From the NCBI GenBank assembly GCA_008704415.1, contig VXIS01000027.1, positions 186,001 to 250,000 of the forward strand: a stretch of DNA of 64,000 nt, in the 5' to 3' direction. The notes below the pieces were generated by a model. It was not told the DNA's origin. It ran no database searches and saw nothing but the letters and a program-made list of their open reading frames with translations. This DNA is from Sphaerosporella brunnea (taxonomy: Eukaryota; Ascomycota; Pezizomycetes; Pezizales; Pyronemataceae). Within the stretch, counting starts at the first letter, position 1; each line of letters begins with the position of its first letter. The translations under genes were made by a program, and so were the position numbers. Below, piece by piece: positions 1 to 64,000 of the stretch.

Positions 1-2880
1 CCACGTGGGAAGAGCGCGATCTGTGGTCCGGGCGGGAATGCTTGCGCGCTGATTAGATGCTCAGGACGGGTTTGTCGCCGGACAACTGGTAGATATCGTA
101 CGTTGTTTTGCTGGCTCGACGACGATGCGCAGCACGATTCGGTGTGGGAAGAGAACGGGAGGAGAATGAGAACAGTTAGGTTTCCAAAGCCTGGGACGCA
201 CGGTCCCGTGCTTGCCATGCCTGCTGCGGGTGTGGCTGCTGCCCGGCGGCGGCGGCCAGAAGTTGTTGGCCGGCTGCTGCTGGATGATGACCTCCCGGCG
301 ACCACGTTTCCGACGATGGTCCCAGCGATGATGATCACACCGGCACCATCGATGCGCCAATTTTGGTAGTTCTGCATGGGTTCGGTGAGTGGTGGAATTG
401 ACAGAGAGATTTGTACTTTGAAGGTGTTGGTCAAGTTTCGATGGGTTTTTGCTCCTTGCAAAATCACCTGCTGCAAACCAGCTTCACGGACCGTAACTCT
501 CATGCGGCGGTCGATACGTTCAAAATACACACCCATCGGGACCAGAACGGTGTCCATTCGGGGACTGCGGCGTTGAGTCGTGTAATTTGTGTCGATGAAG
601 TGTTGTCGTCGGCGTGTGTCGTTCTTTTGGTTCCGGGAAGCTATGTGGTGAAGATGATGATGGCTTGAAAACGTGGGGGGCTGGAACCCGCTTGGCAGAA
701 TGTAACCCTGCACGTCCAGAATCATCAAGCGCCTTTTGCGCCAGCGATCAGCGCGGCCGCTTTGTGCTGCTCGCTCCCGGCCCTTCCCTTGCGAATACGT
801 TCCCGAATACGATGCTCAATTGCCGAGTGGCCGATTGGTGCGTCGTGCGTCCGTCGCCACGCTTGGTCCTCTCGGTCAATAGGTCGCTGTGAATGAGAGT
901 ATCATTGTTCAGTTCCCCCAGCGGAGCGGTGGTTGCCTCCGTGGGCAAGCAATCGTAGAGCCAATCTTCAGGCAGCTCATTGGCGCGGGCGATAGGTGGG
1001 GGCTGATACGTCTTCACGTTGCCATTTCTTGGTTGTGGGATGATGCAGGGTGAGGACGGGCGTTTATATATCAGGGCTGTGGGTCCAAAAGTGCCGTGTT
1101 TGCGGTAGCCCCATCAGCGCTGGCATGCCCTCGCGGTTCACGGTGTGATTTTGTTTGGCAAGATGCATTTGACGGCAAGCTTGCCCGCCAGCCGCCGCGC
1201 GTGTGTGCGTTTTCTGCACGCTAAACATGTTGCTGCGGAGTGGAGTATGTGTGCAATGCGCGGTCTTATAGAGAGACCCTTGGATGCCAAAATCTGGCCG
1301 ATGTTGGCTGTGAGGCTTCGAGGAAAACCCAACACCGTGATTACGGTGCAGCGGAAAATGTCGTAGTTGCTGACGGCTACACCGCAAACAACACGGGCTT
1401 TCTCGGAAACGGTACCGACTATCCAACCCGCGTTTCAAACCTGGCGTGCTACCGCGCGTCTACGCGTCTACGCGTCTAAGCGCGGCCACACGACTGTCAC
1501 TCGACCCGGCAGCAGCATTGATTCGATCATCGTAGCCGGAGCCACTGCGACGTGGTGACGTTGCCGTTGTCCTGGCCGCGCGCTGGGTGGGTGTGGTGCA
1601 AGGTGCAATATGACAGGTAGACGGTGGTTGATGCGGCGCTTGGAGCCAACAAAATTCCCAGTGAAAGCTCGAGCCGGCCCGGCTCGTGTCCATCACCAGG
1701 CAAGAAGGTGATTCCGCACAATGGCGCATAACATGAGTACAGCTATTGGTTGTCGCACGGCTGTTGACGCGTGCCATCTGTGAGCCTTGTGATGAGCAAC
1801 GGGCACGCGCCCAGTGGGGCAGTGAATAATCGCAAACACACCGGCCGAGAAACGCGCATGAGAAAGGCAATATCAAGATGTGCCATTGGAAGCAGCTGTA
1901 CCAACACGCGGTCATAGGGACACCGTCGAGCCCGAACACCGCTAGATTTCCAATACCCGCAACCCCTGCGACCGCTTTCCACCTCCGCACAACGCCTCCA
2001 TCGCCCGCACTGTCGCCGACCAGTCTGACCAGGCCGGCGATGTCGGACTATTACCCAAAGCCAGCGTACCGCTATACCCCCAGGAAAAAAAACTCAACCC
2101 CCTGGAGATTACCGTACAAACACCCCGTATTACAAGCATTTCCAATCCCTCCCTGAAGTCATTCCCGATATAAGCAAGCGGCGGTACAAAATGCATCCAC
2201 CCATCGAAACACACAACCGAACCGGAATCACCGCATCGCCCATCCCTTGCGCCAGCATCCAAACACCTTCCACCTACAAAAGCAGTCACGCCCCGCTGCA
2301 CATATAAGAGAGCTCGCCCAATGACCATCGCCGAATCCATCGCCCACCGCCCGCCCAACCCCCCGAATGCCGGCGTCCAGCACCTGCAGCACATCCTCAT
2401 ACGCCAGCCTCACGTGTTCCTTCCGCCGTGAGTCTTCCTCTGCCTCGTCACCATAGTCATCCGCAGTCGCAGTCCGCCCGAACAGCACGCGGTGCCACTG
2501 CACCAACACGTGTTTGACGCATACACAACCCTAAGATGCTTGAGACATTCAACTATCTGATCGAGCTTATCGGCCGCCAGGATCGCGATGACTACGTAGA
2601 TGACTAAAAAGGAGTGCAAGGAGGCGCACACGTTTGTTCACTACCTAGCCCGCATTCAGGTTGCCGCAGCGGAGTCGGAAAAAATAATGGCATGTACCCG
2701 AACTTGAGGGTGCATGGTACTGCTGCAAACAGGGCTACTTGCTGGAAGCGGTGGTTTTGCTTGTGTGGAGGAACATGCGCCGGAGATCTGGGCCAAGCAC
2801 TCATTATGGTTGCCAGACTCTTCGCCCGTGTGCGCTTCGAAATGTTTACTGATTCGCGGCGCACAGAATTCACTTAAAAC
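1..2880. other. Unassigned region, no convincing gene
   Basis: I find no recognisable gene here. Short reading frames exist on both strands, the best being on the minus strand at about 1942-2510, but none shows a known motif or a clear start and intron structure. A short GC-rich palindromic stretch at about 1670-1700 (AGCTCGAGCCGGCCCGGCTC followed by GTGTCCATC) belongs to a repeat family seen five more times in the window. Confidence 0.4.
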
Positions 2881-3123
2881 TCATTCTCGCCCGGCTCGAG
2901 AGTTCGCTAGCCGCACACAAGCTGTTCGAGCAGTCGTACTACCCAGAAGTCCAAGACGCACTGAGAGGCTTTGTGAGAGCTAGCCATAGCTTCTTCGAGC
3001 GAGATAGGGTCTGACTCATGGAGAAGGGAAATCGGATCGGTATAGTCACTCACCCCTCGATATGCCTTCTCGACTATGATTGCATTGACTGCTCGTCGGG
3101 GGGTCCGATCGAGGTCTGGTTTG

Positions 3124-3190
3124 ACCGATTCGCCCTGGTTGACTGTTTCGTCGATATCCTCGTTGACTGCTTCGTCGTTGTCTTCGTCAG
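3124..3190. repeat. Short tandem repeat, about 24-nt unit
   Basis: A unit of the type GTTGACTGTTTCGTCGATAT is repeated about three times with substitutions. It lies inside the copia-like relic and on its minus strand gives a threonine/serine/lysine-rich stretch. Confidence 0.5.
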
Positions 3191-3344
3191 CTGGGAGTTG
3201 GACGTTTGGCTTGGTTCGGTCGAGTCTGATCTTCTAAGAGGGATTAGCCATGTTTTTGCCTCTGGAAGGGGTTTTTGCGGCATGCAGTGTCTTTTTGAAC
3301 ACCTAGCCTAGTTTGCATTGTACTGGAGCGTAAAAACGCTCTTT

Positions 3345-3418
3345 TCGTACTTGTTTTGTCGGGTAGTGACAGTTTAGTCTTGTCAGGTAGTGACAAATTG
3401 GTCTGGTCAGGCAGCAAC
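3345..3418. repeat. Tandem repeat, about 23-nt unit
   Basis: Three imperfect copies of a unit containing TTGTCGGGTAGTGACA / TTGTCAGGTAGTGACA / TGGTCAGGCAGCAACG stand in a row. On the minus strand they encode an LPDKTKLS-type repeat within the copia-like relic. Confidence 0.6.
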
Positions 3419-3719
3419 GTCTGTACCCCGGATCGGGTCGTAATATGCGTTTCGGCCTGAAGTTGAACTTTGTAGAGGCCTTCGTCATTCCTCGCTGGTA
3501 AGATCGCATCACCATTTGCCTTCGCAGCGATGCAGGATCCGTGAAAGAATGTGCATCTGTATCCAGCCGAGTTTAGCCGCAAGACGGTTATCAAGGATAA
3601 TCTGACTTCAACTGCACGAAATATCCCACCGTTGATGACCTCAAATCGTTGCGCGGCTTCAAGTGGGGGCATATGGAGAAGTATGGTATGCATGTCAACA
3701 GCATTGATCAAATTCCACT

Positions 3720-4880
3720 GTTAACATTGATATAGGACCAGAACTCTGCTCTGGAAAAGAGCAGACAAAGCGAAAGGAAGAAGGCACAGGGCAACAAGCG
3801 GGCTCGGGTTACAAATTGTGAGCGGTTCCAGTCTGGCCAGGGAGTCAAGCAGACACACATTGGGATCAGAACCTCACACTATGGATATGAATTGGTGAAT
3901 GGTTCTTCCTATTCTGATGTTGCGCCCCGAGGAGGACAAAGTCTTATCCGCTGGAAAAAGGACTTTCCGTGACTTCGCCAAAGGTCGACCACTAACATCC
4001 AGCACCACGACGCTGCTGCTTTATGACGACACGGATATCGCCCTTCACCTGCAGTTCAAACTGCAACAGGAGATCGTCGCGCCGCATCTGGTCCTCAAAA
4101 CTCTCTGTGAAAGTCTTTGTCGGCTCCTTGGCGTCGGAGTCGATCTTGTCCTTGACGTTGGAGTCGAGCTTGGCCTTGGCATGGGCTGCTGTTCCGTTGT
4201 CCGTCAGCGCATGATGAAGGAAGACAAAGTGTTGAGTACATAACCTTACGCTTGGCCCTCCTGCGGCGGCAGCGCTTTTCAGCAACCCGTACGGGGTTTC
4301 TAGCCGGCTGGGAAGCTACCACTTCTATTAGGGTTGGCGTATCTTATAACTCTTGTCCTGGTTGCTAACCCGTATGGTCGGTTTTCATCGCGGTGGAGCT
4401 TTAAACCTGAGTACACTGAGTTAAAGTCACGTGTACCTGTAGCTACGGTCTGAAATTAGAGTTGATGAATGATGAGTGTAGAGTTTTGACTTGCTGTAGC
4501 GAGGGTCGAGGGAGCGCCGAGGGAGCACAGTTGGTCTTCGCAAGTGATACGACACCGACACCGGCCGATGGATCGAATTTCGCACCAGCAATGGCCAAAA
4601 TCTCTGCAGAAACTGTCCGCCAGCTCCAAAACTGAATCTAACTACATCGCTATCTAACTCACCGTTACACTTTATCATTGGATGATATATGGTGACGGGC
4701 ACCCCAGATCTCACAATGAGCACGCTGCGTATCGTTTATGGGTCTGTGCTGACGAGCTGGCCAGACGAGAATAGCGGGACCGATAGTGCACGCGAATGTC
4801 AATCTCACTGCGAGAGTGCGGGGGCTCAGATAAGTATACTCAATTGCGCGTGTAAATTGAGGATCGTGCGCCGCAGAGTT
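3720..4880. other. Unassigned region
   Basis: No gene is recognised. A minus-strand frame at 3992-4285 has a protein-like hydrophilic composition (repeated Lys/Asp pairs), but it lacks a recognised domain, and I see no matching neighbouring exons. Confidence 0.3.
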
Positions 4881-4882
4881 CT

Positions 4883-5413
4883 TCATACAGTCGCTGGCCG
4901 TCGCTGATGATTTGTGAGAAACGAGCGCACGGCCATGCGCATGGTTCTCACAGCCGTTAAGTCCTGATCGGCAATTTCATCCCAGCACCCTTCGGGCGCC
5001 GCCGAGACCATGTCATGTCGAACTAGAACCCCAGCTCTGTCCTCTTCCTCCTCCAGTCCCAGCGTTTCCCAAAACTCCTGCTCAATCATGGCTTTGACTT
5101 GGCTGACGCTTAGGCTTGCGGGAACCACAAGGTCAGGCCTCGGCTGCACCGTATGTGGCACCATCACCCACAGGTTCTGCACGACCACGTAGACCATCTG
5201 CGGTTCCATGCTTTCGGTGGAATGCGAGTGAGTCACCGCTTCGTGGGTTCCCACAATTTCCACAAACACCGTGGGTTGCTGCACACACTGGGCGCATCCC
5301 TTGTTTCGCACGAAGTCCACCAGGTCCTGGGGAGAACCACCCTCAATGCTAACCTTGCAGAGTTCGGAGATGGTCAATCGGGGAACGAGGGGCAAATCCA
5401 ATGGTGAATCCAT
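4883..5413 (-). CDS. Hypothetical protein, 176 aa, single exon
   Basis: An uninterrupted minus-strand frame runs from ATG at 5413 to a stop at 4883. The product is acidic and soluble-looking, with no signal peptide or membrane segment visible. It has an early block PLDLPLVPRLTISEL, a central valine-rich stretch (VYVVVQNLWVMVP) and a conserved-looking C-terminal half with an acidic GLEEEEDRAG motif. I do not recognise the family. The start is the first ATG of the frame. The 5' LTR of Gypsy-1 begins 23 bp upstream of this ATG, so any promoter now lies inside the retrotransposon or has been displaced. Composition and length favour a real gene, but expression is unproven. Confidence 0.5.
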   Translation of the reverse strand: MDSPLDLPLVPRLTISELCKVSIEGGSPQDLVDFVRNKGCAQCVQQPTVFVEIVGTHEAVTHSHSTESMEPQMVYVVVQNLWVMVPHTVQPRPDLVVPASLSVSQVKAMIEQEFWETLGLEEEEDRAGVLVRHDMVSAAPEGCWDEIADQDLTAVRTMRMAVRSFLTNHQRRPATV

Positions 5414-5435
5414 TAGTTGACCCAGACATCCTCGC

Positions 5436-5716
5436 TGTCACGGCTCAAGGTTAAGGGGTGGCTTGGCGCTAGGGTTAGGGTGTCACGTGACGCGCAGTCA
5501 CGTGACAGGAAAGCATAAATAGCGAGGTTTCACTTGTTTTTGTTTCTTTTCTTCTTTTCTTCTTTACAGAACGTCTTGTATACTAGCGAACCTAGTAACC
5601 TTGAACCACCTTGTCTTGTCTCGTCTTCTTCTGCCTCTTGTCCTTGTCCTCCTGCCTCCGGTCCTTGCCTCGAAAGCTACGTACCTTGGACGTTTCCTCG
5701 CGCCTGTCCCGTTACA
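5436..5716 (+). repeat. 5' LTR of Gypsy-1
   Basis: This 281-bp direct repeat has TG...CA ends and is paired with 13023-13303. It contains CACGTG motifs, a CATAAATAG TATA-like box and a CT-rich stretch before CTTTACAGAACGTCTTG, which probably marks the promoter and transcript start region. Confidence 0.9.
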
Positions 5717-5781
5717 GTACGTTCTGTCGAGCTATCTCCAACCTACGTAGCTCCTGCTCCTGCTCCCGACCGCGACACACC

Positions 5782-6939
5782 ATGCCGACATACAAAGCTA
5801 TCTCCGATGACCTCTGGGCACGCCTCGTGGCTGCTAGCGCTCTCACGGATCTTGAAAACAACGACCCTCTCGACTATATCCACAGAATCTGCACCGAAGT
5901 CCTCAGCACCCCTGACTATACACCTGCACCCACGAACGACGACCTTACCTTGGCCGAAGAAACCGCTCGAGCTGACGCTGCCGAGCAAGAACTGGTCCGT
6001 CAACGAGAAATCATCACCCGCCTCCTAGGCCAGCCGGCACCGGAGAACCATGGAGCACGAGGTGACAAGCTCCCGGACGCGACTATGTTCGACGGCACCC
6101 GCAATCAGCTTCGGTTGTTTGTCGCTCAGCTCCGTCTCAAGCTGTTCGCAGACACCACACGTTTCCCAACCCCCCAGCTACGGTTGTCCTATGCCATCAA
6201 CCGATGCGAAGGCCGTGCCATGGAACAACTCCTCCCCTACATTCGCGATAATGGCACGATTACAGGACTCGACGATGATGAAGACGTCATCAGCGTCCTC
6301 CAGACTGCCTTCGGTGACCCGGACCGCGCCGCCACAGCTCGTCACAAGCTCCAAACCCTTCGACAAGGCAACAAGGAATTCTCGCTATACTACGCCGAGT
6401 TCTCCAGGCTGGTCTCCGATTTGGATTGGGATCAACGTGCCACCATGGATGCCCTCCGGCATGGACTTTCAATCGAAATCCTCGAGAAGCTCATCGGAAC
6501 CCCGAATCCCACCAACCTTAACGACTTTGTCAACCTGTGCCAACGTCTCGACTCCCAAATCCGTGCCGTTGAGCACCTCCGTAAACTCCGGTCTAGTACT
6601 TTGTCTTCAGCCCCCCGCAACGCCAGTCGCCATCCGGTCACGACTCCACAACAACCCCGCACGCCTCAAGAAACCTTCGCCTCCACTTCGGCCCCCCAGC
6701 CTCAACCTGACACTACGCAGCCCGTCCCTACACCCATGGACCTTTCCGCCAATCGCCGCAAAATCACACCCCAAGAACGAGCTGCCCGGCTTGCCGAGGG
6801 TCGCTGTCTCTACTGCGGGGGCCACGGGCACTTGGCTGCGACCTGCCCCAATAAGCAGGCCCACCTCCGAGCCGCCGCCGCCACTCCGACTACCACGCTC
6901 ACTCCCCTCCCGACCGACAACCAGTCAGGAAACGTCTAG
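5782..6939 (+). CDS. gag: Gypsy-1 Gag (nucleocapsid protein with zinc knuckle)
   Basis: The frame is open for 385 codons from an ATG at 5782, which follows the LTR leader. It also stays open upstream to 5611 inside the LTR, but 5782 gives the usual Gag start (MPTYKAISDD). The N-terminal third is acidic and helical. The middle contains the retrotransposon Gag segment with DGTRNQLRLFVAQLRLKLF and ALRHGLSIEILEKL-type helices. Near the C-terminus a CCHC zinc knuckle is intact (Cys342, Cys345, His350, Cys355; C-X2-C-X4-H-X4-C) and would bind element RNA. Gag forms the cytoplasmic particle in which reverse transcription occurs. It is the only open gene of Gypsy-1. Pol follows in another frame, so a frameshift, readthrough or decay separates them. 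Confidence 0.85.
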   Translation: MPTYKAISDDLWARLVAASALTDLENNDPLDYIHRICTEVLSTPDYTPAPTNDDLTLAEETARADAAEQELVRQREIITRLLGQPAPENHGARGDKLPDATMFDGTRNQLRLFVAQLRLKLFADTTRFPTPQLRLSYAINRCEGRAMEQLLPYIRDNGTITGLDDDEDVISVLQTAFGDPDRAATARHKLQTLRQGNKEFSLYYAEFSRLVSDLDWDQRATMDALRHGLSIEILEKLIGTPNPTNLNDFVNLCQRLDSQIRAVEHLRKLRSSTLSSAPRNASRHPVTTPQQPRTPQETFASTSAPQPQPDTTQPVPTPMDLSANRRKITPQERAARLAEGRCLYCGGHGHLAATCPNKQAHLRAAAATPTTTLTPLPTDNQSGNV

Positions 6940-8410
6940 ACCAGCCGCACATTCATGGCTATGCTGCTGGTCACCCCATCTCGTTGTCTTCGTCTAGCTT
7001 AGGATTGACAGCTCTTGGACTTACGGACACAGTTGTGGAGGAAACAGTACTGGAAGGAAAGCACCTTCTTGATTCTTGCACTCTGTCATTCAGCAATAAA
7101 ACTGTTCGTACTCATGCGCTGATCCATTGCGGCGCAACTGGCATATCCTTTGTGGACGAAGACTTCGCTCGCCATCACCAACTCCCCTTACGCTCCTTAA
7201 GAAAACCCCGTGCCCTCGAAGTAATCGACGGCCGTCCAATCTCTTCCGGTGACATCACTCATCTGTCCGTCGCCCAATGTACCATCCAAGATCACCAAGA
7301 ACAACTCCCCATGTTTGTCACCAAATTAGGACACTACCCCATTGTACTCGGAATCCCCTGGCTCCAGCTCCACGACGTCGCGATCCGATTCAGCTCTCGG
7401 ACTGTCACCTTCGGATCACAATACTGCCTGACTCACTGCAACCCCGTACCAACAACCGTCTCAGCCCTTAGCGAAGAACCTCCAGAGGTCTTTCGGGAAC
7501 CCATGACAGCAGCGCCAGCAAAACTCCACATCGCCTCACTAAAAGCCTCCTCCTTCTGCCCATTGGCCAAGAAAAAGCACCTAGCCGTTTATTCCATATC
7601 CCTGTACGAAATTAATAGGGCACTTGAAAAGAAGTACGCCGAAGACGACAATGGCCTACGCAAAATTGTCCCCGCCGAATTTCACGGCTATCTCCCTTTG
7701 TTTAAGGAGGCAATTGCAAATAGGCTACCGCCGCATCGACCATATGACCATAAGATTCCCCTGAGAGAGTGCTTTGTTCCCCCATTTGGCCCTCTGTATT
7801 CCCTCTCCCGAGAGGAGATGGAAGCCCTCAAGGCCTGGCTGAAAGAAAACTTGGAAAAGGGATTTATCCGCCGCTCGTCCTCGCCAGCCGCGTCGCCCAT
7901 GCTGTTCGTCAAGAAAGCAGACGGGTCCCTACGGCTGTGTGTTGACTACTGAGGCCTGAACGAAGGAACTATCATGAACAGGTACCCGTTACCTCTGATC
8001 CAGGAGACACTGATGCAGCTCTCCAAGGCAAAATACTTCACGACGTTGGATATCCGAGGAGCCTACAACCTGGTCCGCATGGCTCAAGGGGAAGAATGGA
8101 AGACCACCTTCAGAACCCGCTACGGGCTCTTCGAATGTCTGGTCATGCTTTTCGGACTCACAAATGCCCCTGCCGACTTCCAAGCCTTCATCAACGACGT
8201 ACTTCAACCGTTCCTCGACCGCTTTTGTACGGCCTACCTCGATGACATCTTGATCTATTCAGAGACCATCGAAGAACACCGCGAGCATATCAAGCAGATC
8301 CTCGATGCTCTCAGCAAAGCTGGGCTCCACCTCAAGCCGGAGAAATGCAAGTTCAATCAGATGGAGGTCAAGTACCTGGGCTTACTGGTCGGACGCAACG
8401 GCATCAACAT
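6940..8410 (+). pseudogene. pol: Gypsy-1 Pol, first part: protease and reverse transcriptase
   Basis: The frame carries the aspartic protease segment (about 7100-7400) followed by the reverse transcriptase (about 7730 onward). The protease active site normally reads D-S/T/C-G-A; here it reads HCGATG, with the codon at 7125-7127 CAT in place of an aspartate codon, so the catalytic residue is lost. The reverse transcriptase shows the LKEN..KGFIR entry block, SLRLCVDY, a LDIRGAYNLVR block and the YLDD catalytic motif at 8235-8246. A TGA at 7950-7952 interrupts CVDY-GLN, where the family has arginine (CGA to TGA). The frame is then split at 8410 by an LTR-type insertion and resumes exactly in frame after 10750. 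Confidence 0.88.
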
Positions 8411-10745
8411 TGTGAGCCTTTTCTCTATATCGGGAGGTAGGGCTGAGAGTGGGTTATACTTTAGCTGATAGAGAAGCCAGGAAGTCTTGATTATCGCAAT
8501 GGAATAATTTTAAGGGGTTCTGTTTCGGTTTTGTTACAGGGTAGTATCAACGACCATAGACAAGGACTATGAGAGGTGTGCCCGCAGTACGTTGCCCTGC
8601 AGCTGCCGCCACAGGTGGCTGCATCCAGGCCTACGGGCTAATCTCGGTGAAGACCTGTATGGATCAGGAAGTGGGCTCGTTACCCCTCCACGACCGCCTC
8701 AAGGAGTCATGGTATCCTGGTAAACGCCTGTAGGGATTGGCAGGTGAAGTCGGAGCCTATACTTCTTCGGGTAATTGGTGAGTCGGTTGACTCATACGAT
8801 GAAGAGCCTGGACTGATCACCCCGCTTGTATCGGCCGATGGTCTGCAGAGAGCTGAGTAGGGGTTGTGCCTCCGCGGATGATCACCATGTCATCTATGCC
8901 AGCCGCGAGGGTGACGGTGTGAGGGATTTTGTCTGGAGACAGCTCGCAAGGTCAGTTGTCGGCAATTGCAGGCGGCTGGGGGTGCCTTCTATTTCTGGCG
9001 CGTACGTTCGTGCGGGGTAAGCTTGTTGAGGGCAGTGTTCGTTTGCATCTTCAGGGTCTGAGGGATTCCCACGGACTCTCAGCTCTGCTCGTTGAAGATA
9101 CGGAGGTGTCGGGCGGGCGCCTATATAAGGTCCTGCTGGGCCCCGTCCTTGAGAAGGCCATCAAGCTTGACAGACACCAACATTCCCGCTAGCAACAGAC
9201 CTAAAATATTCTTAAGTTTCTATCTCTACTACTAGTTCATTCTTCGTACCTATAGTAGCTAGCGATTCGGTCGCATTAGGTATAAACTCTACTGCTAAGC
9301 GCCTCAGTAACAGGTTTCTGAAAAGACAACAGAGAAGAGGGTCTGTATCTATATGAGGAGGCTTGAGGTTCGTTTTCGTGTCTGATTGAGTTTCGTCTTG
9401 TTCCTTGAAGCTGATGATTCTGAAGATCAGAAGGAGTTGTGTGGGCAGGAGCGGCCCTCTTTATAATAGAACCCGCTCGTCCTCAATCGCCGAGCTGAGG
9501 GTCGGTGGGGATGCTTCTGACCCTGAACAATAGCGGGGTAAATCCTGTTGTGTGCTTTGAGGGTGTACTCGTACAGAGACAGGGAAATCAATCATGCATA
9601 TAGCACAATCATTCCCCACTCAAGAGTCATTTTCTGCTCCTTAATGCGTCGTCATATCTCTATTGCAGGACGCTGGCATAATCGTTAGCATGCTCTACGG
9701 CCTGCCTTGATCGTGCCCCCTTGCGAGACTAGACTTTTGCATTCTGACGAGTTCAGCTTATTGTGCGGGATGCGGGCGTTATCAGCTTGCTCTATGGCCC
9801 GCTTTTGATTACGCCCGCTTGCTCAGCTGAACTTGAAGTACACCATTAGCAGATGAGGTATTATCAGACTCTGCGGCAGACGCGGGCACCGATGACTCGT
9901 CATATCAATATTGACGTGGGGGTCTTTCTGTCGTATCATATCGCCGAAGCATGCCTTATGAATACGACACCCACACCACTGACTGGACTCTGCATATTAG
10001 ACTCCACCCATGTCTGCTGGCCTTTCTCCTCATTCTGCAGGCTGATTGAGTCCGACGCCTTGCAGGCTGTCCTCGTATCGGGCAGTCTTGTTGGTAAGCA
10101 GGAAGGTGTGGCGGCTTGCTTCATAAACAGGCTCGTCGCGCCCCTCGCTCTTACTCATCCATTCTTTTCTCCCATCTTGACTACTCCTTCTTGTTCCTTA
10201 CTCCAGAGACGCTGAACGGACCCTCATTACCAACGCACCATACCAACTTGAGCACCAAAAGGCACGTGGTGGGAGGCATCCCCAGTGATGCTACTTTTGT
10301 AACAGCCTGACCAGTTGTTTGTCGTTAACGGGACCAAACCATCTTGCTTACTGCTAACGATTGATGTAAGTATCCCTTTTGAACGTTCCTTCGGTCTTTC
10401 TAAAGGTATTTCCAGCTTCCCGGATCGTGGTCCTCGTGAGGCCCTCGGCGCTTAATGCGATTGGTCCTTCGTGCCCCGCAACCGTCGACTCGATGTGCCC
10501 TTCATTATAATCGGTCGCGCGTCCCGGGGTACGATCGGCACTTGGACCGGTCAGCATCCGGGCTCGAGGAGCGGTCAAGCGGTAACGGGACATTGTACCG
10601 CCTCTTTCGATGTGGGGACTTCGGGAGCGTCCGGGGAGTGGCCTTATAGGCCTACTAACTGATTCTTGAATGTCGAAACCATTCAATGATTACAAAGGTA
10701 CCATTCTTGTACCAAAATCCCATTGTCACAGTTTAGGGTGTGACA
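8411..10745. mobile_element. Nested TG...CA insertion in Gypsy-1 (solo LTR or non-autonomous LTR element)
   Basis: The insertion is 2335 bp, starts TGTGAGCC and ends GTGTGACA. It is flanked on both sides by AACAT (8406-8410 and 10746-10750), a 5-bp target duplication of the LTR-retrotransposon type. Removing it together with one AACAT restores the host frame across GINI-DPSKV. No long coding frame or paired internal repeats were seen, so it is either one unusually long solo LTR or a non-autonomous element. It holds a TATA-like CTATATAAGG near 9120 and an internal tandem duplication near 9666-9830. Confidence 0.8.
9666..9830. repeat. Diverged internal tandem duplication in the nested insertion
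   Basis: Two segments, about 9666-9729 and 9767-9830, share the order GC(A/G)GGA(C/T)GC, then a CTCTA(C/T)GGCC block, then GCCCxCTTGC. They look like an old tandem duplication with a unit of about 100 bp. Confidence 0.45.
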
Positions 10746-10750
10746 AACAT

Positions 10751-12987
10751 AGACCCCAGCAAAGTCCAAACAATCATGGAATGGGAACCACCATCCAATC
10801 TCAACGACGTTCAGGAATTCTTAGGATTTGCGAACTTCTATCGCCGGTTCATTCGCGACTTTTCAAAGGTGGTTGCCCCAGTCACCTCGCTGACCAAGAA
10901 AGACAATGGCTAACCCGTGCCCTTTGTGTGGGGTACCACGCAGCGAAACGCGTTGAATACCCTCAAAAAGACTTTTAGAACCGGCGCGATTCTCCGACAC
11001 TTCGACTATAATCGTGAAGTTATTGTCAAAACCGATGCATCAGACTACGTCTCAGCCGGTGTCCTCTCCCAGTATGACGATGAGGGAACCCTCCACCCCG
11101 TCGCCTTGTTTTCCAAGAAACCCTCCCCTGCCGAATGCAACTATGAGATTTACGACAAGGAGTTGACGGCTATCGTTCGATGCTCCGAGGAATGCCGTCG
11201 CCACCTTGAAGGCTCTGCGTTCCCTGTCCAGGTTCTCACCAATCACAAGAACCTGGAATATTTCATGACAACGAAACTGCGAAAGCGTTGCCAGGCGCGC
11301 TGGTCCGAATTCCTGTCTCGCTTCAACAACAAGATAGTCCATTGACCCGGTGTCGCTGGTGGAAAAGCCGACGCCCTCACAAGGAGGTCTGGAGACCTCC
11401 CTAAAGAGGGGGATGAACGAATTTTGGCCAACCAACAGGCGGTCCTCAAACCAAAGAACCTGCCTCACAATCTACGTTTGATGGTGGAAAACCCACCCAG
11501 CACCGGGCCGTCCTTCTCGGAAACCCTCTTTGACAAAGGGTTTGAAGCGGATCCTTTCCCGCAATGAGTCCTAGAGATGCTGGCAAAAGGCATCCGAATC
11601 TCCAAAGACATTTCACTTGCCGACTGCTCTGAGCACCAAGGGAGGCTAATGTACCGCGGATGCTTTGACGTCCCGGATTACACCCCCCTTCGGCTCCGAC
11701 TCATTCAAGACTACCACGACCCTCTGACCATGGGACACCCGGGACTTTCAAAGACCTTGGATCTCCTATTTCGACGCTACTACTGGACAAGTATGCTACT
11801 CGACGTTGAGAGATTCGTATGCAATCGTCATACCGGCAGACGGACGAAAGCAACAAGACACGCACCGTTAGTGACTCTGAAGTCTCTTCCCGTCCCACAC
11901 CATCCTTGGCAAACTGTCTCCGTCGACTTCGTCACTGGACATCGTGTCTCGGAAGGCTACGACGCAATCTGCGCAGTAGTCTGCCGACTAACAAATCAAC
12001 GCCACCTGATTCCCTGTCTTACTAACCTCGACGCAGAAGGATTTGCTCTGCTATTTATTGAAAACGTTTTCAAGCACCATTGCCTCCCCGACGTTCTCAT
12101 CTCCGACCGAGGCCCCTAATTCGTTGCTATCTTCTGGAAACACCTTGCTTCCTGTGTTGCGATTTAAAGTGCTCCAAGCACCGCCTTCCACCCGCAGACC
12201 GATGCTCAGACAGAACAGATCAATGCCGTCACGAAGCAGTATCTTACCGCCTACCTATCATACCTGCAGGGGGATTGGAAGAAGTATCTCCCCCTGGCCC
12301 AATTCGCAGCCAATAACCACGCTTCCGAGACTACGTCACTGTCTCGTTTCTTTGCCGTCTATGGCCGTAACCCTAAGTGCTCCTTTGAGCTAGACATTCG
12401 GACCGACAACCCCAAACAGGTCGACGCGCAGCTGGTGGCCGAGCGGATGTCACACATCCACAACGTTCTACAAGACAGGATGAAGTACGTCCAAGCCAGA
12501 TATACTGAAGCCGCCGATCGGTCCCGAGTCTCCGCCTCTGTGTTCAAATAGAACGACCTCGTCTGGCTGCACTCTAGGAACTTGCGCACGGAACGACCAT
12601 CCAGGAAACTCGAAAACAAGCACCTGGGCCCTTACCGAGTGGTTCGAGCCGTCGGTACCCATGCCTATTGAATTGGACATCCCAGACATTATGAAGAACC
12701 ATCGCACGTTTCCGGTCTCGCTCCTAAACCCGGCATCTTCCGACCCCCGCCCTGGACAGATCATTCCACCCCCTCTCCCTGTTGTTGTCGATGGCGAAAA
12801 AGAATGGTCCGTCGATGCGGTTCTGGATTCCCGCTTGGTAAGAGGACGCCTCCAATATCTGGTGAAGTGGACCTGCTACGACCAACCGGAATTGGAGACG
12901 GCGAAAGAAATGAATGGCCTTGAAACTATCAACCGCTTCCACGAATTGTACCCACACAAGCCCGGACCACTCCCAGATGACAGCTGA
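10751..12987 (+). pseudogene. pol: Gypsy-1 Pol, second part: RNase H, integrase and chromodomain
   Basis: The frame resumes with [11 protein letters not shown] and the [12 protein letters not shown] end of the reverse transcriptase. It then gives RNase H (about 10950-11345, with [15 protein letters not shown]), the integrase zinc region (about 11690-11880), the integrase core (DFVTG, ISDRGP and the FHPQTDAQTE block) and a C-terminal chromodomain (LVKWTCYDQPELE). The zinc region keeps only one of its two cysteines (CNRH). Stops lie at 10911, 11343, 11565, 12117 and 12549. At least three fit C-to-T changes at expected Arg or Gln codons (YRPG to H-stop-PG, DRGPQF to DRGP-stop-F). A one-base insertion near 12666 shifts the frame before the chromodomain. 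It cannot make functional enzyme. Confidence 0.88.
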
Positions 12988-13009
12988 AGCTTCATCGGAG
13001 CTCAGCCAT

Positions 13010-13020
13010 AGGAGGGGGAT
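13010..13020 (+). other. Polypurine tract before the Gypsy-1 3' LTR
   Basis: AGGAGGGGGA lies 2-3 bases before the TGTCAC start of the 3' LTR, the usual position of the plus-strand primer of LTR retrotransposons. Confidence 0.65.
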
Positions 13021-13022
13021 AC

Positions 13023-13303
13023 TGTCACAGCTCAAGGTTAAGTGGCGGCTCGGCGCTAGGTTAGTGTGCCACGTGACGCGGCGCGCCGCGGTCACGTGAT
13101 GTGAAATCATAAATGGCGAGGTTTCACTTGTTTTTGTATCTTTTCTTCTTTACAGAACGTCTTGTATACCAGCGAACCTAGTAACCTTAAACCACCTTGT
13201 GTTGTGTCGTCTTCTCCTGCATCTTGTCCTCATCCTCTTTCCCCCAGTCGTTCCCTTGAACAGCTACGTACCTTGGACGTCTCCTCGCGCCCATCACGTT
13301 ACA
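13023..13303 (+). repeat. 3' LTR of Gypsy-1
   Basis: This 281-bp copy matches 5436-5716 end to end (TGTCAC to GTTACA). It differs by scattered substitutions and indels, for example in the CACGTGACGCG region and around the CT-rich tract. Confidence 0.9.
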
Positions 13304-13311
13304 AGACTAGG

Positions 13312-14673
13312 TGTAGAGCGTCGGCTCTTGACCGCCTTCCACCGCCAAACGGACGAACAGACTGAACGAATCAATGCGGTAACCAAGCAGTACCTCTGAG
13401 CGTATGTCAACTATCTCTAGGATGACTGGGCCGATTGGCTGCCGTTGGCCGAATTGACAACAAAGAACAAGGCATAAAAGGCTCACGGCTCCTCACCTTT
13501 CTTTGCTAACATGGGTGTAACGGAGAGGGTCGAGAACAGACTGGAGGGGCCCAAGGTACTCGGGTGCAGAGGAGCGACGGAAGGGTACAAGAACGAAAGC
13601 AGGAACACGATTCGAAGGCAGGACAAGAGGCGCAACGCGCACGGTCGGGGTTCAGATTGGAACGAAGATACTCAGATTGACATACGCAGGTTCAGTAGAA
13701 AGGAAAGGAAAACAAACAGCCAAGCGGAAGCGAAGGCCCCTTATAGCACTCAGGTGATCGCGGTGCGCCGGGCCACGTGGTAGCAGAACATAACCTCGGC
13801 TTGGAGCCACTCCACCGAGCCTCCCTACAGAGCCTCATCACGACACCACAGACAACCCCCACTTCCGAACCTCACCACGTGACAACCATCCACGGGGGGG
13901 GGAAAATCTGAGAACAGCAAATGAATCAACATCCTTTGAAGCCTGAGATCTGAGAGTTCTAGCCGATTTCATTGAGAGTAAAAGCCGGTAGCTTAGTCAG
14001 AACTTCATCCAAACTTGCGCCGTGACAATGGGGTTCGACCCTCTTTACCAGTTTGACTTGTCCCCTGCGGCCCCCAACAATGTTAACGATTGCAGAGCCT
14101 TAACCACCGCCAGGACGTTGTTGGAAACCATTTGCACCTCCGCACGGAGCTCCTACGGGCGCAGATGAGGTACACGATGAGGCCCACGAGCATCGCATAC
14201 CTGCTTCTGACTACCACATCGGGGACAAGGTATGTCTTGACGGCCAGAATTGGAAGACTCCACGATCAGCCAGCAAGCTGTACAACGAGCGTTACGGGCT
14301 GTTTGAGGTTACAGGCAAAGTCTCGGCATATGCCTACAGCCTCCGACTCCACAAAGATATGCACGTCCACCCCGTCTTCCACGTCTCCCTCCTAGAACCG
14401 GCACCCGACGACCCTTATCCCATGCAGCGACAGGATCTGCCACCCTTAATGGAAATTGAGGGGAAGCAGGAATCGTTTGTACATTGGATACTGGACTCTC
14501 GGCTTCACGGACGGTGGCGTAAGCTCCAGTACTTGGTCAAGTGGAGCGGCTACGATTAGCCGAAGTGGGAACCAGCCGAGCTGGTCAACGGTCTGGAGGC
14601 CATCGATCGCTTCCACGAGGTCTATCTGGATAAGCAAGGGCCTCTGCCAGAGGATGAAGGAGCTTCGCCGTAG
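13312..14673 (+). pseudogene. pol: Gypsy-2 integrase C-terminal part and chromodomain
   Basis: The reading gives LGVERRL-TAFHRQTDEQTERINAVTKQYL, then DDWADWLPLAEL and SPFFANMG up to 13515. It resumes after the inserted solo LTR at 14028 with GFDPLYQFDLSP. A further frame gives DYHIGDKVCLDGQNWKT, LYNERYGLFEV and MHVHPVFHVSLLEP, the usual integrase tail. The chromodomain follows with LQYLVKWSGYD, a stop where a glutamate codon is expected, then PKWEPAELVNGLEAIDRFHE, ending at 14671-14673. Several stops and frame changes make it non-functional. Integrase would insert element cDNA, and the chromodomain would steer it to heterochromatin marks. Confidence 0.82.
13516..14027 (-). mobile_element. Inverted solo LTR nested in Gypsy-2, with ATGGG target duplication
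   Basis: The plus strand runs from TGTAACGGAGAGGGTC to GCGCCGTGACA. Its reverse complement begins and ends like the Gypsy-2 LTR (TGTCACGGCGC versus TGTTACGGCGC; CCCTCTCCGTTACA at the other end) but is longer, 512 versus 350 bp. ATGGG is present at 13511-13515 and again at 14028-14032. Removing the LTR and one ATGGG joins FANMG to FDPLYQFDL in frame. It is therefore a bona fide insertion followed by LTR-LTR recombination. Confidence 0.85.
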
Positions 14674-14695
14674 CTCAGCTGTATAAGTGGTATAC

Positions 14696-15045
14696 TGTTA
14701 CGGCGCGAGGTTGGATTAGGGTTGTGCGGCTCTATGCTGAGGTTCCATGATGCGGCTTTGCCGAGGTTATGTTTGATTATCACGTGGCGCGGCGCACTGC
14801 GGTCATGTGGTTCATATAAGGTGCTTTCGTTTCCGCTTTGTTGCTTGTTTTCCTTTCTTCTTCACTGAATCTTCGTATGTCAATCTGAGTACCTTCGTTC
14901 CAATCTGGATCCTCACCATACACGTCGCACCCCCCGTCTTGCCTCCGGATCCTGTCTCAGCCCCTCGTTCCTGACCCCGTCTGGTGACCCCCTGTACGCG
15001 AGTACCTTAGGCCCCTCCAGTCGGTCCCCGACCCTCTCCGTTACA
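14696..15045 (+). repeat. 3' LTR of Gypsy-2
   Basis: The 350-bp segment starts TGTTACGGCGCGAGG and ends CCCTCTCCGTTACA, directly after the chromodomain stop. It holds a CATATAAGGTGC TATA-like box and a CT-rich tract. Its ends match the inverted solo LTR at 13516-14027. Confidence 0.82.
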
Positions 15046-15129
15046 GCTTGGGGGGGGAGAGTAGGAAGAGGCAAAAGAGGAAGGAGCAGGAGCACTGGGG
15101 AAAGGAGGTAGACGGCCGGTGTATATAGA

Positions 15130-15275
15130 GAATTTAATTTTTTTCCATCGGCTGGCCTCGGTTTTTTGTGGTTTTGATCATGATTCATTCAGCCGCTTGC
15201 GGCCATGACATGTGGCCATATACAGATTCCACTCTTGGACCTCAAATGTCCACAGACGGGTGTGACTTGAGATGA
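15130..15275 (-). mobile_element. LINE 3'-end fragment
   Basis: On the minus strand this is the 3' untranslated end of the window's Tad-like LINE family. It contains GCGGCCATGACATG, the CTCAAxTGTCCACAGACGGG block shared with 28850-28925, and a T-rich stretch on the plus strand where the A-rich tail should be. No coding part remains. Confidence 0.6.
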
Positions 15276-15323
15276 GACGCATATGCGGAACAGATAACCA
15301 TTTTGGCGTCGTATTGCAGTCAG

Positions 15324-15455
15324 CAGTGTTTTCAGTAGCCAGCCCAAACCGTCGGGCGTGCTTTTTTATCAGCCCAAACAGCCAGCCGCGCTTCTTGATT
15401 CTCCCACATCCGCCCAACGCGGCTGGCCGTGCGGGCTGGCTGTTGAAAACAGTTG
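15324..15455. mobile_element. Small hAT-like MITE
   Basis: The left end CAGTGTTTTCAGTAGCCAGCC is close to the terminal repeat of the complete hAT element at 39218-41820 (CAGTGTTCTCAGTAGCC). The right end GGCTGGCTGTTGAAAACA is its approximate inverse complement. The interior is GC-rich with GGCTGG/CCAGCC and GCCCAA subterminal motifs like those of the full element. TTGCAGTC occurs just outside on both sides, but the right boundary is blurred, so the target duplication is uncertain. Confidence 0.65.
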
Positions 15456-15510
15456 GCGTGTTGCAGTCGGCGTCGATATAAGCGGTCCCGCCGCCAAAAC
15501 GTATAGTTCA

Positions 15511-15835
15511 ACGCACGCGCCATCTGGGCTCAACGGTTAGCTGACCTGTCTCCGCAGTCCGGACCTTACGCTCAACGCGGCAGCGGCTGCGTTTGAGCCC
15601 GGCCGGAATACGCTGCGGATGATAGTATTGAGGAGCACAGTCTTGTGTGTGCCGGGGTGAGCAGGCTTGTGCGACAGCGGGATCTGCACTGATTAGTCAG
15701 GCATAGACACTGGTTTGTAATGCCCCTGGTACCATTCACTGCGATTACGGCCTGAGACGTCGGCAGCGAAGCCGCAGTGGAGCTTGTAACCCCGACAACG
15801 GGCATTCATAGACGTGCACCGTTCTTTCATTTCCT
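15511..15835 (+). mobile_element. tRNA-derived SINE, copy 1
   Basis: The 5' part resembles a tRNA gene. An A-box-like TGGGCTCAACGGTTAGCTGACC and a B-box-like GCGTTTGAGCCCGG lie about 50 bp apart, as in polymerase III promoters. The roughly 200-bp body (GTGCCGGGGTGAGCAGG, CGGGATCTGCACTGATTAG, GCCGCAGTGGAGCTTGTAA) is shared in inverse orientation with 63530-63850. The copy starts with ACGCACGCGCC and fades at a GTGCACC-TTTC tail. A SINE would need the enzymes of a LINE in trans; whether the Tad-like LINE here is the partner is not shown. Confidence 0.72.
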
Positions 15836-15959
15836 TATTGCACATCAACCCTTTCACCTGGAGGGTCGCAATAGTCTCCATTCGGTGGCATAAAATGAGA
15901 TCAAATCACAAAATCGGGACTGTCATAGCAGTCGCCGTGACCAAAAATACGCCGCAAGG

Positions 15960-17292
15960 CGGACCTACCACAGTCATAGTCGGCAATTGGGCATCACGTC
16001 CTGGAATGTCTTGCGATCATGTTATACCTGTAAAGACAACACATGTATGCAGGACATCCTGCGCGGCCAACAATCACAGCATTCCCTTTGAGATCTCAGA
16101 CTCCATCTTCAACGCCGCCAGGGTAACCCCTCTTATGATCAAATCGGGACTCTCCTGTGCGCATCTACAAGCCACCCATTTTCCACTGAATAGTATCCTT
16201 CCTTGGTAGGAACAGGAGATGCCATACCGTGCGTGATAGCTTTGCTTTTTCCCCAACAATACCTGGTAGAAATCCAAATGTAAGTGACCACACGTCACTA
16301 CAGAACCTGGTGCAGCTATTGCGTTCATTATGGGTTGCGATTTGAATGGCCACCTGCTATTGCAAATCGATCCGCCGAGGTCAACACGACTAGCAGAGGC
16401 TGATGCAGAGCATTTTGTACCAGCTTTGGGAGAGCTCGAGGTGCGGCTGCGGCTGTGCCCACTGTACCATGAATGCGACGTCAATCGCTGGACCGCGGAC
16501 GCGCCCGGCCACACGGCAGGCTCCGATCACGCGCTCCTGGCCTGGGGTTGCTCAGAGAACGACCCCTCGCACTCAGACTCCGGCAGCAGCAAGGAGCTGA
16601 CTGCCTAGGATATCCCCGGCATGACAGAGGAACAGCAGTGGGAGGCAGAATGCGCCAAGCACCGCGAGGCCGGCAGCAGGCCACCAGTCCGGACCGAAGA
16701 TCCTTGGACTCCACTGGACGAAGACATCGACCAGCGCCGGCCGGTTTTGAGTGCAGTAAAACGCTCCTTTCGAAGGCGTCAATGCACCACCCACCAGGCG
16801 GTCAAGCACGCACGCCGATGCCTGAGAGCAGCGATCAGCGGAGCCAACCACGAGCAGTGGGCCGATTTCCTACACCAGGCCGGTCCTGGTGACAGAGAGC
16901 TGAAACCACATGCCGAGGGTAGCGGAACAAGCAAACTACCCTGTGGAAGGCACTGGCGGAGGCTACTCGCGACGGGGGCAAGCGGAGGCGAAAGACCAAT
17001 ACGTCGGTCAGAGACCTGCTGGTAGACAAGGGCTGCATAGAGGCAGTGATGGCCTTCTTGAATAGCATTAGCCTTGGGATGTGGCCGAATAGTGCCTGAA
17101 TCTGTCTGTTTTGTCGCGATCTTTTGTCACGAATCTCCTCAGTACGATCTAGGCTTGCTGTTTCCTTGTCTGCTTTCCTTTTTCACAGGAGCGGACCCCA
17201 CAGTAGGCGACATGCCCAGAGGCGGTCGTGATTGTGTACACTAGGTGCCATGGCCGCAAGAGGCCGAATGCAAAATGATTAAAACAAACAAT
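15960..17292 (+). pseudogene. Degenerate, internally deleted Tad-like LINE (endonuclease part plus C-terminus)
   Basis: The 5' part reads as the apurinic endonuclease domain of LINE ORF2 in mixed frames: SWNVLRSCYTC, an LNSILPW-type block, and at 16330-16560 GCDLNGHLLLQIDPP, matching the 'GDFN.HHP.W.PP' motif. GSDHALLAWGC follows, matching 'SDH..l...'. After about 17000 it jumps to the last residues of the ORF (LLVDKGCIEAVMAFLNSISLGMWP), matching the C-terminus of the copy at 28808-29641, then to the family 3' end CCATGGCCGCAAGAGGCCGA and GATTAAAACAAACAA. The reverse transcriptase and RNase H are missing, so this is a deletion derivative. Boundaries on the 5' side are approximate. Confidence 0.65.
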
Positions 17293-17467
17293 CTATGACT
17301 GCGAGAAAAACTACCCAGAAAGTGTCTTCGTCCTTTGACAATTTGCCTGCAGATGTTGGCCAATTTTCCCTCTTGCCCCGCGTTGGAAGCCTGGGCTCCT
17401 GGAAATCCCACAGCTGCGCCCACCAGATGAAAGCGCGTTTCCACAGCTCAGCTATGAGATGGGGCTA

Positions 17468-17830
17468 CTGTGACGGCGCGATGTGGGAATAAGGGGGTTG
17501 GTCACGCTGCATTGTGGCCTTGCATTGCGGCTCCGTGTTCAGGCTCTCTGTTGTGGCTGTGTGTGGGGGCGCCGCGATCATGTGGGCTAGATTTAGCGAG
17601 GATGTGAGGAAGGAACACAACTCGCAGTAGTTCCTGACAAATGTGTGTGTGTGCAGCGAGTTCGCCACGTACTTGACCGTGCACTAATTCGTACCGGTTG
17701 AGCATCTCACGAGTGACATCGGGTATTTGTCGAGCTACAAGCTAAAATTTACTACGCCCATTCGATGCTGGAGGTAGCTTGATCGCGTTGAGCCCTCCTA
17801 CTGTACCTGTCTCGCACATACCGGATCTAC
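17468..17830 (+). repeat. Probable gypsy LTR fragment
   Basis: TGTGACGGCGCGATGTGGG, preceded by AGCTCAGCTATGAG...GGCTAC, resembles the junction before and at the Gypsy-2 3' LTR (AGCTCAGCTGTATAAG...GGTATAC, TGTTACGGCGCGAGG). Similarity fades inside, and I could not fix the right end. Confidence 0.4.
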
Positions 17831-18639
17831 GCATCACTAAAGCCATGGAAGGGGATCATGTTGGAAACCGCATCGGGGGGGCTTCAGGTGGACCCAAACA
17901 CCTACTACGGCAGCGACTGCGGTGGTTTCTTCGTCGATGAGCTAGGAAAATGGGCCACAACTCCCGAACCCAATTCTCTGTTCTGCCATGCCACCGTGGA
18001 ACGGATGATTGAGATTTCAAGTCCAAGCAGCTATACGTGACGGGACCACTCTCTCCTGCATCGTCCTTGCTGAGCCTTTGCCTTTCCCATTGCTCCAAAT
18101 CCAGCCGCGCCAACTAGGGTTGAGGAATAAGCAAGCGCATGTGGAGGCATCCCAGAGACCGTTTCGTTTCCTGGCAATAAGATCGCTCAAAGTCCTCAGT
18201 TGGAAGGAGGGAGGGAGTATTGGGTGGAAACCGTGGTTGCGCGACAGCAACAAGTGCGCCTCGAGCTTCGCTTTTGATTTATGATGCGAGTCAATTTTTG
18301 ATTGTTTTTGTTAGGCTGCACAACCACCACTGGCTCGCTCCAGTTTTTGACTCCAGAAAACTTCGACATATCGGAACTGCTCTTTGTGCTGAAAATACGC
18401 TCTGGCGCGAGGCGGCGCACTTCAGCACGAAATTTCAAGCCAGTGGAAATGGTCCAAGTGCTCAGCAGTGAAGATAAAGCTCATCTGCACCGACGAGTGC
18501 CGTACGGTTGCCAACCGATTTTTGCTGTTGCGCGGTTGTCAACCCCGTCGGAGGTTGTTTAGCTACGGGTTTCCCACCCAGCTCAAATGTTTTTTTCTGT
18601 GTCATCATCGCGTCACGCCCAAACCACCAAACCACCATC
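17831..18639. other. Intergenic, includes the likely promoter of the ankyrin gene
   Basis: No gene is recognised. The last 60 bp before 18640 are pyrimidine-rich and end in ACCACCATC directly before the ATG, a favourable start context. Confidence 0.35.
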
Positions 18640-19335
18640 ATGTCGCCAACCCCCCGCGTTGCTGACCGAAACGCTATTCGAGATTGGGGACCTCCTTTCG
18701 GTGCCCGACCTCAGCGCACTGGTCCACTGCTGATCGATTGTTGTGCCAACATCACGGCCGCCATCATATCTGCTGGCAACCCCAAGGCACACGTCCAGCG
18801 AGCGATCACTAACCCCCCGGCCATACACCTTGTCTTCGAGGGCTGGAACCCACTGCACTGTGCGGCGATCAACAGGCATGATGTGGTGGCCATGCTGCTC
18901 ATTGAAAATGGCGCCGTGGTGTGTGCCGCAGCGGTGGACGGGATGACACCGCTGCAATGCACGGCGTATGACGGACATGCGGTCGTGTGTGAGCTGCTCA
19001 TTTCAAAAGGCGCCAACGTCTCCCCGGTCGACAAGAGAGGAAGGACCGCATTGTTCACTGCTGGAAAAAGGGGAGATGAAGAGCTGGCGCAGATACTGGT
19101 TGCGAACGGCGCTGATGTGTCGATCGGCGACCTGAACGGACGGACCCCCCTTCACTTTGCGGTGATGGCCATGCACACGTCGGTTTCCCGTTTGCTCTTC
19201 GAGAAAGGCGCCAACGTGTCAGCTGTCGACCGTTGGGGGAAGACACTGATACACACAGCAACCCGTTACAGCAATGACGCTGTCATTCAGCTACTACATG
19301 ACAGGTCAACCCCGTCCCCTGAGGAGACCTCATGA
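18640..19335 (+). CDS. Ankyrin-repeat protein with a frameshifted F-box-like start
   Basis: The frame runs 231 codons from ATG at 18640 to TGA at 19333. The C-terminal two thirds hold about five ankyrin repeats with the usual consensus: WNPLHCAAINRHDVVAMLLIENGA, then MTPLQCTAYDGHAVVCELLISKGA, RTALFTAGKRGDEELAQILVANGAD, RTPLHFAVMAMHTSVSRLLFEKGAN and KTLIHTATRYSNDAVIQLL (each quoted in part). Such repeats mediate protein binding. In a different frame at about 18655-18725 the DNA encodes ALLTETLFEIGDLLSVPDLS, which resembles the F-box-like N-terminus of fungal F-box/ankyrin proteins. In the annotated frame these residues are lost, so an indel near the CCCCCC run at 18648-18653 and a second change probably broke an F-box/ankyrin gene. 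The ankyrin part could still be expressed from 18640. Confidence 0.6.
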   Translation: MSPTPRVADRNAIRDWGPPFGARPQRTGPLLIDCCANITAAIISAGNPKAHVQRAITNPPAIHLVFEGWNPLHCAAINRHDVVAMLLIENGAVVCAAAVDGMTPLQCTAYDGHAVVCELLISKGANVSPVDKRGRTALFTAGKRGDEELAQILVANGADVSIGDLNGRTPLHFAVMAMHTSVSRLLFEKGANVSAVDRWGKTLIHTATRYSNDAVIQLLHDRSTPSPEETS

Positions 19336-21184
19336 GTCAAAGGGGCGCTGTGCGGTTCGGGGACCTTCCGTCTTTGTGTGGTTATCTGTAGGCTGGGTTC
19401 TGAGAGGGAGTAGGGGAGGGACACGGAAGGTGAATGGGTGGGAGGAAGGCAAGGACGGTGTGTGGCAATACTGAATCTACTAGAGAATATGGTGCAGGCA
19501 GCTACAAACTTGGTCGTTAGACGTATATTTTCGTCGGAAAATAAGCAGCACGCAAGTGCAGAAACAGTGGAATGGAAAACGTTGGGTTGTAGAGCGCATC
19601 TGCCTTAGGTGCTTAACGTCTGTTTTGCTCTGAGTTCGGACGCGCGCAAACCGGCATTGATTGTTGTCGTCCATCTCCGACGACCAGGTTTATAGCTGCC
19701 TGCACAATATGGAAAAATTTTCGAAGTTTAAATTTTGGCTTTTTGCGCGTGCTCCAGGTCAAAAGTTCTTTTCGACGTCGAGGCTAATGACGTTGCCATG
19801 ACAGGACGCGTATTGAAGCGGCCTTTCACCACAGCTGTGGCGATTCTTATTAATTCTGGCTCGCATACATACGTTCATGTCGACAGATGCAGGATTCCCG
19901 GAATGGTGATCCCACGAGAGAAGGCACATCGGCGCATCTCCTTTACCCGTACCATCGTTTCCCGCACCAGGCACGATACCAGGACCAAGTCAGTTGAGCC
20001 GGATCTTGTGCCCTCCAGTCCCTCCTACGTCGAGGACTGCTCAGTCGCCAAGCCCAAGAACAATGCACATACCCGCCCTTTTGAGTTGCACCCCGCCAGT
20101 AGATCAGCAGAGAACTCCACCTCCAAAGCACAGTCCCAAGCAAGCTGAACTGGAAGCTCTTGACTTCAATCGCGCGAGTCTCATTGTCAAAACGCAGAAA
20201 TGGTTTGGCTGCTTTAGCTGAAAAAGGTCATGCTCCCTGGACTACATGCTCTCGGTACCAAGATCACGGGGAAAACGTTAATCTGTATGTACTTTCGCAC
20301 AATATTCAGGCGATGTGGCGGGCGTCCTTTTGCCCCAAAAAGTCTTGGTCACCACATCATGCCTTCCTCACAATACGGAACTATTGTCGAGTAGATTCGC
20401 TATGAGTCTCTACACATTTCGAGACATAATGACTGACGCATTCTTCGAGGGCATCTAGAAGGGTTTGCGGACAACTAAGGCTTGACTGCGAAGTGATGCA
20501 TGTGAGCGTTAAACTCGGTGAAGACACGAGGGCTCACTTTGGCGACAATCTGGGGATTTTCCTCTGCAGTTGACCGTGCCCTATTACAGCCGGTGAAGGT
20601 GCATTACCCGATGTGTGGCAGCCCAGTCAACTTCGTTTTGTGAGATATGGGATCGCAGGCGGCGTCGTCTACAAAACTGAAGTTCGTTAAGTGAGCTTGC
20701 GCAGTTCCCAGCAAGCAACAGCGTAGCAACCTCCATCCAAAGCTTCACGCTTTCTAGAGCTTCATGTCCTGCGTTTTGATATCGCGACAGCTTCAGTACC
20801 CCCGGTCGATGATGTAGTGAGTAGACATGCAGCGTATTGAGCATACACATGCACGCGTCCTCTTGTGTGAACGGTGACGGAGTGACTCTTGGGACTGCGT
20901 AGCAGGTGGGAAATGGACTGTCAAGAAACGTGTTGTTGCGGCCTGTTGGGCCGTGGCGATAGCCGCGGCCTCGGTATAGAGCGTGTACCCACGACTTATG
21001 TTTACGCTACTCGCACAATGTTAACAATCCTATTATATTTTTCAGATCCTGCTGGCATGAAGTCGCAATGTATATGCTCCGGTCAATCAAGAAAGACAGT
21101 TGTACTTCCATATTGAGATCAGGAGCGAAGGGTGGTCAAACTTACTAAGAGCCTGACGATCCTCAGACTGCGAGACCCTAAGTT

Positions 21185-21300
21185 CTTCTAGTGATGAACA
21201 TAAGCCGAGCCGGCTTGAGCTCAAAGCGCAAGCCTCGAGGAGAGCCAAGCGAAGCTTGACCCTTCGAGGCGCTGCGCCAGCTCCAGCCTGTTGCCCTACG
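21185..21300. repeat. GAGCC/GGCTC-rich dispersed repeat
   Basis: The segment is dense in GAGCC, GGCTC and CTCGAG words (GCCGAGCCGGCTTGAGCTCA) and is partly self-complementary. It resembles five other segments in the window. Confidence 0.45.
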
Positions 21301-21854
21301 AGCCGCGCGTTTTCCGAGCCTTTTGTTATACCTGGCTAAGTAGGGGGAGACATCCTGTCGGCGGGACGAAGATGAAAAATGAGGGCCCAAGGCGTGTTGA
21401 TCGACTACATTGTGTGCAATTCCATCACAGCTCAAAAGCTGCCTCAATCACGACAGCCTCGATGACTGGGGCATCAATAATAAGCCTACAAACCGCAGGG
21501 ATACCGCCGATGGACAGAGAGAGGTTGAGGATGCTTTCAGTAGCGAGAATGAGCACGCGGCAGAGAGCCAGGGTCATGATAAGTGCTCGGCAGCTGGTCA
21601 GAGGAGGTTGCGGCGGCAAGGCAGAGCGAGAGTCTGGTGGCCAGGCAGCGCGAGGGTAAGGCGGCCCGGAAGAGCCAAGGTAGCGCGCCAGGTTACAGCG
21701 CAGGTTGCTCCCAGCCAGACCACCCTAGCCGGAGCGAACGCGGGAATGGCGGCCATGGTGATGGCCAACTAGAATGGTTGCATTCCGGATCAGATCTGTC
21801 GGATATATACTAGTATAGCGTCGTCGGCAATGTCACTGTGTGCAACCTCTTATT

Positions 21855-21998
21855 TACCGGCTCGTAAGTCATAAATTCGAGCCAAAGCTCGAACCTTTAA
21901 GGCTCGGCTGGGCTTGACGAGCCGATGTTTCACCATGCCGAGCTGGCTCGAGCCTGCCGCATGGCCCGGCTCGGCTCGCCTGTGTCCATCGGTGCTAC
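21855..21998. repeat. GAGCC/GGCTC-rich dispersed repeat ending GTGTCCATCG
   Basis: The segment has CGAGCCAAAGCTCGAACC at the left, GCCCGGCTCGGCTCGCC at the right, and then GTGTCCATCG, a terminus shared with copies ending near 1697 and 45755. It is probably a non-autonomous DNA transposon relic. Confidence 0.5.
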
Positions 21999-22514
21999 TT
22001 TTCATCAACACCCTCAAACCGCTATGCTGGAGCGGGTGGTGTTTTTGAAAAAGCTGAAACAAAAACTGCGACCTGAATTTACCCGAAAGCATGACGCCCA
22101 AGAGGTAGTGAGCCACGCCGATTTTCAGACTGTTTCGTGCTTGGATATACAAGGCATTCTTGGACTGTCTGTGGTTAATACCGGGAGGCATTGAGGTCCA
22201 CTGGCCTTTGTGCGATACAGAGGCAGTGGTTTTGTGCGTCGAAAGCCGCAAAGCTGCGGGTAAACTGCATGTGTTTATCTACGGCGTTGATTGTGGTAGG
22301 ACGTGCGGTTCTCGCCAACGGGGTGCTATTGAGCACCGGTTGCCATCAGGAGGAATTGAATTGAGGCTCTCTACACCTGCGTGTATACGGCGCGTTGGCC
22401 CGCGGTAGTACGCGCGGTTTTCATATTCGGTTTGATGGTCCGTAGGCTTTGCGCCACCGAGGGCGAACCCTGACATCATTGGGCTATTTTCACGGTAAGG
22501 CCCTGAGTTACCTA

Positions 22515-23850
22515 CAGTCGGGGAACTTGGGTGACCAGATGCGCCCGGTTACCAATGCCTTACAACGAGAAAACAACCAACGCCGGAACACCGAAACGCC
22601 GAGGAAAAAAAAAAAACACACAGCGATGTGATGGCGGGTTTATTTACAAGCGCTCAATACTTTGCAGGCCCTCCCTTCGCCTCCAATACGGCTTTTACCC
22701 GGTTAGCCATACTATCTATGATACCGTCCACCTTGTCCCAATCGAGCTCCTCCCACGACCGCTGTGCTAGCTCTATGAACTCCCCTTCAGTGTGGGCGCG
22801 AGTAGAGGGGTTGGTCATCTTCAAATCAATCTTGGCGTCAAGGAGCGGCCAGACATTCTCGGTAGGGTTGAGGTCAGGGGAGCTTGGAGGCCACTCAAGA
22901 CAAGTGAGACTGTATGCCTCACGAGCCTGCTGGGTCTGCTTGGACGTATGTATCCTGGCACCATCCTCAATCGTTGGATGGTCCTCAGGACCACCAGGAA
23001 GACTGCAGATGAATGGCACCAGGTATGCTTTGACCAATTCCTCCATGTGTTGCGTCGAATCCACACCCAAACTGTCTCGCTTGTGTTTCCGCTCCTCCGG
23101 AGTTCTTTTACGGAAAATAACTAAAGGAGTGTGTGCTCCAAAGGTGATGGCGGCAGCGGCAAGTACAGAGAAGCGTCCAGAGGTGGATGTTGGCTGGAGA
23201 TAGCGAGGCTGGAATGCCCTTGCGATACCGGTGGACGTCGGACTAATCGTGTACGGCGAACACGACCCGAACTCAGAGGCTTCTCGTCGCATTACACCAC
23301 TTTCCTCCACTGTTGGACCTCCCACCTCCCACGCTTGAGGCACCAGCGGTACCGCTTCCTCATCGTCGTCGTATCCAGCTAGGTCTTTCTCCTGGCACTG
23401 CGGCAGTACCAGCGCTCGTTGCGTAGATACCGTCCCAGCACCCGGGGTATAACTGGTGATTGGGCCTGCTCTGCAACGTCGGCCAAAGTCGCAGACGGAT
23501 TTTGCATAACAACTCTCTTGGCGTGTCGTAGATCCCTCTCCTACATCCTTTTTGGCTGTCCGGTTCGCAGGTCTTGTTTGATCTTGCGGTTGGTGTTCCA
23601 CTGCTGGTAGATCCTCTGCGCCTGTGATCGGGACACCCCAGTTTCCTTGTCAATTTGGGCGAAACACTTGCCCTCTTTTCTTTTAGAAACCACATCAATT
23701 CTCTCGTGAAGTGTCGCTTCTCTTCGCTTTTCTGTCGTTTTATCGATCGGCATGGTTGTTGTTGAGAAACGAGAGAGAATTCTGTCGCCCATCTACTTGT
23801 TACACAACCGGATGGCACCCGGCCATCTCGTCACCCAAGTTCCCCGACTG
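22515..23850 (-). mobile_element. Tc1/mariner transposon with intact ends
   Basis: The element begins CAGTCGGGGAACTTGGGTGA and ends with its inverse complement (TCACCCAAGTTCCCCGACTG). The similarity continues past these terminal repeats into a CCGG-containing stretch. TA dinucleotides flank both ends (22513-22514 and 23851-23852), the target duplication expected for Tc1/mariner. The 1336-bp length fits an autonomous Tc1 element. The transposase on the minus strand is broken. The ends are well preserved, so the copy could still be mobilised by an active relative. Confidence 0.88.
22654..23753 (-). pseudogene. Tc1/mariner transposase, frameshifted
   Basis: The N-terminus (from MPIDKTTEKRR, start 23753) has the first helix-turn-helix: RIDVVSKRKEGKCFAQIDKE then TGVSRSQAQRIYQQW. 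The middle is scattered over frames (PSATLADVAEQAQSPVIPRV, then a stop within the VV-stop-CDE stretch that carries the first catalytic Asp region). The C-terminal part is open as RYLQPTSTSGRFSVLAAAA, then EDGARIHTSK with the second Asp, and WPPSSPDLNPTENVW with the Glu. There are 34 residues between the second Asp and the Glu, the DD34E spacing of Tc1. Transposase would cut the terminal repeats and insert at TA. At least two frameshifts and one stop make this copy inactive. Confidence 0.85.
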
Positions 23851-23852
23851 TA

Positions 23853-26800
23853 CTTTGATCTCAAGGTATAGGGCCACGCAACTTCACCACGATCCCGCAC
23901 AGCGACCGCCATCGACACAGCTCGCATCCAACACCCCCACCCATCCCGCACCATTGGTTCACCCACAAGGTCCGCGGCAACCACATAACATACCCGGATC
24001 ACACAGATAGAGTGAAACTTGCAGTGTTTGCCTGGGGAGTTGCTCAGCAACGCTTCCAGTTGGCGAAGTCCGTGAGTCAGCGGTGATGATGCTTTTAACG
24101 GCGCGGGCCCTCTCGATTGTAGGTGGTTGTTTGCCCTGGTTGTGGGTGGTGTATGGCCATAGGCTGCAACGGTGGCCTGCGGTGGTACTCACAATTTACT
24201 TCAGCTTATCAGGATTCGGGTAGCTCACAGTCTGCGCTCTCCGTTGTTGGTTGTCTCGAGGTGCTGACATCACCGCGACGGCGCGCGTGGCTCGTTGTCA
24301 GCATATATGTGTTGAATCGTCAGCATCCACCAGCGGCAAGGACGATTGACGATGGTGCGTCCAGCATCCAGAAACATGAGACTGGGCGTCGGCCAGGTGG
24401 TGGGGCAGTTGATAGACCTCTGGGCTACAATTTTGTGTTCAATAGTTTGTCACGTTGAAACGAACGCTTCTGCAACCTGAGAGCCCCAGTTTAAAGCATC
24501 GGAAGGTAGGCAACACTTTTCTTCACTGATGGTCATTCTATTTGGCCACGTTTGCTTGACAGCTTCTCGCTGCGGGACTGTTGGGTTCCATTCGCACGCC
24601 GTTCAACGGTAAAGCGCTCATAGTCCGATGGAGGAAGCAGTTTTGTATGTACGAGGGCAAACTGCAATCTGGTAGAGTACGTAAATTATATAATATGCGG
24701 GCGATTAGTGGACGTCTGGGGCGTACCGGGTGGTGGATGTTTCGGGGCACGGTCACATCAGTTTACAAGGTCAAGGTGCAACGTCGACTGCCAGAAACTT
24801 CATGTATGTCATAATATAATATCAGCACCACAGAGACCGTACACGCGACAGCTAGAAACAAAAAAACAAACAAAAGGATGCCAAACAACATCCAAGAAAC
24901 GAGTACATTGCAAGACTAATGCAACCGATGAGCACACGAACAACATTGCCCATAGTCAGCAAACGCGCAGTGTCTGCAATATCGTCCCTTAGGGCCTTCA
25001 ACTCCCAGTTGACCGTCATCCCCAGCCTCTTGTGGCCATGATGGGCTGAACAGTGCAGTTCCGGAATGCTGAAGCATTGCGCTGTGGGAGCCGGCGGGCC
25101 TATTATATGCCATGGCAAAGAAAGGCTGGCTTCGGCAATCGCCATGTATAACAGGTCGCTGATGCCAAACGGATTCAGGTGACTTGTCATGGCTGGAATT
25201 GGCGGCACGACATCTGCCACGACATCCACAAGTATCTACAGGCCAGTCCGGACTCCTGACGTGTGTGCTGACAATAGCTGCAGTGTCATTCGGAACACGA
25301 TGCGCGAAATCGCTGCACAGGACCACCTGGGACCGGCGATGGCGCTGTTCAAGGGGCTAGACGAGTCGCCGGTAGACGCGTGGCTCGTGAAGAGAAGAGT
25401 GGCCGGTGGGATTGATTTCCAGGTTATGTCGTCTCGACCACTATCTTGGGGTTAATCCACTTGCACAAAACCTGTGCGAATTCCCAGCTGAAACGTTGCA
25501 ACATGTGCAAGGGCTAGTCGACTCGATGGCGAAGGACCGAGTGCGCGCCAAGAAATTTAGTGAAAAGGGATGCCGAAGGGGTGCTATTTCTGATCGAAGC
25601 GCAGCAGCGTTCCCTCGAATGTAAACACACGGTGTTTGGAATTACGAGACATTACTCATTCACCTGTCCAGACCTCGTGTGGGCTCCTAAACCAATATCA
25701 GGTCCCCCGAAAGCTTGGCTGTCTGACCTGGCGCTGGAGCTAACCACGCGACCCAGACTGCCACAACGTGACTTATACAAAGAGATAGTTAGCATCCGAC
25801 GGCGGTTTTCCCCTTAACGTAACCCATCTACTGAACGTGTTGCTCCTCCGCGTTTCGGGCGCGGGGCGTGTTCTGTTTCACCCCCTCCGTTACCAAATTC
25901 CTGCACAGCGGGTCCACATCATCTATCTTCCTGTTTTCACGCAGCTTGCTGTGACGAATCCGGACTGAGTCAGCTCATGCTGTTTATTACACAACGCTAT
26001 CTTCGAGGACTGACAATACACAGCTCATCTCTGCGTTTTGCCGTGTCATCCACGAGTGTGATGCCACTGGCCGTAGAAATCGGTGTTATTGGGCGTAGCA
26101 ACACCCAACAAAAAGAATACTGCATCCCCAGACCCGGCCTTTGGGCAGAGTTCGAAAACTCGGAAGGTAGATGGTGAGGCGGTGAAAACAGGTTGATGAG
26201 TAAGTATGCGTTTCAAGATTTAGAGCTGCACATTATGCTAGTTGACGTTGTTCGTTGAAACGCCCGGTCGCGTCCGAATGAGCCGCCTATTGATTGCGGG
26301 TTTCGGCATTGAGAACGTCAGGGCCAACAGTAGACCGCTTCTTCTCAGATCCCGGTGGCGCTTCATCCGCCAGCTGAAGCAGCTCTGCCGGTTTGCCCCA
26401 CCCGTCGACCCTTCACTTGCAAGGAGCAAGCGATTTCGCGCTGGTGACACCATATTCACACCGAAAGTGACACCGATATTGATGACTCGGAGAACAGGAT
26501 CGATGCCGGAGCCTCGGGTCACAAGGCGCGGACCGAGCTAGTACAACAGGATAGATCAAACGACAAGGCAGGTGAAGGACCCCCGTCAAAATACGGCGGA
26601 AACGCTTGGGGTTGGGGTCGGTGGGAGCGTCGATGTAATTGCAGACGGAGGTGAATGAGTTTTGTTTTGCCTAGCTCTAACCCTTCATACCGGCGAAAGG
26701 CCCATCACTCCCTGCATTTTGGGAGTTACGCTCATGATGCTTCGCCACTACCTTGACCCACAGCGATCCCACAACACTCTGTTGCGTTCACAGAAATTAC

Positions 26801-27371
26801 ATATATCATTTGATCGACCGAATATTGCGGACGCCACGCTCAGATGCGTGGTTGTGAGGAATATCGATCTACTAGATTAGTTGCCCAAACGCCGGTTGTA
26901 TTGTTCATATCAGACACAGTCTGCAGGCTCCCACCCAGTCTGGTTGTTGCAAACAATTTTAGTGCGTACAACGGTCTATCAGCCTACGTTGCAGACACGC
27001 TATCGGTCGCCATCAACGTTTTGCAACCTCTAAGGTGTCATCCATGGCAGAGTGAAGGCGTCGTGCCGCAAGATTCTATTCTTCCGAGCGCCTAAGCGCA
27101 GACTGGAGGAGACTCAGTGAGACCGTTGTATGTTTTGGCTCTTTCTGTGCTCTAGATGTCCAGATTATGTCATAGTGAAGCAGGGCAAGCACTTACCCCG
27201 CGCGCCTGCCAAGGCGTTTCCTGTTCTGCATCCATCTCCCTCCTCTTTCTTATGATCATCAAATTCGACAAACCACGTCGTCCCGCAAACCCGCTTTTAC
27301 GCACCCTCCTCCCCTTCCTTCGTTGCTCCAAGTTCAACACCAAACCAAAAGAAACACTGGCTCTATTCGCG
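23853..27371. other. Unassigned region
   Basis: No gene or element is recognised. Plus-strand frames at about 25477-25817 have a protein-like composition (VWAPKPISGPPKAWLSDLAL) and may be a gene relic, but I cannot assign them. Confidence 0.3.
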
Positions 27372-28365
27372 CAGACTGCATGTCGTTCCTGCACTTGTCC
27401 TTCAGACAGATCCAGGACCTGGACTGCATCTACGGCGTTAACGTGCCTTTGATCCTGATGAACCCGTTCCACACCGACTGCGGCACTGCCAACATCATCG
27501 AAGTACGAGCGTCACAACGTTTACATCATATGATCATCACGTTCAACGGGCGCCGCTACCCCCGTGTTGCGAACTACTCGCTTCTTCCTGTGCCCAGGTC
27601 CTACAACTCGGCCATTGGGGACTGGTAGCCCCTGGATACGGTGACGTTTTTGAGTCTCTCGAGAACTCGAGTATGCAGGAACCGGGGAATCCAGTACCTT
27701 TGCCTCAGCAACATTGAAGACTTGGGTGCAGTTGTGGATTTGGGCATCTTGGGCCACACACACGGTCGAGGCCGAGGAGGAATACATCACGCGGCTTACG
27801 GACAGGACCAAGGCTCACATTGAATGGTGGTTTCATCATCGACTGCGAGGGAACCGTCTATCTGCTTGAGATTCAATTGTGCAGCTTCCGAAGAAAACGC
27901 GAGACGCTGGCTTTCCACTCCCTCATGTTCAAATGGATGGCACACGGAGATCAACAATTGGAGCCCCCGCTACGCTCGAGATTGTGTCTGGTAGGCTACC
28001 AGCGGCTTCTCACGCTGGCTTGGAACAGAGAGCAACAAGAAAGCGGTCACCGACTGCCTGCACAAGCACGAACACGAAATCGTGAAGGCGCTGATCGATC
28101 TCAGACGTGCAAAGCAGATACCGATCAACGGGAGAGACTCGATATTGTCGAACGAGCAGACCGGAGCGAGCGAACCCTGCAAAGATGGCCCAAAGGAGCT
28201 GCCAAGATGGCGGAGGCGCGCATATGGTGCCGTCACGTCAACCTTGGCCGCAGAGTGACACTCAACGGTGAGTATGATTCTCCGCAGGCACTGCAAACCT
28301 GACGCTAATCATGAACAGGAACTGTCATGATTGATGCCAACGGAGGCAGTCCGATTGATTGATAT
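27372..28365 (+). pseudogene. UDP-glucose pyrophosphorylase (UTP-glucose-1-phosphate uridylyltransferase) pseudogene
   Basis: Scattered frames reproduce this enzyme in order. CMSFLHLSFRQIQDLD and NVPLILMNPFHTDCGTANII correspond to the uridylyltransferase active region. They are followed by FNGRRYPRVANYSLLPVP, a GDxxLDTVTFLSL region, YLCLSNIEDLGAVVDLGIL, a KAHxxxGGFIIDCEGTVYLL block and, at the C-terminus, NLGRRVTLNGTVMIDANG. The enzyme makes UDP-glucose for glycogen, trehalose and cell-wall glucan. The start, the sugar-phosphate-binding middle and the end are missing or scrambled, and stops and frameshifts occur from 27628 onward. A GT...AG intron is still present at about 28268-28318 between LN and GTVMID, so this is a decayed genomic copy and not a retrocopy. 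The segment at about 27960-28200 is not recognisable as this enzyme and may be inserted sequence. Confidence 0.75.
28268..28318 (+). other. Retained intron in the UDP-glucose pyrophosphorylase pseudogene
   Basis: GTGAGTATG...ATGAACAG separates the RRVTLN codons from GTVMIDANGG. Removing it joins the two parts of the C-terminal left-handed helix motif. A CTGAC branch-site-like word lies near its end. Confidence 0.6.
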
Positions 28366-28439
28366 ACGTTCCGGAGGTATCTTGGAGAGCCAATCCCTAG
28401 CATCGCCGCACTGATTACATCTTGGTCCAGTCGTCAGCT

Positions 28440-28520
28440 TTTTCCCCTGTCCGCAGCAGCAATAAAAGGGTCACGGAGTCAATCAAGGGAGTCAAAAAAG
28501 GGTCAAGGAGTCAATCGAAG
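28440..28520. repeat. Short tandem repeat
   Basis: AAGGGTCACGGAGTCAATC, AAGGGAGTCAA and AAAGGGTCAAGGAGTCAATC stand in a row as imperfect copies. Confidence 0.45.
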
Positions 28521-28807
28521 TCCAGCAACACGCGATGGCTCTGCGGTTCGAGCGCGTCGAGATGCTGTGACGGAAGAGTGCCCAGAAGTAGAAGGATAAG
28601 GAAAGGCGGAAGCCCCGCGCGTCGCTACGACTGTTTGAGCGACGCCAGCGGCGACATCACGCTGAGCCGAAAAACACAGACGATTTACTCCACCTTGCCG
28701 TGACGCCGAAGGGCCTCAGCCGAGCGACAAATATAGCGGGAAGTGCTGCCCAATTTTTGGCCTCGCAAGCTTCCGGCAAAGAAATTGCGGTGCGATTATC
28801 AGATGGA

Positions 28808-29641
28808 TTTTTTTTTTTTTTTTGGTTTTAATCATCCTGTATTCGGCCGGTTGCGGCCATGACATGGGACTATGTACATGAATAAATCTACCCTTAGACC
28901 TCAAGTGTCCACAGACGGGCGTGATTCAGTGGGCGCACCAAGGAAATTCGTATCGAGTAATGTATGACAAAGGGAACACAAAGAGAGAAAAGGAAGCAGG
29001 TCAGATCATTCTCGTGGCTTCTCCGGCCACTTTCCTACATGAGTGTTCGCCAAGAAGCCAAGGATGGCTTCCGTACATCTTGTGTCAGCCAGGACTCTGG
29101 CCACCGGGGTGGAGGTCCTCTTCCAACCCTCCTTGTCTCCCACTTTCGTGGCCAGCCCTATGGCCTTCCATAGGGCTTCCTGCTCTTTCTTCCATCTGGC
29201 ACACCTCTTCAGGAGGTGCTCCCTCGTCTGCTTGGGGGCCTTGCGGCACCACCAACACTTGTCATCCGCCCGACGGCCCGTCCACATCAGGTAGGGGGCT
29301 GTGGGCGCTTTGTTGAGCCGCAGCTGAAAGTGCCGGGACGCCAGAGCCTTGGGAGCCTTGGCGGCATTCTTGTCCCACTTAGCCTTACGCTTGTAGTAGG
29401 CTTTGGCTTTGATTTGTCGGCTCAGCCAGGCATTTCGGTCTTTCGTCCTGGCGTCGGTGACTAGGCGGCCGATGTGCGCCAGGGAGGTGGTCCCGATCGT
29501 GTGCGACCGATCTAGTCGGTCTCTCGCAGCAGCTTTGGCGGCTTGGTCGGCCATTTCGTTGCCGGGGATGCCCTTGTGCCCAGGCACCCACCTGTACTCG
29601 GTGTTCCAGCCTAGTAGGAGTAGTTCGTTTTCGGCTTGGCG
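28808..29641 (-). mobile_element. 5'-truncated Tad-like LINE with 14-bp target duplication
   Basis: The insertion lies on the minus strand and ends in a run of A (T-run at about 28808-28822 on the plus strand) after the family 3' end GGCCGAATACAGGATGATTA. GATTATCAGATGGA is found on both sides (28794-28807 and 29642-29655), an exact 14-bp target duplication. Only the RNase H and C-terminal part of ORF2 is present, the usual result of incomplete reverse transcription. The remaining frame is open, so the insertion is comparatively young. Confidence 0.88.
29006..29640 (-). pseudogene. LINE ORF2 fragment: RNase H domain and C-terminus
   Basis: The frame is open through NTEYRWVPGHKGIPGNEMAD, the RNase H motif with the catalytic His/Asp region (family 'W.PGH.gi.GNe.AD'). 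It continues through KAYYKRKAKWDKNAA and a CCHC-like CWWCRKAPKQTREHLLKRC segment typical of the C-terminal zinc knuckle, and ends TEAILGFLANTHVGKWPEKPRE. The residues upstream of RQAENELLLLGW (plus-strand position about 29641) belong to the insertion site. RNase H removes the RNA strand during target-primed reverse transcription. Reverse transcriptase and endonuclease are absent. Confidence 0.85.
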
Positions 29642-29655
29642 GATTATCAGATGGA

Positions 29656-30827
29656 CGTGTTGCGGTACGGGGCAAGATGGTCCTGCCATATATTGTAATT
29701 GCCGGTAATAGTGGAATATGATAGAATTAAATTTCTTTCACGTCAAAGTCACCTTAGTAGCAGTCAACTACTGCATCTTCAAGCCATTCATCTCTTGGCA
29801 CACAACACTGCAACCCGGTTCTCTTGTGGCGTGCACACAGGCAATGTATGCGGCTTGCAAGAGTCGACGGCGCAACAACTGATTGGATCCTGGGTTGCTG
29901 GGTGAGTAGGGATTCTGTATAGGTGCCTTGAACTCAAACACGTATTCTCCAGCACGTACTCGTAGTTGACGCGTTTCCGCTACCAGAGCGTATCGCTTAT
30001 AGATTGTCGTGTTGTCGTATCGCGCTGAGAATGCGTCGTAACATCGCAGGACCGCGCCACCTCGGGATCGTGTCGGTTGTCGCCGCCGTTGCGCAAACAC
30101 GTCAATGGCTCGGCGCTGTGTTGTTGAGGAACTTCGTCGCTTTGGTAAGACTCAATCTGTGGCGTTCTGCGAGTGATCGCCATCGTTCGGTGGTGTTGGT
30201 GTATTTATAGTGAAAGCGCAACGAAACACGGACAGCAACTCGGAACGAGGTTGCTGGACCGCTTCATTCGGCTGGTTGACACGACCAGCAACACGGTTCA
30301 GTTCATAGCAAGGGGCTAGGAATGTACAAGCTTACTTTAAGATTGATTACCGTCACGAATGAACGGCGGGACAGTAGAGTCAGAGTGGCATGCATAGGCC
30401 ACCTTCACCTGTCCTTAAGAATTGTCCCGGAGTCCCAGCATTTCCGGCAATCCGGCAGGACTACAGGCACGGTTGTTCACCTGCGGCAACCCAGCGCAGA
30501 CCCCGACGTGTTTGACTGCACACTTAAAACAGACGACAGCCCCATCCCCACCACAGATCAAAGGCCGCGTTGAGCAAGTTACGCGCTCTCTCGCGATGGC
30601 GAAGCCTAGGGCCGTGCATATCCAGAGCATGATCCAAAGCCCCTCCGACTGTGACAGCGCAGTCGTATGTGCGACCTACCCGACTAAAGCCCTCCACTGG
30701 CGATCAGTTTATCACCATATTCGCCCCGAGCAACCACCAGCAAAATGCCCCGCCACAGCATTATAAACCACCCGCTACCTCATCCCCCTCCGCCTATGCG
30801 CTGTCCTATCCTCGCCTCGCCCATCAC
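29656..30827. other. Unassigned region
   Basis: A minus-strand frame (29768-30100) reads protein-like (YKRYALVAETRQLRVRAGEY, VFEFKAP), but it matches no family I know. Nothing else is recognised. Confidence 0.3.
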
Positions 30828-30920
30828 GTTTTTGTTTTTTTGGTTATAAGCATAACGTATTCGCCCGCTTGCGGCTATGACATACGAATATACATCACAA
30901 GGACTACCCTTGGGCCTTAA
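30828..30920 (-). mobile_element. LINE 3'-end fragment, diverged
   Basis: TTTTTGTTTTTTTGGTTATA, then CGCCCGCTTGCGGCTATGAC and ACTACCCTTGGGCC, follow the order of the 3' end at 28808-28925 (T-run, CGGCCGGTTGCGGCCATGAC, TACCCTTAGACC). No coding sequence remains. Confidence 0.55.
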
Positions 30921-31339
30921 GCAAAGGACAAGCTCCGTGAATACATTCTAAGGCCTAGCCAGCCGTTTGCCAACATCGGTACAGGCTAGGAGAGCCGAAA
31001 CTGCTGCCGTGCAGCGGCCATCCGCCGATACTTTCTATATTGGGGGGTGATCACTCGCCTCCGCCCGGGGCCCTTCTTCCCTTTTCGCTCCGTAGCCGCT
31101 CAAATCGTGGCCCACGTCTCGTCCAGTTCCTTTGGTCATTTGGGGCATCGCGCGTTGTCTCGTCTGTGCCGGCGCCATCGTGAAGAATCAGCGTTTGTAG
31201 CTCGGCCATCACCCGTTGCAGGCACGTCTAAAAACACCGTTTACATTGGAGGTTTGTATTTTTGAAAGCGGGGCTCGACAACTCCATAACTTGGGCCAGC
31301 GCTACCAGCGGAGAGTCGAGGGTAAGTACATACGAGGGA

Positions 31340-31436
31340 AGAGGAGCTAACAAGAGTTAAGAGGAGCTGGACGAGTGGAGACGAGTTAAGAGGAGTTGCA
31401 CGAGTGGAGAAGAGTTGAGACGAGTTAAGAGGATTT
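31340..31436. repeat. Minisatellite, unit about 30 nt
   Basis: Imperfect repeats of GAGTTAAGAGGAGCTGGACG AGTGGAGAC are present about three times, giving a strand-asymmetric purine-rich tract. Confidence 0.6.
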
Positions 31437-34400
31437 TGACGACGAATTGATTTGGCGGTTGTAGCTTCTTCGATTTGGCCTTGTGTCAACGTTTACACGC
31501 AAGCTAGGTCTTTCATAGCCGCATTTTGTTGTGAACAAGGGAATGACGGTGCGGAAGTAAATCTTCTTCTCGTAGCAAGAGTAGTTGTGAGCGTTTGACG
31601 GGCAACACGCTGAGGTTACTTGGGTTTTGACCTAGCAGTCTGGGGTGGCTCCACTCACCTTCAAAAGTTTACTCTTCACTGATGGGGTCCGCCATGTTTG
31701 GCTGTATGGGCAGTTAGACTGCGAGCTGGTGGGCCGGAGCAGCGCCCGAGTGACTGGACGGGTGGCCAGGGGCGAGGATTCAATGCCGGAGGATGAGCAG
31801 GTGGAGTTCCTTTTGGCTGGCTTAGGTCCCCGGACGGGGTCGAGGGCTGGCTTAGGCCTCCTCACGCTCGGCGTCCGGGCTCAGCTCTGCCGGGCTAGGG
31901 GCAAAATTCACAGCCGCGTGACTCAGGTTCAGATGGGATCTTTTGCCTCACTTCTTTTCTTATGGTCAATTTGTTTTCTTGTGGTTTTTTTTACTTTACT
32001 ATGATGGACGGTTCCTTTGTCTCTCAGGGTTCAATGTATCTGCACGACTTCCCGCTGGGGAGAATAGACTAGGCTCTTGCCACGGCCACATGCTAGTAGT
32101 AGGTGCATGTGCCCATTGCTCTACATGCAGAATCTTCTTTCTCGATGTAATACCGCTTTGCCCACTGTGCTTGCATGTGCGGCTCAATCGCTACCACGGC
32201 TCGTGAGATCTCAGTGATGTTTAGGTGCTGTGATCGAGCCTTGGTTCATTCTGTGGTATGTCGTTGTCTCCTCCATCCCCAGCGATTTACTGTGGGCGGC
32301 CCTCTGTTGCATGCCGGATTCATGTCGCACAGCCGCTTTTACAATACCGGACAATTCAGAATGCTTCAATGTGGGGCATAATAGCTCTGCTTGACCGACC
32401 TCCTTGGAGAGCGACAGCTGAACCAAAGGCAACCCGATGTCGTGCAGTTGAACCTCAATTCCCGGGGAGTGTTTTGAACTGTACGTTGTTGTTCTGAAAT
32501 TACACAAGCGCAGAGTTTCTGCGCTGCAGGACAGCTTTCAATGGCCTCGAATGGCCCCTCATGAAATCTGTGCCCCCGCCAGTAGCTGCTGGATATGCAC
32601 CCTCGCAGTTGTTGTTAAAACCACACCGAACATCTCAGGAACAGCTTTGGGTTTATGTTGAGTATTCTCGGTGGGCATGGTAAGCCGGTACAATGCTTAC
32701 CGAGATGACTCAGTACCCACCCAGACCTCTTCGCGTGCTGCTGAACTACAACCTTTACCCCTTCGGCTGTCGAACTGGCACGCCTCCCATACGCCCACGT
32801 CTGTGAAGGGGTAGCCCCGAGAATTCCCATGCCAGCGCAGTAGGAGACCGGTTCATCGGGCTGCGACCAGTGCTTGAGCCCCAAAGGCGTGGGCTGGTGG
32901 TCAGACTAGGGTCGCGAATTTTGTCGTCACAAAGGCAAAAGCTCCAATTCACAAAATGCGGCATCAGGTGCACTAATGGGTGTGTTTCCTCACGAAGGCG
33001 TAGGACACAGATCAATCTGCTGTGCAGCTTACTTTTGCGACAATGTTGGCGGCCGCATGCGAAGATGGAAAACCTGCATGTTGGTAATACAGTATGGACG
33101 GGCATCACAGGCAACGGTAGGCTAAAACACGATCTTCCGTTGCAGGGCGTCATCAATTGTTACTCAGACTGAAGACGGTCGAACTGGGGGTCGGGAAGGA
33201 AGAACCGCCCTGGCTGTGGTGGACATGCCGACGACGTCGGCGCCGGTGTCGCCATGCAGAACTTGCATCACCATGAAGTGTACATGGGGAACGTCAATGC
33301 CACGTTCAGACCCAGCTTGCGTTGCCGACGCCCGGACAAGGTCTCGTTCATGATGCCGGTCTGGAACAGCCCGCGCGACTGCGAAAAAGAAATTCCCCCA
33401 ACCGCAGAGGGGCCCATGTGGCCTACACAACGGCGCCAACCAATTATGTATCCAAAAAAGTTGAGTCGAGATCCATATCTCGACGGTTACGGAGTTCCGC
33501 AGATAGCGCAGAGGGTCGGTAGCAATGGGCAGGTTCAGCACGCGGTGTCGGTGCTGCGACCGCACGATTGTGCTGAATGCCATCGGGTGTGCAGAAGGGA
33601 AGGTATTTCTTCCGGCGAATGCTGCACTCAGGTCTTTGGCGCCATGAGATTATGTCGGTACACTAATGATGTCCTTCCCATTGACAATCCACGACAAGTT
33701 CCTCACCCGGTGACCGTGAAGGCTTTACTGCCAAGCTGAACCTGTAACGCCGCTTCGTTGGAGGTGATAATAGGGCAAAATGGTTTGATATACTGATGCT
33801 CCGCGGCGTCGAGACGGCTGTAGATACCAGGAAAGCCCGCGAATGACAGAGGGATTGGATTTCTCGATCCCGCAGGCCGGGAGAGGCGTGGGATTTCTTG
33901 CGATCCCGACCACTACCTGGCATGGACCAACATTGCCAAGGAGTCAGCACACCAACATACCGTGAACTACAAGCTTCCAAGACGACCGTTGGATACTAGC
34001 TGCCTACGACCATGCCGAAGTGGCTCGAGTGCTACCATACCTGCTGATGAATGACACAAATGGCCACCAGGGACCGAGCGGCGATGACTGAACTGCCAGG
34101 TACATACCCTACGTGAATAGTTGTGCCCGCATCGTGTGCACCTGGCGGTGGGTGAACGCTGATCAGTTGGTCACCAAAGTCAGCTGAATGGCCTGGGGGT
34201 GGTCGTTGGCGGACTGGCAAAAGCGGCATCCGAGTGCTGTGTCAAATTCGGCTTCGCGTCGCCCGGCGCGCTGCAAAACGCGACCTTCTGCACTGCCAGT
34301 CGCAACCACCAACCTCTCCAAGCGCTCGACGATGCGACACGACCAGCCACGTGACCATGGAGACTCTTCAGTCAACGTTTGCGATCATTGCCCCGAAATC

Positions 34401-35621
34401 ACGGTGCCTCTGCCTGGATTAGCCGGATCAGGGCTTATCGGTCACGGTCGCTGTACCGCGCACTCCATGGCGGGGCGAGTAACTAACCCTAACCCTGCAA
34501 TGCCGGGTTGCGCTATCGGCGCAGACCCAAATCCAGAACTTCGATTTTGCCCCCGTTCCCTTCTGTGCAGGATGCGTTCACGAGCCAATTCCCACATGTT
34601 GCACAGTGTCCATTTTTCCTCGTTTTGGACCTTGGTGACTCCTGACAACAACGAAGACGCTGACCTGGTACCGCATGATCTGTTTTCCCCTTCTCCGTTA
34701 TGTATGTCTTCCTCACTTGCTGCCTGCCGCGGCCCGGTTACAGTGAGCTTGTCCTCTGTAATTCAAGTCTCCAGCATCGGCCATTTTACCCGGCTTCTCC
34801 TCAGTACCGACATGGCGGCCCGTAGTCTCACCGTATCCATCTATTTCATCTTCTCAGCCAGCGCCGGCTCCCGGAATCAATCATCACACGCCGTCTTTAC
34901 CTCCCACATTCTTTTCATAGCGACTACCCTCATCAAACATTCAACACGGCACGCTTTTGCTTCCAGCTCTCAGGCATCGCCGGCTCGCCACATCGATGAC
35001 AGCCTTTATCTGTCACCCTCATTCCACTCCGTCCCGGCTAGCGGCAGCGGTGATGACCGGAATCCTGAACACCATGTCGCTTTGATTATCAGTCTTCTCG
35101 TATCCTGCTCCGCTGTTTTGTCACGCTCGTGCTCCGTACAGCCTGTCCCCATCGTCCCAGCCCCATACTGTCCACCGATAGGTTTTTCCCGCATCAACTG
35201 AGTGCTGGCTATCCACATCAACCAGCACCGAGGTTTCAAATCATATTCCTTCTCCGCTCTACGGTACCGGTAGGCCCAATCGGCGAGCACCGGCGTTCTC
35301 ACTGCGTCCTGTTTTTTTTAGGGTGCTGTGGAAGGCAGCCAAGGACGCCACTGGAGAGGGTGGTGGAATGAAACGCTGGCCATCCACGTCTGGGCTTGCA
35401 TTTGTGGCGAATGACAGAGGCACAGAGGAGGTTTTGGATTTTCATCGTGCGACAACAATCGGCTGCTGGCGTGGCAGGGGCATCATGTAAAGGCCACTAT
35501 CTGCTAGCTGTCTCACGATTCTCTTTGGTTCGCTTGGATTTAATTTTTTTCCTTCGTCCTTTCCTTGGAAGCCGGTAGTGGATCCCCGATGACCGTAGTC
35601 TCTTCTTTCCTGCCAATTTCA

Positions 35622-35662
35622 TGGCCGCAAGCAGCCGAATACAATGTGATTAAAACAAAAAA
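35622..35662 (+). mobile_element. LINE 3' tail fragment
   Basis: ATGGCCGCAAGCAGCCGAAT followed by GTGATTAAAACAAAAAATTG matches the plus-strand LINE end at 17250-17292 (CCATGGCCGCAAGAGGCCGA, GATTAAAACAAACAA). No upstream coding part is recognised. Confidence 0.55.
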
Positions 35663-37631
35663 TTGCATCCTGTTTTTCCCGGTTGCAAGTTGTCGCTTGA
35701 GATTCAAGGAACGCGGGTATGCTGGATGCCTATTTTGCTGCGCTCCGGACCCGTCGTGGTGGCGGCGAACAACCGCGGCTTTGATTCTCTACGGCATGTG
35801 GGATTTCCACTTCACTCTCGGACCGGCCATCGGCGTCGTCCAAGACTGGATGCTGCACCCCGTATTCGGAAACGCGACCAGGTTTTTTGGTACTCCGCCA
35901 TCTCCAGTTTGTAAACGCTGAGATTTCATAAAATATCCTATACCCGGCGTTGACGCAGAAAATTACGACTGCCGCCATCACAATCGATGCAACATTCCGT
36001 TCCGTCGGAGACAAATCCTTGATTACCGCAACGATAGATCTCGCATTAAGTGCAGAAGACGCGCCTTGGCCTCCTGGACCTTGCAATGACTGTTTGTATA
36101 CAGCTCTCGGTGCCGGCAATGGTTTTGCCGCACAATTGTCGAAGTTGTACCCTGCTGCGGTCGTTGCTTTGAACGTGTCATAGCCGGTTCATAGGTGTTG
36201 AAGGCTCGCAGCATCAAATTCCAGAGTCTCCTCCGCACCGGCTACCCTTTCTGCTTGCTCACTTCTGTGTCCACGGTGCGGGATCAGCCGTGTCTTGCAA
36301 CATTGACCCATTTTATTTTCTCACCAGGTCAAGCGGGTTCACAACACACTATAAGTGCGGTCATCCGACGCAGACATCGCATATAACACGTGCCGCTCAG
36401 TTGTCGCAATCGTACCGTATCACAGCTTCCAACTCGGTGGATAATCCCCCGCACAAGGACGTATCTTAGAACCAGCCAGCGGCTGGAGGAAAGACAGGGT
36501 TGACAAGCGTTTGCCAGGCCCGGCAGGCTCGTCAATTGACGTAATTGTGGAAACCGGTAACGCAAGGCGAAACACGCCACCAATCATAGTATGATTTTGA
36601 ACTAGGCAGCGGTGTTTGGTGGAGGGCATTTGAGAGTGATGGGCTTACTGTGTGCCAGCTCCGTGATCTCAAGATGTCCAAGCCATGTGATGGAGGGATG
36701 CCGTCCCGGTAACAGTGATTGAATGGTCTAAAGTGATTCCTCCACGTGTTCTGTCTGCCTTGTCGTACCATTGTTGTGAGTGTAGTTGTGATTTCCGCTG
36801 GATAGTAGTGGCCTGAAACTCGATACGAGGGACAATGGGTTGCGAAAGGATCTGGAATCGCATATCGAGTGCTTGGTTACAACTAGAGAAGGAAGGATCC
36901 GTACGGCCAATTTCGACTATCTATTCGAACATGAGGCCGTCGACAGTGCGACCATGCATCTATTCGCCCTGCCGAGGCCGATGTCGCTCTCCCGTGCTTG
37001 AACCGTTCTTCACCATTGTTGTACATCGAGCGCAGCTTACCCGGGGCTTGCCACCCCGGCCTCTCTCCGGCGCAGCACGCTGTGCATGGTCTGGAGCAGC
37101 AAGTGTTCCGTACGGTCTGTCCAGGACTGCAGACTGGCTCAGGCCGACTGGTACGATCCAATCCGATCCTTGCTTTAGGAGGAACACCAAGACCCAGTCT
37201 GATCCAGTCAACGGGTGTATTCCCAATTACAGGAGCCTGATGAAATCATGAGAGAGTATCGAAAGTAGAGCTTGGAAAATGGAAAGAGAAGGGCGTGAGA
37301 GCAGCATGGCAGCCACGTCCGAGTGACGTCGTCACACTTCAACGTCATCCTCCGAAAGGCCTTCCAGCATCTCATCCGCTTCCGCATCAGTGTATCGTAC
37401 AAGACACCCCTGGCGGAGAAGGCCCCACGATTACTCTGCTCATCCGGACTGCCTTGGGTCCCATGGATGCCATGCCAACCGTATATAGGGCCTGTAGTCG
37501 TGAGGTGGGGGCGTCTGACGCGTGGGCATCATTTCCTCACGTCACCTGGCTTCCTGGTTTCCTTTTTGACGACATTAGCTTGCCGTCGGGACATCCACAG
37601 TGAGGGCCAAAACGTGAGTATGTCGTATAGA

Positions 37632-38259
37632 CAGTGTTCCTCACAGTCCAGTCCAACCAGTCCTGAGTGCAGACCGGACCTGGACCACATCATGCAGCAG
37701 TCCAGTCTGAGCAATTGCCGGGACCAGCAGTTCTTTAGCGGGCATGGACTGGATACTTCCCGCGCAGTAATGCATTACAAAAGGTTTGATATACAAAGCG
37801 CCCGCGGCCTCAAAACCCATGGACCAAACCCCGACAATGTAGTTCATGTATCCTGCGCGCGATCCAACACCCCTTTATGCCTTACGCTCAGGCTGAGTGG
37901 CTTACAGTTTCATGACGATTAGGGCTCCATTCAGGGTCTCAGGGCCCAGTCGTGAACGAGACGCGCGTTGATGACGTTCGGAGGTAGTTGTTAGTATTAG
38001 CGGCCGGTGCAGTCACGGTGGCACGGAGACCTTTTTTTTTTCCGCCGCATATTGGCCTCGCCGTGACGCGCACCGCTCGCACGATTAAACTCACGACGTA
38101 AATCAGGACTGCAGGCAGGTTCAGCATTCCGAAATCATGGACTAGGTTTCCAATCCTGGATCAATGGCGGCCTGGATCCCTTCAGTGCGTGGACTTGACT
38201 AGAGTATGGCAGACCGTCCAGGCCGACCTCCAGACCACCCGGGCCCGTGAGCAACACTG
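37632..38259. mobile_element. Non-autonomous hAT-like element, 628 bp
   Basis: The left end is CAGTGTTCCTCACAG. The right end is CCGTGAGCAACACTG, whose inverse complement CAGTGTTGCTCACGG matches the left at 13 of 15 positions. The flanks CGTATAGA (37624-37631) and CCCATAGA (38260-38267) agree at 6 of 8 positions, consistent with a decayed 8-bp duplication. Subterminal CCAGTC/GACTGG words are frequent at the left end. Parts of the right end recur at 48259-48330 and 43080-43123. No transposase is encoded. Confidence 0.68.
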
Positions 38260-38267
38260 CCCATAGA

Positions 38268-39154
38268 CGGTCCCGGAATCTCTTCCTCATCATGAATCTC
38301 CAGAGCTTTATATACTGCGACCTACCTGAGCGGCAAGCTGGCTGTCAACTAGTCGAAAACGTTGAAACTCCGTCTCCGCACCGGAAATGCGTTATCCAGA
38401 TCTGGAGCGATCGCCGACTACTTGCGCTGTGGTGCAAACTTAATCCTATGCCCAGGTATTGCTTTCGGCTGACAATCTTGGGACATTCTCAGCCCCCGAC
38501 GCCACGCCGTTATCACAACCGCAACGGGTATTCAGGCCGCCGCCCAAAACGCCATGTCAAGATCCCCTGCTGGCTCTGGCTCACTGTGGTTCCGCATTCT
38601 TGCAACCTGGGACCAACACTGGTCAATTGCCATAACACCACCATCTCCAACACTTGGCAGGCTACGTTATTGGATGGCCTCTTTCTTGATACTGCCGCGT
38701 GTATTGTGGAATCTGTCAATCGAGGTCTGCACGCCATCCGGATTTCTTCCATTACAGACTGACAATCTGATGGAGTTCATGGAAGAACGTCCCGGCCGCC
38801 GCCTTGCCTATGGAGACTCTTGTCAACCCGTCGACGCTCTAGCCCGTTGACGCGCCACCAGGGTGAATCTACATGTATGCATCGGCGAAATGCGGTCGAC
38901 CGCGATGGTGATTCCGGTCCCCGATGGGCTTTTGCGTTTTCGTCAGCGTTGGAGCCGCATTGTGGTGGACGACGCCCCCGTGCAGACCACGTTCGCTGCT
39001 GGTCGGTTCTCGAAACTTGGGCTGCGCTGTGCCTTCAAAGACAGGCTAGCGGTCGACGATGGCATTGGGTGACCGCGTATCGAAACATGCACCACTTGGT
39101 TTACAGCTTGCGCAATACCAGCCTCGCCATTCCTGATGTGAGCTTATGATGGTA
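38268..39154. other. Unassigned region
   Basis: A 171-codon plus-strand frame (38247-38762) begins inside the neighbouring hAT-like element and has no recognisable domain. I see nothing else. Confidence 0.3.
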
Positions 39155-39217
39155 TCAGACATATTCCTGACCAGTGGACGGACTGCTGCGCTGTCCGCTG
39201 CGTTGAGTACAACTGGT

Positions 39218-41820
39218 CAGTGTTCTCAGTAGCCAGCCAGCCGGGCGGGCTGCGTTGGGCGGATCCGGGCTGATCAAACAGCCCGGCTGGCTGTTTGGGC
39301 TGATCAAAAAGCCCGGCGGGCTGTTTGGGCTGCAGCCCAAGAAAAAAAAAAGAAAAAAAAAAATTGTATTCTATCGCAATCTAAAACTACAACCCGTACG
39401 CCCCCTACCCCTTACAGTCAAACCTCCCACGTTTTGATTACACCCGCAGCATCCCAATGCCTTAAGCACTCCAGTGCCTCTACAACCTCTACTTTAAGGC
39501 GTGCACGGCGCGCAGTAATTGTCTGCTTTGCGCTACTAAATACTCGCTCCACCTCTGCAGACATGGCTGGAATCGCAAGGATTTCCAAGGCCATGATAGA
39601 CAGGTGCGGGTAGGAAGCACGCTTTAATTTCCAGTATGTGAGAAGGTCAAACGCTCCAAGGTCTTTGGGTTCGGAATTCCACCGCTCATACTCATCTTGA
39701 ACCCTGCGGTGTGGGTCAAAAGTGGTGTGATGATTTTTTTTCGTTCTTGTTTTACGTGCTGTGCCGCGTTTGGTGGTAGACTTCGATCCTCCAGAGGGAT
39801 TATCGCGTTCTTCAATGTCTGAACTCTGTTCGGCTGCAGCATCAAACATCAAGGTATACAGAAAGTCCATGTCCGAGGAACCTTTTGGTGTAGTTGATTG
39901 CTGGGAGCAAGGAACCTCAACTTTATATTGAACATCCCAAAGGTTTTGAACGAGACCTTTGACCTGCTCTATCTGTTTTTTGAAGTCCCGTGGATAATTC
40001 CTTTTCGCCATGCCTTCAAGAAAGTCCCATTTCCACTTGGGATCCAGAACCACACTTGCAAGGTACACCGGAATCTGAAAAACAATCTTGATATACTTTT
40101 CAAGCTGATCGAGGCCATTGCTCAAGGCAGTCTGAATCATATCATATGAAGCTGCCAACTCTGGATATTCACCGCTCTCAACCGTAAGCTTCACCTCGTA
40201 GTCTGTAAGGTGTTTTCTGAGGCCTTCCAGTGTGGGAAGGACTTCGCCAACGGTGCCGTGCGAACCGTCTTTTGCTCGACCCTCAAGAGCGAGAGTGGCT
40301 TTGTGGAATGCCTTTAATATTCCATCAAGATGCGTGAGGATGATCCAATCTTCTCGGTGAAGTATATCTGCTTCGAGAATATCTGAGGAAGAAACAAAGT
40401 AGTTGATGTTTTCCTGTAACCGCAGAGCCCTTTCTAACATCGCGTAGGTTGAATTCCAGCGGGTATCGTTCTCAGAGAGTAATATCAGTTCTCCAGAGGT
40501 TACCGCTTCACCTTCTTCTGCATGTATTCTGAGAAATCGTTGCATACGCTGAGGAGAGCCTCGCACATATGTCACAATGTTTCGGAGCTTTCCCAGTGGG
40601 CCAAGCTTACGCCATGCTTCAATCCTCTCACGTTCTGCATTGATGGCACCTTGTTCCTCTTTGGCTGTTGCAAGATGTAAGCCAATGTCAATAGACACAC
40701 CTTTGCCAAATAGGATACGGCGTGCAACAAGGTTGAGAATGTGGCCTATGCAGTGCAGACGACGTTCTGAAGCTTTAAATGTGTGCGCACTATCATTGGC
40801 CCCGTCCAACTGTTCCTCAATATTGGTGATTGCTGTAGTATTTGATGTAGCATTATCAAGCATAAAATACCCAATTTTACTACTCTTCTGTAGCTCGAAC
40901 TTCTCCAGTAAATCCCAAAAGAGGGACGCCATATTCCTTCCTGTATGAGCTCCATTCATCTCTTTCAGTCCAAGCAAGGTGTCTCGCTTAACCAGATCCT
41001 TGGATGACTTAGATGAATCTAGCCAGTGTGCCACGATTCCGAGAACGGCTTTATTATTGGGTGACGTCCAAAGGTCAAAGCTCCAATGAATGCGGAACGA
41101 TGATTCCTGGAGCGAACGTATTACACTCTCTTGCTGTGTTTCAAACACCTCTTCAATCCAAATGCGAACAGTATTCGCACAGGGCAGTAAACTCTCTGTT
41201 CGAGGATTCAAGGTTTTCAGAAGTTCTAAGAACTTTAAGTGTTCCACATGATGAAAGCTGAGATGTGCGCAAACAATCCAGCTACACAGAGCACTCTTAA
41301 AGACTGGGAGGCTCAGTAGCTGTTTATCTTGATCGTTCTCCTCAGTTTGTTCAATTTCGCCTTGTTTGCCTATTTTGTGTTCCTTGCGCAGATGCAGCGA
41401 CGCCTTGTCGGTCGAACATCCTGTGACTTTGTATTCTCGCTGATCGGGTGCCTTGCACAGATTACATCGCCACCAGTCGTCGCCGTTCCGCTCGAATTTT
41501 GTTCCGTGCAAAAAGATGTGCGACGTAAGTGGGCGCTTTCCTGCACCGCGGCCTTCCACAGATGTTGCAGTTGCTGCGCTCTTGTGTTTCTTGTTTCTCT
41601 GGTTCCGCGCTGTATTTGCTTCAACACACTCTTGTTGAGGAGTGTCGGACATTGTATCCTGAGTGCGTGTGCTTGGGCTGAATATACCGGTAGGTACGTT
41701 ACTCATTCACTACAAATCACTCGAACATAGAACCGCCGGGCCAGCCCGGCGGTGGGCTGGGCCGTTTGGGCTGATGCTAACAGCCCGCCCGGCTGTTTGG
41801 GCCGGCTACTGAGAACACTG
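39218..41820 (-). mobile_element. Complete hAT transposon with open transposase
   Basis: The element is 2603 bp. Its left end CAGTGTTCTCAGTAGCC is perfectly matched by the right end GGCTACTGAGAACACTG. CAACTGGT is found immediately outside both ends (39210-39217 and 41821-41828), an exact 8-bp target duplication as expected for hAT. GC-rich subterminal repeats (CAGCCCGGC/GGGCTGTTTGGGCTG) line both ends, probably transposase binding sites. The single gene inside, on the minus strand, is open for 762 codons. Intact ends, ORF and duplication together suggest recent transposition. Confidence 0.95.
39418..41706 (-). CDS. hAT family transposase, 762 aa
   Basis: The uninterrupted frame starts at ATG 41706 (a second in-frame ATG lies 18 codons later, MSDTPQQEC). 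Near residue 75-115 is a BED-type zinc finger (WWRCNLC... then HLRKEH), the DNA-binding part. The catalytic core shows the first Asp in FDLWTS, the second in YFMLDNATSN, and the Glu in the C-terminal block AMSAEVERVFSSAKQ. The hAT dimerisation region (LTYWKLKRASYPHLSIMALE through the final RRARLKVEVVEALECLRHW) is complete. A lysine/arginine-rich segment ahead of the C-terminal block (KSTTKRGTARKTRTKK) could be a nuclear signal. The enzyme would excise the element through hairpin ends and insert it with 8-bp duplications. The length fits the family and I see no missing catalytic residue. Confidence 0.95.
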   Translation of the reverse strand: MSNVPTGIFSPSTRTQDTMSDTPQQECVEANTARNQRNKKHKSAATATSVEGRGAGKRPLTSHIFLHGTKFERNGDDWWRCNLCKAPDQREYKVTGCSTDKASLHLRKEHKIGKQGEIEQTEENDQDKQLLSLPVFKSALCSWIVCAHLSFHHVEHLKFLELLKTLNPRTESLLPCANTVRIWIEEVFETQQESVIRSLQESSFRIHWSFDLWTSPNNKAVLGIVAHWLDSSKSSKDLVKRDTLLGLKEMNGAHTGRNMASLFWDLLEKFELQKSSKIGYFMLDNATSNTTAITNIEEQLDGANDSAHTFKASERRLHCIGHILNLVARRILFGKGVSIDIGLHLATAKEEQGAINAERERIEAWRKLGPLGKLRNIVTYVRGSPQRMQRFLRIHAEEGEAVTSGELILLSENDTRWNSTYAMLERALRLQENINYFVSSSDILEADILHREDWIILTHLDGILKAFHKATLALEGRAKDGSHGTVGEVLPTLEGLRKHLTDYEVKLTVESGEYPELAASYDMIQTALSNGLDQLEKYIKIVFQIPVYLASVVLDPKWKWDFLEGMAKRNYPRDFKKQIEQVKGLVQNLWDVQYKVEVPCSQQSTTPKGSSDMDFLYTLMFDAAAEQSSDIEERDNPSGGSKSTTKRGTARKTRTKKNHHTTFDPHRRVQDEYERWNSEPKDLGAFDLLTYWKLKRASYPHLSIMALEILAIPAMSAEVERVFSSAKQTITARRARLKVEVVEALECLRHWDAAGVIKTWEV

Positions 41821-42149
41821 CAACTGGTAGGTGGAAACAGATGATCAATTTGTCGTATCTGCGACTTCGGGTGCCAATAGAGATAGGCGGGAGCAGTGGA
41901 GATTAATTTTGTGACCGGCCATTCGTCGGTCACATAAGTGTGCGTCCGTGCAGAATGTACTATGTCGTTACAGAATCCCAGCCCTTTTTGTTTAGCTAGG
42001 CTCAATGCTTCAGCTCGTGGGTGGGCCTGTCCTGCGCCGCTGCTTGAGGCTTGGAACTCGAAATGTAGTAGATATCCGTGGTGTTTGGGCACCGTGTACC
42101 GCAGGTGAACCCTTTGCCGCGCGGCGCTGGGTGGCGGTGGACCCTTCAC

Positions 42150-44560
42150 AAAAACAGGAATAACGGGTGACGCCCGTCGCCGCAGTTATACATTTTGATT
42201 GACTGTACCGTGACCGTCCAAATTGTGGTCAAAACTCTTAACAAGCTCAACCCCCACCAAAGCTGAACGTTCAGCACGATAGCCAGAGTTCTCGGGCCTC
42301 CTCAACGGAACCTTTGGCGTTCGTCAAAAAAGGAAGCGCACACAGTCAAACCACAGTTTGCTCAGGCCTTTCTTCACTGCCGAGTGATCTCTTCACTCCT
42401 CCCGTGGTAGCAACCCCGCAGAGCATGATGGATCGCACATCCTGGAGATCTTTTTGTGCAAGAAAAAGGCACGGAAAAGCCACATCTGGCACATCCAGAC
42501 AATGGGGGCGTGGTGGAGATCTGCGGTCGGTTGAGATGGATGTGGAACCGATGTCAGTATACGGCATGGAGGTACCAGACAGCATGGAGCTATCGGATGG
42601 CATGGAGCGATCTGTTTCAGCGCTGACTGCAGGGTGAGCAGGCCCGAATTCGAAGACCACCGCACACTTTGCAATTTCCTCTACCAAGGAACCACTTGAG
42701 CATCTGCGCGACAAGTACAACGTTGGTCCCAACGGTCCAACGAAGACTGCCAATCGCCCAAAGCATCGGCAAACGATTGAGGCCGCCTCTGGTACCAAGC
42801 ACCCTATGATTGGATTCAATGATGACGTGTTTCAGCTTTGTTTGACGATAGGCGGGTCACTTGAAGCTTCGAAAATCGTACTGGTACCGAGGTCATGTAT
42901 ACTAGCAAGGAAATTGACAGAATATTGCTATATGTTGCCCGCTGTCACCGGGAGACTGCAGCCGACCCCTGCCGACCGTGAACATGGTCGACATCGGTCA
43001 ACCGCAGGCGGTCCAAGCCGTCATGGTCAAAAGACTGACTACCAGTCCTGGTCCTGGACAGTCACGTGCGATCCAGTCCTGTCTGGAGGGGGGACTGGAT
43101 CAGGCGGACCGTGAGGAGCACTGTTGACAACATGCAACTATCTAGGTGCACTGCCAATCGATTTTGTCAGCGGTTCAGGCAGCTTTGTTTGCTCGTGTGT
43201 GCGTTGGTCGAATCCTAAAGTGCTTCTTATATAATGAGGGCGCAAGAGGATGTGCAGCCCTCGCATCAAAAGATCGGTCCCCAGTTACCCGCTTGGAAGC
43301 CAGAAACGGCGGATTCTTCAGACTTGAACCTCTCCGTTTTCCCGATGCAGAAGGGTCACTCAACGAAATTGAACAATACCAGCCTGGCGAAGAAACCGCC
43401 CCTCATGACCTGGACAATCGATTCGCGCAGAAGCTCGCCGCATGCGGCGAAGAATCCTGAATGGGAACTACAGACCAGGGGTGATCATGGGAGAGACGAT
43501 CAGTCGCGATGGGTCACTGAGGTAACACGTAGTACTATCAAGATCGCACCGGGGTGGGTGAAAACATCATGTAGTCTGCCGGTGTCATATGGCGTTGCTG
43601 AGATGGGATTGGTGGCTAGAAACTTCGGGCAATAAGGATGGCACCAAGCGGACTGAGCATTTCTGTCTACAAATGGTCGTGGAATTGGCGGCCACATTGT
43701 GACCATGCAAAACACCGCTGGGGTCTGGCCATATAGAGACGCTGGGATCAGCCTCCCAGGTGGAACCCATTGCAAAGAGCCCTAGGACGACGTCAAGGGA
43801 GCAACCGGATGTACAGCCGCGTATTTGGCATTCCATGGTGGTGCAAATACCTGAGCATCAAAATCCACAATCGGCATCCGCTCTTCAAAGGATAAATTCA
43901 CCAGAATAAATCATGGCAGCGGTAATTGAGGAAACAGGTCATACGATCCGCCCGGCGGAAAGAATAGGAAATACTACTGGGAGTGTGTTCGCCAGAATCT
44001 TGGTCGGCTGCATGGAGACCAGTAGTTTGATTTCATCAGAATATCACAATGCTGGTTATACTCGGTTGTTGACTTCCCATGATGATCTGCCCAGTTGCGC
44101 GAAAGTAAACCAAAGTGCATCTGCGTTACAAATCGCGGCTAGGGGTACCTGGCAACGATGGTGAACAACTCAGCATGATGTACCCGTCATCGGGAGGTAG
44201 TCGACATGCAACTTCAAAATGGGAGCTTGTTGCTAGTATGGGTCTCACTTCAGTTTGTTCCTAGAGAGAGTTTTTGCGCCCCGAGGTTTCTTGACATTTG
44301 CTTCCCATCAGGTATAATAGGACAGAGCGATGAGTGGCAACTACCAGTCTGTAGGTACCGAGAAAGAGCGACCGCACCGAGAAAAGTCTTTCTGGCGGTG
44401 GGTCGTCAGTGCTGGCGACCAAGTGCCGATCATTTGTGACATGAGCGGGCCCCTTGGCAACGGCCAAGATACGGGAATGGGGGGCCGCAGCGCGGCGGAA
44501 GATGGGTTCGAATAACACGCCGATGGCAAGACTTGCACTTCGTTACTACTGCAATAGTAG
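42150..44560. other. Unassigned region
   Basis: No gene is recognised. A plus-strand stretch at 43240-43460 reads protein-like (EARNGGFFRLEPLRFPDAEG) without an identified family. A hAT-like terminus lies near 43080-43123. Confidence 0.3.
43080..43123. repeat. hAT-like terminus related to 37632-38259
   Basis: GGACTGGATCAGGCGGACCG followed by TGAGGAGCACTG. The inverse complement CAGTGCTCCTCACGG matches the terminal repeat of the 37632-38259 element with few changes. GACTGG words lie next to it. The other end was not found. Confidence 0.4.
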
Positions 44561-44565
44561 TGTTG

Positions 44566-44885
44566 TCCAGTGGGGTAATCCCTTTCGGGCTCCCAGGGGC
44601 CAACAATCGCTAGAAGCTGTTACTCTCAATGGAATGGGCTCAAACTCACAGATATACGGCATCAAAAGACGCTCTTTCACCTTCTGTACTCAAATTTATC
44701 CCCCCATACATTGTTCCCCTGTGGGGTCGCCGTATGGGGGTCCGGTAGCTCCCCGGGGTCAACAATAGCCGGAAGCTGTTACTCTCAATGGAATGGGCTC
44801 AAATTCCCAGATATAGGGCATCAAAGGACTCTCTTTCACCCGCTGAACTCAGATTTATACCCGCATAGATGGTTGTTGTTTGGGG
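44566..44885. repeat. Tandem duplication of an about 160-bp unit
   Basis: Two consecutive diverged copies share AAGCTGTTACTCTCAATGGA, ATGGGCTCAAA, CAGATATA(C/G)GGCATCAAA and CTCTTTCACC, starting near 44566 and 44727. A third start (TTTGGGGTGGCC) follows the second copy. The function is unknown. Confidence 0.75.
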
Positions 44886-45634
44886 TGGCCACGCCATCAA
44901 GCTCGAATGGCACTTGAGACTGTCCAGGCCCTCATCACGCTGCGCGTATGGTGAAATCAGGGAGCTCTTGGGTTTGATTCGGTCGTTGCCAGTGCAGAGT
45001 GATTCGGTGGAGGATGACCAATAAAATGTTCCATATCGAGTGGCTGGTACACAAATTTGTTTTTCTGTTCCTCACCCATCTAGGTGCACCATCGCGCATG
45101 TCCCGTACGCCCAGTTTACGATGCAGACTGGAATCTCTCTCGCGCTGGAGACATTCTCGCCATCTCTCGACTGGTCTCGTGAGGCTGGCGTCATTCTCGG
45201 CCAGTCTCGCTCGACGGAGGCACCGCCTGTATGATCTTGCTGCTTATTTTAAATAGCTATCAGGGAACTGGGGTATACTAACTGAATGCTCGCTAATATC
45301 CCTCTATACCACAAGTATCCTGGCTGAGAGTCCTTCCTCCCAACCTGGAGATCATCTTCCCAAAAAGCGAAAGAGGCTCTTGGAAACCTCAAGTGGCGCT
45401 TGCTTGTTGCTTAAAATCTGGTTGGGGCAGGATCATGTGGAGCAGTGGGAACGTGCAAGGTTAAGCAAGAAGGATGCAGGAGAGATCGACAGTTGCGATC
45501 AGGCTCCGGTCACCGATACCCATCAGGAATCACGGCTAGATAGTGAGAATGATGCGGATGCTGAGGAATTGGAGCCAGTTTATATTTCTAGATATGTTGA
45601 ATACTGTTAGCTAGAATTATGTGGTAAAGCGGAA

Positions 45635-45758
45635 CAGCTTGAGCTGCAGCTCGAGCTCACCCAAAGCTCGGACGCGAGCCCGAGGCTCCACCTCTATGAG
45701 CCGAGCCAGCTCGAGCTGACCTTGAAGGATTGATTCGAGCTGGCTAGTGTCCATCGCT
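45635..45758. repeat. GAGCC/GGCTC-rich dispersed repeat ending GTGTCCATCG
   Basis: CTTGAGCTGCAGCTCGAGCT at the left and GAGCCGAGCCAGCTCGAGCT in the middle, then GAGCTGGCTAGTGTCCATCG. The terminal word is shared with the copies near 1697 and 21998. Confidence 0.5.
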
Positions 45759-45784
45759 ACTTATTTCATGGATCATCTGCTACT

Positions 45785-46440
45785 ATGACCTTGATGAGGT
45801 TTCAGTTTTTCTTTGTGCGCGGGCCGTTATCGTCCTTTTTGGTGGCCTCATCCATTTCTTTCCATTCTTTCCTCCACTTCGCGCATCGCTTGAACAGTTG
45901 CTCTCTAGTTTGCCTTTGCACCTGCGCGCAGAACCAGCAGTTGTCGTCTATCTTTCTGTTCGTCCAGAACAGGATCTGTATGGGGCCGTTGGTGCTTCGT
46001 TAAGCCTTGGTTGGTAGTACCGTCCCGCTAGGGCTGTAGCAGCTTTGGCCACCGTGAGGTCCACCTTCGTCTTACGCTTGTAGTAGCGCTCAGGCTTGCA
46101 GTTCGTGGTCAGTCAAGCGTTGCGGTCTTGGAACCTGGCTTCGGTGACTCTTCGACCAAGGTGAGCGAGCGTTGCGAGGTTGGGTTCGGGTATTCTCTCG
46201 AGGCGGTTCTTGGAAGCCTCTTTCACTATTGAGTCTGCTAACTCGTTTCCTGGGACGTCGGCATGGCCGGTGACCCAGTGGTATTCTGTCGCCCACCCGG
46301 TCGCTTTAAGGGCTTCCTCTGCGCGCGCAAGGCGTGGTAGTAGCCATTGTCCAAGGCCTGGTTCACTTCGTTACAGGCGTCCAAGGGCCGCCTGCGCATC
46401 GCTTGGAACCTGACCTAAGCCGCGTTTTGTTACAGGCAGT
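45785..46440 (-). pseudogene. LINE ORF2 fragment: RNase H and C-terminal region, degenerate
   Basis: On the minus strand the RNase H motif is WVTGHADVPGNELADSIVKE, followed by LATLAHLGRRVTEARFQDRN and YYKRKTKVDLTVAKAATALA. A cysteine-containing region (CWFCAQVQRQTREQLFKRC) and a KEWKEMDEATKKDDNG-type tail then follow, all in the order of the better copy at 28808-29641. Stops and frame changes interrupt it. No 3' tail or target duplication was found, so it is an old fragment of a related LINE. Confidence 0.75.
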
Positions 46441-49248
46441 CATAGTGATTCCATACAACTTGGCGCTTCTGTGTCTATGTCATCGTTGGATGCCACAGCA
46501 ACCGGCCCCAGCCTATTGCTGAGAACGTCACCGCAATCGCGATGTGCGATATCAGGTAAACTTCCTTCACCCAACTACCTTCCCCGAACATTGTCCTCAG
46601 AGTGTGGCACATCCCTGTGGGACCCTGGGGCCGCTCGGGAACCAGGGTCATCGTCTGGTCGTCCTCTGAACATCCTGGTCTGTGTCCCAGGTGGCTTGTT
46701 GCTTCTACCGATCGTTGGCATCCAATATCTGTTTGGCTGCTGTGGGCCCGAACTCCCTACCCCTGCAGTCGGGCAAAACATAGTTCTGGCGTTTGCAGGT
46801 CTGCCTCTTATGGGCGGAGTGCACACCTACACAGTGTGGAAACTGTGTGGACCCACGTGTTGCATTAGGGGATGGCGGAGATGTCTTAGGTTCAAATGTA
46901 CACAGATGACACATTTGACTGGGGTACGTGACCTTTCAAACCCCGGCAATGTTCAAAGCATTATTGAATCTGGCTGGACGGAGCCAGAACCCTAACTGTC
47001 TTGCCGTATGCGTGCAACCTGTGAAGCTGGTGGTCTTACGAGCCATTTTTGCCTTGATGTAATGATATCCTTGAATAATGGAATGCGATAAAGCCGATCT
47101 TGATGCACTTGCGTGCCGCACTTGCCTTATTTGATGATATCTCTGTCGCAAGTTGCATGTTGTTTCTCTGGTCTCCGTTGGTGGATTCAGCTACTGACTC
47201 CGGCCGCTCGTCGCAATGCCTAATTCACTGAGTTGTTTGAGGTGAAGGTGAATCTGGGTGGCGAGCTGCGTTAGAACGGGCTATTCACATGGTCGTATTA
47301 CTGTCGAGGCCTTACCCAACGTTCTCATGTGCTCCAACATACATAGTTCCAACAGCGCCGACGGGAAGGCTCATACGGCCATACACCCACAGGTGTGCGA
47401 GACACGGCTCATTGACCGGCTCCCAGGGACGTGCTACGGCTGTTTCAATGTGTCGATTAAGCCTGCATCATTCAATGTGCACAATGATGACGTCGGAAAT
47501 CCTACGGACTATCCAGCCCTCCATTCAAACATCGCATACTACCTCGCGGCTGAGCGCGTCGCGGCGGGCTCATGACTCCACCCTGGAGCAGTGCTCGTGC
47601 GCTTGGCCTACCCGCGGCGAGGGTTCAAATTCTGGCGGTTTCCGTGCTGGCAACCGCACCAACTGCGGTTCGAAACCGCTCAAATCCGCAGACCGAGAGT
47701 CTCATCGAGCGAGTTTTGAACGATACGTTTGCAGGATGGTGCAATCTGACCGCCCATGGCACGAGTTTCAACGCCCCCCGAAGCGAAATTTGATGCTTTT
47801 CAGCTGTTCGCTTTCCTGTCCAAGCGTGCATTCAGCTGATAGCCGCTCCGGGCTTCCATAACTACCAAAAAATGAGTGTGCACTGGGTCTTCGTTTTCCT
47901 CCGACCCTCAAGGCCGATCCTCGCGCCTTGCTTGCAAAACGTCAACGGCACGACAAGAGTATTGCACGGTTACCCCACGGTGTTGAACGTGCTGAAGCCG
48001 GTGCAAGCGCAGCAAGCTAGCTGTGACTGCAGATGGGGCCAGAGCTAAGGCGGTCACCATGATCGACCATTGTACGGTTGAAGTTCCGGGTCTCCGGAGA
48101 AGTAGCTGCCAATAGAAATCGCTGTGAAGACCAAAGTGGATGCTAATGAGGGGCAAGGTACTACTACTGCAAATGCTGATGGGGGAAAGGTAATACTACT
48201 GTAAATGCGAAAGACGGTCGACGCGGCTCGGTGGGGCTTGCGTAGACGCGGCGCAAATAAGTGTTACTCACGGGGCGGGGCGGTCTGCAGGTCGACCTGG
48301 ACGGTCTGCCATAGTCCAGTCCAGTCCGCGCTCGAGAGAGCAATAAAGCGATGCGGTCCGTGATTGATGCCAAAACAGCCACCTTCGTAGGTCATCAATG
48401 CGCGTCTCATTCGCGACTGGGCCCTGAGACCGTGAACACAAACTCGAAACACCATCACCATGCAAGTCACTCACTACGTGCCAGATTGGACCCTGAGTAC
48501 AAAGTCTAATTCCGTTTCCAGGAACAAGACAGCCGCTTCCGTCATCGTGATGGCTCACGGTTCCCAGCATTTCCCCACAGACCAGGTTTGCAAGAGCTCG
48601 CACAATTCCGCCGGCATCCGAAGCGATGTTTCTTCACAGTTATCGTCGCTCCCAAGTTGCATGTTTACACCCACGCCTGGAAGCAACGCAGCGGAAACCG
48701 GCAGATCCCAAGGAAGGATACCCGGATTGTGCGAAGCGGAGAAACAGCGCCGCTCAAATCACGTGCGGCTGCCTGGAAATGGCGAACAAGTTGTGATTAG
48801 GGGGGAGGGCCGGGGGAAATGCTGTCAATATCCGCCATGTCTGCCGAGCCACAGCGGGTCTTCAACAGCGCACAAACCACTCCTGATGACAGTCGTTGCC
48901 GGCTCCGTGACGAAAATGTCAACGCCTTCGAGTGCCTGAAAAGTTGGCACCGGTTCTGAAGGCGCGGGCGGTTTGTATATAAACTCCATATGTAATATAC
49001 ATGCGCGCGAGGTTTGGATATTGAATGGGATAGTCCGTACGATTTCCCTGCGCCCCCGCGTGTTGGAACAGGGAAGACATTCGAACAGTAAAAGGAAAAA
49101 CACTTGATTGAATTAAAGTACGAAAACAAAAAACCCATTAACCGGGAAATTTCAACCGTTCCTTTACTATAGTCCCCCTCGGTCGTGCACAGCGATATCC
49201 CCCACCATCCCTGACAACAGCAAACACCCTGGGAGAGGAAGAGAAGCC
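46441..49248. other. Unassigned region
   Basis: No convincing gene. A plus-strand frame at 46471-46995 contains two hydrophobic stretches, and one at 47258-47575 reads smoothly (HSSNSADGKAHTAIHPQVCE), but neither has a recognised domain. A hAT-like repeat end lies at 48259-48330. Confidence 0.3.
48259..48330. repeat. Inverted copy of the right end of the 37632-38259 element
   Basis: AAGTGTTACTCACGG, then GGTCGACCTGGACGGTCTGC and CATAGTCCAGTCCAGTCC. The inverse complement follows 38195-38259 (GTATGGCAGACCGTCCAGGC, CCGTGAGCAACACTG) over about 65 bp. The other end is missing. Confidence 0.6.
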
Positions 49249-50501
49249 TTAAACCGCCGACCTGTTCAGCGCAAGAAGCTTGGTAACCTTCTGGGTGAGG
49301 TCTGTGACAGTCTTGGGGAGAATTGTGACAGTTTCCTTGATCGTTGCAAGCTCGGAAGCCAGCGCGGTGTTCGCAGTCTCCAGCTCGGTGATTCTGGAGT
49401 TCGGATTGGAGTTCACAGTCTGCAGTTTGGTGATCCTGGTGTTAAAATCGGCTCTGACAGTTGCCAGCTCGGTAGCGAACGCAGTGTCGCGATCGGCCAG
49501 GGTTCAAATGGACTCCGCAAGTGCGCTGTCCTTTGTTGAGAGGTCAGCCACCGTGGCCTCATACTTGTGGTAGGTAACGAGGAGTTTCGCCTGCTCCGCT
49601 GCTTGGATCCATTGCTGTTTGCATGACTCGTTGAAGTCGCGGGCGATATTTTGGATTTCAATGCTGTTGTGGCGACGCTCGTTGATAGATTCGACATGCC
49701 GGTGGAGATCCTTGCCTCGATCAGTGTCCAGCACGTACCACAACGAGGGGACATTCAGCTCCAACTGGAGCACATTCTTCAGTGTGCGAACGCCGTCTTT
49801 GTGGTACCGAATCCAGGCGTTAACAGCCTCGATCGCCTCACCGACCGTGACCGTGTGGACATCTTTTGAAAAGACGCTGAACAGTGTCGGGTGGTCGTAG
49901 ATTGACATCATGTCGCGGAGTTTCCGCTCATCGCCGCCAGCGGATGCGCTGAGTTGGTAACGGTGTGGAGAAGACAGCAAGTGCTACATCAGATAGGTTG
50001 GTGTGGGCTGGACAATGTTCTGCCAGTAGTTATGGCTGAGGTATTTACCACCGCAGAGGCGGTAGAACAGGGTATACACAGTCAGTACATTGAGGTACCT
50101 ATGGCGGCCGGGAGTTTTCCTTACCGCCACGAGAAACTCTCGCAACACCCGCTTCCAGTTAAGCTCCTCCTTGCGGGTAAGAGCCTGAGTGTTTGCAGGC
50201 TCGGTGTACTGCTGGAAGGCGTCGCTGAGCATCGTGGTAACCTGGGTGATCTCGGCTCTCGACCCGTGACGGTGACTGTTCTAAAGACCGCGTCATCTGC
50301 GAGACCGACGTGCGAAATGATGTTGGAACCGATGGTGTCGATCGCGTCGCATCGCTCTTGATCATCGTTTCGTAGGCGCTTAGAAGTGCGTTCCAGTTGA
50401 AGGGACTCGCCGTCGCGCTTGGTGCCAATGAGGCTGATATCCATCGTCGTTGCTTCAGCCAGGACTGCGAAGCCTGAGCGGTTACTGGTACGCGTGGTCA
50501 T
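49249..50501 (-). pseudogene. Coiled-coil protein of unknown function, broken by stops
   Basis: On the minus strand, from ATG 50501, the frame gives RSGFAVLAEATTMDISLIGT, ERTSKRLRNDDQERCDAIDT and SNIISHVGLADDAVF. Near 50270 it changes frame (a short intron or an indel) to EITQVTTMLSDAFQQYTEP. YWQNIVQPTPTYLM follows, then a TAG at 49984-49986 and HLLSSPHRYQLS in the same frame. The remainder is long and helical, with a TGA near 49506, and ends in a heptad-like coiled coil (ITELETANTALASELATIKE) before TAA at 49249. Both stops fit C-to-T changes at Gln (CAG) and Arg (CGA) codons. The product would be about 415 residues with no recognised catalytic domain. I do not know the family. Confidence 0.55.
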
Positions 50502-53500
50502 GGCAATCGTAATGGTGGTAGTGATGGTAGCGTGTGAGGTGGTGGTGTTCAAGGTTGCGGTGTGATGGGAAGATTGGGAGGGGAGGGGTCAAGAAGTAGA
50601 AGCGAGGTGTCACGGGCAGGGTTGTCACACTGGCTGGTGGCGGTGGTTAAGGTTGACTGTTGGGCGGCTCAGCCGAATCATACAAAGTGACTGGGCGCGC
50701 TACAGGGTTGAGGTTGCTCGAGACTCCAGCAGTGATGCTCAAAATTTGAGGAACAGTAACTCGTGTTCCAGCTTTCCGAAACGTCGGGCTGATAATATTT
50801 CCTGGCTGTTTGCGCGTGATCAGTGCGAAGAGAACTGGTCGGCCAGTCGGCATGGCTGCATTTTAGAGGTATATACACGATGATTCGACGAATGGAGTAT
50901 CGCATTCAGCACGTTCAGCTCCTGGGGTAATCTTGAATCCTGATCGTGACTCCGGGGGGAAAACGTAGGCGTCGGGCTCTGCAGCGATTACGCTCTGTCA
51001 CTGTCCGGAACTCACGGTTGAAGACAGTTCCCCGGCTTTTCAACGCTGCATGGCCCATGGTTACATCGCTGCGCTCATCGCAGGCTGCCGTATCCGGTTC
51101 AAGCGGTCCTATTTCAAGCGAAATATGCCGTGGTGTGCCCTCCAGGAGAGATGTGGTACCTGTGGAACTGATAGCCCGGGCGCCTCACAAATGATATCGT
51201 GGACATCGGGCCGATTTGTTCATATGTGGGTTATTTCCCGCCTCGCACCTTGGACATCGACAGTTTTCGGTATCCTGTGGTTGGTTTCACTTCCGGACAA
51301 ATGGATTTTCGACCGTCGGTGCAGGATTTTGCTGTGGCATATTGCTACACCCAGCGTTTCGAATAAAGTCCCAGCCAGTGACCGACAGCTCATTGAGCGC
51401 AATGACTTCCCCTTGGGGTTTTGATGGTCAGACAAGCACAGGTCCCCGAAGCGCAGTTCGTCACTTATTGACATGCAGCGATGCCGGGTTATTGACCCCG
51501 GTTGCATGGTGGTGCAGGTTGATAGGGAGGTGTGCAATGACACTTAACGTCCGCATGCAGCGTATCCAGACGAACATGTCGTCCCAGTTTATATATGGAG
51601 GAAGCCGATTCTCCCACCCTTAAACGGCTCTGCACTTACAGTAGGTATCACAACCAGGGCGCAGATCATGCCCACTATATCTTTGTTCAATCATTCTCTA
51701 ACCGTAGCTGCCGTCATTGCATGGAGGCCGGCGTGGCTGCCCGCCAGGTACCAATTACACCTGGCTAAAATCTTGCTGGGGTACAATTTCCTTCCTGGAT
51801 CAGCGGCGCGGTCCGATGGCAGGGTCCAATATTTGGCCAGCCGGACTGGCAACGGTCCCTTCAATGATCCCGTCCACGCAACATTCAACCACACTGACAT
51901 TAACCACATCAACTGCAAATCGCTGTATCTATGTTCCACTCATACCACCGGGCAGCCAGAGTCAGCACAACCGACGCCGCTCCGCACCATAAGTATTACG
52001 TCCCGCCCCCCGCCCCCCAGCAGCGACAATATGCCAGAATTTTGCCCATGCAGTCGCTGCACTTACAGAGCCGCACAACACCGAGTTTGAAACGACGTGA
52101 GTGGTGATGCCACCTCCCACATCGTCAGATGGAACCTTGGTCGGCGGTGTACAGAGATTGCCTGCCGCTGGAAGAAGGAATACGGAAATGTTGTTCAAGG
52201 GAAAGGTGCCGTCATTCGGTTTTGAAGTCGCACACTCCGGAAAAACTATTGACTGCCGTTACCTTATTTGAGCGCGCGCTCGTGGTATAAGCGCGGCAGG
52301 AAACACTGCTGGTCAGGTTTGTGCGGTGTCGTGCGAACACCTGGCCTCCTGTACATGCCATTCTACCGTCCAGAGTTGATCAACAAGAGAACTGTCCAGA
52401 ACCAATGCCATATGCATTGCAGCGATATCCTGATCACCATTACTCCATCACACGTTTCGTTCGTGCCCCCTCCTTTGCCTGGCAGCAACAAGGTGCGCAA
52501 AGGCTAAGGAACATACCAGCACAGCATACGAGGCCCAAGTGAATACGCTGTCAACTGGGAGCTCCATGTGGCGGGAGGATGCCAAATTCTTGCGACCATG
52601 ACTGCAGAGAGGTATTCGAAGGCCGCATTGGAAGTTTCCAAGGCATCATTGCAGCACCTGCGATACTGAAGCACGGTTATTGCGTCGATCGATGACTTGT
52701 GCCGTGAGCGGTCACTTCGCAGGGGAATGTTGTAATGTCAGAAGGAATCTTGCAAACGTTGTGTCATAGTCGGGAGGGCTCGCGTGGCCATCATGCAGAA
52801 TAGATAATAGGTCCGTCCGACCGTGGGCAATTGCAACACTGATGGAATAAGGGATGGTTGTTGCCGAGTGTGCTTCCACAACCACCTCTCAGAGACACTC
52901 AGAGACTCTTGGTAATCATGGTAGAGTTCAATGGCACCTGCAGGTGTTTGTACGGTCTCAATACTGGAAACACTTGATGTATAGAACAAGGTACACCCTG
53001 CCGTCCTCCTTGCGCGATTACCGCGCAATACACGTTACATATCGCAGAATATTATCGTCTCTTCTCTCTCTTCTCTCGCTACGCTACCTCTGCAGCCAAT
53101 TATTATATCAAAGATGATGGTAGCCGTGCAGGTGAACATTCATCGAAATCCTCCGCGGCATGCCACTGTGTGTGGACGCCGCAACGCCCTAGAATGCAGA
53201 TTCTGGCATTAGCTATTCCAACATGCACAAATTCCCGTCATGCAGTCTATCCCAGTCCGTTCAAGTGCTGTATCACTCCGTCTTGTACTGGAGTGTACTG
53301 AATGGCATAGGTGCACACTCCTGGTTCTACAAGTCTGGTTGTCGGAAAGAGATACGAACACGCAGCTCGACTGCGGCGGCGATGCAGCCCCACCCCTGCC
53401 AACGTAACTCTCACTCTCTCCAAACTGGGTTTAAACGCTTTAGATTACTGCCTACCACTGTGTGGAGCTATGACCTGGTACCTCTTCCGGGTTGAACTCA

Positions 53501-54179
53501 GATCTCAGATCGCTAGCCATGTGTAATCTTTGAGAATTCAACCTACCCGGTTTCAGGTAACATATGTGGATATCTGAGTTCGTATGGTCGATCTCGCGAA
53601 AGACAGCGCGCAATCCGTCACGCCGAGCTCTGACACGTTCTCTCTCAGAAAAAGCATTTGAAATCAACACGAAAATTTGTCTCTACCTTGAGATTTTGTA
53701 CGCCGAAGTCTCTCCATAAGGTGCCGGTAGCCTAGGCTCCCCTACTCCCTAAAGTGCACAAACGCAAAGGTAAAGCCGAGGCAACAGCGGGTAATCCTCA
53801 TGCTGCAAAGGGCAAGCCATGGGCCAGGCACGATGCGAATGCCATAGAGACACACGATAGTGAGGTGGAGCGAGAGGTGGATTACCAAGTGCGTGTTATA
53901 GAGGATAGCTAACAGACGCCGGTTGATGGGGAGGAGTCATTGCAGGTGGAGGAGGATTTTCGACTCCCTGAATAACGTGAAAATGCAGTCCGGAGTGCTC
54001 AGCAAAGGACCTGAAGCAACGGCAGACCTTACAGAGCCCTGCAAATATGGTGCTGGGGACGTGTGTGTGCGTCCTGAGATATAACTCGCCTGTATTTTCT
54101 TCTTTCTCTTAACGAGTTTGGCGCTCATTATTTGACCAGATGGTTACTGTGGAGGTAGTTTTGGTTTGTTCCCCACCAG

Positions 54180-54233
54180 TCGTCGCAGGCGTGCACAACC
54201 GGCCAGTCGTCGTAGGCGTGCACAACCGGCCGG
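54180..54233. repeat. Two-copy tandem repeat, about 27-nt unit
   Basis: CGTCGCAGGCGTGCACAACCGGCCAGT is followed at once by CGTCGTAGGCGTGCACAACCGGCCGGC, quoted here as adjacent units differing at a few positions. Confidence 0.7.
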
Positions 54234-54834
54234 CTATGCAATTGCTGCACATTATCTGCAAACAACTGTCGCATTTCGACAAGCATCCGGTTGACCGGGT
54301 GGAGAGACACGAGTCCAACGATGTTGGAATTGTCCATGAACACCAATCCTCCGAGCCTGCAACGTGGGTATCCGAAATCGTCCCAACTTGTAGGCACACG
54401 CTGGTCGAATGGCTTTCACGTCGACGTCGAATAACGCATGCTCATAGTGACAGAACCAAACGAGTAAACCATCAAGGTGATCTTCTTGGGGCTGTTCTGG
54501 TGTTGGGATTAACTCCGGCATCACTTAAGACCGCTCCGTGTGGAGGGAGATTAGATCGTCGATGACGTTGGCCGTCCCCGCCTCAAAATGGTCATGGCGA
54601 CGTTGCCTGTGGAACACCAGGATGATCTCAGTATAATTGCACGAAAACTATAGATATATGGGGTTCGCTCCCTGCCCTGTGCGTAGTCGTCAATAAAGCG
54701 AAGACACGGAGACTGTCCGGTTTCAGCCGGTAGGATACGATTTGTTCGGCGCTCGGGTCTCCAACCGCAGTGTGGTCCACATTTTATATGTCTTTGCTGC
54801 AACTTGGTGAGAATGGTAGTCAAAGGTGCGGTCG

Positions 54835-54895
54835 TTGTCCAGAACACACTGGCACGCTCGAGCTCTGCTGAGAACGCTCGGCGGCGGCGGTCTAC
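54835..54895 (+). repeat. Dispersed repeat shared with 63158-63217
   Basis: AGAACACACTGGCACGCTCG followed by AGCTCTGCTGAGAACGCTCG corresponds to AGAACACGCTGGCACGCTCT and AGATCTGCCGAGAACGCGCG at 63165 onward, same orientation. Confidence 0.6.
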
Positions 54896-54917
54896 ACCTT
54901 AGTGCCACCTTGTTACA

Positions 54918-54964
54918 CCCGTTCATACTCGGATGCCTACAGAGCAATACAGTATTCAGGCTCC
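54918..54964 (+). repeat. Dispersed 47-bp repeat shared with 59808-59855
   Basis: GTTACACCCGTTCATACTCG followed by GATGCCTACAGAGCAATACA corresponds to GTTACACCCGTTCACACTCG and GATCTCTACACAGTAATACA at 59808. It is possibly the edge of an LTR or other mobile element. Confidence 0.6.
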
Positions 54965-55100
54965 TCCGTATATCGGTCACAAGAAACCCTAATTCCAACT
55001 AACCCTACCTGCGACTTATAAACAATCAGAACTAACTTGACTGACTTCAGAACCTTTCCCACTCGACACATCACCTACAACCAGCTCACTTACAACAAGC

Positions 55101-56693
55101 ATGACTTCGAACGCAAATAAGAAGAGAAAACCCTGCCCCCACTGTCCAAAAAGTGTAGAGGAGCGCAACTTCGCCAGACATATGCGGAATGTAAGATCTG
55201 GCCAGGTGGTGGATAGGTGGTAGGCTAACAAACGTACAGGCCCACCACGTTTACGAGTGTTCATTGCACGGGTGGCAGAAGGCGAACACGTACCCGACGA
55301 AAAATCGCGGTGAACTGCGGTGCGGCTGCGATCAGCAATTGCGTCTTGGCAAACCCGAGTGGTGGAGAACGTGGAACCTGGCGAAGCAATCCTTGGCCAA
55401 ATCTCTTGAGGCCGAGGTCGGCGAGCAAGCTGACGTTGTCCAGCAGGCGGGTGATGACGTCGAGCAGACGCCCAATGAGCACGAACTCGATGGTAATGTC
55501 GATGCTGTCCAGCAGCCGGCGCCCGTTGAGAACGGACTCGAGGGTAATGGCGATGTTGGCCGTATGCCCGATGAGAACGGACTCGAGGATGTCGATGCTG
55601 TCCAGCAGGCGACGGCCGACGAGAACGGACTCGAGGATGTCGATGGTGTCCAGCAGGCGGCGCCCGAGCGTAATGCCAATGTTGTTTACCAAGCTGCTGC
55701 CGTCGACCCTTTGCCTTCACTGCAAGGCCTCTTGATTGCCGATCAGCCGTCCAGGTTTCGGCCCCCCGTGGGTATGGATCGCTCCCAGCGATCGGCACCG
55801 ATGGGTGTTTAAGATTCGAGGCGCAAGAACGCGTCATGCTCGTAGAGCCCACTGCCAAACACCTCGACAAGCTGCTTGAGCGGCGATGCCAGGAAATAGC
55901 CGAAAAAGAACTCGAGGAACAGGCAGCAGAGGCTGACGCAGTGGCACAGGAGACCTTTGACAAGGCGCTCTCGAGACACCGTGTTACGACCGTCGCCTGC
56001 ATCCGAGAGATGGATGGCGTTAAATCCATCGGCTGGACTCCGGGATCGAGGGACGTGACCTACGGTGGCAAAGCGGTGTGCAGCTTCGACACGGTTTGTA
56101 TCGTTTCCGAATTCGCTGCAACGATGGCGAGATTGCTGGAGCACCGGGACCAAGCGCGTCCTCTGGTGCTGTTTCTCCGCGGCCAGTCCGGGAGCGGAAA
56201 GACGTGGCTGCCGCGCAAGCTTCTCGAACCTTTGGAAGGCGCACAAGTCTCCATCACTTCGGTTGAAGGTGCTGCGGCCCCACGTATCCTTCCGAAGGAC
56301 AAAGCCAAGCGGGAGATGATCACGCCGAAATTGCTCGACTTCGTGGCCCGCTGGTCGAAGGCGGCGAAGATGGCGGCGAACGAGAGTTCGTCACGAGCGG
56401 TTGTTGCCTACAGCATGGACGGTCTCCTCTTGATCGACATGCCAGGCGGAGAAGAGATGGAAGAACGTTCCGCGGAAACTCGGATGATCAACACCACCAA
56501 TATGGAGGTGCTGGCTACCCTCGATGCTTTCCACTGCGGGAAGTTCTGCCGATCCTTCGAACGCAACCACGCTGTCAAGTTCGTCTTGGACGCCTTAAAA
56601 AAGGCCAGGGTGCGTGTCCTCGTTGCCACGGTAGTGCGCGATACGGATCGAGCAACCGCAAGGCTTTCGCGCCTTTGGCGGACCGACTCTTGA
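55101..56693 (+). CDS. C2H2-like finger, acidic repeats and shortened kinesin-like motor domain
   Basis: Exon 1 (55101-55190) starts MTSNANKKRKPCPHCPKSVE. Intron 55191-55239 (GTAAGA...CAG) is well supported: it joins a finger with C-X2-C-X11-H-X4-H. Exon 2 carries CGC and WWRTWNLAK, then four to five 15-18-residue acidic repeats (DENGLEDVDAVQQ type, about residues 85-165). It ends at TAA 55812 if unspliced. The next frame (ATG 55836 to TGA 56693, 285 aa) begins only 23 bp later. A candidate intron, 55755-55813, would fuse both into 494 residues. The last part follows the kinesin motor signature order: a CSFDTV strand, P-loop GQSGSGKT (fusion residues 325-332), switch I NESSSR (391-396), switch II LLIDMPGGEE, then INTTNMEVLATLDAF like 'INKSLSALG'. 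It is much shorter than a normal motor. ATP binding is likely; microtubule motility is unproven. The donor GTTTCG is unusual, so two genes or a frameshift remain possible. Confidence 0.62.
55440..55672 (+). repeat. In-frame minisatellite encoding acidic repeats
   Basis: Units of about 48 nt (GAGAACGGACTCGAGGATGT, CGATGCTGTCCAGCAGGCG) are repeated with variation inside the coding region. All copies keep the frame, giving ENGLEDVDAVQQ-type repeats. Confidence 0.75.
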
Positions 56694-57552
56694 GGCAGCC
56701 GGACAACCGGGCATAGCGGCATCTGTCGTTTGGCGGTACCAGCTCACGCAGCGTGTTTGTTTCGCGAGTGAGAGGTCTGGTTGTTGGTGGTGCGTTGAGC
56801 TAACGTGGAGGGGCAGCGGGGGAGGAGCAGAGTGGGAGGAGGGGGGCTGAGTCAGTACCTTTTTCCTGGTGAAGCTATTAGGGGATCCAGGTTTTTTAAC
56901 GGCTGACAAGATGCCCGGGGGAGGGGGGTTATATAGTGCAGATAGCAAATATAATATGGGTGCGTGATAATCGTGTGACGATCCAGGAATCTATCTCACT
57001 TTCAACTAACTTCTGCCGCGACCACCTTCCCACATGTTGACGATAATCAATAGAGTGGTGAGCGAGTGTGAGAACTTTGAGGAAGCCGGTCTTGCGTCTT
57101 CTAAACAAGATGCACTCTATAAAATTGTACGGCATATGTCCTGCATACCGCTTCGAAACCTGCGAACAGAGCAGGATACCACCGTATTTTTGAGTTGTTC
57201 AGGATACCACGACATGAGCGATCACCCATTCCGTGAACGTGAACCCGCGTTGAATGTAGAACCTCCTCCACCACTCCATCTCTCCAACCGCCGGACGTAC
57301 TGTCCAGATTGCCTTGCAACGACCTCAACCCACCCCCTCCCCCCCACCGTCACCCCGTTGTTTTGCCCACGCTGCGCTGAATGTAGAGGTCCAACACTCG
57401 CCCTCCGGCGTTGGACTAACGCTAAACTTTATCTCCTCTCTCAATCTTATCGTCGGTCAACACGGCCGTCAAGCACCCGTGTTGGAATAAGCTGGGGTTG
57501 CCCGAAGCATTCGTATCATGAGAGTCTCGCACGATATCGCCGTGTCTCGCGT

Positions 57553-57665
57553 AGTGATGCACACGAGCCGGCTCGAGCTGAGCCGTGGGGTCGGCTCGTC
57601 CAGGCTCGGCTCATCACGACTTCGGCTCGAGTCGCCATACAATTTGCCATGCGCGAGCCGGTATA
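57553..57665. repeat. GAGCC/GGCTC-rich dispersed repeat, with terminus
   Basis: AGTGATGCACACGAGCCGGC opens the copy, matching the inverse of the terminus seen near 1690 (GCTCGTGTCCATCACC). CTCGAGCTGAGCC and AGGCTCGGCTCATCACGACT follow. The right part ends near GCGCGAGCCGGTAT. Confidence 0.5.
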
Positions 57666-58294
57666 AAACGAGGAGGTCGACGGACGTGAGATGCTGCGCA
57701 CTTCCATATACAAATCAATCCTCACGGGCGGCCGAGTCCTCCACCCATCATTCGATGTCTGACAACTCCGACCCGGAATCAAGGCCTTCGAGTCCGAGCG
57801 CAGCTTCTTGCTGTGCGTCTATTCCCCTGGCCTCCCCCCATCCAGGTCCCCATCCATGTCTCCTGCCACAACTGCGTCCTGGTGAGCCTCGCCGCCACCG
57901 TAGATGTCCCAGTCGCTCTCACGCTTCTGCTTGAGCCAGCTTTTGAGCAGCAAAACGGCGCTGCTGCATTCCTCCAGCAAGCGGTTGTGTGTCATAATAT
58001 CTCCCATCCTGTCAAAAAGACGATCAGCCATCGGCATCCGCAGGAAAGATGAACGAACTACTGAGAAAATAAGTGTCTACTGGGCACGCTGGCGACGGGA
58101 ATGGTCAGATAATCGCGGACCATTTTTGCGACAATGGGAGAGCGGTGGTCATTTGCTTTCCACTACCCAAGAGGGTGTGCGGCCATGGTGTGGTTGACGG
58201 GGCGTACGTGACGACGGTGGGTCGACGTCGTGCAAGGGGTCGGGATATGTGGTTGGGCGGACCAGCCAACCCACCGGATGTTTGTATGTCCCAA

Positions 58295-58430
58295 CATCTC
58301 GCAGCTCAAGTCAAAAGCTCGAGCCTAAGCTCGGCTTACTGGGCAGCCGGCTCGAGCCAGCTCGGCTCATCAGCAATTCGGCTCATACCGGCTCGGCTCA
58401 TGTCTTGATGTGCTCCTACACCTGGCTCTG
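58295..58430. repeat. GAGCC/GGCTC-rich dispersed repeat
   Basis: AAAAGCTCGAGCCTAAGCTC, then CCGGCTCGAGCCAGCTCGGC and CATACCGGCTCGGCTCATGT. It belongs to the same family as the other five copies; the borders are unclear. Confidence 0.45.
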
Positions 58431-58579
58431 AGCCTGCCGGTACTCGACATCCTTGGCTCGCAGATGCGATCCTATCGAGCGCGATGAGACCCGGGGCACA
58501 AAAATCGTGGTTTTCTCCTCACCTTAGTGATTTCTTCCGGGTTCTGAGGTGCACTGCTAATGGTCAATCAGGCAGCCTT

Positions 58580-59010
58580 CTATTTGGTGTCTGAGGGGTG
58601 TTTAAGACCACGGGGGGTCGTGGGGGTCTTGCTGGAGGTAGGGGAGTTGCGGGCATCTCCAACTTCAAGGCTAGCACGCACTCCTTCGAGGGTCTCGCGC
58701 AGCTCTGGAATATTGGCCAAAGGTTTATATCTAAACTGCTTGTTGGAGGGATTTCTCTGTATTGACGATTAATATCGCGGCAGATTTATGAAAGAAGTAC
58801 CTACGAACCAAGATTTCTGCGGCCCAAACGCTGTCTGGTGCAGTCACCACACCCCTTGCAGCGTCCCATCCAAAGCCGCTAAGCGACTGCAGTCGCCTCC
58901 ACGCATCATACTTTTTCTTGAGAGCGTCAAGCTTTCCTTGACAGCGATCGCTGTTCAATATATCACGTTGGGAGTCGGAAGACCCACTAAAACGGACCGA
59001 TCCATGTCCG
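58580..59010 (-). CDS. Myb/SANT-like DNA-binding protein, C-terminal part
   Basis: On the minus strand the frame gives CQGKLDALKKKYDAWRRLQS, LSGFGWDAARGVVTAPDSVW and AAEIL. An intron (58757-58808, 52 nt, GTTCGT...ACAG) follows, then RNPSNKQFRYKPLANIPELR and a Ser/Thr/Pro-rich tail to TAG at 58580. The order 'KK.Y...L...SGFGWD....VTA.D.VW......NP....FR.KPL' is the signature of fungal Myb/SANT-like domain proteins, many of them linked to PIF/Harbinger elements. Such proteins bind DNA in the nucleus. The N-terminal half with the first SANT tryptophans was not found. The frame is open upstream through GSVRFSGSSDSQRDILNSD to about 59010 without an ATG, so the start lies in an unresolved exon or the gene is truncated. 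It could also be spliced to 59047-59592. Confidence 0.62.
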
Positions 59011-59046
59011 TCAAATCCAAACGCGCCCTAAACACGATGAGAGTGC

Positions 59047-59592
59047 CTAAGACATCGATCCGCCAAATGAGAAGGTAACCGCAGAAACAGTGCCATTGGC
59101 GTTGAGGTTCCAGTCAATGTCCACGCCTTGATAATTGGGCACATCGACGTTAATGGGCCTGGTGTTTCCCTGAACCGCCGACGCCGGGAGGCAAACACTG
59201 TCGGAAGCACTGGTGTCGCTCTTGAGCTTCGGAACCTTCCGAGGATTGCCATTTTCGATCCTCATCTGCTGGTGATATCAGAGCGAATGATCTTGGTTGT
59301 CGGGGTCAGGGGGTTGACCTTGGCCTTGCGCTTGCGCTTGTGTTTCTTGACACCGACCTGACGCTGGAATCGAGGGCACTCTTGTATGGTTGTCAGGCAA
59401 GGCTCGATAGAGTCGAAGAGGTAGTTGTATACCGGTGGCTAGAGAGATTTCCCCGTCAACAGCGCGAGTCGAAACAGCAGCGTCAAGAGCGTCAGCCACC
59501 GGTGTCACAACTGCAGCGTCAGCAGCAGCACCAGCCGGAGCGCGTCCTTGAATTAAACTGCGAATGAATGCGGCGATGATATGAACAGACAT
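59047..59592 (-). CDS. Hypothetical protein, three exons, 143 aa
   Basis: The start ATG is at 59592, after a CT-rich leader. Exon 1 59592-59500 gives 31 residues. Intron 59439-59499 (61 nt, GTGGCT...CTCTAG) and exon 2 59438-59319 give PPVYNYLFDSIEPCLTTIQE and a basic KKHKRKRKAK run. Intron 59266-59318 (53 nt, GTCAAC...AGCAG) and exon 3 59265-59047 give MRIENGNPRKVPKLKSDTSA and end INVDVPNYQGVDIDWNLN, ANGTVSAVTFSFGGSMS. All junctions are in phase. The basic run suggests nuclear localisation. I do not recognise the family. The Myb/SANT-like frame follows closely on the same strand, so both could be parts of one gene whose last intron I could not place. Confidence 0.5.
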
Positions 59593-60228
59593 CGAAGAAC
59601 GAAAAAAAGAAGAGATGGAAGGCGAGAAGCAGGGAGGTTGTTGATGGTATAGATGGAGAGATGTGTGTGTGTCAAGAGCGTGGGTAGAAGTGTTGATTGC
59701 GGGGAACGGAGCCTGGCGCTTGGTTCTGCCTTTTAAGAGGCAAAACGAAATCTAGCCGGCTTACATTTAACCCTAGGGTATCTCCATAGATATCCTAGTT
59801 TTATCGTGTTACACCCGTTCACACTCGGATCTCTACACAGTAATACAGCATTCCACCTCCTGCCAACGACAGATCACCCTGAGCATCAATACGCGGTAAG
59901 AAACGAAGCTGATTTGAGGCAAGGCAGTGGCACCGCCTCGAATGGAAACACAATTGAAAAAGGGGTGACATCCGGACAGCTCCACGCACAAACTGTCGAC
60001 ACTGCGACAGCCTCTCTCACCGGCGGCGTGCATGGTTGGCATAACCCAGTTTCTGTACGATGCACCTCACGATTCCCGACAACCCGTCAATTTACGCCGC
60101 AAAAGCACTCAAAACCAGCGCCCTGACAACCCACCAAACATAACCCCACCTCCCTCTCGAGCTCAATCCTACTTGTCAACAACCCACCCCCACACCTACC
60201 CTCACCTCACCAATATCACCAGCTACAA
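59593..60228. other. Divergent intergenic region between the 59047-59592 gene and cenH3
   Basis: The two genes start in opposite directions from this 636-bp stretch. A CT-rich tract lies directly upstream of the minus-strand gene. The 47-bp repeat shared with 54918-54964 lies at 59808-59855. Before cenH3 there is a C-rich leader (CACCTACCCTCACCTCACCA). Confidence 0.45.
59808..59855 (+). repeat. Dispersed 47-bp repeat, second copy
   Basis: GTTACACCCGTTCACACTCG, GATCTCTACACAGTAATACA and GCATTC pair with 54918-54964. Confidence 0.6.
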
Positions 60229-60851
60229 ATGCCGATCACCGGACAAGTGGCGCGCAAGCAAATCGTGCCTTCGCGGAACCACACGACCGGTGAGCATAGC
60301 CGCGCCGCTACGTTCCCTCATATCTGACTCCAGAAGGCAGCGGCGTCAACCGTGCTTCCAGTGGCCGCTCCCAGTTTCGGCCGAAAGGTACGTGTCGCAC
60401 GAGTCTTCCAAACACGCCTAGTAACGCGACGACAGATCCCGCCTCCGTGCGCGCCAATCGCCCTCTCAAGTCTGGCCAGAAGGCGCTCAAAGAGATCCGC
60501 ATGTACCAGAAGTCGACGGAGCTGTTGATGCGCAAGCTTGCGTTCTCGCGACTGGTGCGTGGTGTTGTTTCTTCCTCGGAGCACGGCTGACGGTGCGACT
60601 GATAGGTGCGCGAGATCGCCGCCGCGTATACCGGCGGTATACACCTCGGCGTTCAGGGCGGCAACGCTGATGGGACGCTTCGTTGGCAGTCGACGGCTAT
60701 CCAGGCGTTGCAGGAGACCTCGGAGGCGTTCTTGGTCCATCTGTTTGAGCATGCTAATCTCTGCGCTATCCATGCGAAGCGTGTTACCATCATGAAGCAG
60801 GATCTGCGTTTGGCTAGGCGGCTGCGTGGCGCTTGGGGAGGCCTGGGTTGA
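60229..60851 (+). CDS. cenH3: Centromeric histone H3 variant (CENP-A/CenH3)
   Basis: Three exons (60229-60289, 60334-60554, 60606-60851) with introns of 44 and 51 nt give 175 residues. The tail (1-63) is basic and Ser/Thr-rich, unlike the canonical H3 tail. The fold begins with [20 protein letters not shown] (63-82), then [16 protein letters not shown], a long loop 1 ([16 protein letters not shown]), [39 protein letters not shown] and [26 protein letters not shown] and TIMxxD separate CENP-A from H3 (LRFQSSA, EAYLVxLFE, TIQxKD). The protein replaces H3 in centromeric nucleosomes and founds the kinetochore. Loop 1 is about 13 residues longer than in H3. The core exons are certain; exon 1 and the first intron rest on splice signals and phase. 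Confidence 0.88.
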
Positions 60852-61593
60852 ACCCGCTGCAGTATTTGAACCATTCAGAGGTTGGCGGTCTTGCCATACA
60901 TCAAGCGATCACACATACTTCGGACGTATTTCCGGGTCCACGATTCATGTGCGGATTCTTTCGCTCCGTCCGTGAACTCTATCGCCGCCCACTCCGTTTT
61001 TTGAAGCTTCTTGTGAACCCCAGAGATCGTCATGGAGCGGCCATACAATGATTGTTCGCAGTCAACCCTGCAAAGTACTGAGCGGTGTGCGAACGACTCC
61101 GTGAGATAAGATTAAATCCTCTCTTGGTGGTGATTGCCGGTGCTGGGATTACAGTGACCCCACGAACGTGTACAGGACCAGAAACAAAGGTTGATGAGGC
61201 GTCACAGCCCCAAGAGAAGGGATGATCTGATTACGGTTTATCTCAAGCTCCCCGTATCACGGTCGTCGCTTGACTGAACTGCCAACAGCTACACGGTGAT
61301 TCCGCAGAGCCCATCAATCGGTTGAATACAGTACCAAAAAGCCCCTGTTGGTGTCGGCCGCAGGCGTTCTGGATTTACTTGAACGCCCTACTATTTCCGC
61401 ATGATTGATAATTTTGCCGTCATATAAATGATTTATTGCGATAACTGCGCACTTCATCAAATATTGCGCTTCAACGTCATTCTCATCAGCACGCTGTGTG
61501 TTTTTTTTTCCGTGCTCACTGTAACGCTGCTTTCCTATTGGTCATCTACCGGGTTCAACCAACGCGAGATTTGAGCATTCGACTCAACACGCA

Positions 61594-61785
61594 CTGTTCT
61601 CAATTCCGTGTGATGTCAATGCAGAGTGATATAACTCGCTACGTCGCGTAAGTACGCAGTGCGAGGAACCACACATATCCACGGGCTTCCCGTCAATACG
61701 CACTGATTTCATTTCGAAGTGCGAGGAGCCATGGGTATCCACGCGATTGTCACCAGCGCGCATTGTTTTCGGTTCAATGTGCTGT
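61594..61785. repeat. Diverged tandem repeat, about 65-75-bp unit
   Basis: Copies share a CGCACTG-TT(C/T)-ATT-CG start, GTGCGAGGA(A/G)CCA and TATCCACG(G/C)G. Three starts are seen near 61594, 61713 and 61758. Confidence 0.5.
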
Positions 61786-62045
61786 AAGTGCTGTTTACCT
61801 TCTAGCTTCCTCTGAATCTGGATGTTTCCTGAATAAGCCTGAGCACCGTTCAGTGGAGGACCGAGTGCTGGTTAGTGAGTTTTCGACCGACAACTCTCTG
61901 CTTCCCTCCCACCTCGACGACAACCCTCTATTTCTCTCCACTCGTGGTTCTTGCCGATCTCGCGACGCTGCATCGACGCATCTCTAAGATGGAGTAAGTC
62001 ATGTCAGCCTCCTCCCGCTACTCTAAATTCCCGCTGCTCTCGCAC

Positions 62046-62135
62046 AAATATCGGATACCGAAATATAGGATAGGTACAGAAATATAGGATACAGAAATAG
62101 AGGATCTGGAAAAATAGGATATGGAAATGTAGAAA
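62046..62135. repeat. Minisatellite, 15-16-nt unit
   Basis: Five to six imperfect copies of GGATACAGAAATATA stand in a row (GGATACCGAAATATA, GGATAGGTACAGAAATATA, GGATACAGAAATAGA, GGATCTGGAAAAATA, GGATATGGAAATGTA). Confidence 0.8.
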
Positions 62136-62947
62136 CTCTGTCAACATCCGGCACATCTGCTGCGTTTAGAAAAATTGGAATTCATCTGATCCGGTAAATT
62201 CGGTTCAATCCGGAGTCTATCGATGACGGCATTTTTTTAAACCCAGCATTGATACCGCATATCAGCGGCAGTTGCATAACTGCGATTTCGCGCGATTCCT
62301 GTCGTGTTATCCACTGATCGACATCATTCAACTCAATGCACGATACTTTCTCCCTCGAATTGTACGCAAATACTAGCAGTTCATACAATAAAGATTGCAC
62401 AAATAACCGCCTAAAGAATCGAGTCTCGCATAATGCTACCCTGTTTGGAATGATGTAGATCTACGGTACTGATGCGGCGGACAGAAACAGAGGCTTTTTG
62501 GTACAGTATTTAGTTTTGCCTGCCTACATCTGCTGTTTTGCAGCAATTCACCGCTTCAGGACACCCAGTCGGATACACCGCCGGTACTTTCGTACGAAAA
62601 CTCCCCCCTGGTAAGCAGGCGGCGGCGCCCGCTGCACAGGCCCACCGTTAGAAAATGAACAGTCGAAAAAGGCGTCGCAGAACTAATGACAGAAAACACT
62701 TTCATCTCCAAAGGCCAGATCCACTCACTTCGAAATACACAAGTCTCGAGGGCCTCATCGATATGGTCCTACATCTGTGCTCCACCAGTGGTCAAGCGCA
62801 GACTCGCCGGCAGCGCATGTAAGCCTCGTCGCTCGAAAGTGTCCACGCTGCCACCGCCAATCCCAGTGGCAACTGGGTCTTGGTCCATACAAATTTCCCT
62901 ACTTTCGTTCTCTGAAACGTTTTGTTCTCAGTTCGGCATCGCGGCTG

Positions 62948-63100
62948 CAGGGCTGTCAATAGTCCGGCCGCCCGCCAGGTCAAACCGGGCCCCACGGAGT
63001 GGGTCAGGCCGGGCGGATGATGCGGAAAGCCTGATAGGATCGGGCCGGTGTAAGAAAAGTCTGGATATCCGATAGGAGCCGACCGGCGCCGGGTACGCCT
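62948..63100. mobile_element. Possible hAT-like terminus, one end only
   Basis: CAGGGCTGTCAATAG followed by GGCCGCCCGCCAGGTCAAAC and further GGxC-rich words resembles the terminal and subterminal structure of hAT elements. A matching second end (CTATTGACAGCCCTG) is not found before 64000. Confidence 0.35.
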
Positions 63101-63157
63101 GGTCAATATCGGTTCGATCAGCAGAGGTCCCACAGCGGATGGAAGTCGCGCAGCCGG

Positions 63158-63217
63158 TCGTCAAGAACACGCTGGCACGCTCTAGATCTGCCGAGAACGC
63201 GCGGCGGCTGTCCTAGA
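63158..63217 (+). repeat. Dispersed repeat shared with 54835-54895
   Basis: AGAACACGCTGGCACGCTCT and AGATCTGCCGAGAACGCGCG pair with the copy at 54835, same orientation. Confidence 0.6.
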
Positions 63218-63484
63218 CGGTTTTGGGTTTGGTCCTCAGGCCGCCCCCTGTGCTGGCTCACCGGAAGCCTGAGTTGTAGGCATACGACAACTGGAGCTAG
63301 GACAATCGGTTGCGGACCGGAAGAGAGTGAATTGAACTCACCGGACGCCTGAGTTGAGGGCATAAGACGACTGCAGCTTGGATGATCGCTTGCGGACCGA
63401 AAGGGAGCGTGCTAAGCTACTTTAGTGGGTTGGAGTCGAGGAGGCAAGACCGTCTCACTTCGCCGCAAATTACGCAGCCAAATA

Positions 63485-63540
63485 CTACCTTACTTAATAA
63501 TCATCATAATCATGATAATAATGGTAATAATGAAAAAAAG
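63485..63540. repeat. AT-rich trinucleotide-like tract at the SINE 3' end
   Basis: ATAATCATCATAATCATGAT and ATAATGGTAATAATG, then an A-run. On the minus strand this forms the tail of the SINE that ends here. Confidence 0.6.
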
Positions 63541-63850
63541 TTGCACATTTATGTATGCCCGTTACCGGGGTTACCAGCTCCACTGCGGCCTCGCTGCCTC
63601 CTGTCTCAAACCGTAATTGCAGTGAATGGTAACCGGGGCATTACAAACCAGCGTCTCTGCCTGGCTAATCAGTGCAGATCCCGCTGTCGGACAACCCTGC
63701 TCACCCCGGCACACACGTGACGGGGCCCCTCAATACTGTCTCCGCAGGGGGTTCCAGCCGGGCTCGAACGCGGCGGCTGCCACATTGAGCTTGAGGTCCG
63801 GACTGCGGAAACAGGTCAGCTAACCATTGCGCCACGAAGGCGCGTGCGTT
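63530..63850 (-). mobile_element. tRNA-derived SINE, copy 2
   Basis: On the minus strand the copy begins ACGCACGCGCCTTCGTGGCG and has an A box (TGGCGCAATGGTTAGCTGAC) and a B box (GCGTTCGAGCCCGG). The body is shared with 15511-15835 (GTGCCGGGGTGAGCAGG, GGGATCTGCACTGATTAGCC, GCCGCAGTGGAGCTGGTAAC). It ends in a T-run and an ATT/ATG-rich tail. The boxes are closer to the polymerase III consensus than in copy 1. Confidence 0.75.
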
Positions 63851-64000
63851 GGTTGACATGTTTCGCCTGCCTTGTACCCTCTCACGTGGCGCCACAACGC
63901 CAGCCAGTGCTGTAGAGCTGACTGCGCAATTGATTTACTACGCCGGCTGCACCTACTGCTTGCTGCGATACGCCACAATTGATTATAAAATATGATATAT

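Follow-up and report, generated by a model that had tools for sequence, protein, structure and literature searches.

The motor domain of a full kinesin has some 330-350 residues, and the region after its P-loop carries strands 4-5 and the microtubule-contacting loop 8. In the chromokinesins (KIF4, Kid/KIF22 and NOD) a kinesin core is combined with a module that may bind DNA. Chromokinesins have a full motor; in the Sphaerosporella brunnea family described here the module is a putative C2H2-type finger at the N-terminus. A survey of plant kinesins gives the motor as about 350 residues, and the domain abbreviations in its kinesin tables include one for zinc finger (PMC1434745), so the combination of finger and kinesin is not new by itself. 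Extra kinesins can drive, as described for maize Kindr and Trkin (PMC8437031). The S. brunnea family resembles these in being a set of putatively kinesin-type extra genes in one lineage, and Kindr is also multicopy. Kindr differs in being a kinesin-14 motor whose genes form a tandem array (PMC8437031); the S. brunnea family is dispersed and miniature.

The ectomycorrhizal fungus S. brunnea belongs to the Pezizales, and its genome was assembled from PacBio reads alone (PMC6908789). The window, a stretch of 64,000 nucleotides, covers contig positions 186001-250000 of the 50.57 Mb genome. The gene analyzed here (Table 1) matches the GenBank protein P0001 (FN846DRAFT_1019359, 489 aa). An earlier sequence-only reading had described it as a C2H2-like finger, acidic repeats and a kinesin-like NTPase joined through two introns, starting with an ATG at 55101. 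The start codon was found at that position, and the first intron proposed (55191-55239) was exact. Among 18 scanned copies, 14 had GT...AG at this position, the window copy included (the others being L010, L013-L018, L021, L030, L032, L036, L051 and L052), while exon 1 found no match in the remaining four (L011, L019, L020 and L029). Once spliced, the finger of the window copy reads C-x2-C-x11-H-x4-H, in agreement with the C2H2-like finger that had been claimed. Its conservation in 14 copies and its completion of a putative C2H2-type finger indicate that intron 1 is real. No Pfam zinc-finger match was obtained in the spliced models scanned, though the C2H2 spacing was present, and that the module may bind DNA is our guess.

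Table 1. Features of the window gene (feature; position in the window; strand; supporting observation)
Exon 1: ATG and first part of C2H2-type finger (C-x2-C-x11-H)	55101..55190	+	sisters share a CxxC...RHMR exon near an ATG
Intron 1, GTAAG...CTAAC...ACAG, 49 nt; splicing adds the last His of the finger	55191..55239	+	14 copies have GT...AG here
Start of exon 2: last finger His, then conserved C-x2-H...CGC module and WW motif	55240..55440	+	without Pfam family
Acidic linker of tandem repeats (4.1 copies, period 48)	55469..55667	+	repeat and composition counts
Coding linker, [RP]xxYxSLPA in paralogues; window out of frame at C-run 55762-55767	55745..55835	+	
Miniature kinesin-like NTPase domain (predicted), open in the window copy	55836..56693	+	
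P-loop GQSGSGKT	56181..56204	+	
Switch I-like NESSSR; kinesin S-H after SSR missing	56379..56396	+	
Switch II-like DMPGGE	56436..56453	+	
INTTN, start of alpha-4-like helix	56487..56501	+	

The acidic repeats claimed upstream of the NTPase were present as tandem repeats, with 25 D+E vs 2 K+R over 91 residues in the window; the linker of sister L010 had an 87-nt unit in 8.2 copies. The finger half gave at least 53 matches in the genome. The NTPase was absent from the 2001 and 1601 bases fetched around the finger copies L051 and L052, respectively, L053 carried pieces of both the finger half and the NTPase half, and L050 gave only a weak match.

Several other features of the window were recorded. 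An antisense open frame lies at 55016-56059, and no RNA families were found at gathering thresholds in 50000-64000. A histone-fold exon at 60606-60851 (+) matched Pfam Histone (5.4e-22); its best PDB sequence matches were centromeric H3 (cnp1, CSE4), with ordinary H3 close behind, and it is likely part of the CENP-A gene. The C-terminal dimerisation domain of hAT transposases (PF05699, 2.2e-21) was found in an open frame at 39418-41706 (-), the frames at 5605-6939 (+) and 29006-29737 (-) had retrotransposon gag and RNase H matches above cut-off, and 18478-19335 (+) encodes an ankyrin-repeat protein.

The second intron proposed (55755-55813) was rejected, because this stretch is coding ([RP]xxYxSLPA) in all 10 paralogues of the junction alignment; L011 gave no match, and L021 has a stop just past the segment. 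At the C-run 55762-55767 the window alone, and none of the 10 paralogues, had a length change not divisible by three, so the window copy is out of frame. The window copy is probably damaged, or else carries a homopolymer error of the PacBio-only assembly. On the window branch 15 nonsynonymous and 1 synonymous changes were counted relative to L010=L012, and 6 and 2 relative to L010=L011; the L010 branch had 7 nonsynonymous and 8 synonymous changes and 5 and 3, respectively, and the L012 branch 13 and 5. The nonsynonymous excess on the window branch fits a genuine frame break, and the window copy is probably a decaying family member with its frame broken between linker and NTPase. P0001 omits the linker stretch via another intron, 55772-55845 (deduced here from the P0001 sequence), which indicates that the public gene model bridges the frame break with an intron.

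The proposed fusion was supported by four intact sisters, not by the second intron. L010, L013, L014 and L016 each have a single open frame running from the C-x2-H...CGC module through the acidic linker into the NTPase (671, 598, 541 and 544 codons from stop to stop, respectively). Upstream of each is an ATG exon 1 with the finger CxxC...H, and the frame is preserved when the conserved intron is spliced out. Since finger, acidic repeats and NTPase share one register in four sisters, their coding sequences indicate that the finger-NTPase fusion is real. The GenBank protein P0017 (593 aa) agrees in length and contig with the L013 gene, and several other members were modelled by GenBank with extra introns. 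Intact copies, defined by the presence of exon 1 and of an exon-2 frame without interruption, occupy 4 of 28 distinct places, the other 24 being incomplete; the 28 were drawn from 30 loci (L009-L038), of which L037 and L038 are re-cut places of L023 and L024. The genome search gave at least 50 matches, grouped by hand into about 37 places, both figures being lower bounds, and paralogues in the same genome reached E values down to 3.1e-160. Together with the purifying selection described below, these paralogues show that the pattern exceeds chance. In the protein database searches the only relatives were S. brunnea proteins (8, 16 and 3 matches). These searches required shared 5-residue words, and one scored the best 7996 candidates by word sharing, and they could therefore overlook distant relatives. 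A scan of viral contigs gave 22 pattern matches, none of them confirmed, and literature searches by listings found no paper on the gene family.

The order of kinesin signatures read earlier in the NTPase was confirmed, with GQSGSGKT, NESSSR, DMPGGE and MINTTN in sequence. The kinesin motor domain (PF00225; e.g. kinesin-14 Ncd/Kar3, KIFC3 and Eg5) has the same order of P-loop, NxxSSR, DxxGxE, IN... and last core strand, and the predicted fold is alike; however, the family differs in having no PF00225 match and shorter spacings, and the window has no SH after SSR. Among the 14 rows of the domain alignment, the P-loop GxxxxGK[ST] was found in 13, an NxxSSR-like core in 12 (S or K allowed for N, and F for the first S) and switch II D[MIL]PGxE in 9, including the window and the four complete sisters. 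The S-H of the kinesin switch I NxxSSRSH was absent after SSR, the window having AV. The segment between P-loop and switch I, said to be cut to about 60 residues, was indeed short: 64 residues to SSR in the window and 64-66 in the 11 rows with both motifs, vs 110, 111, 113, 116, 117, 121 and 188 in seven kinesins of the same genome. The stretch between SSR and the switch II Asp had 13 residues (8 rows) vs 27-41 in eight own-genome kinesins. By spacing, no full-length motor with the strand 4-5/loop 8 region was found, and a motor role is doubtful because that region after the P-loop is halved. The reading frames stop soon after the last core strand, and in the model one helix precedes the domain.

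The motor profile PF00225, which the sequence-only reading had named as a check on its claim, gave 16 matches in the genome and none at the window locus. The Kinesin Pfam family was not listed for the window or the scanned sisters, one of the lists showing the best 25 of 41 families. A kinesin fold was recovered by structure prediction, although at low confidence. An AlphaFold2 model made without kinesins in the alignment (pLDDT 53) had kinesin motors at Foldseek ranks 1-37 with TM to query of 0.37-0.47, a list full of kinesins being compatible with other folds as well. A second AlphaFold job, on sister L013 with a wider alignment (pLDDT 38), had kinesins at ranks 1-4. With hhalign, the family aligned to its own-genome kinesins better than 100 of 100 shuffles keeping the P-loop, in one pairwise comparison of shallow alignments (Neff 2.1-2.5) with shuffles as its only controls. 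When the P-loop was masked, the signal from switch I to the start of alpha-4 persisted. An HMM of the own-genome kinesins scored 1.9-7.6 bits on the 14 domains, and in the PDB profile search kinesins were weak (Ncd 0.067, Kar3 0.16) and ranked below PezT (0.0069). From these predictions the kinesin fold is moderately supported, and a relationship of the NTPase to kinesins is supported by predicted fold and profile-profile comparison.

The main rival is that the NTPase is a generic P-loop ATPase, an AAA/STAND- or Zeta/PezT-like kinase, whose kinesin-like motif order is convergent; we consider this unlikely. PezT was the best PDB sequence match, and Zeta_toxin, AAA_16 and AAA_22 share the common P-loop stretch with the family. 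Some sisters passed a Pfam cut-off, for Zeta_toxin in L011 (29.1 bits) and L025 (23.6), for APS_kinase in L011 (22.1) and for AAA_22 in P0008 (28.4), whereas the window copy was under every cut-off, its best matches being AAA_16 (1.6e-4) and Zeta_toxin (8.5e-4). AAA_16 reached at best 28.4 of the 32.6 bits needed, in neither the window nor the scanned sisters exceeding the cut-off, and its match extended to the switch II region in L014 and L015; a precomputed list gives AAA_16 for P0002, which our own Pfam scan did not reproduce. However, these matches are split among several families, and those above cut-off span just 40-57 profile positions round the P-loop and occur in copies that are broken or were modelled by GenBank. 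Further arguments against a generic P-loop ATPase are the signal that survives masking of the P-loop and the predicted fold matches, which are kinesins.

Selection was evaluated on pairs from 10 of 14 codon-aligned copies. The bootstrap upper limit of dN/dS was below 1 in 42 of 45 pairs, a result biased towards conservation because only open frames were used, and the exceptions were all window pairs (with L010, 0.65; L011, 0.71; L012, 1.12). Purifying selection has acted on the family in the past, and the window copy looks relaxed. Similarity between close copies spans the gene plus its flanks, with 5' edges at 54808 (L012), 54880 (L010) and about 55121 (L011) and 3' edges at 56945-56975. A mobile element with fixed ends is unsupported, as the 5' similarity borders vary among copies. 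Copying at the DNA level is likely because the introns were kept, and the family likely spread by DNA-level duplication without fixed ends. No sign of repeat-induced point mutation was seen, the domains of the window and L010 differing by 18 transitions and 43 transversions.

Some flanking sequences recur elsewhere. Within the 3' flank, a 74-bp piece at 56845-56918 (+) recurs with 82-99% identity at 17 places among the matches listed, and in the four fetched (L057-L060) it directly follows a frame resembling an LTR-element integrase chromodomain, as read from the frame without a profile run. In the 5' flank, 54834-54892 and 54896-54965 (+) recur in the genome without the gene, and the second resembles 59807-59861. 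Upstream of L010 and L014 are frames that look similar by eye in their first residues (L040:5377-6195 (-) and L044:1981-2781 (-)), neither with a Pfam match. Near L013 and L016, L041:4941-6194 (+) and L046:3782-4927 (-) matched protein kinase PF00069 above cut-off, with DUF6826 above cut-off in the L046 frame only. No transposase was found near the intact copies in the 10 frames scanned of 50 listed (at least 170 aa).

Less probable than a generic ATPase is that the copies are relics, i.e. decaying mobile-element cargo without present function, with the annotated proteins being gene-finder artefacts. Such an account overlaps our best explanation on origin and agrees with the scarcity of intact copies (4 of 28 places), the out-of-frame window copy with its mostly nonsynonymous recent changes (15:1 and 6:2), the 13:5 ratio of L012 and the match of the 74-bp piece to the end of an apparent LTR element. 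Purifying selection across deep pairs, the four complete sisters with their conserved intron and the lack of common element ends, the 5' borders differing among copies, argue against it. A true microtubule motor, a zinc-finger chromokinesin moving chromatin on spindle microtubules, is improbable: the nucleotide-site motifs are kept in all four complete sisters and the cargo end would come first and the motor last, as in C-terminal-motor kinesins, yet the strand 4-5/loop 8 segment is halved, no neck or stalk is evident beside the NTPase and the switch I S-H is lost.

Our preferred explanation is a family of zinc-finger-tethered, kinesin-derived ATPases that is restricted to one lineage and duplicates there; to this as a whole we assign a probability of about 0.65. 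The dispersed S. brunnea family encodes a C2H2-type finger, the C-x2-H...CGC module, a variable acidic repeat linker and a C-terminal NTPase, which would be of kinesin descent. The NTPase would have retained the P-loop, the switch I core, switch II, the post-switch II helix and the last core strand, and shed about half of the segment from P-loop to switch I. We infer that the finger may anchor the gene product at a nuclear target, either DNA or protein, that the acidic repeats may serve as a flexible spacer and that the kinesin-like core may act as an ATP-dependent switch, not a processive motor. Less likely, it might act as a chromatin-tethered motor or as an element that biases segregation. 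Quite improbable, in our view, is a selfish or conflict family in which a kinesin core without its microtubule-facing edge has become a zinc-finger-guided ATP switch or minimal chromatin-tethered motor that biases segregation or chromatin state to gain copies; we know of no counterpart to such a kinesin-derived selfish element.

If the preferred explanation is right, the family would exemplify an ATPase of kinesin origin that was fused to a zinc finger and gained many copies within a single lineage. It would allow a direct test of whether the mini-core hydrolyses ATP or touches microtubules, and it would show to what extent selection can let the kinesin core shrink with the nucleotide site preserved.
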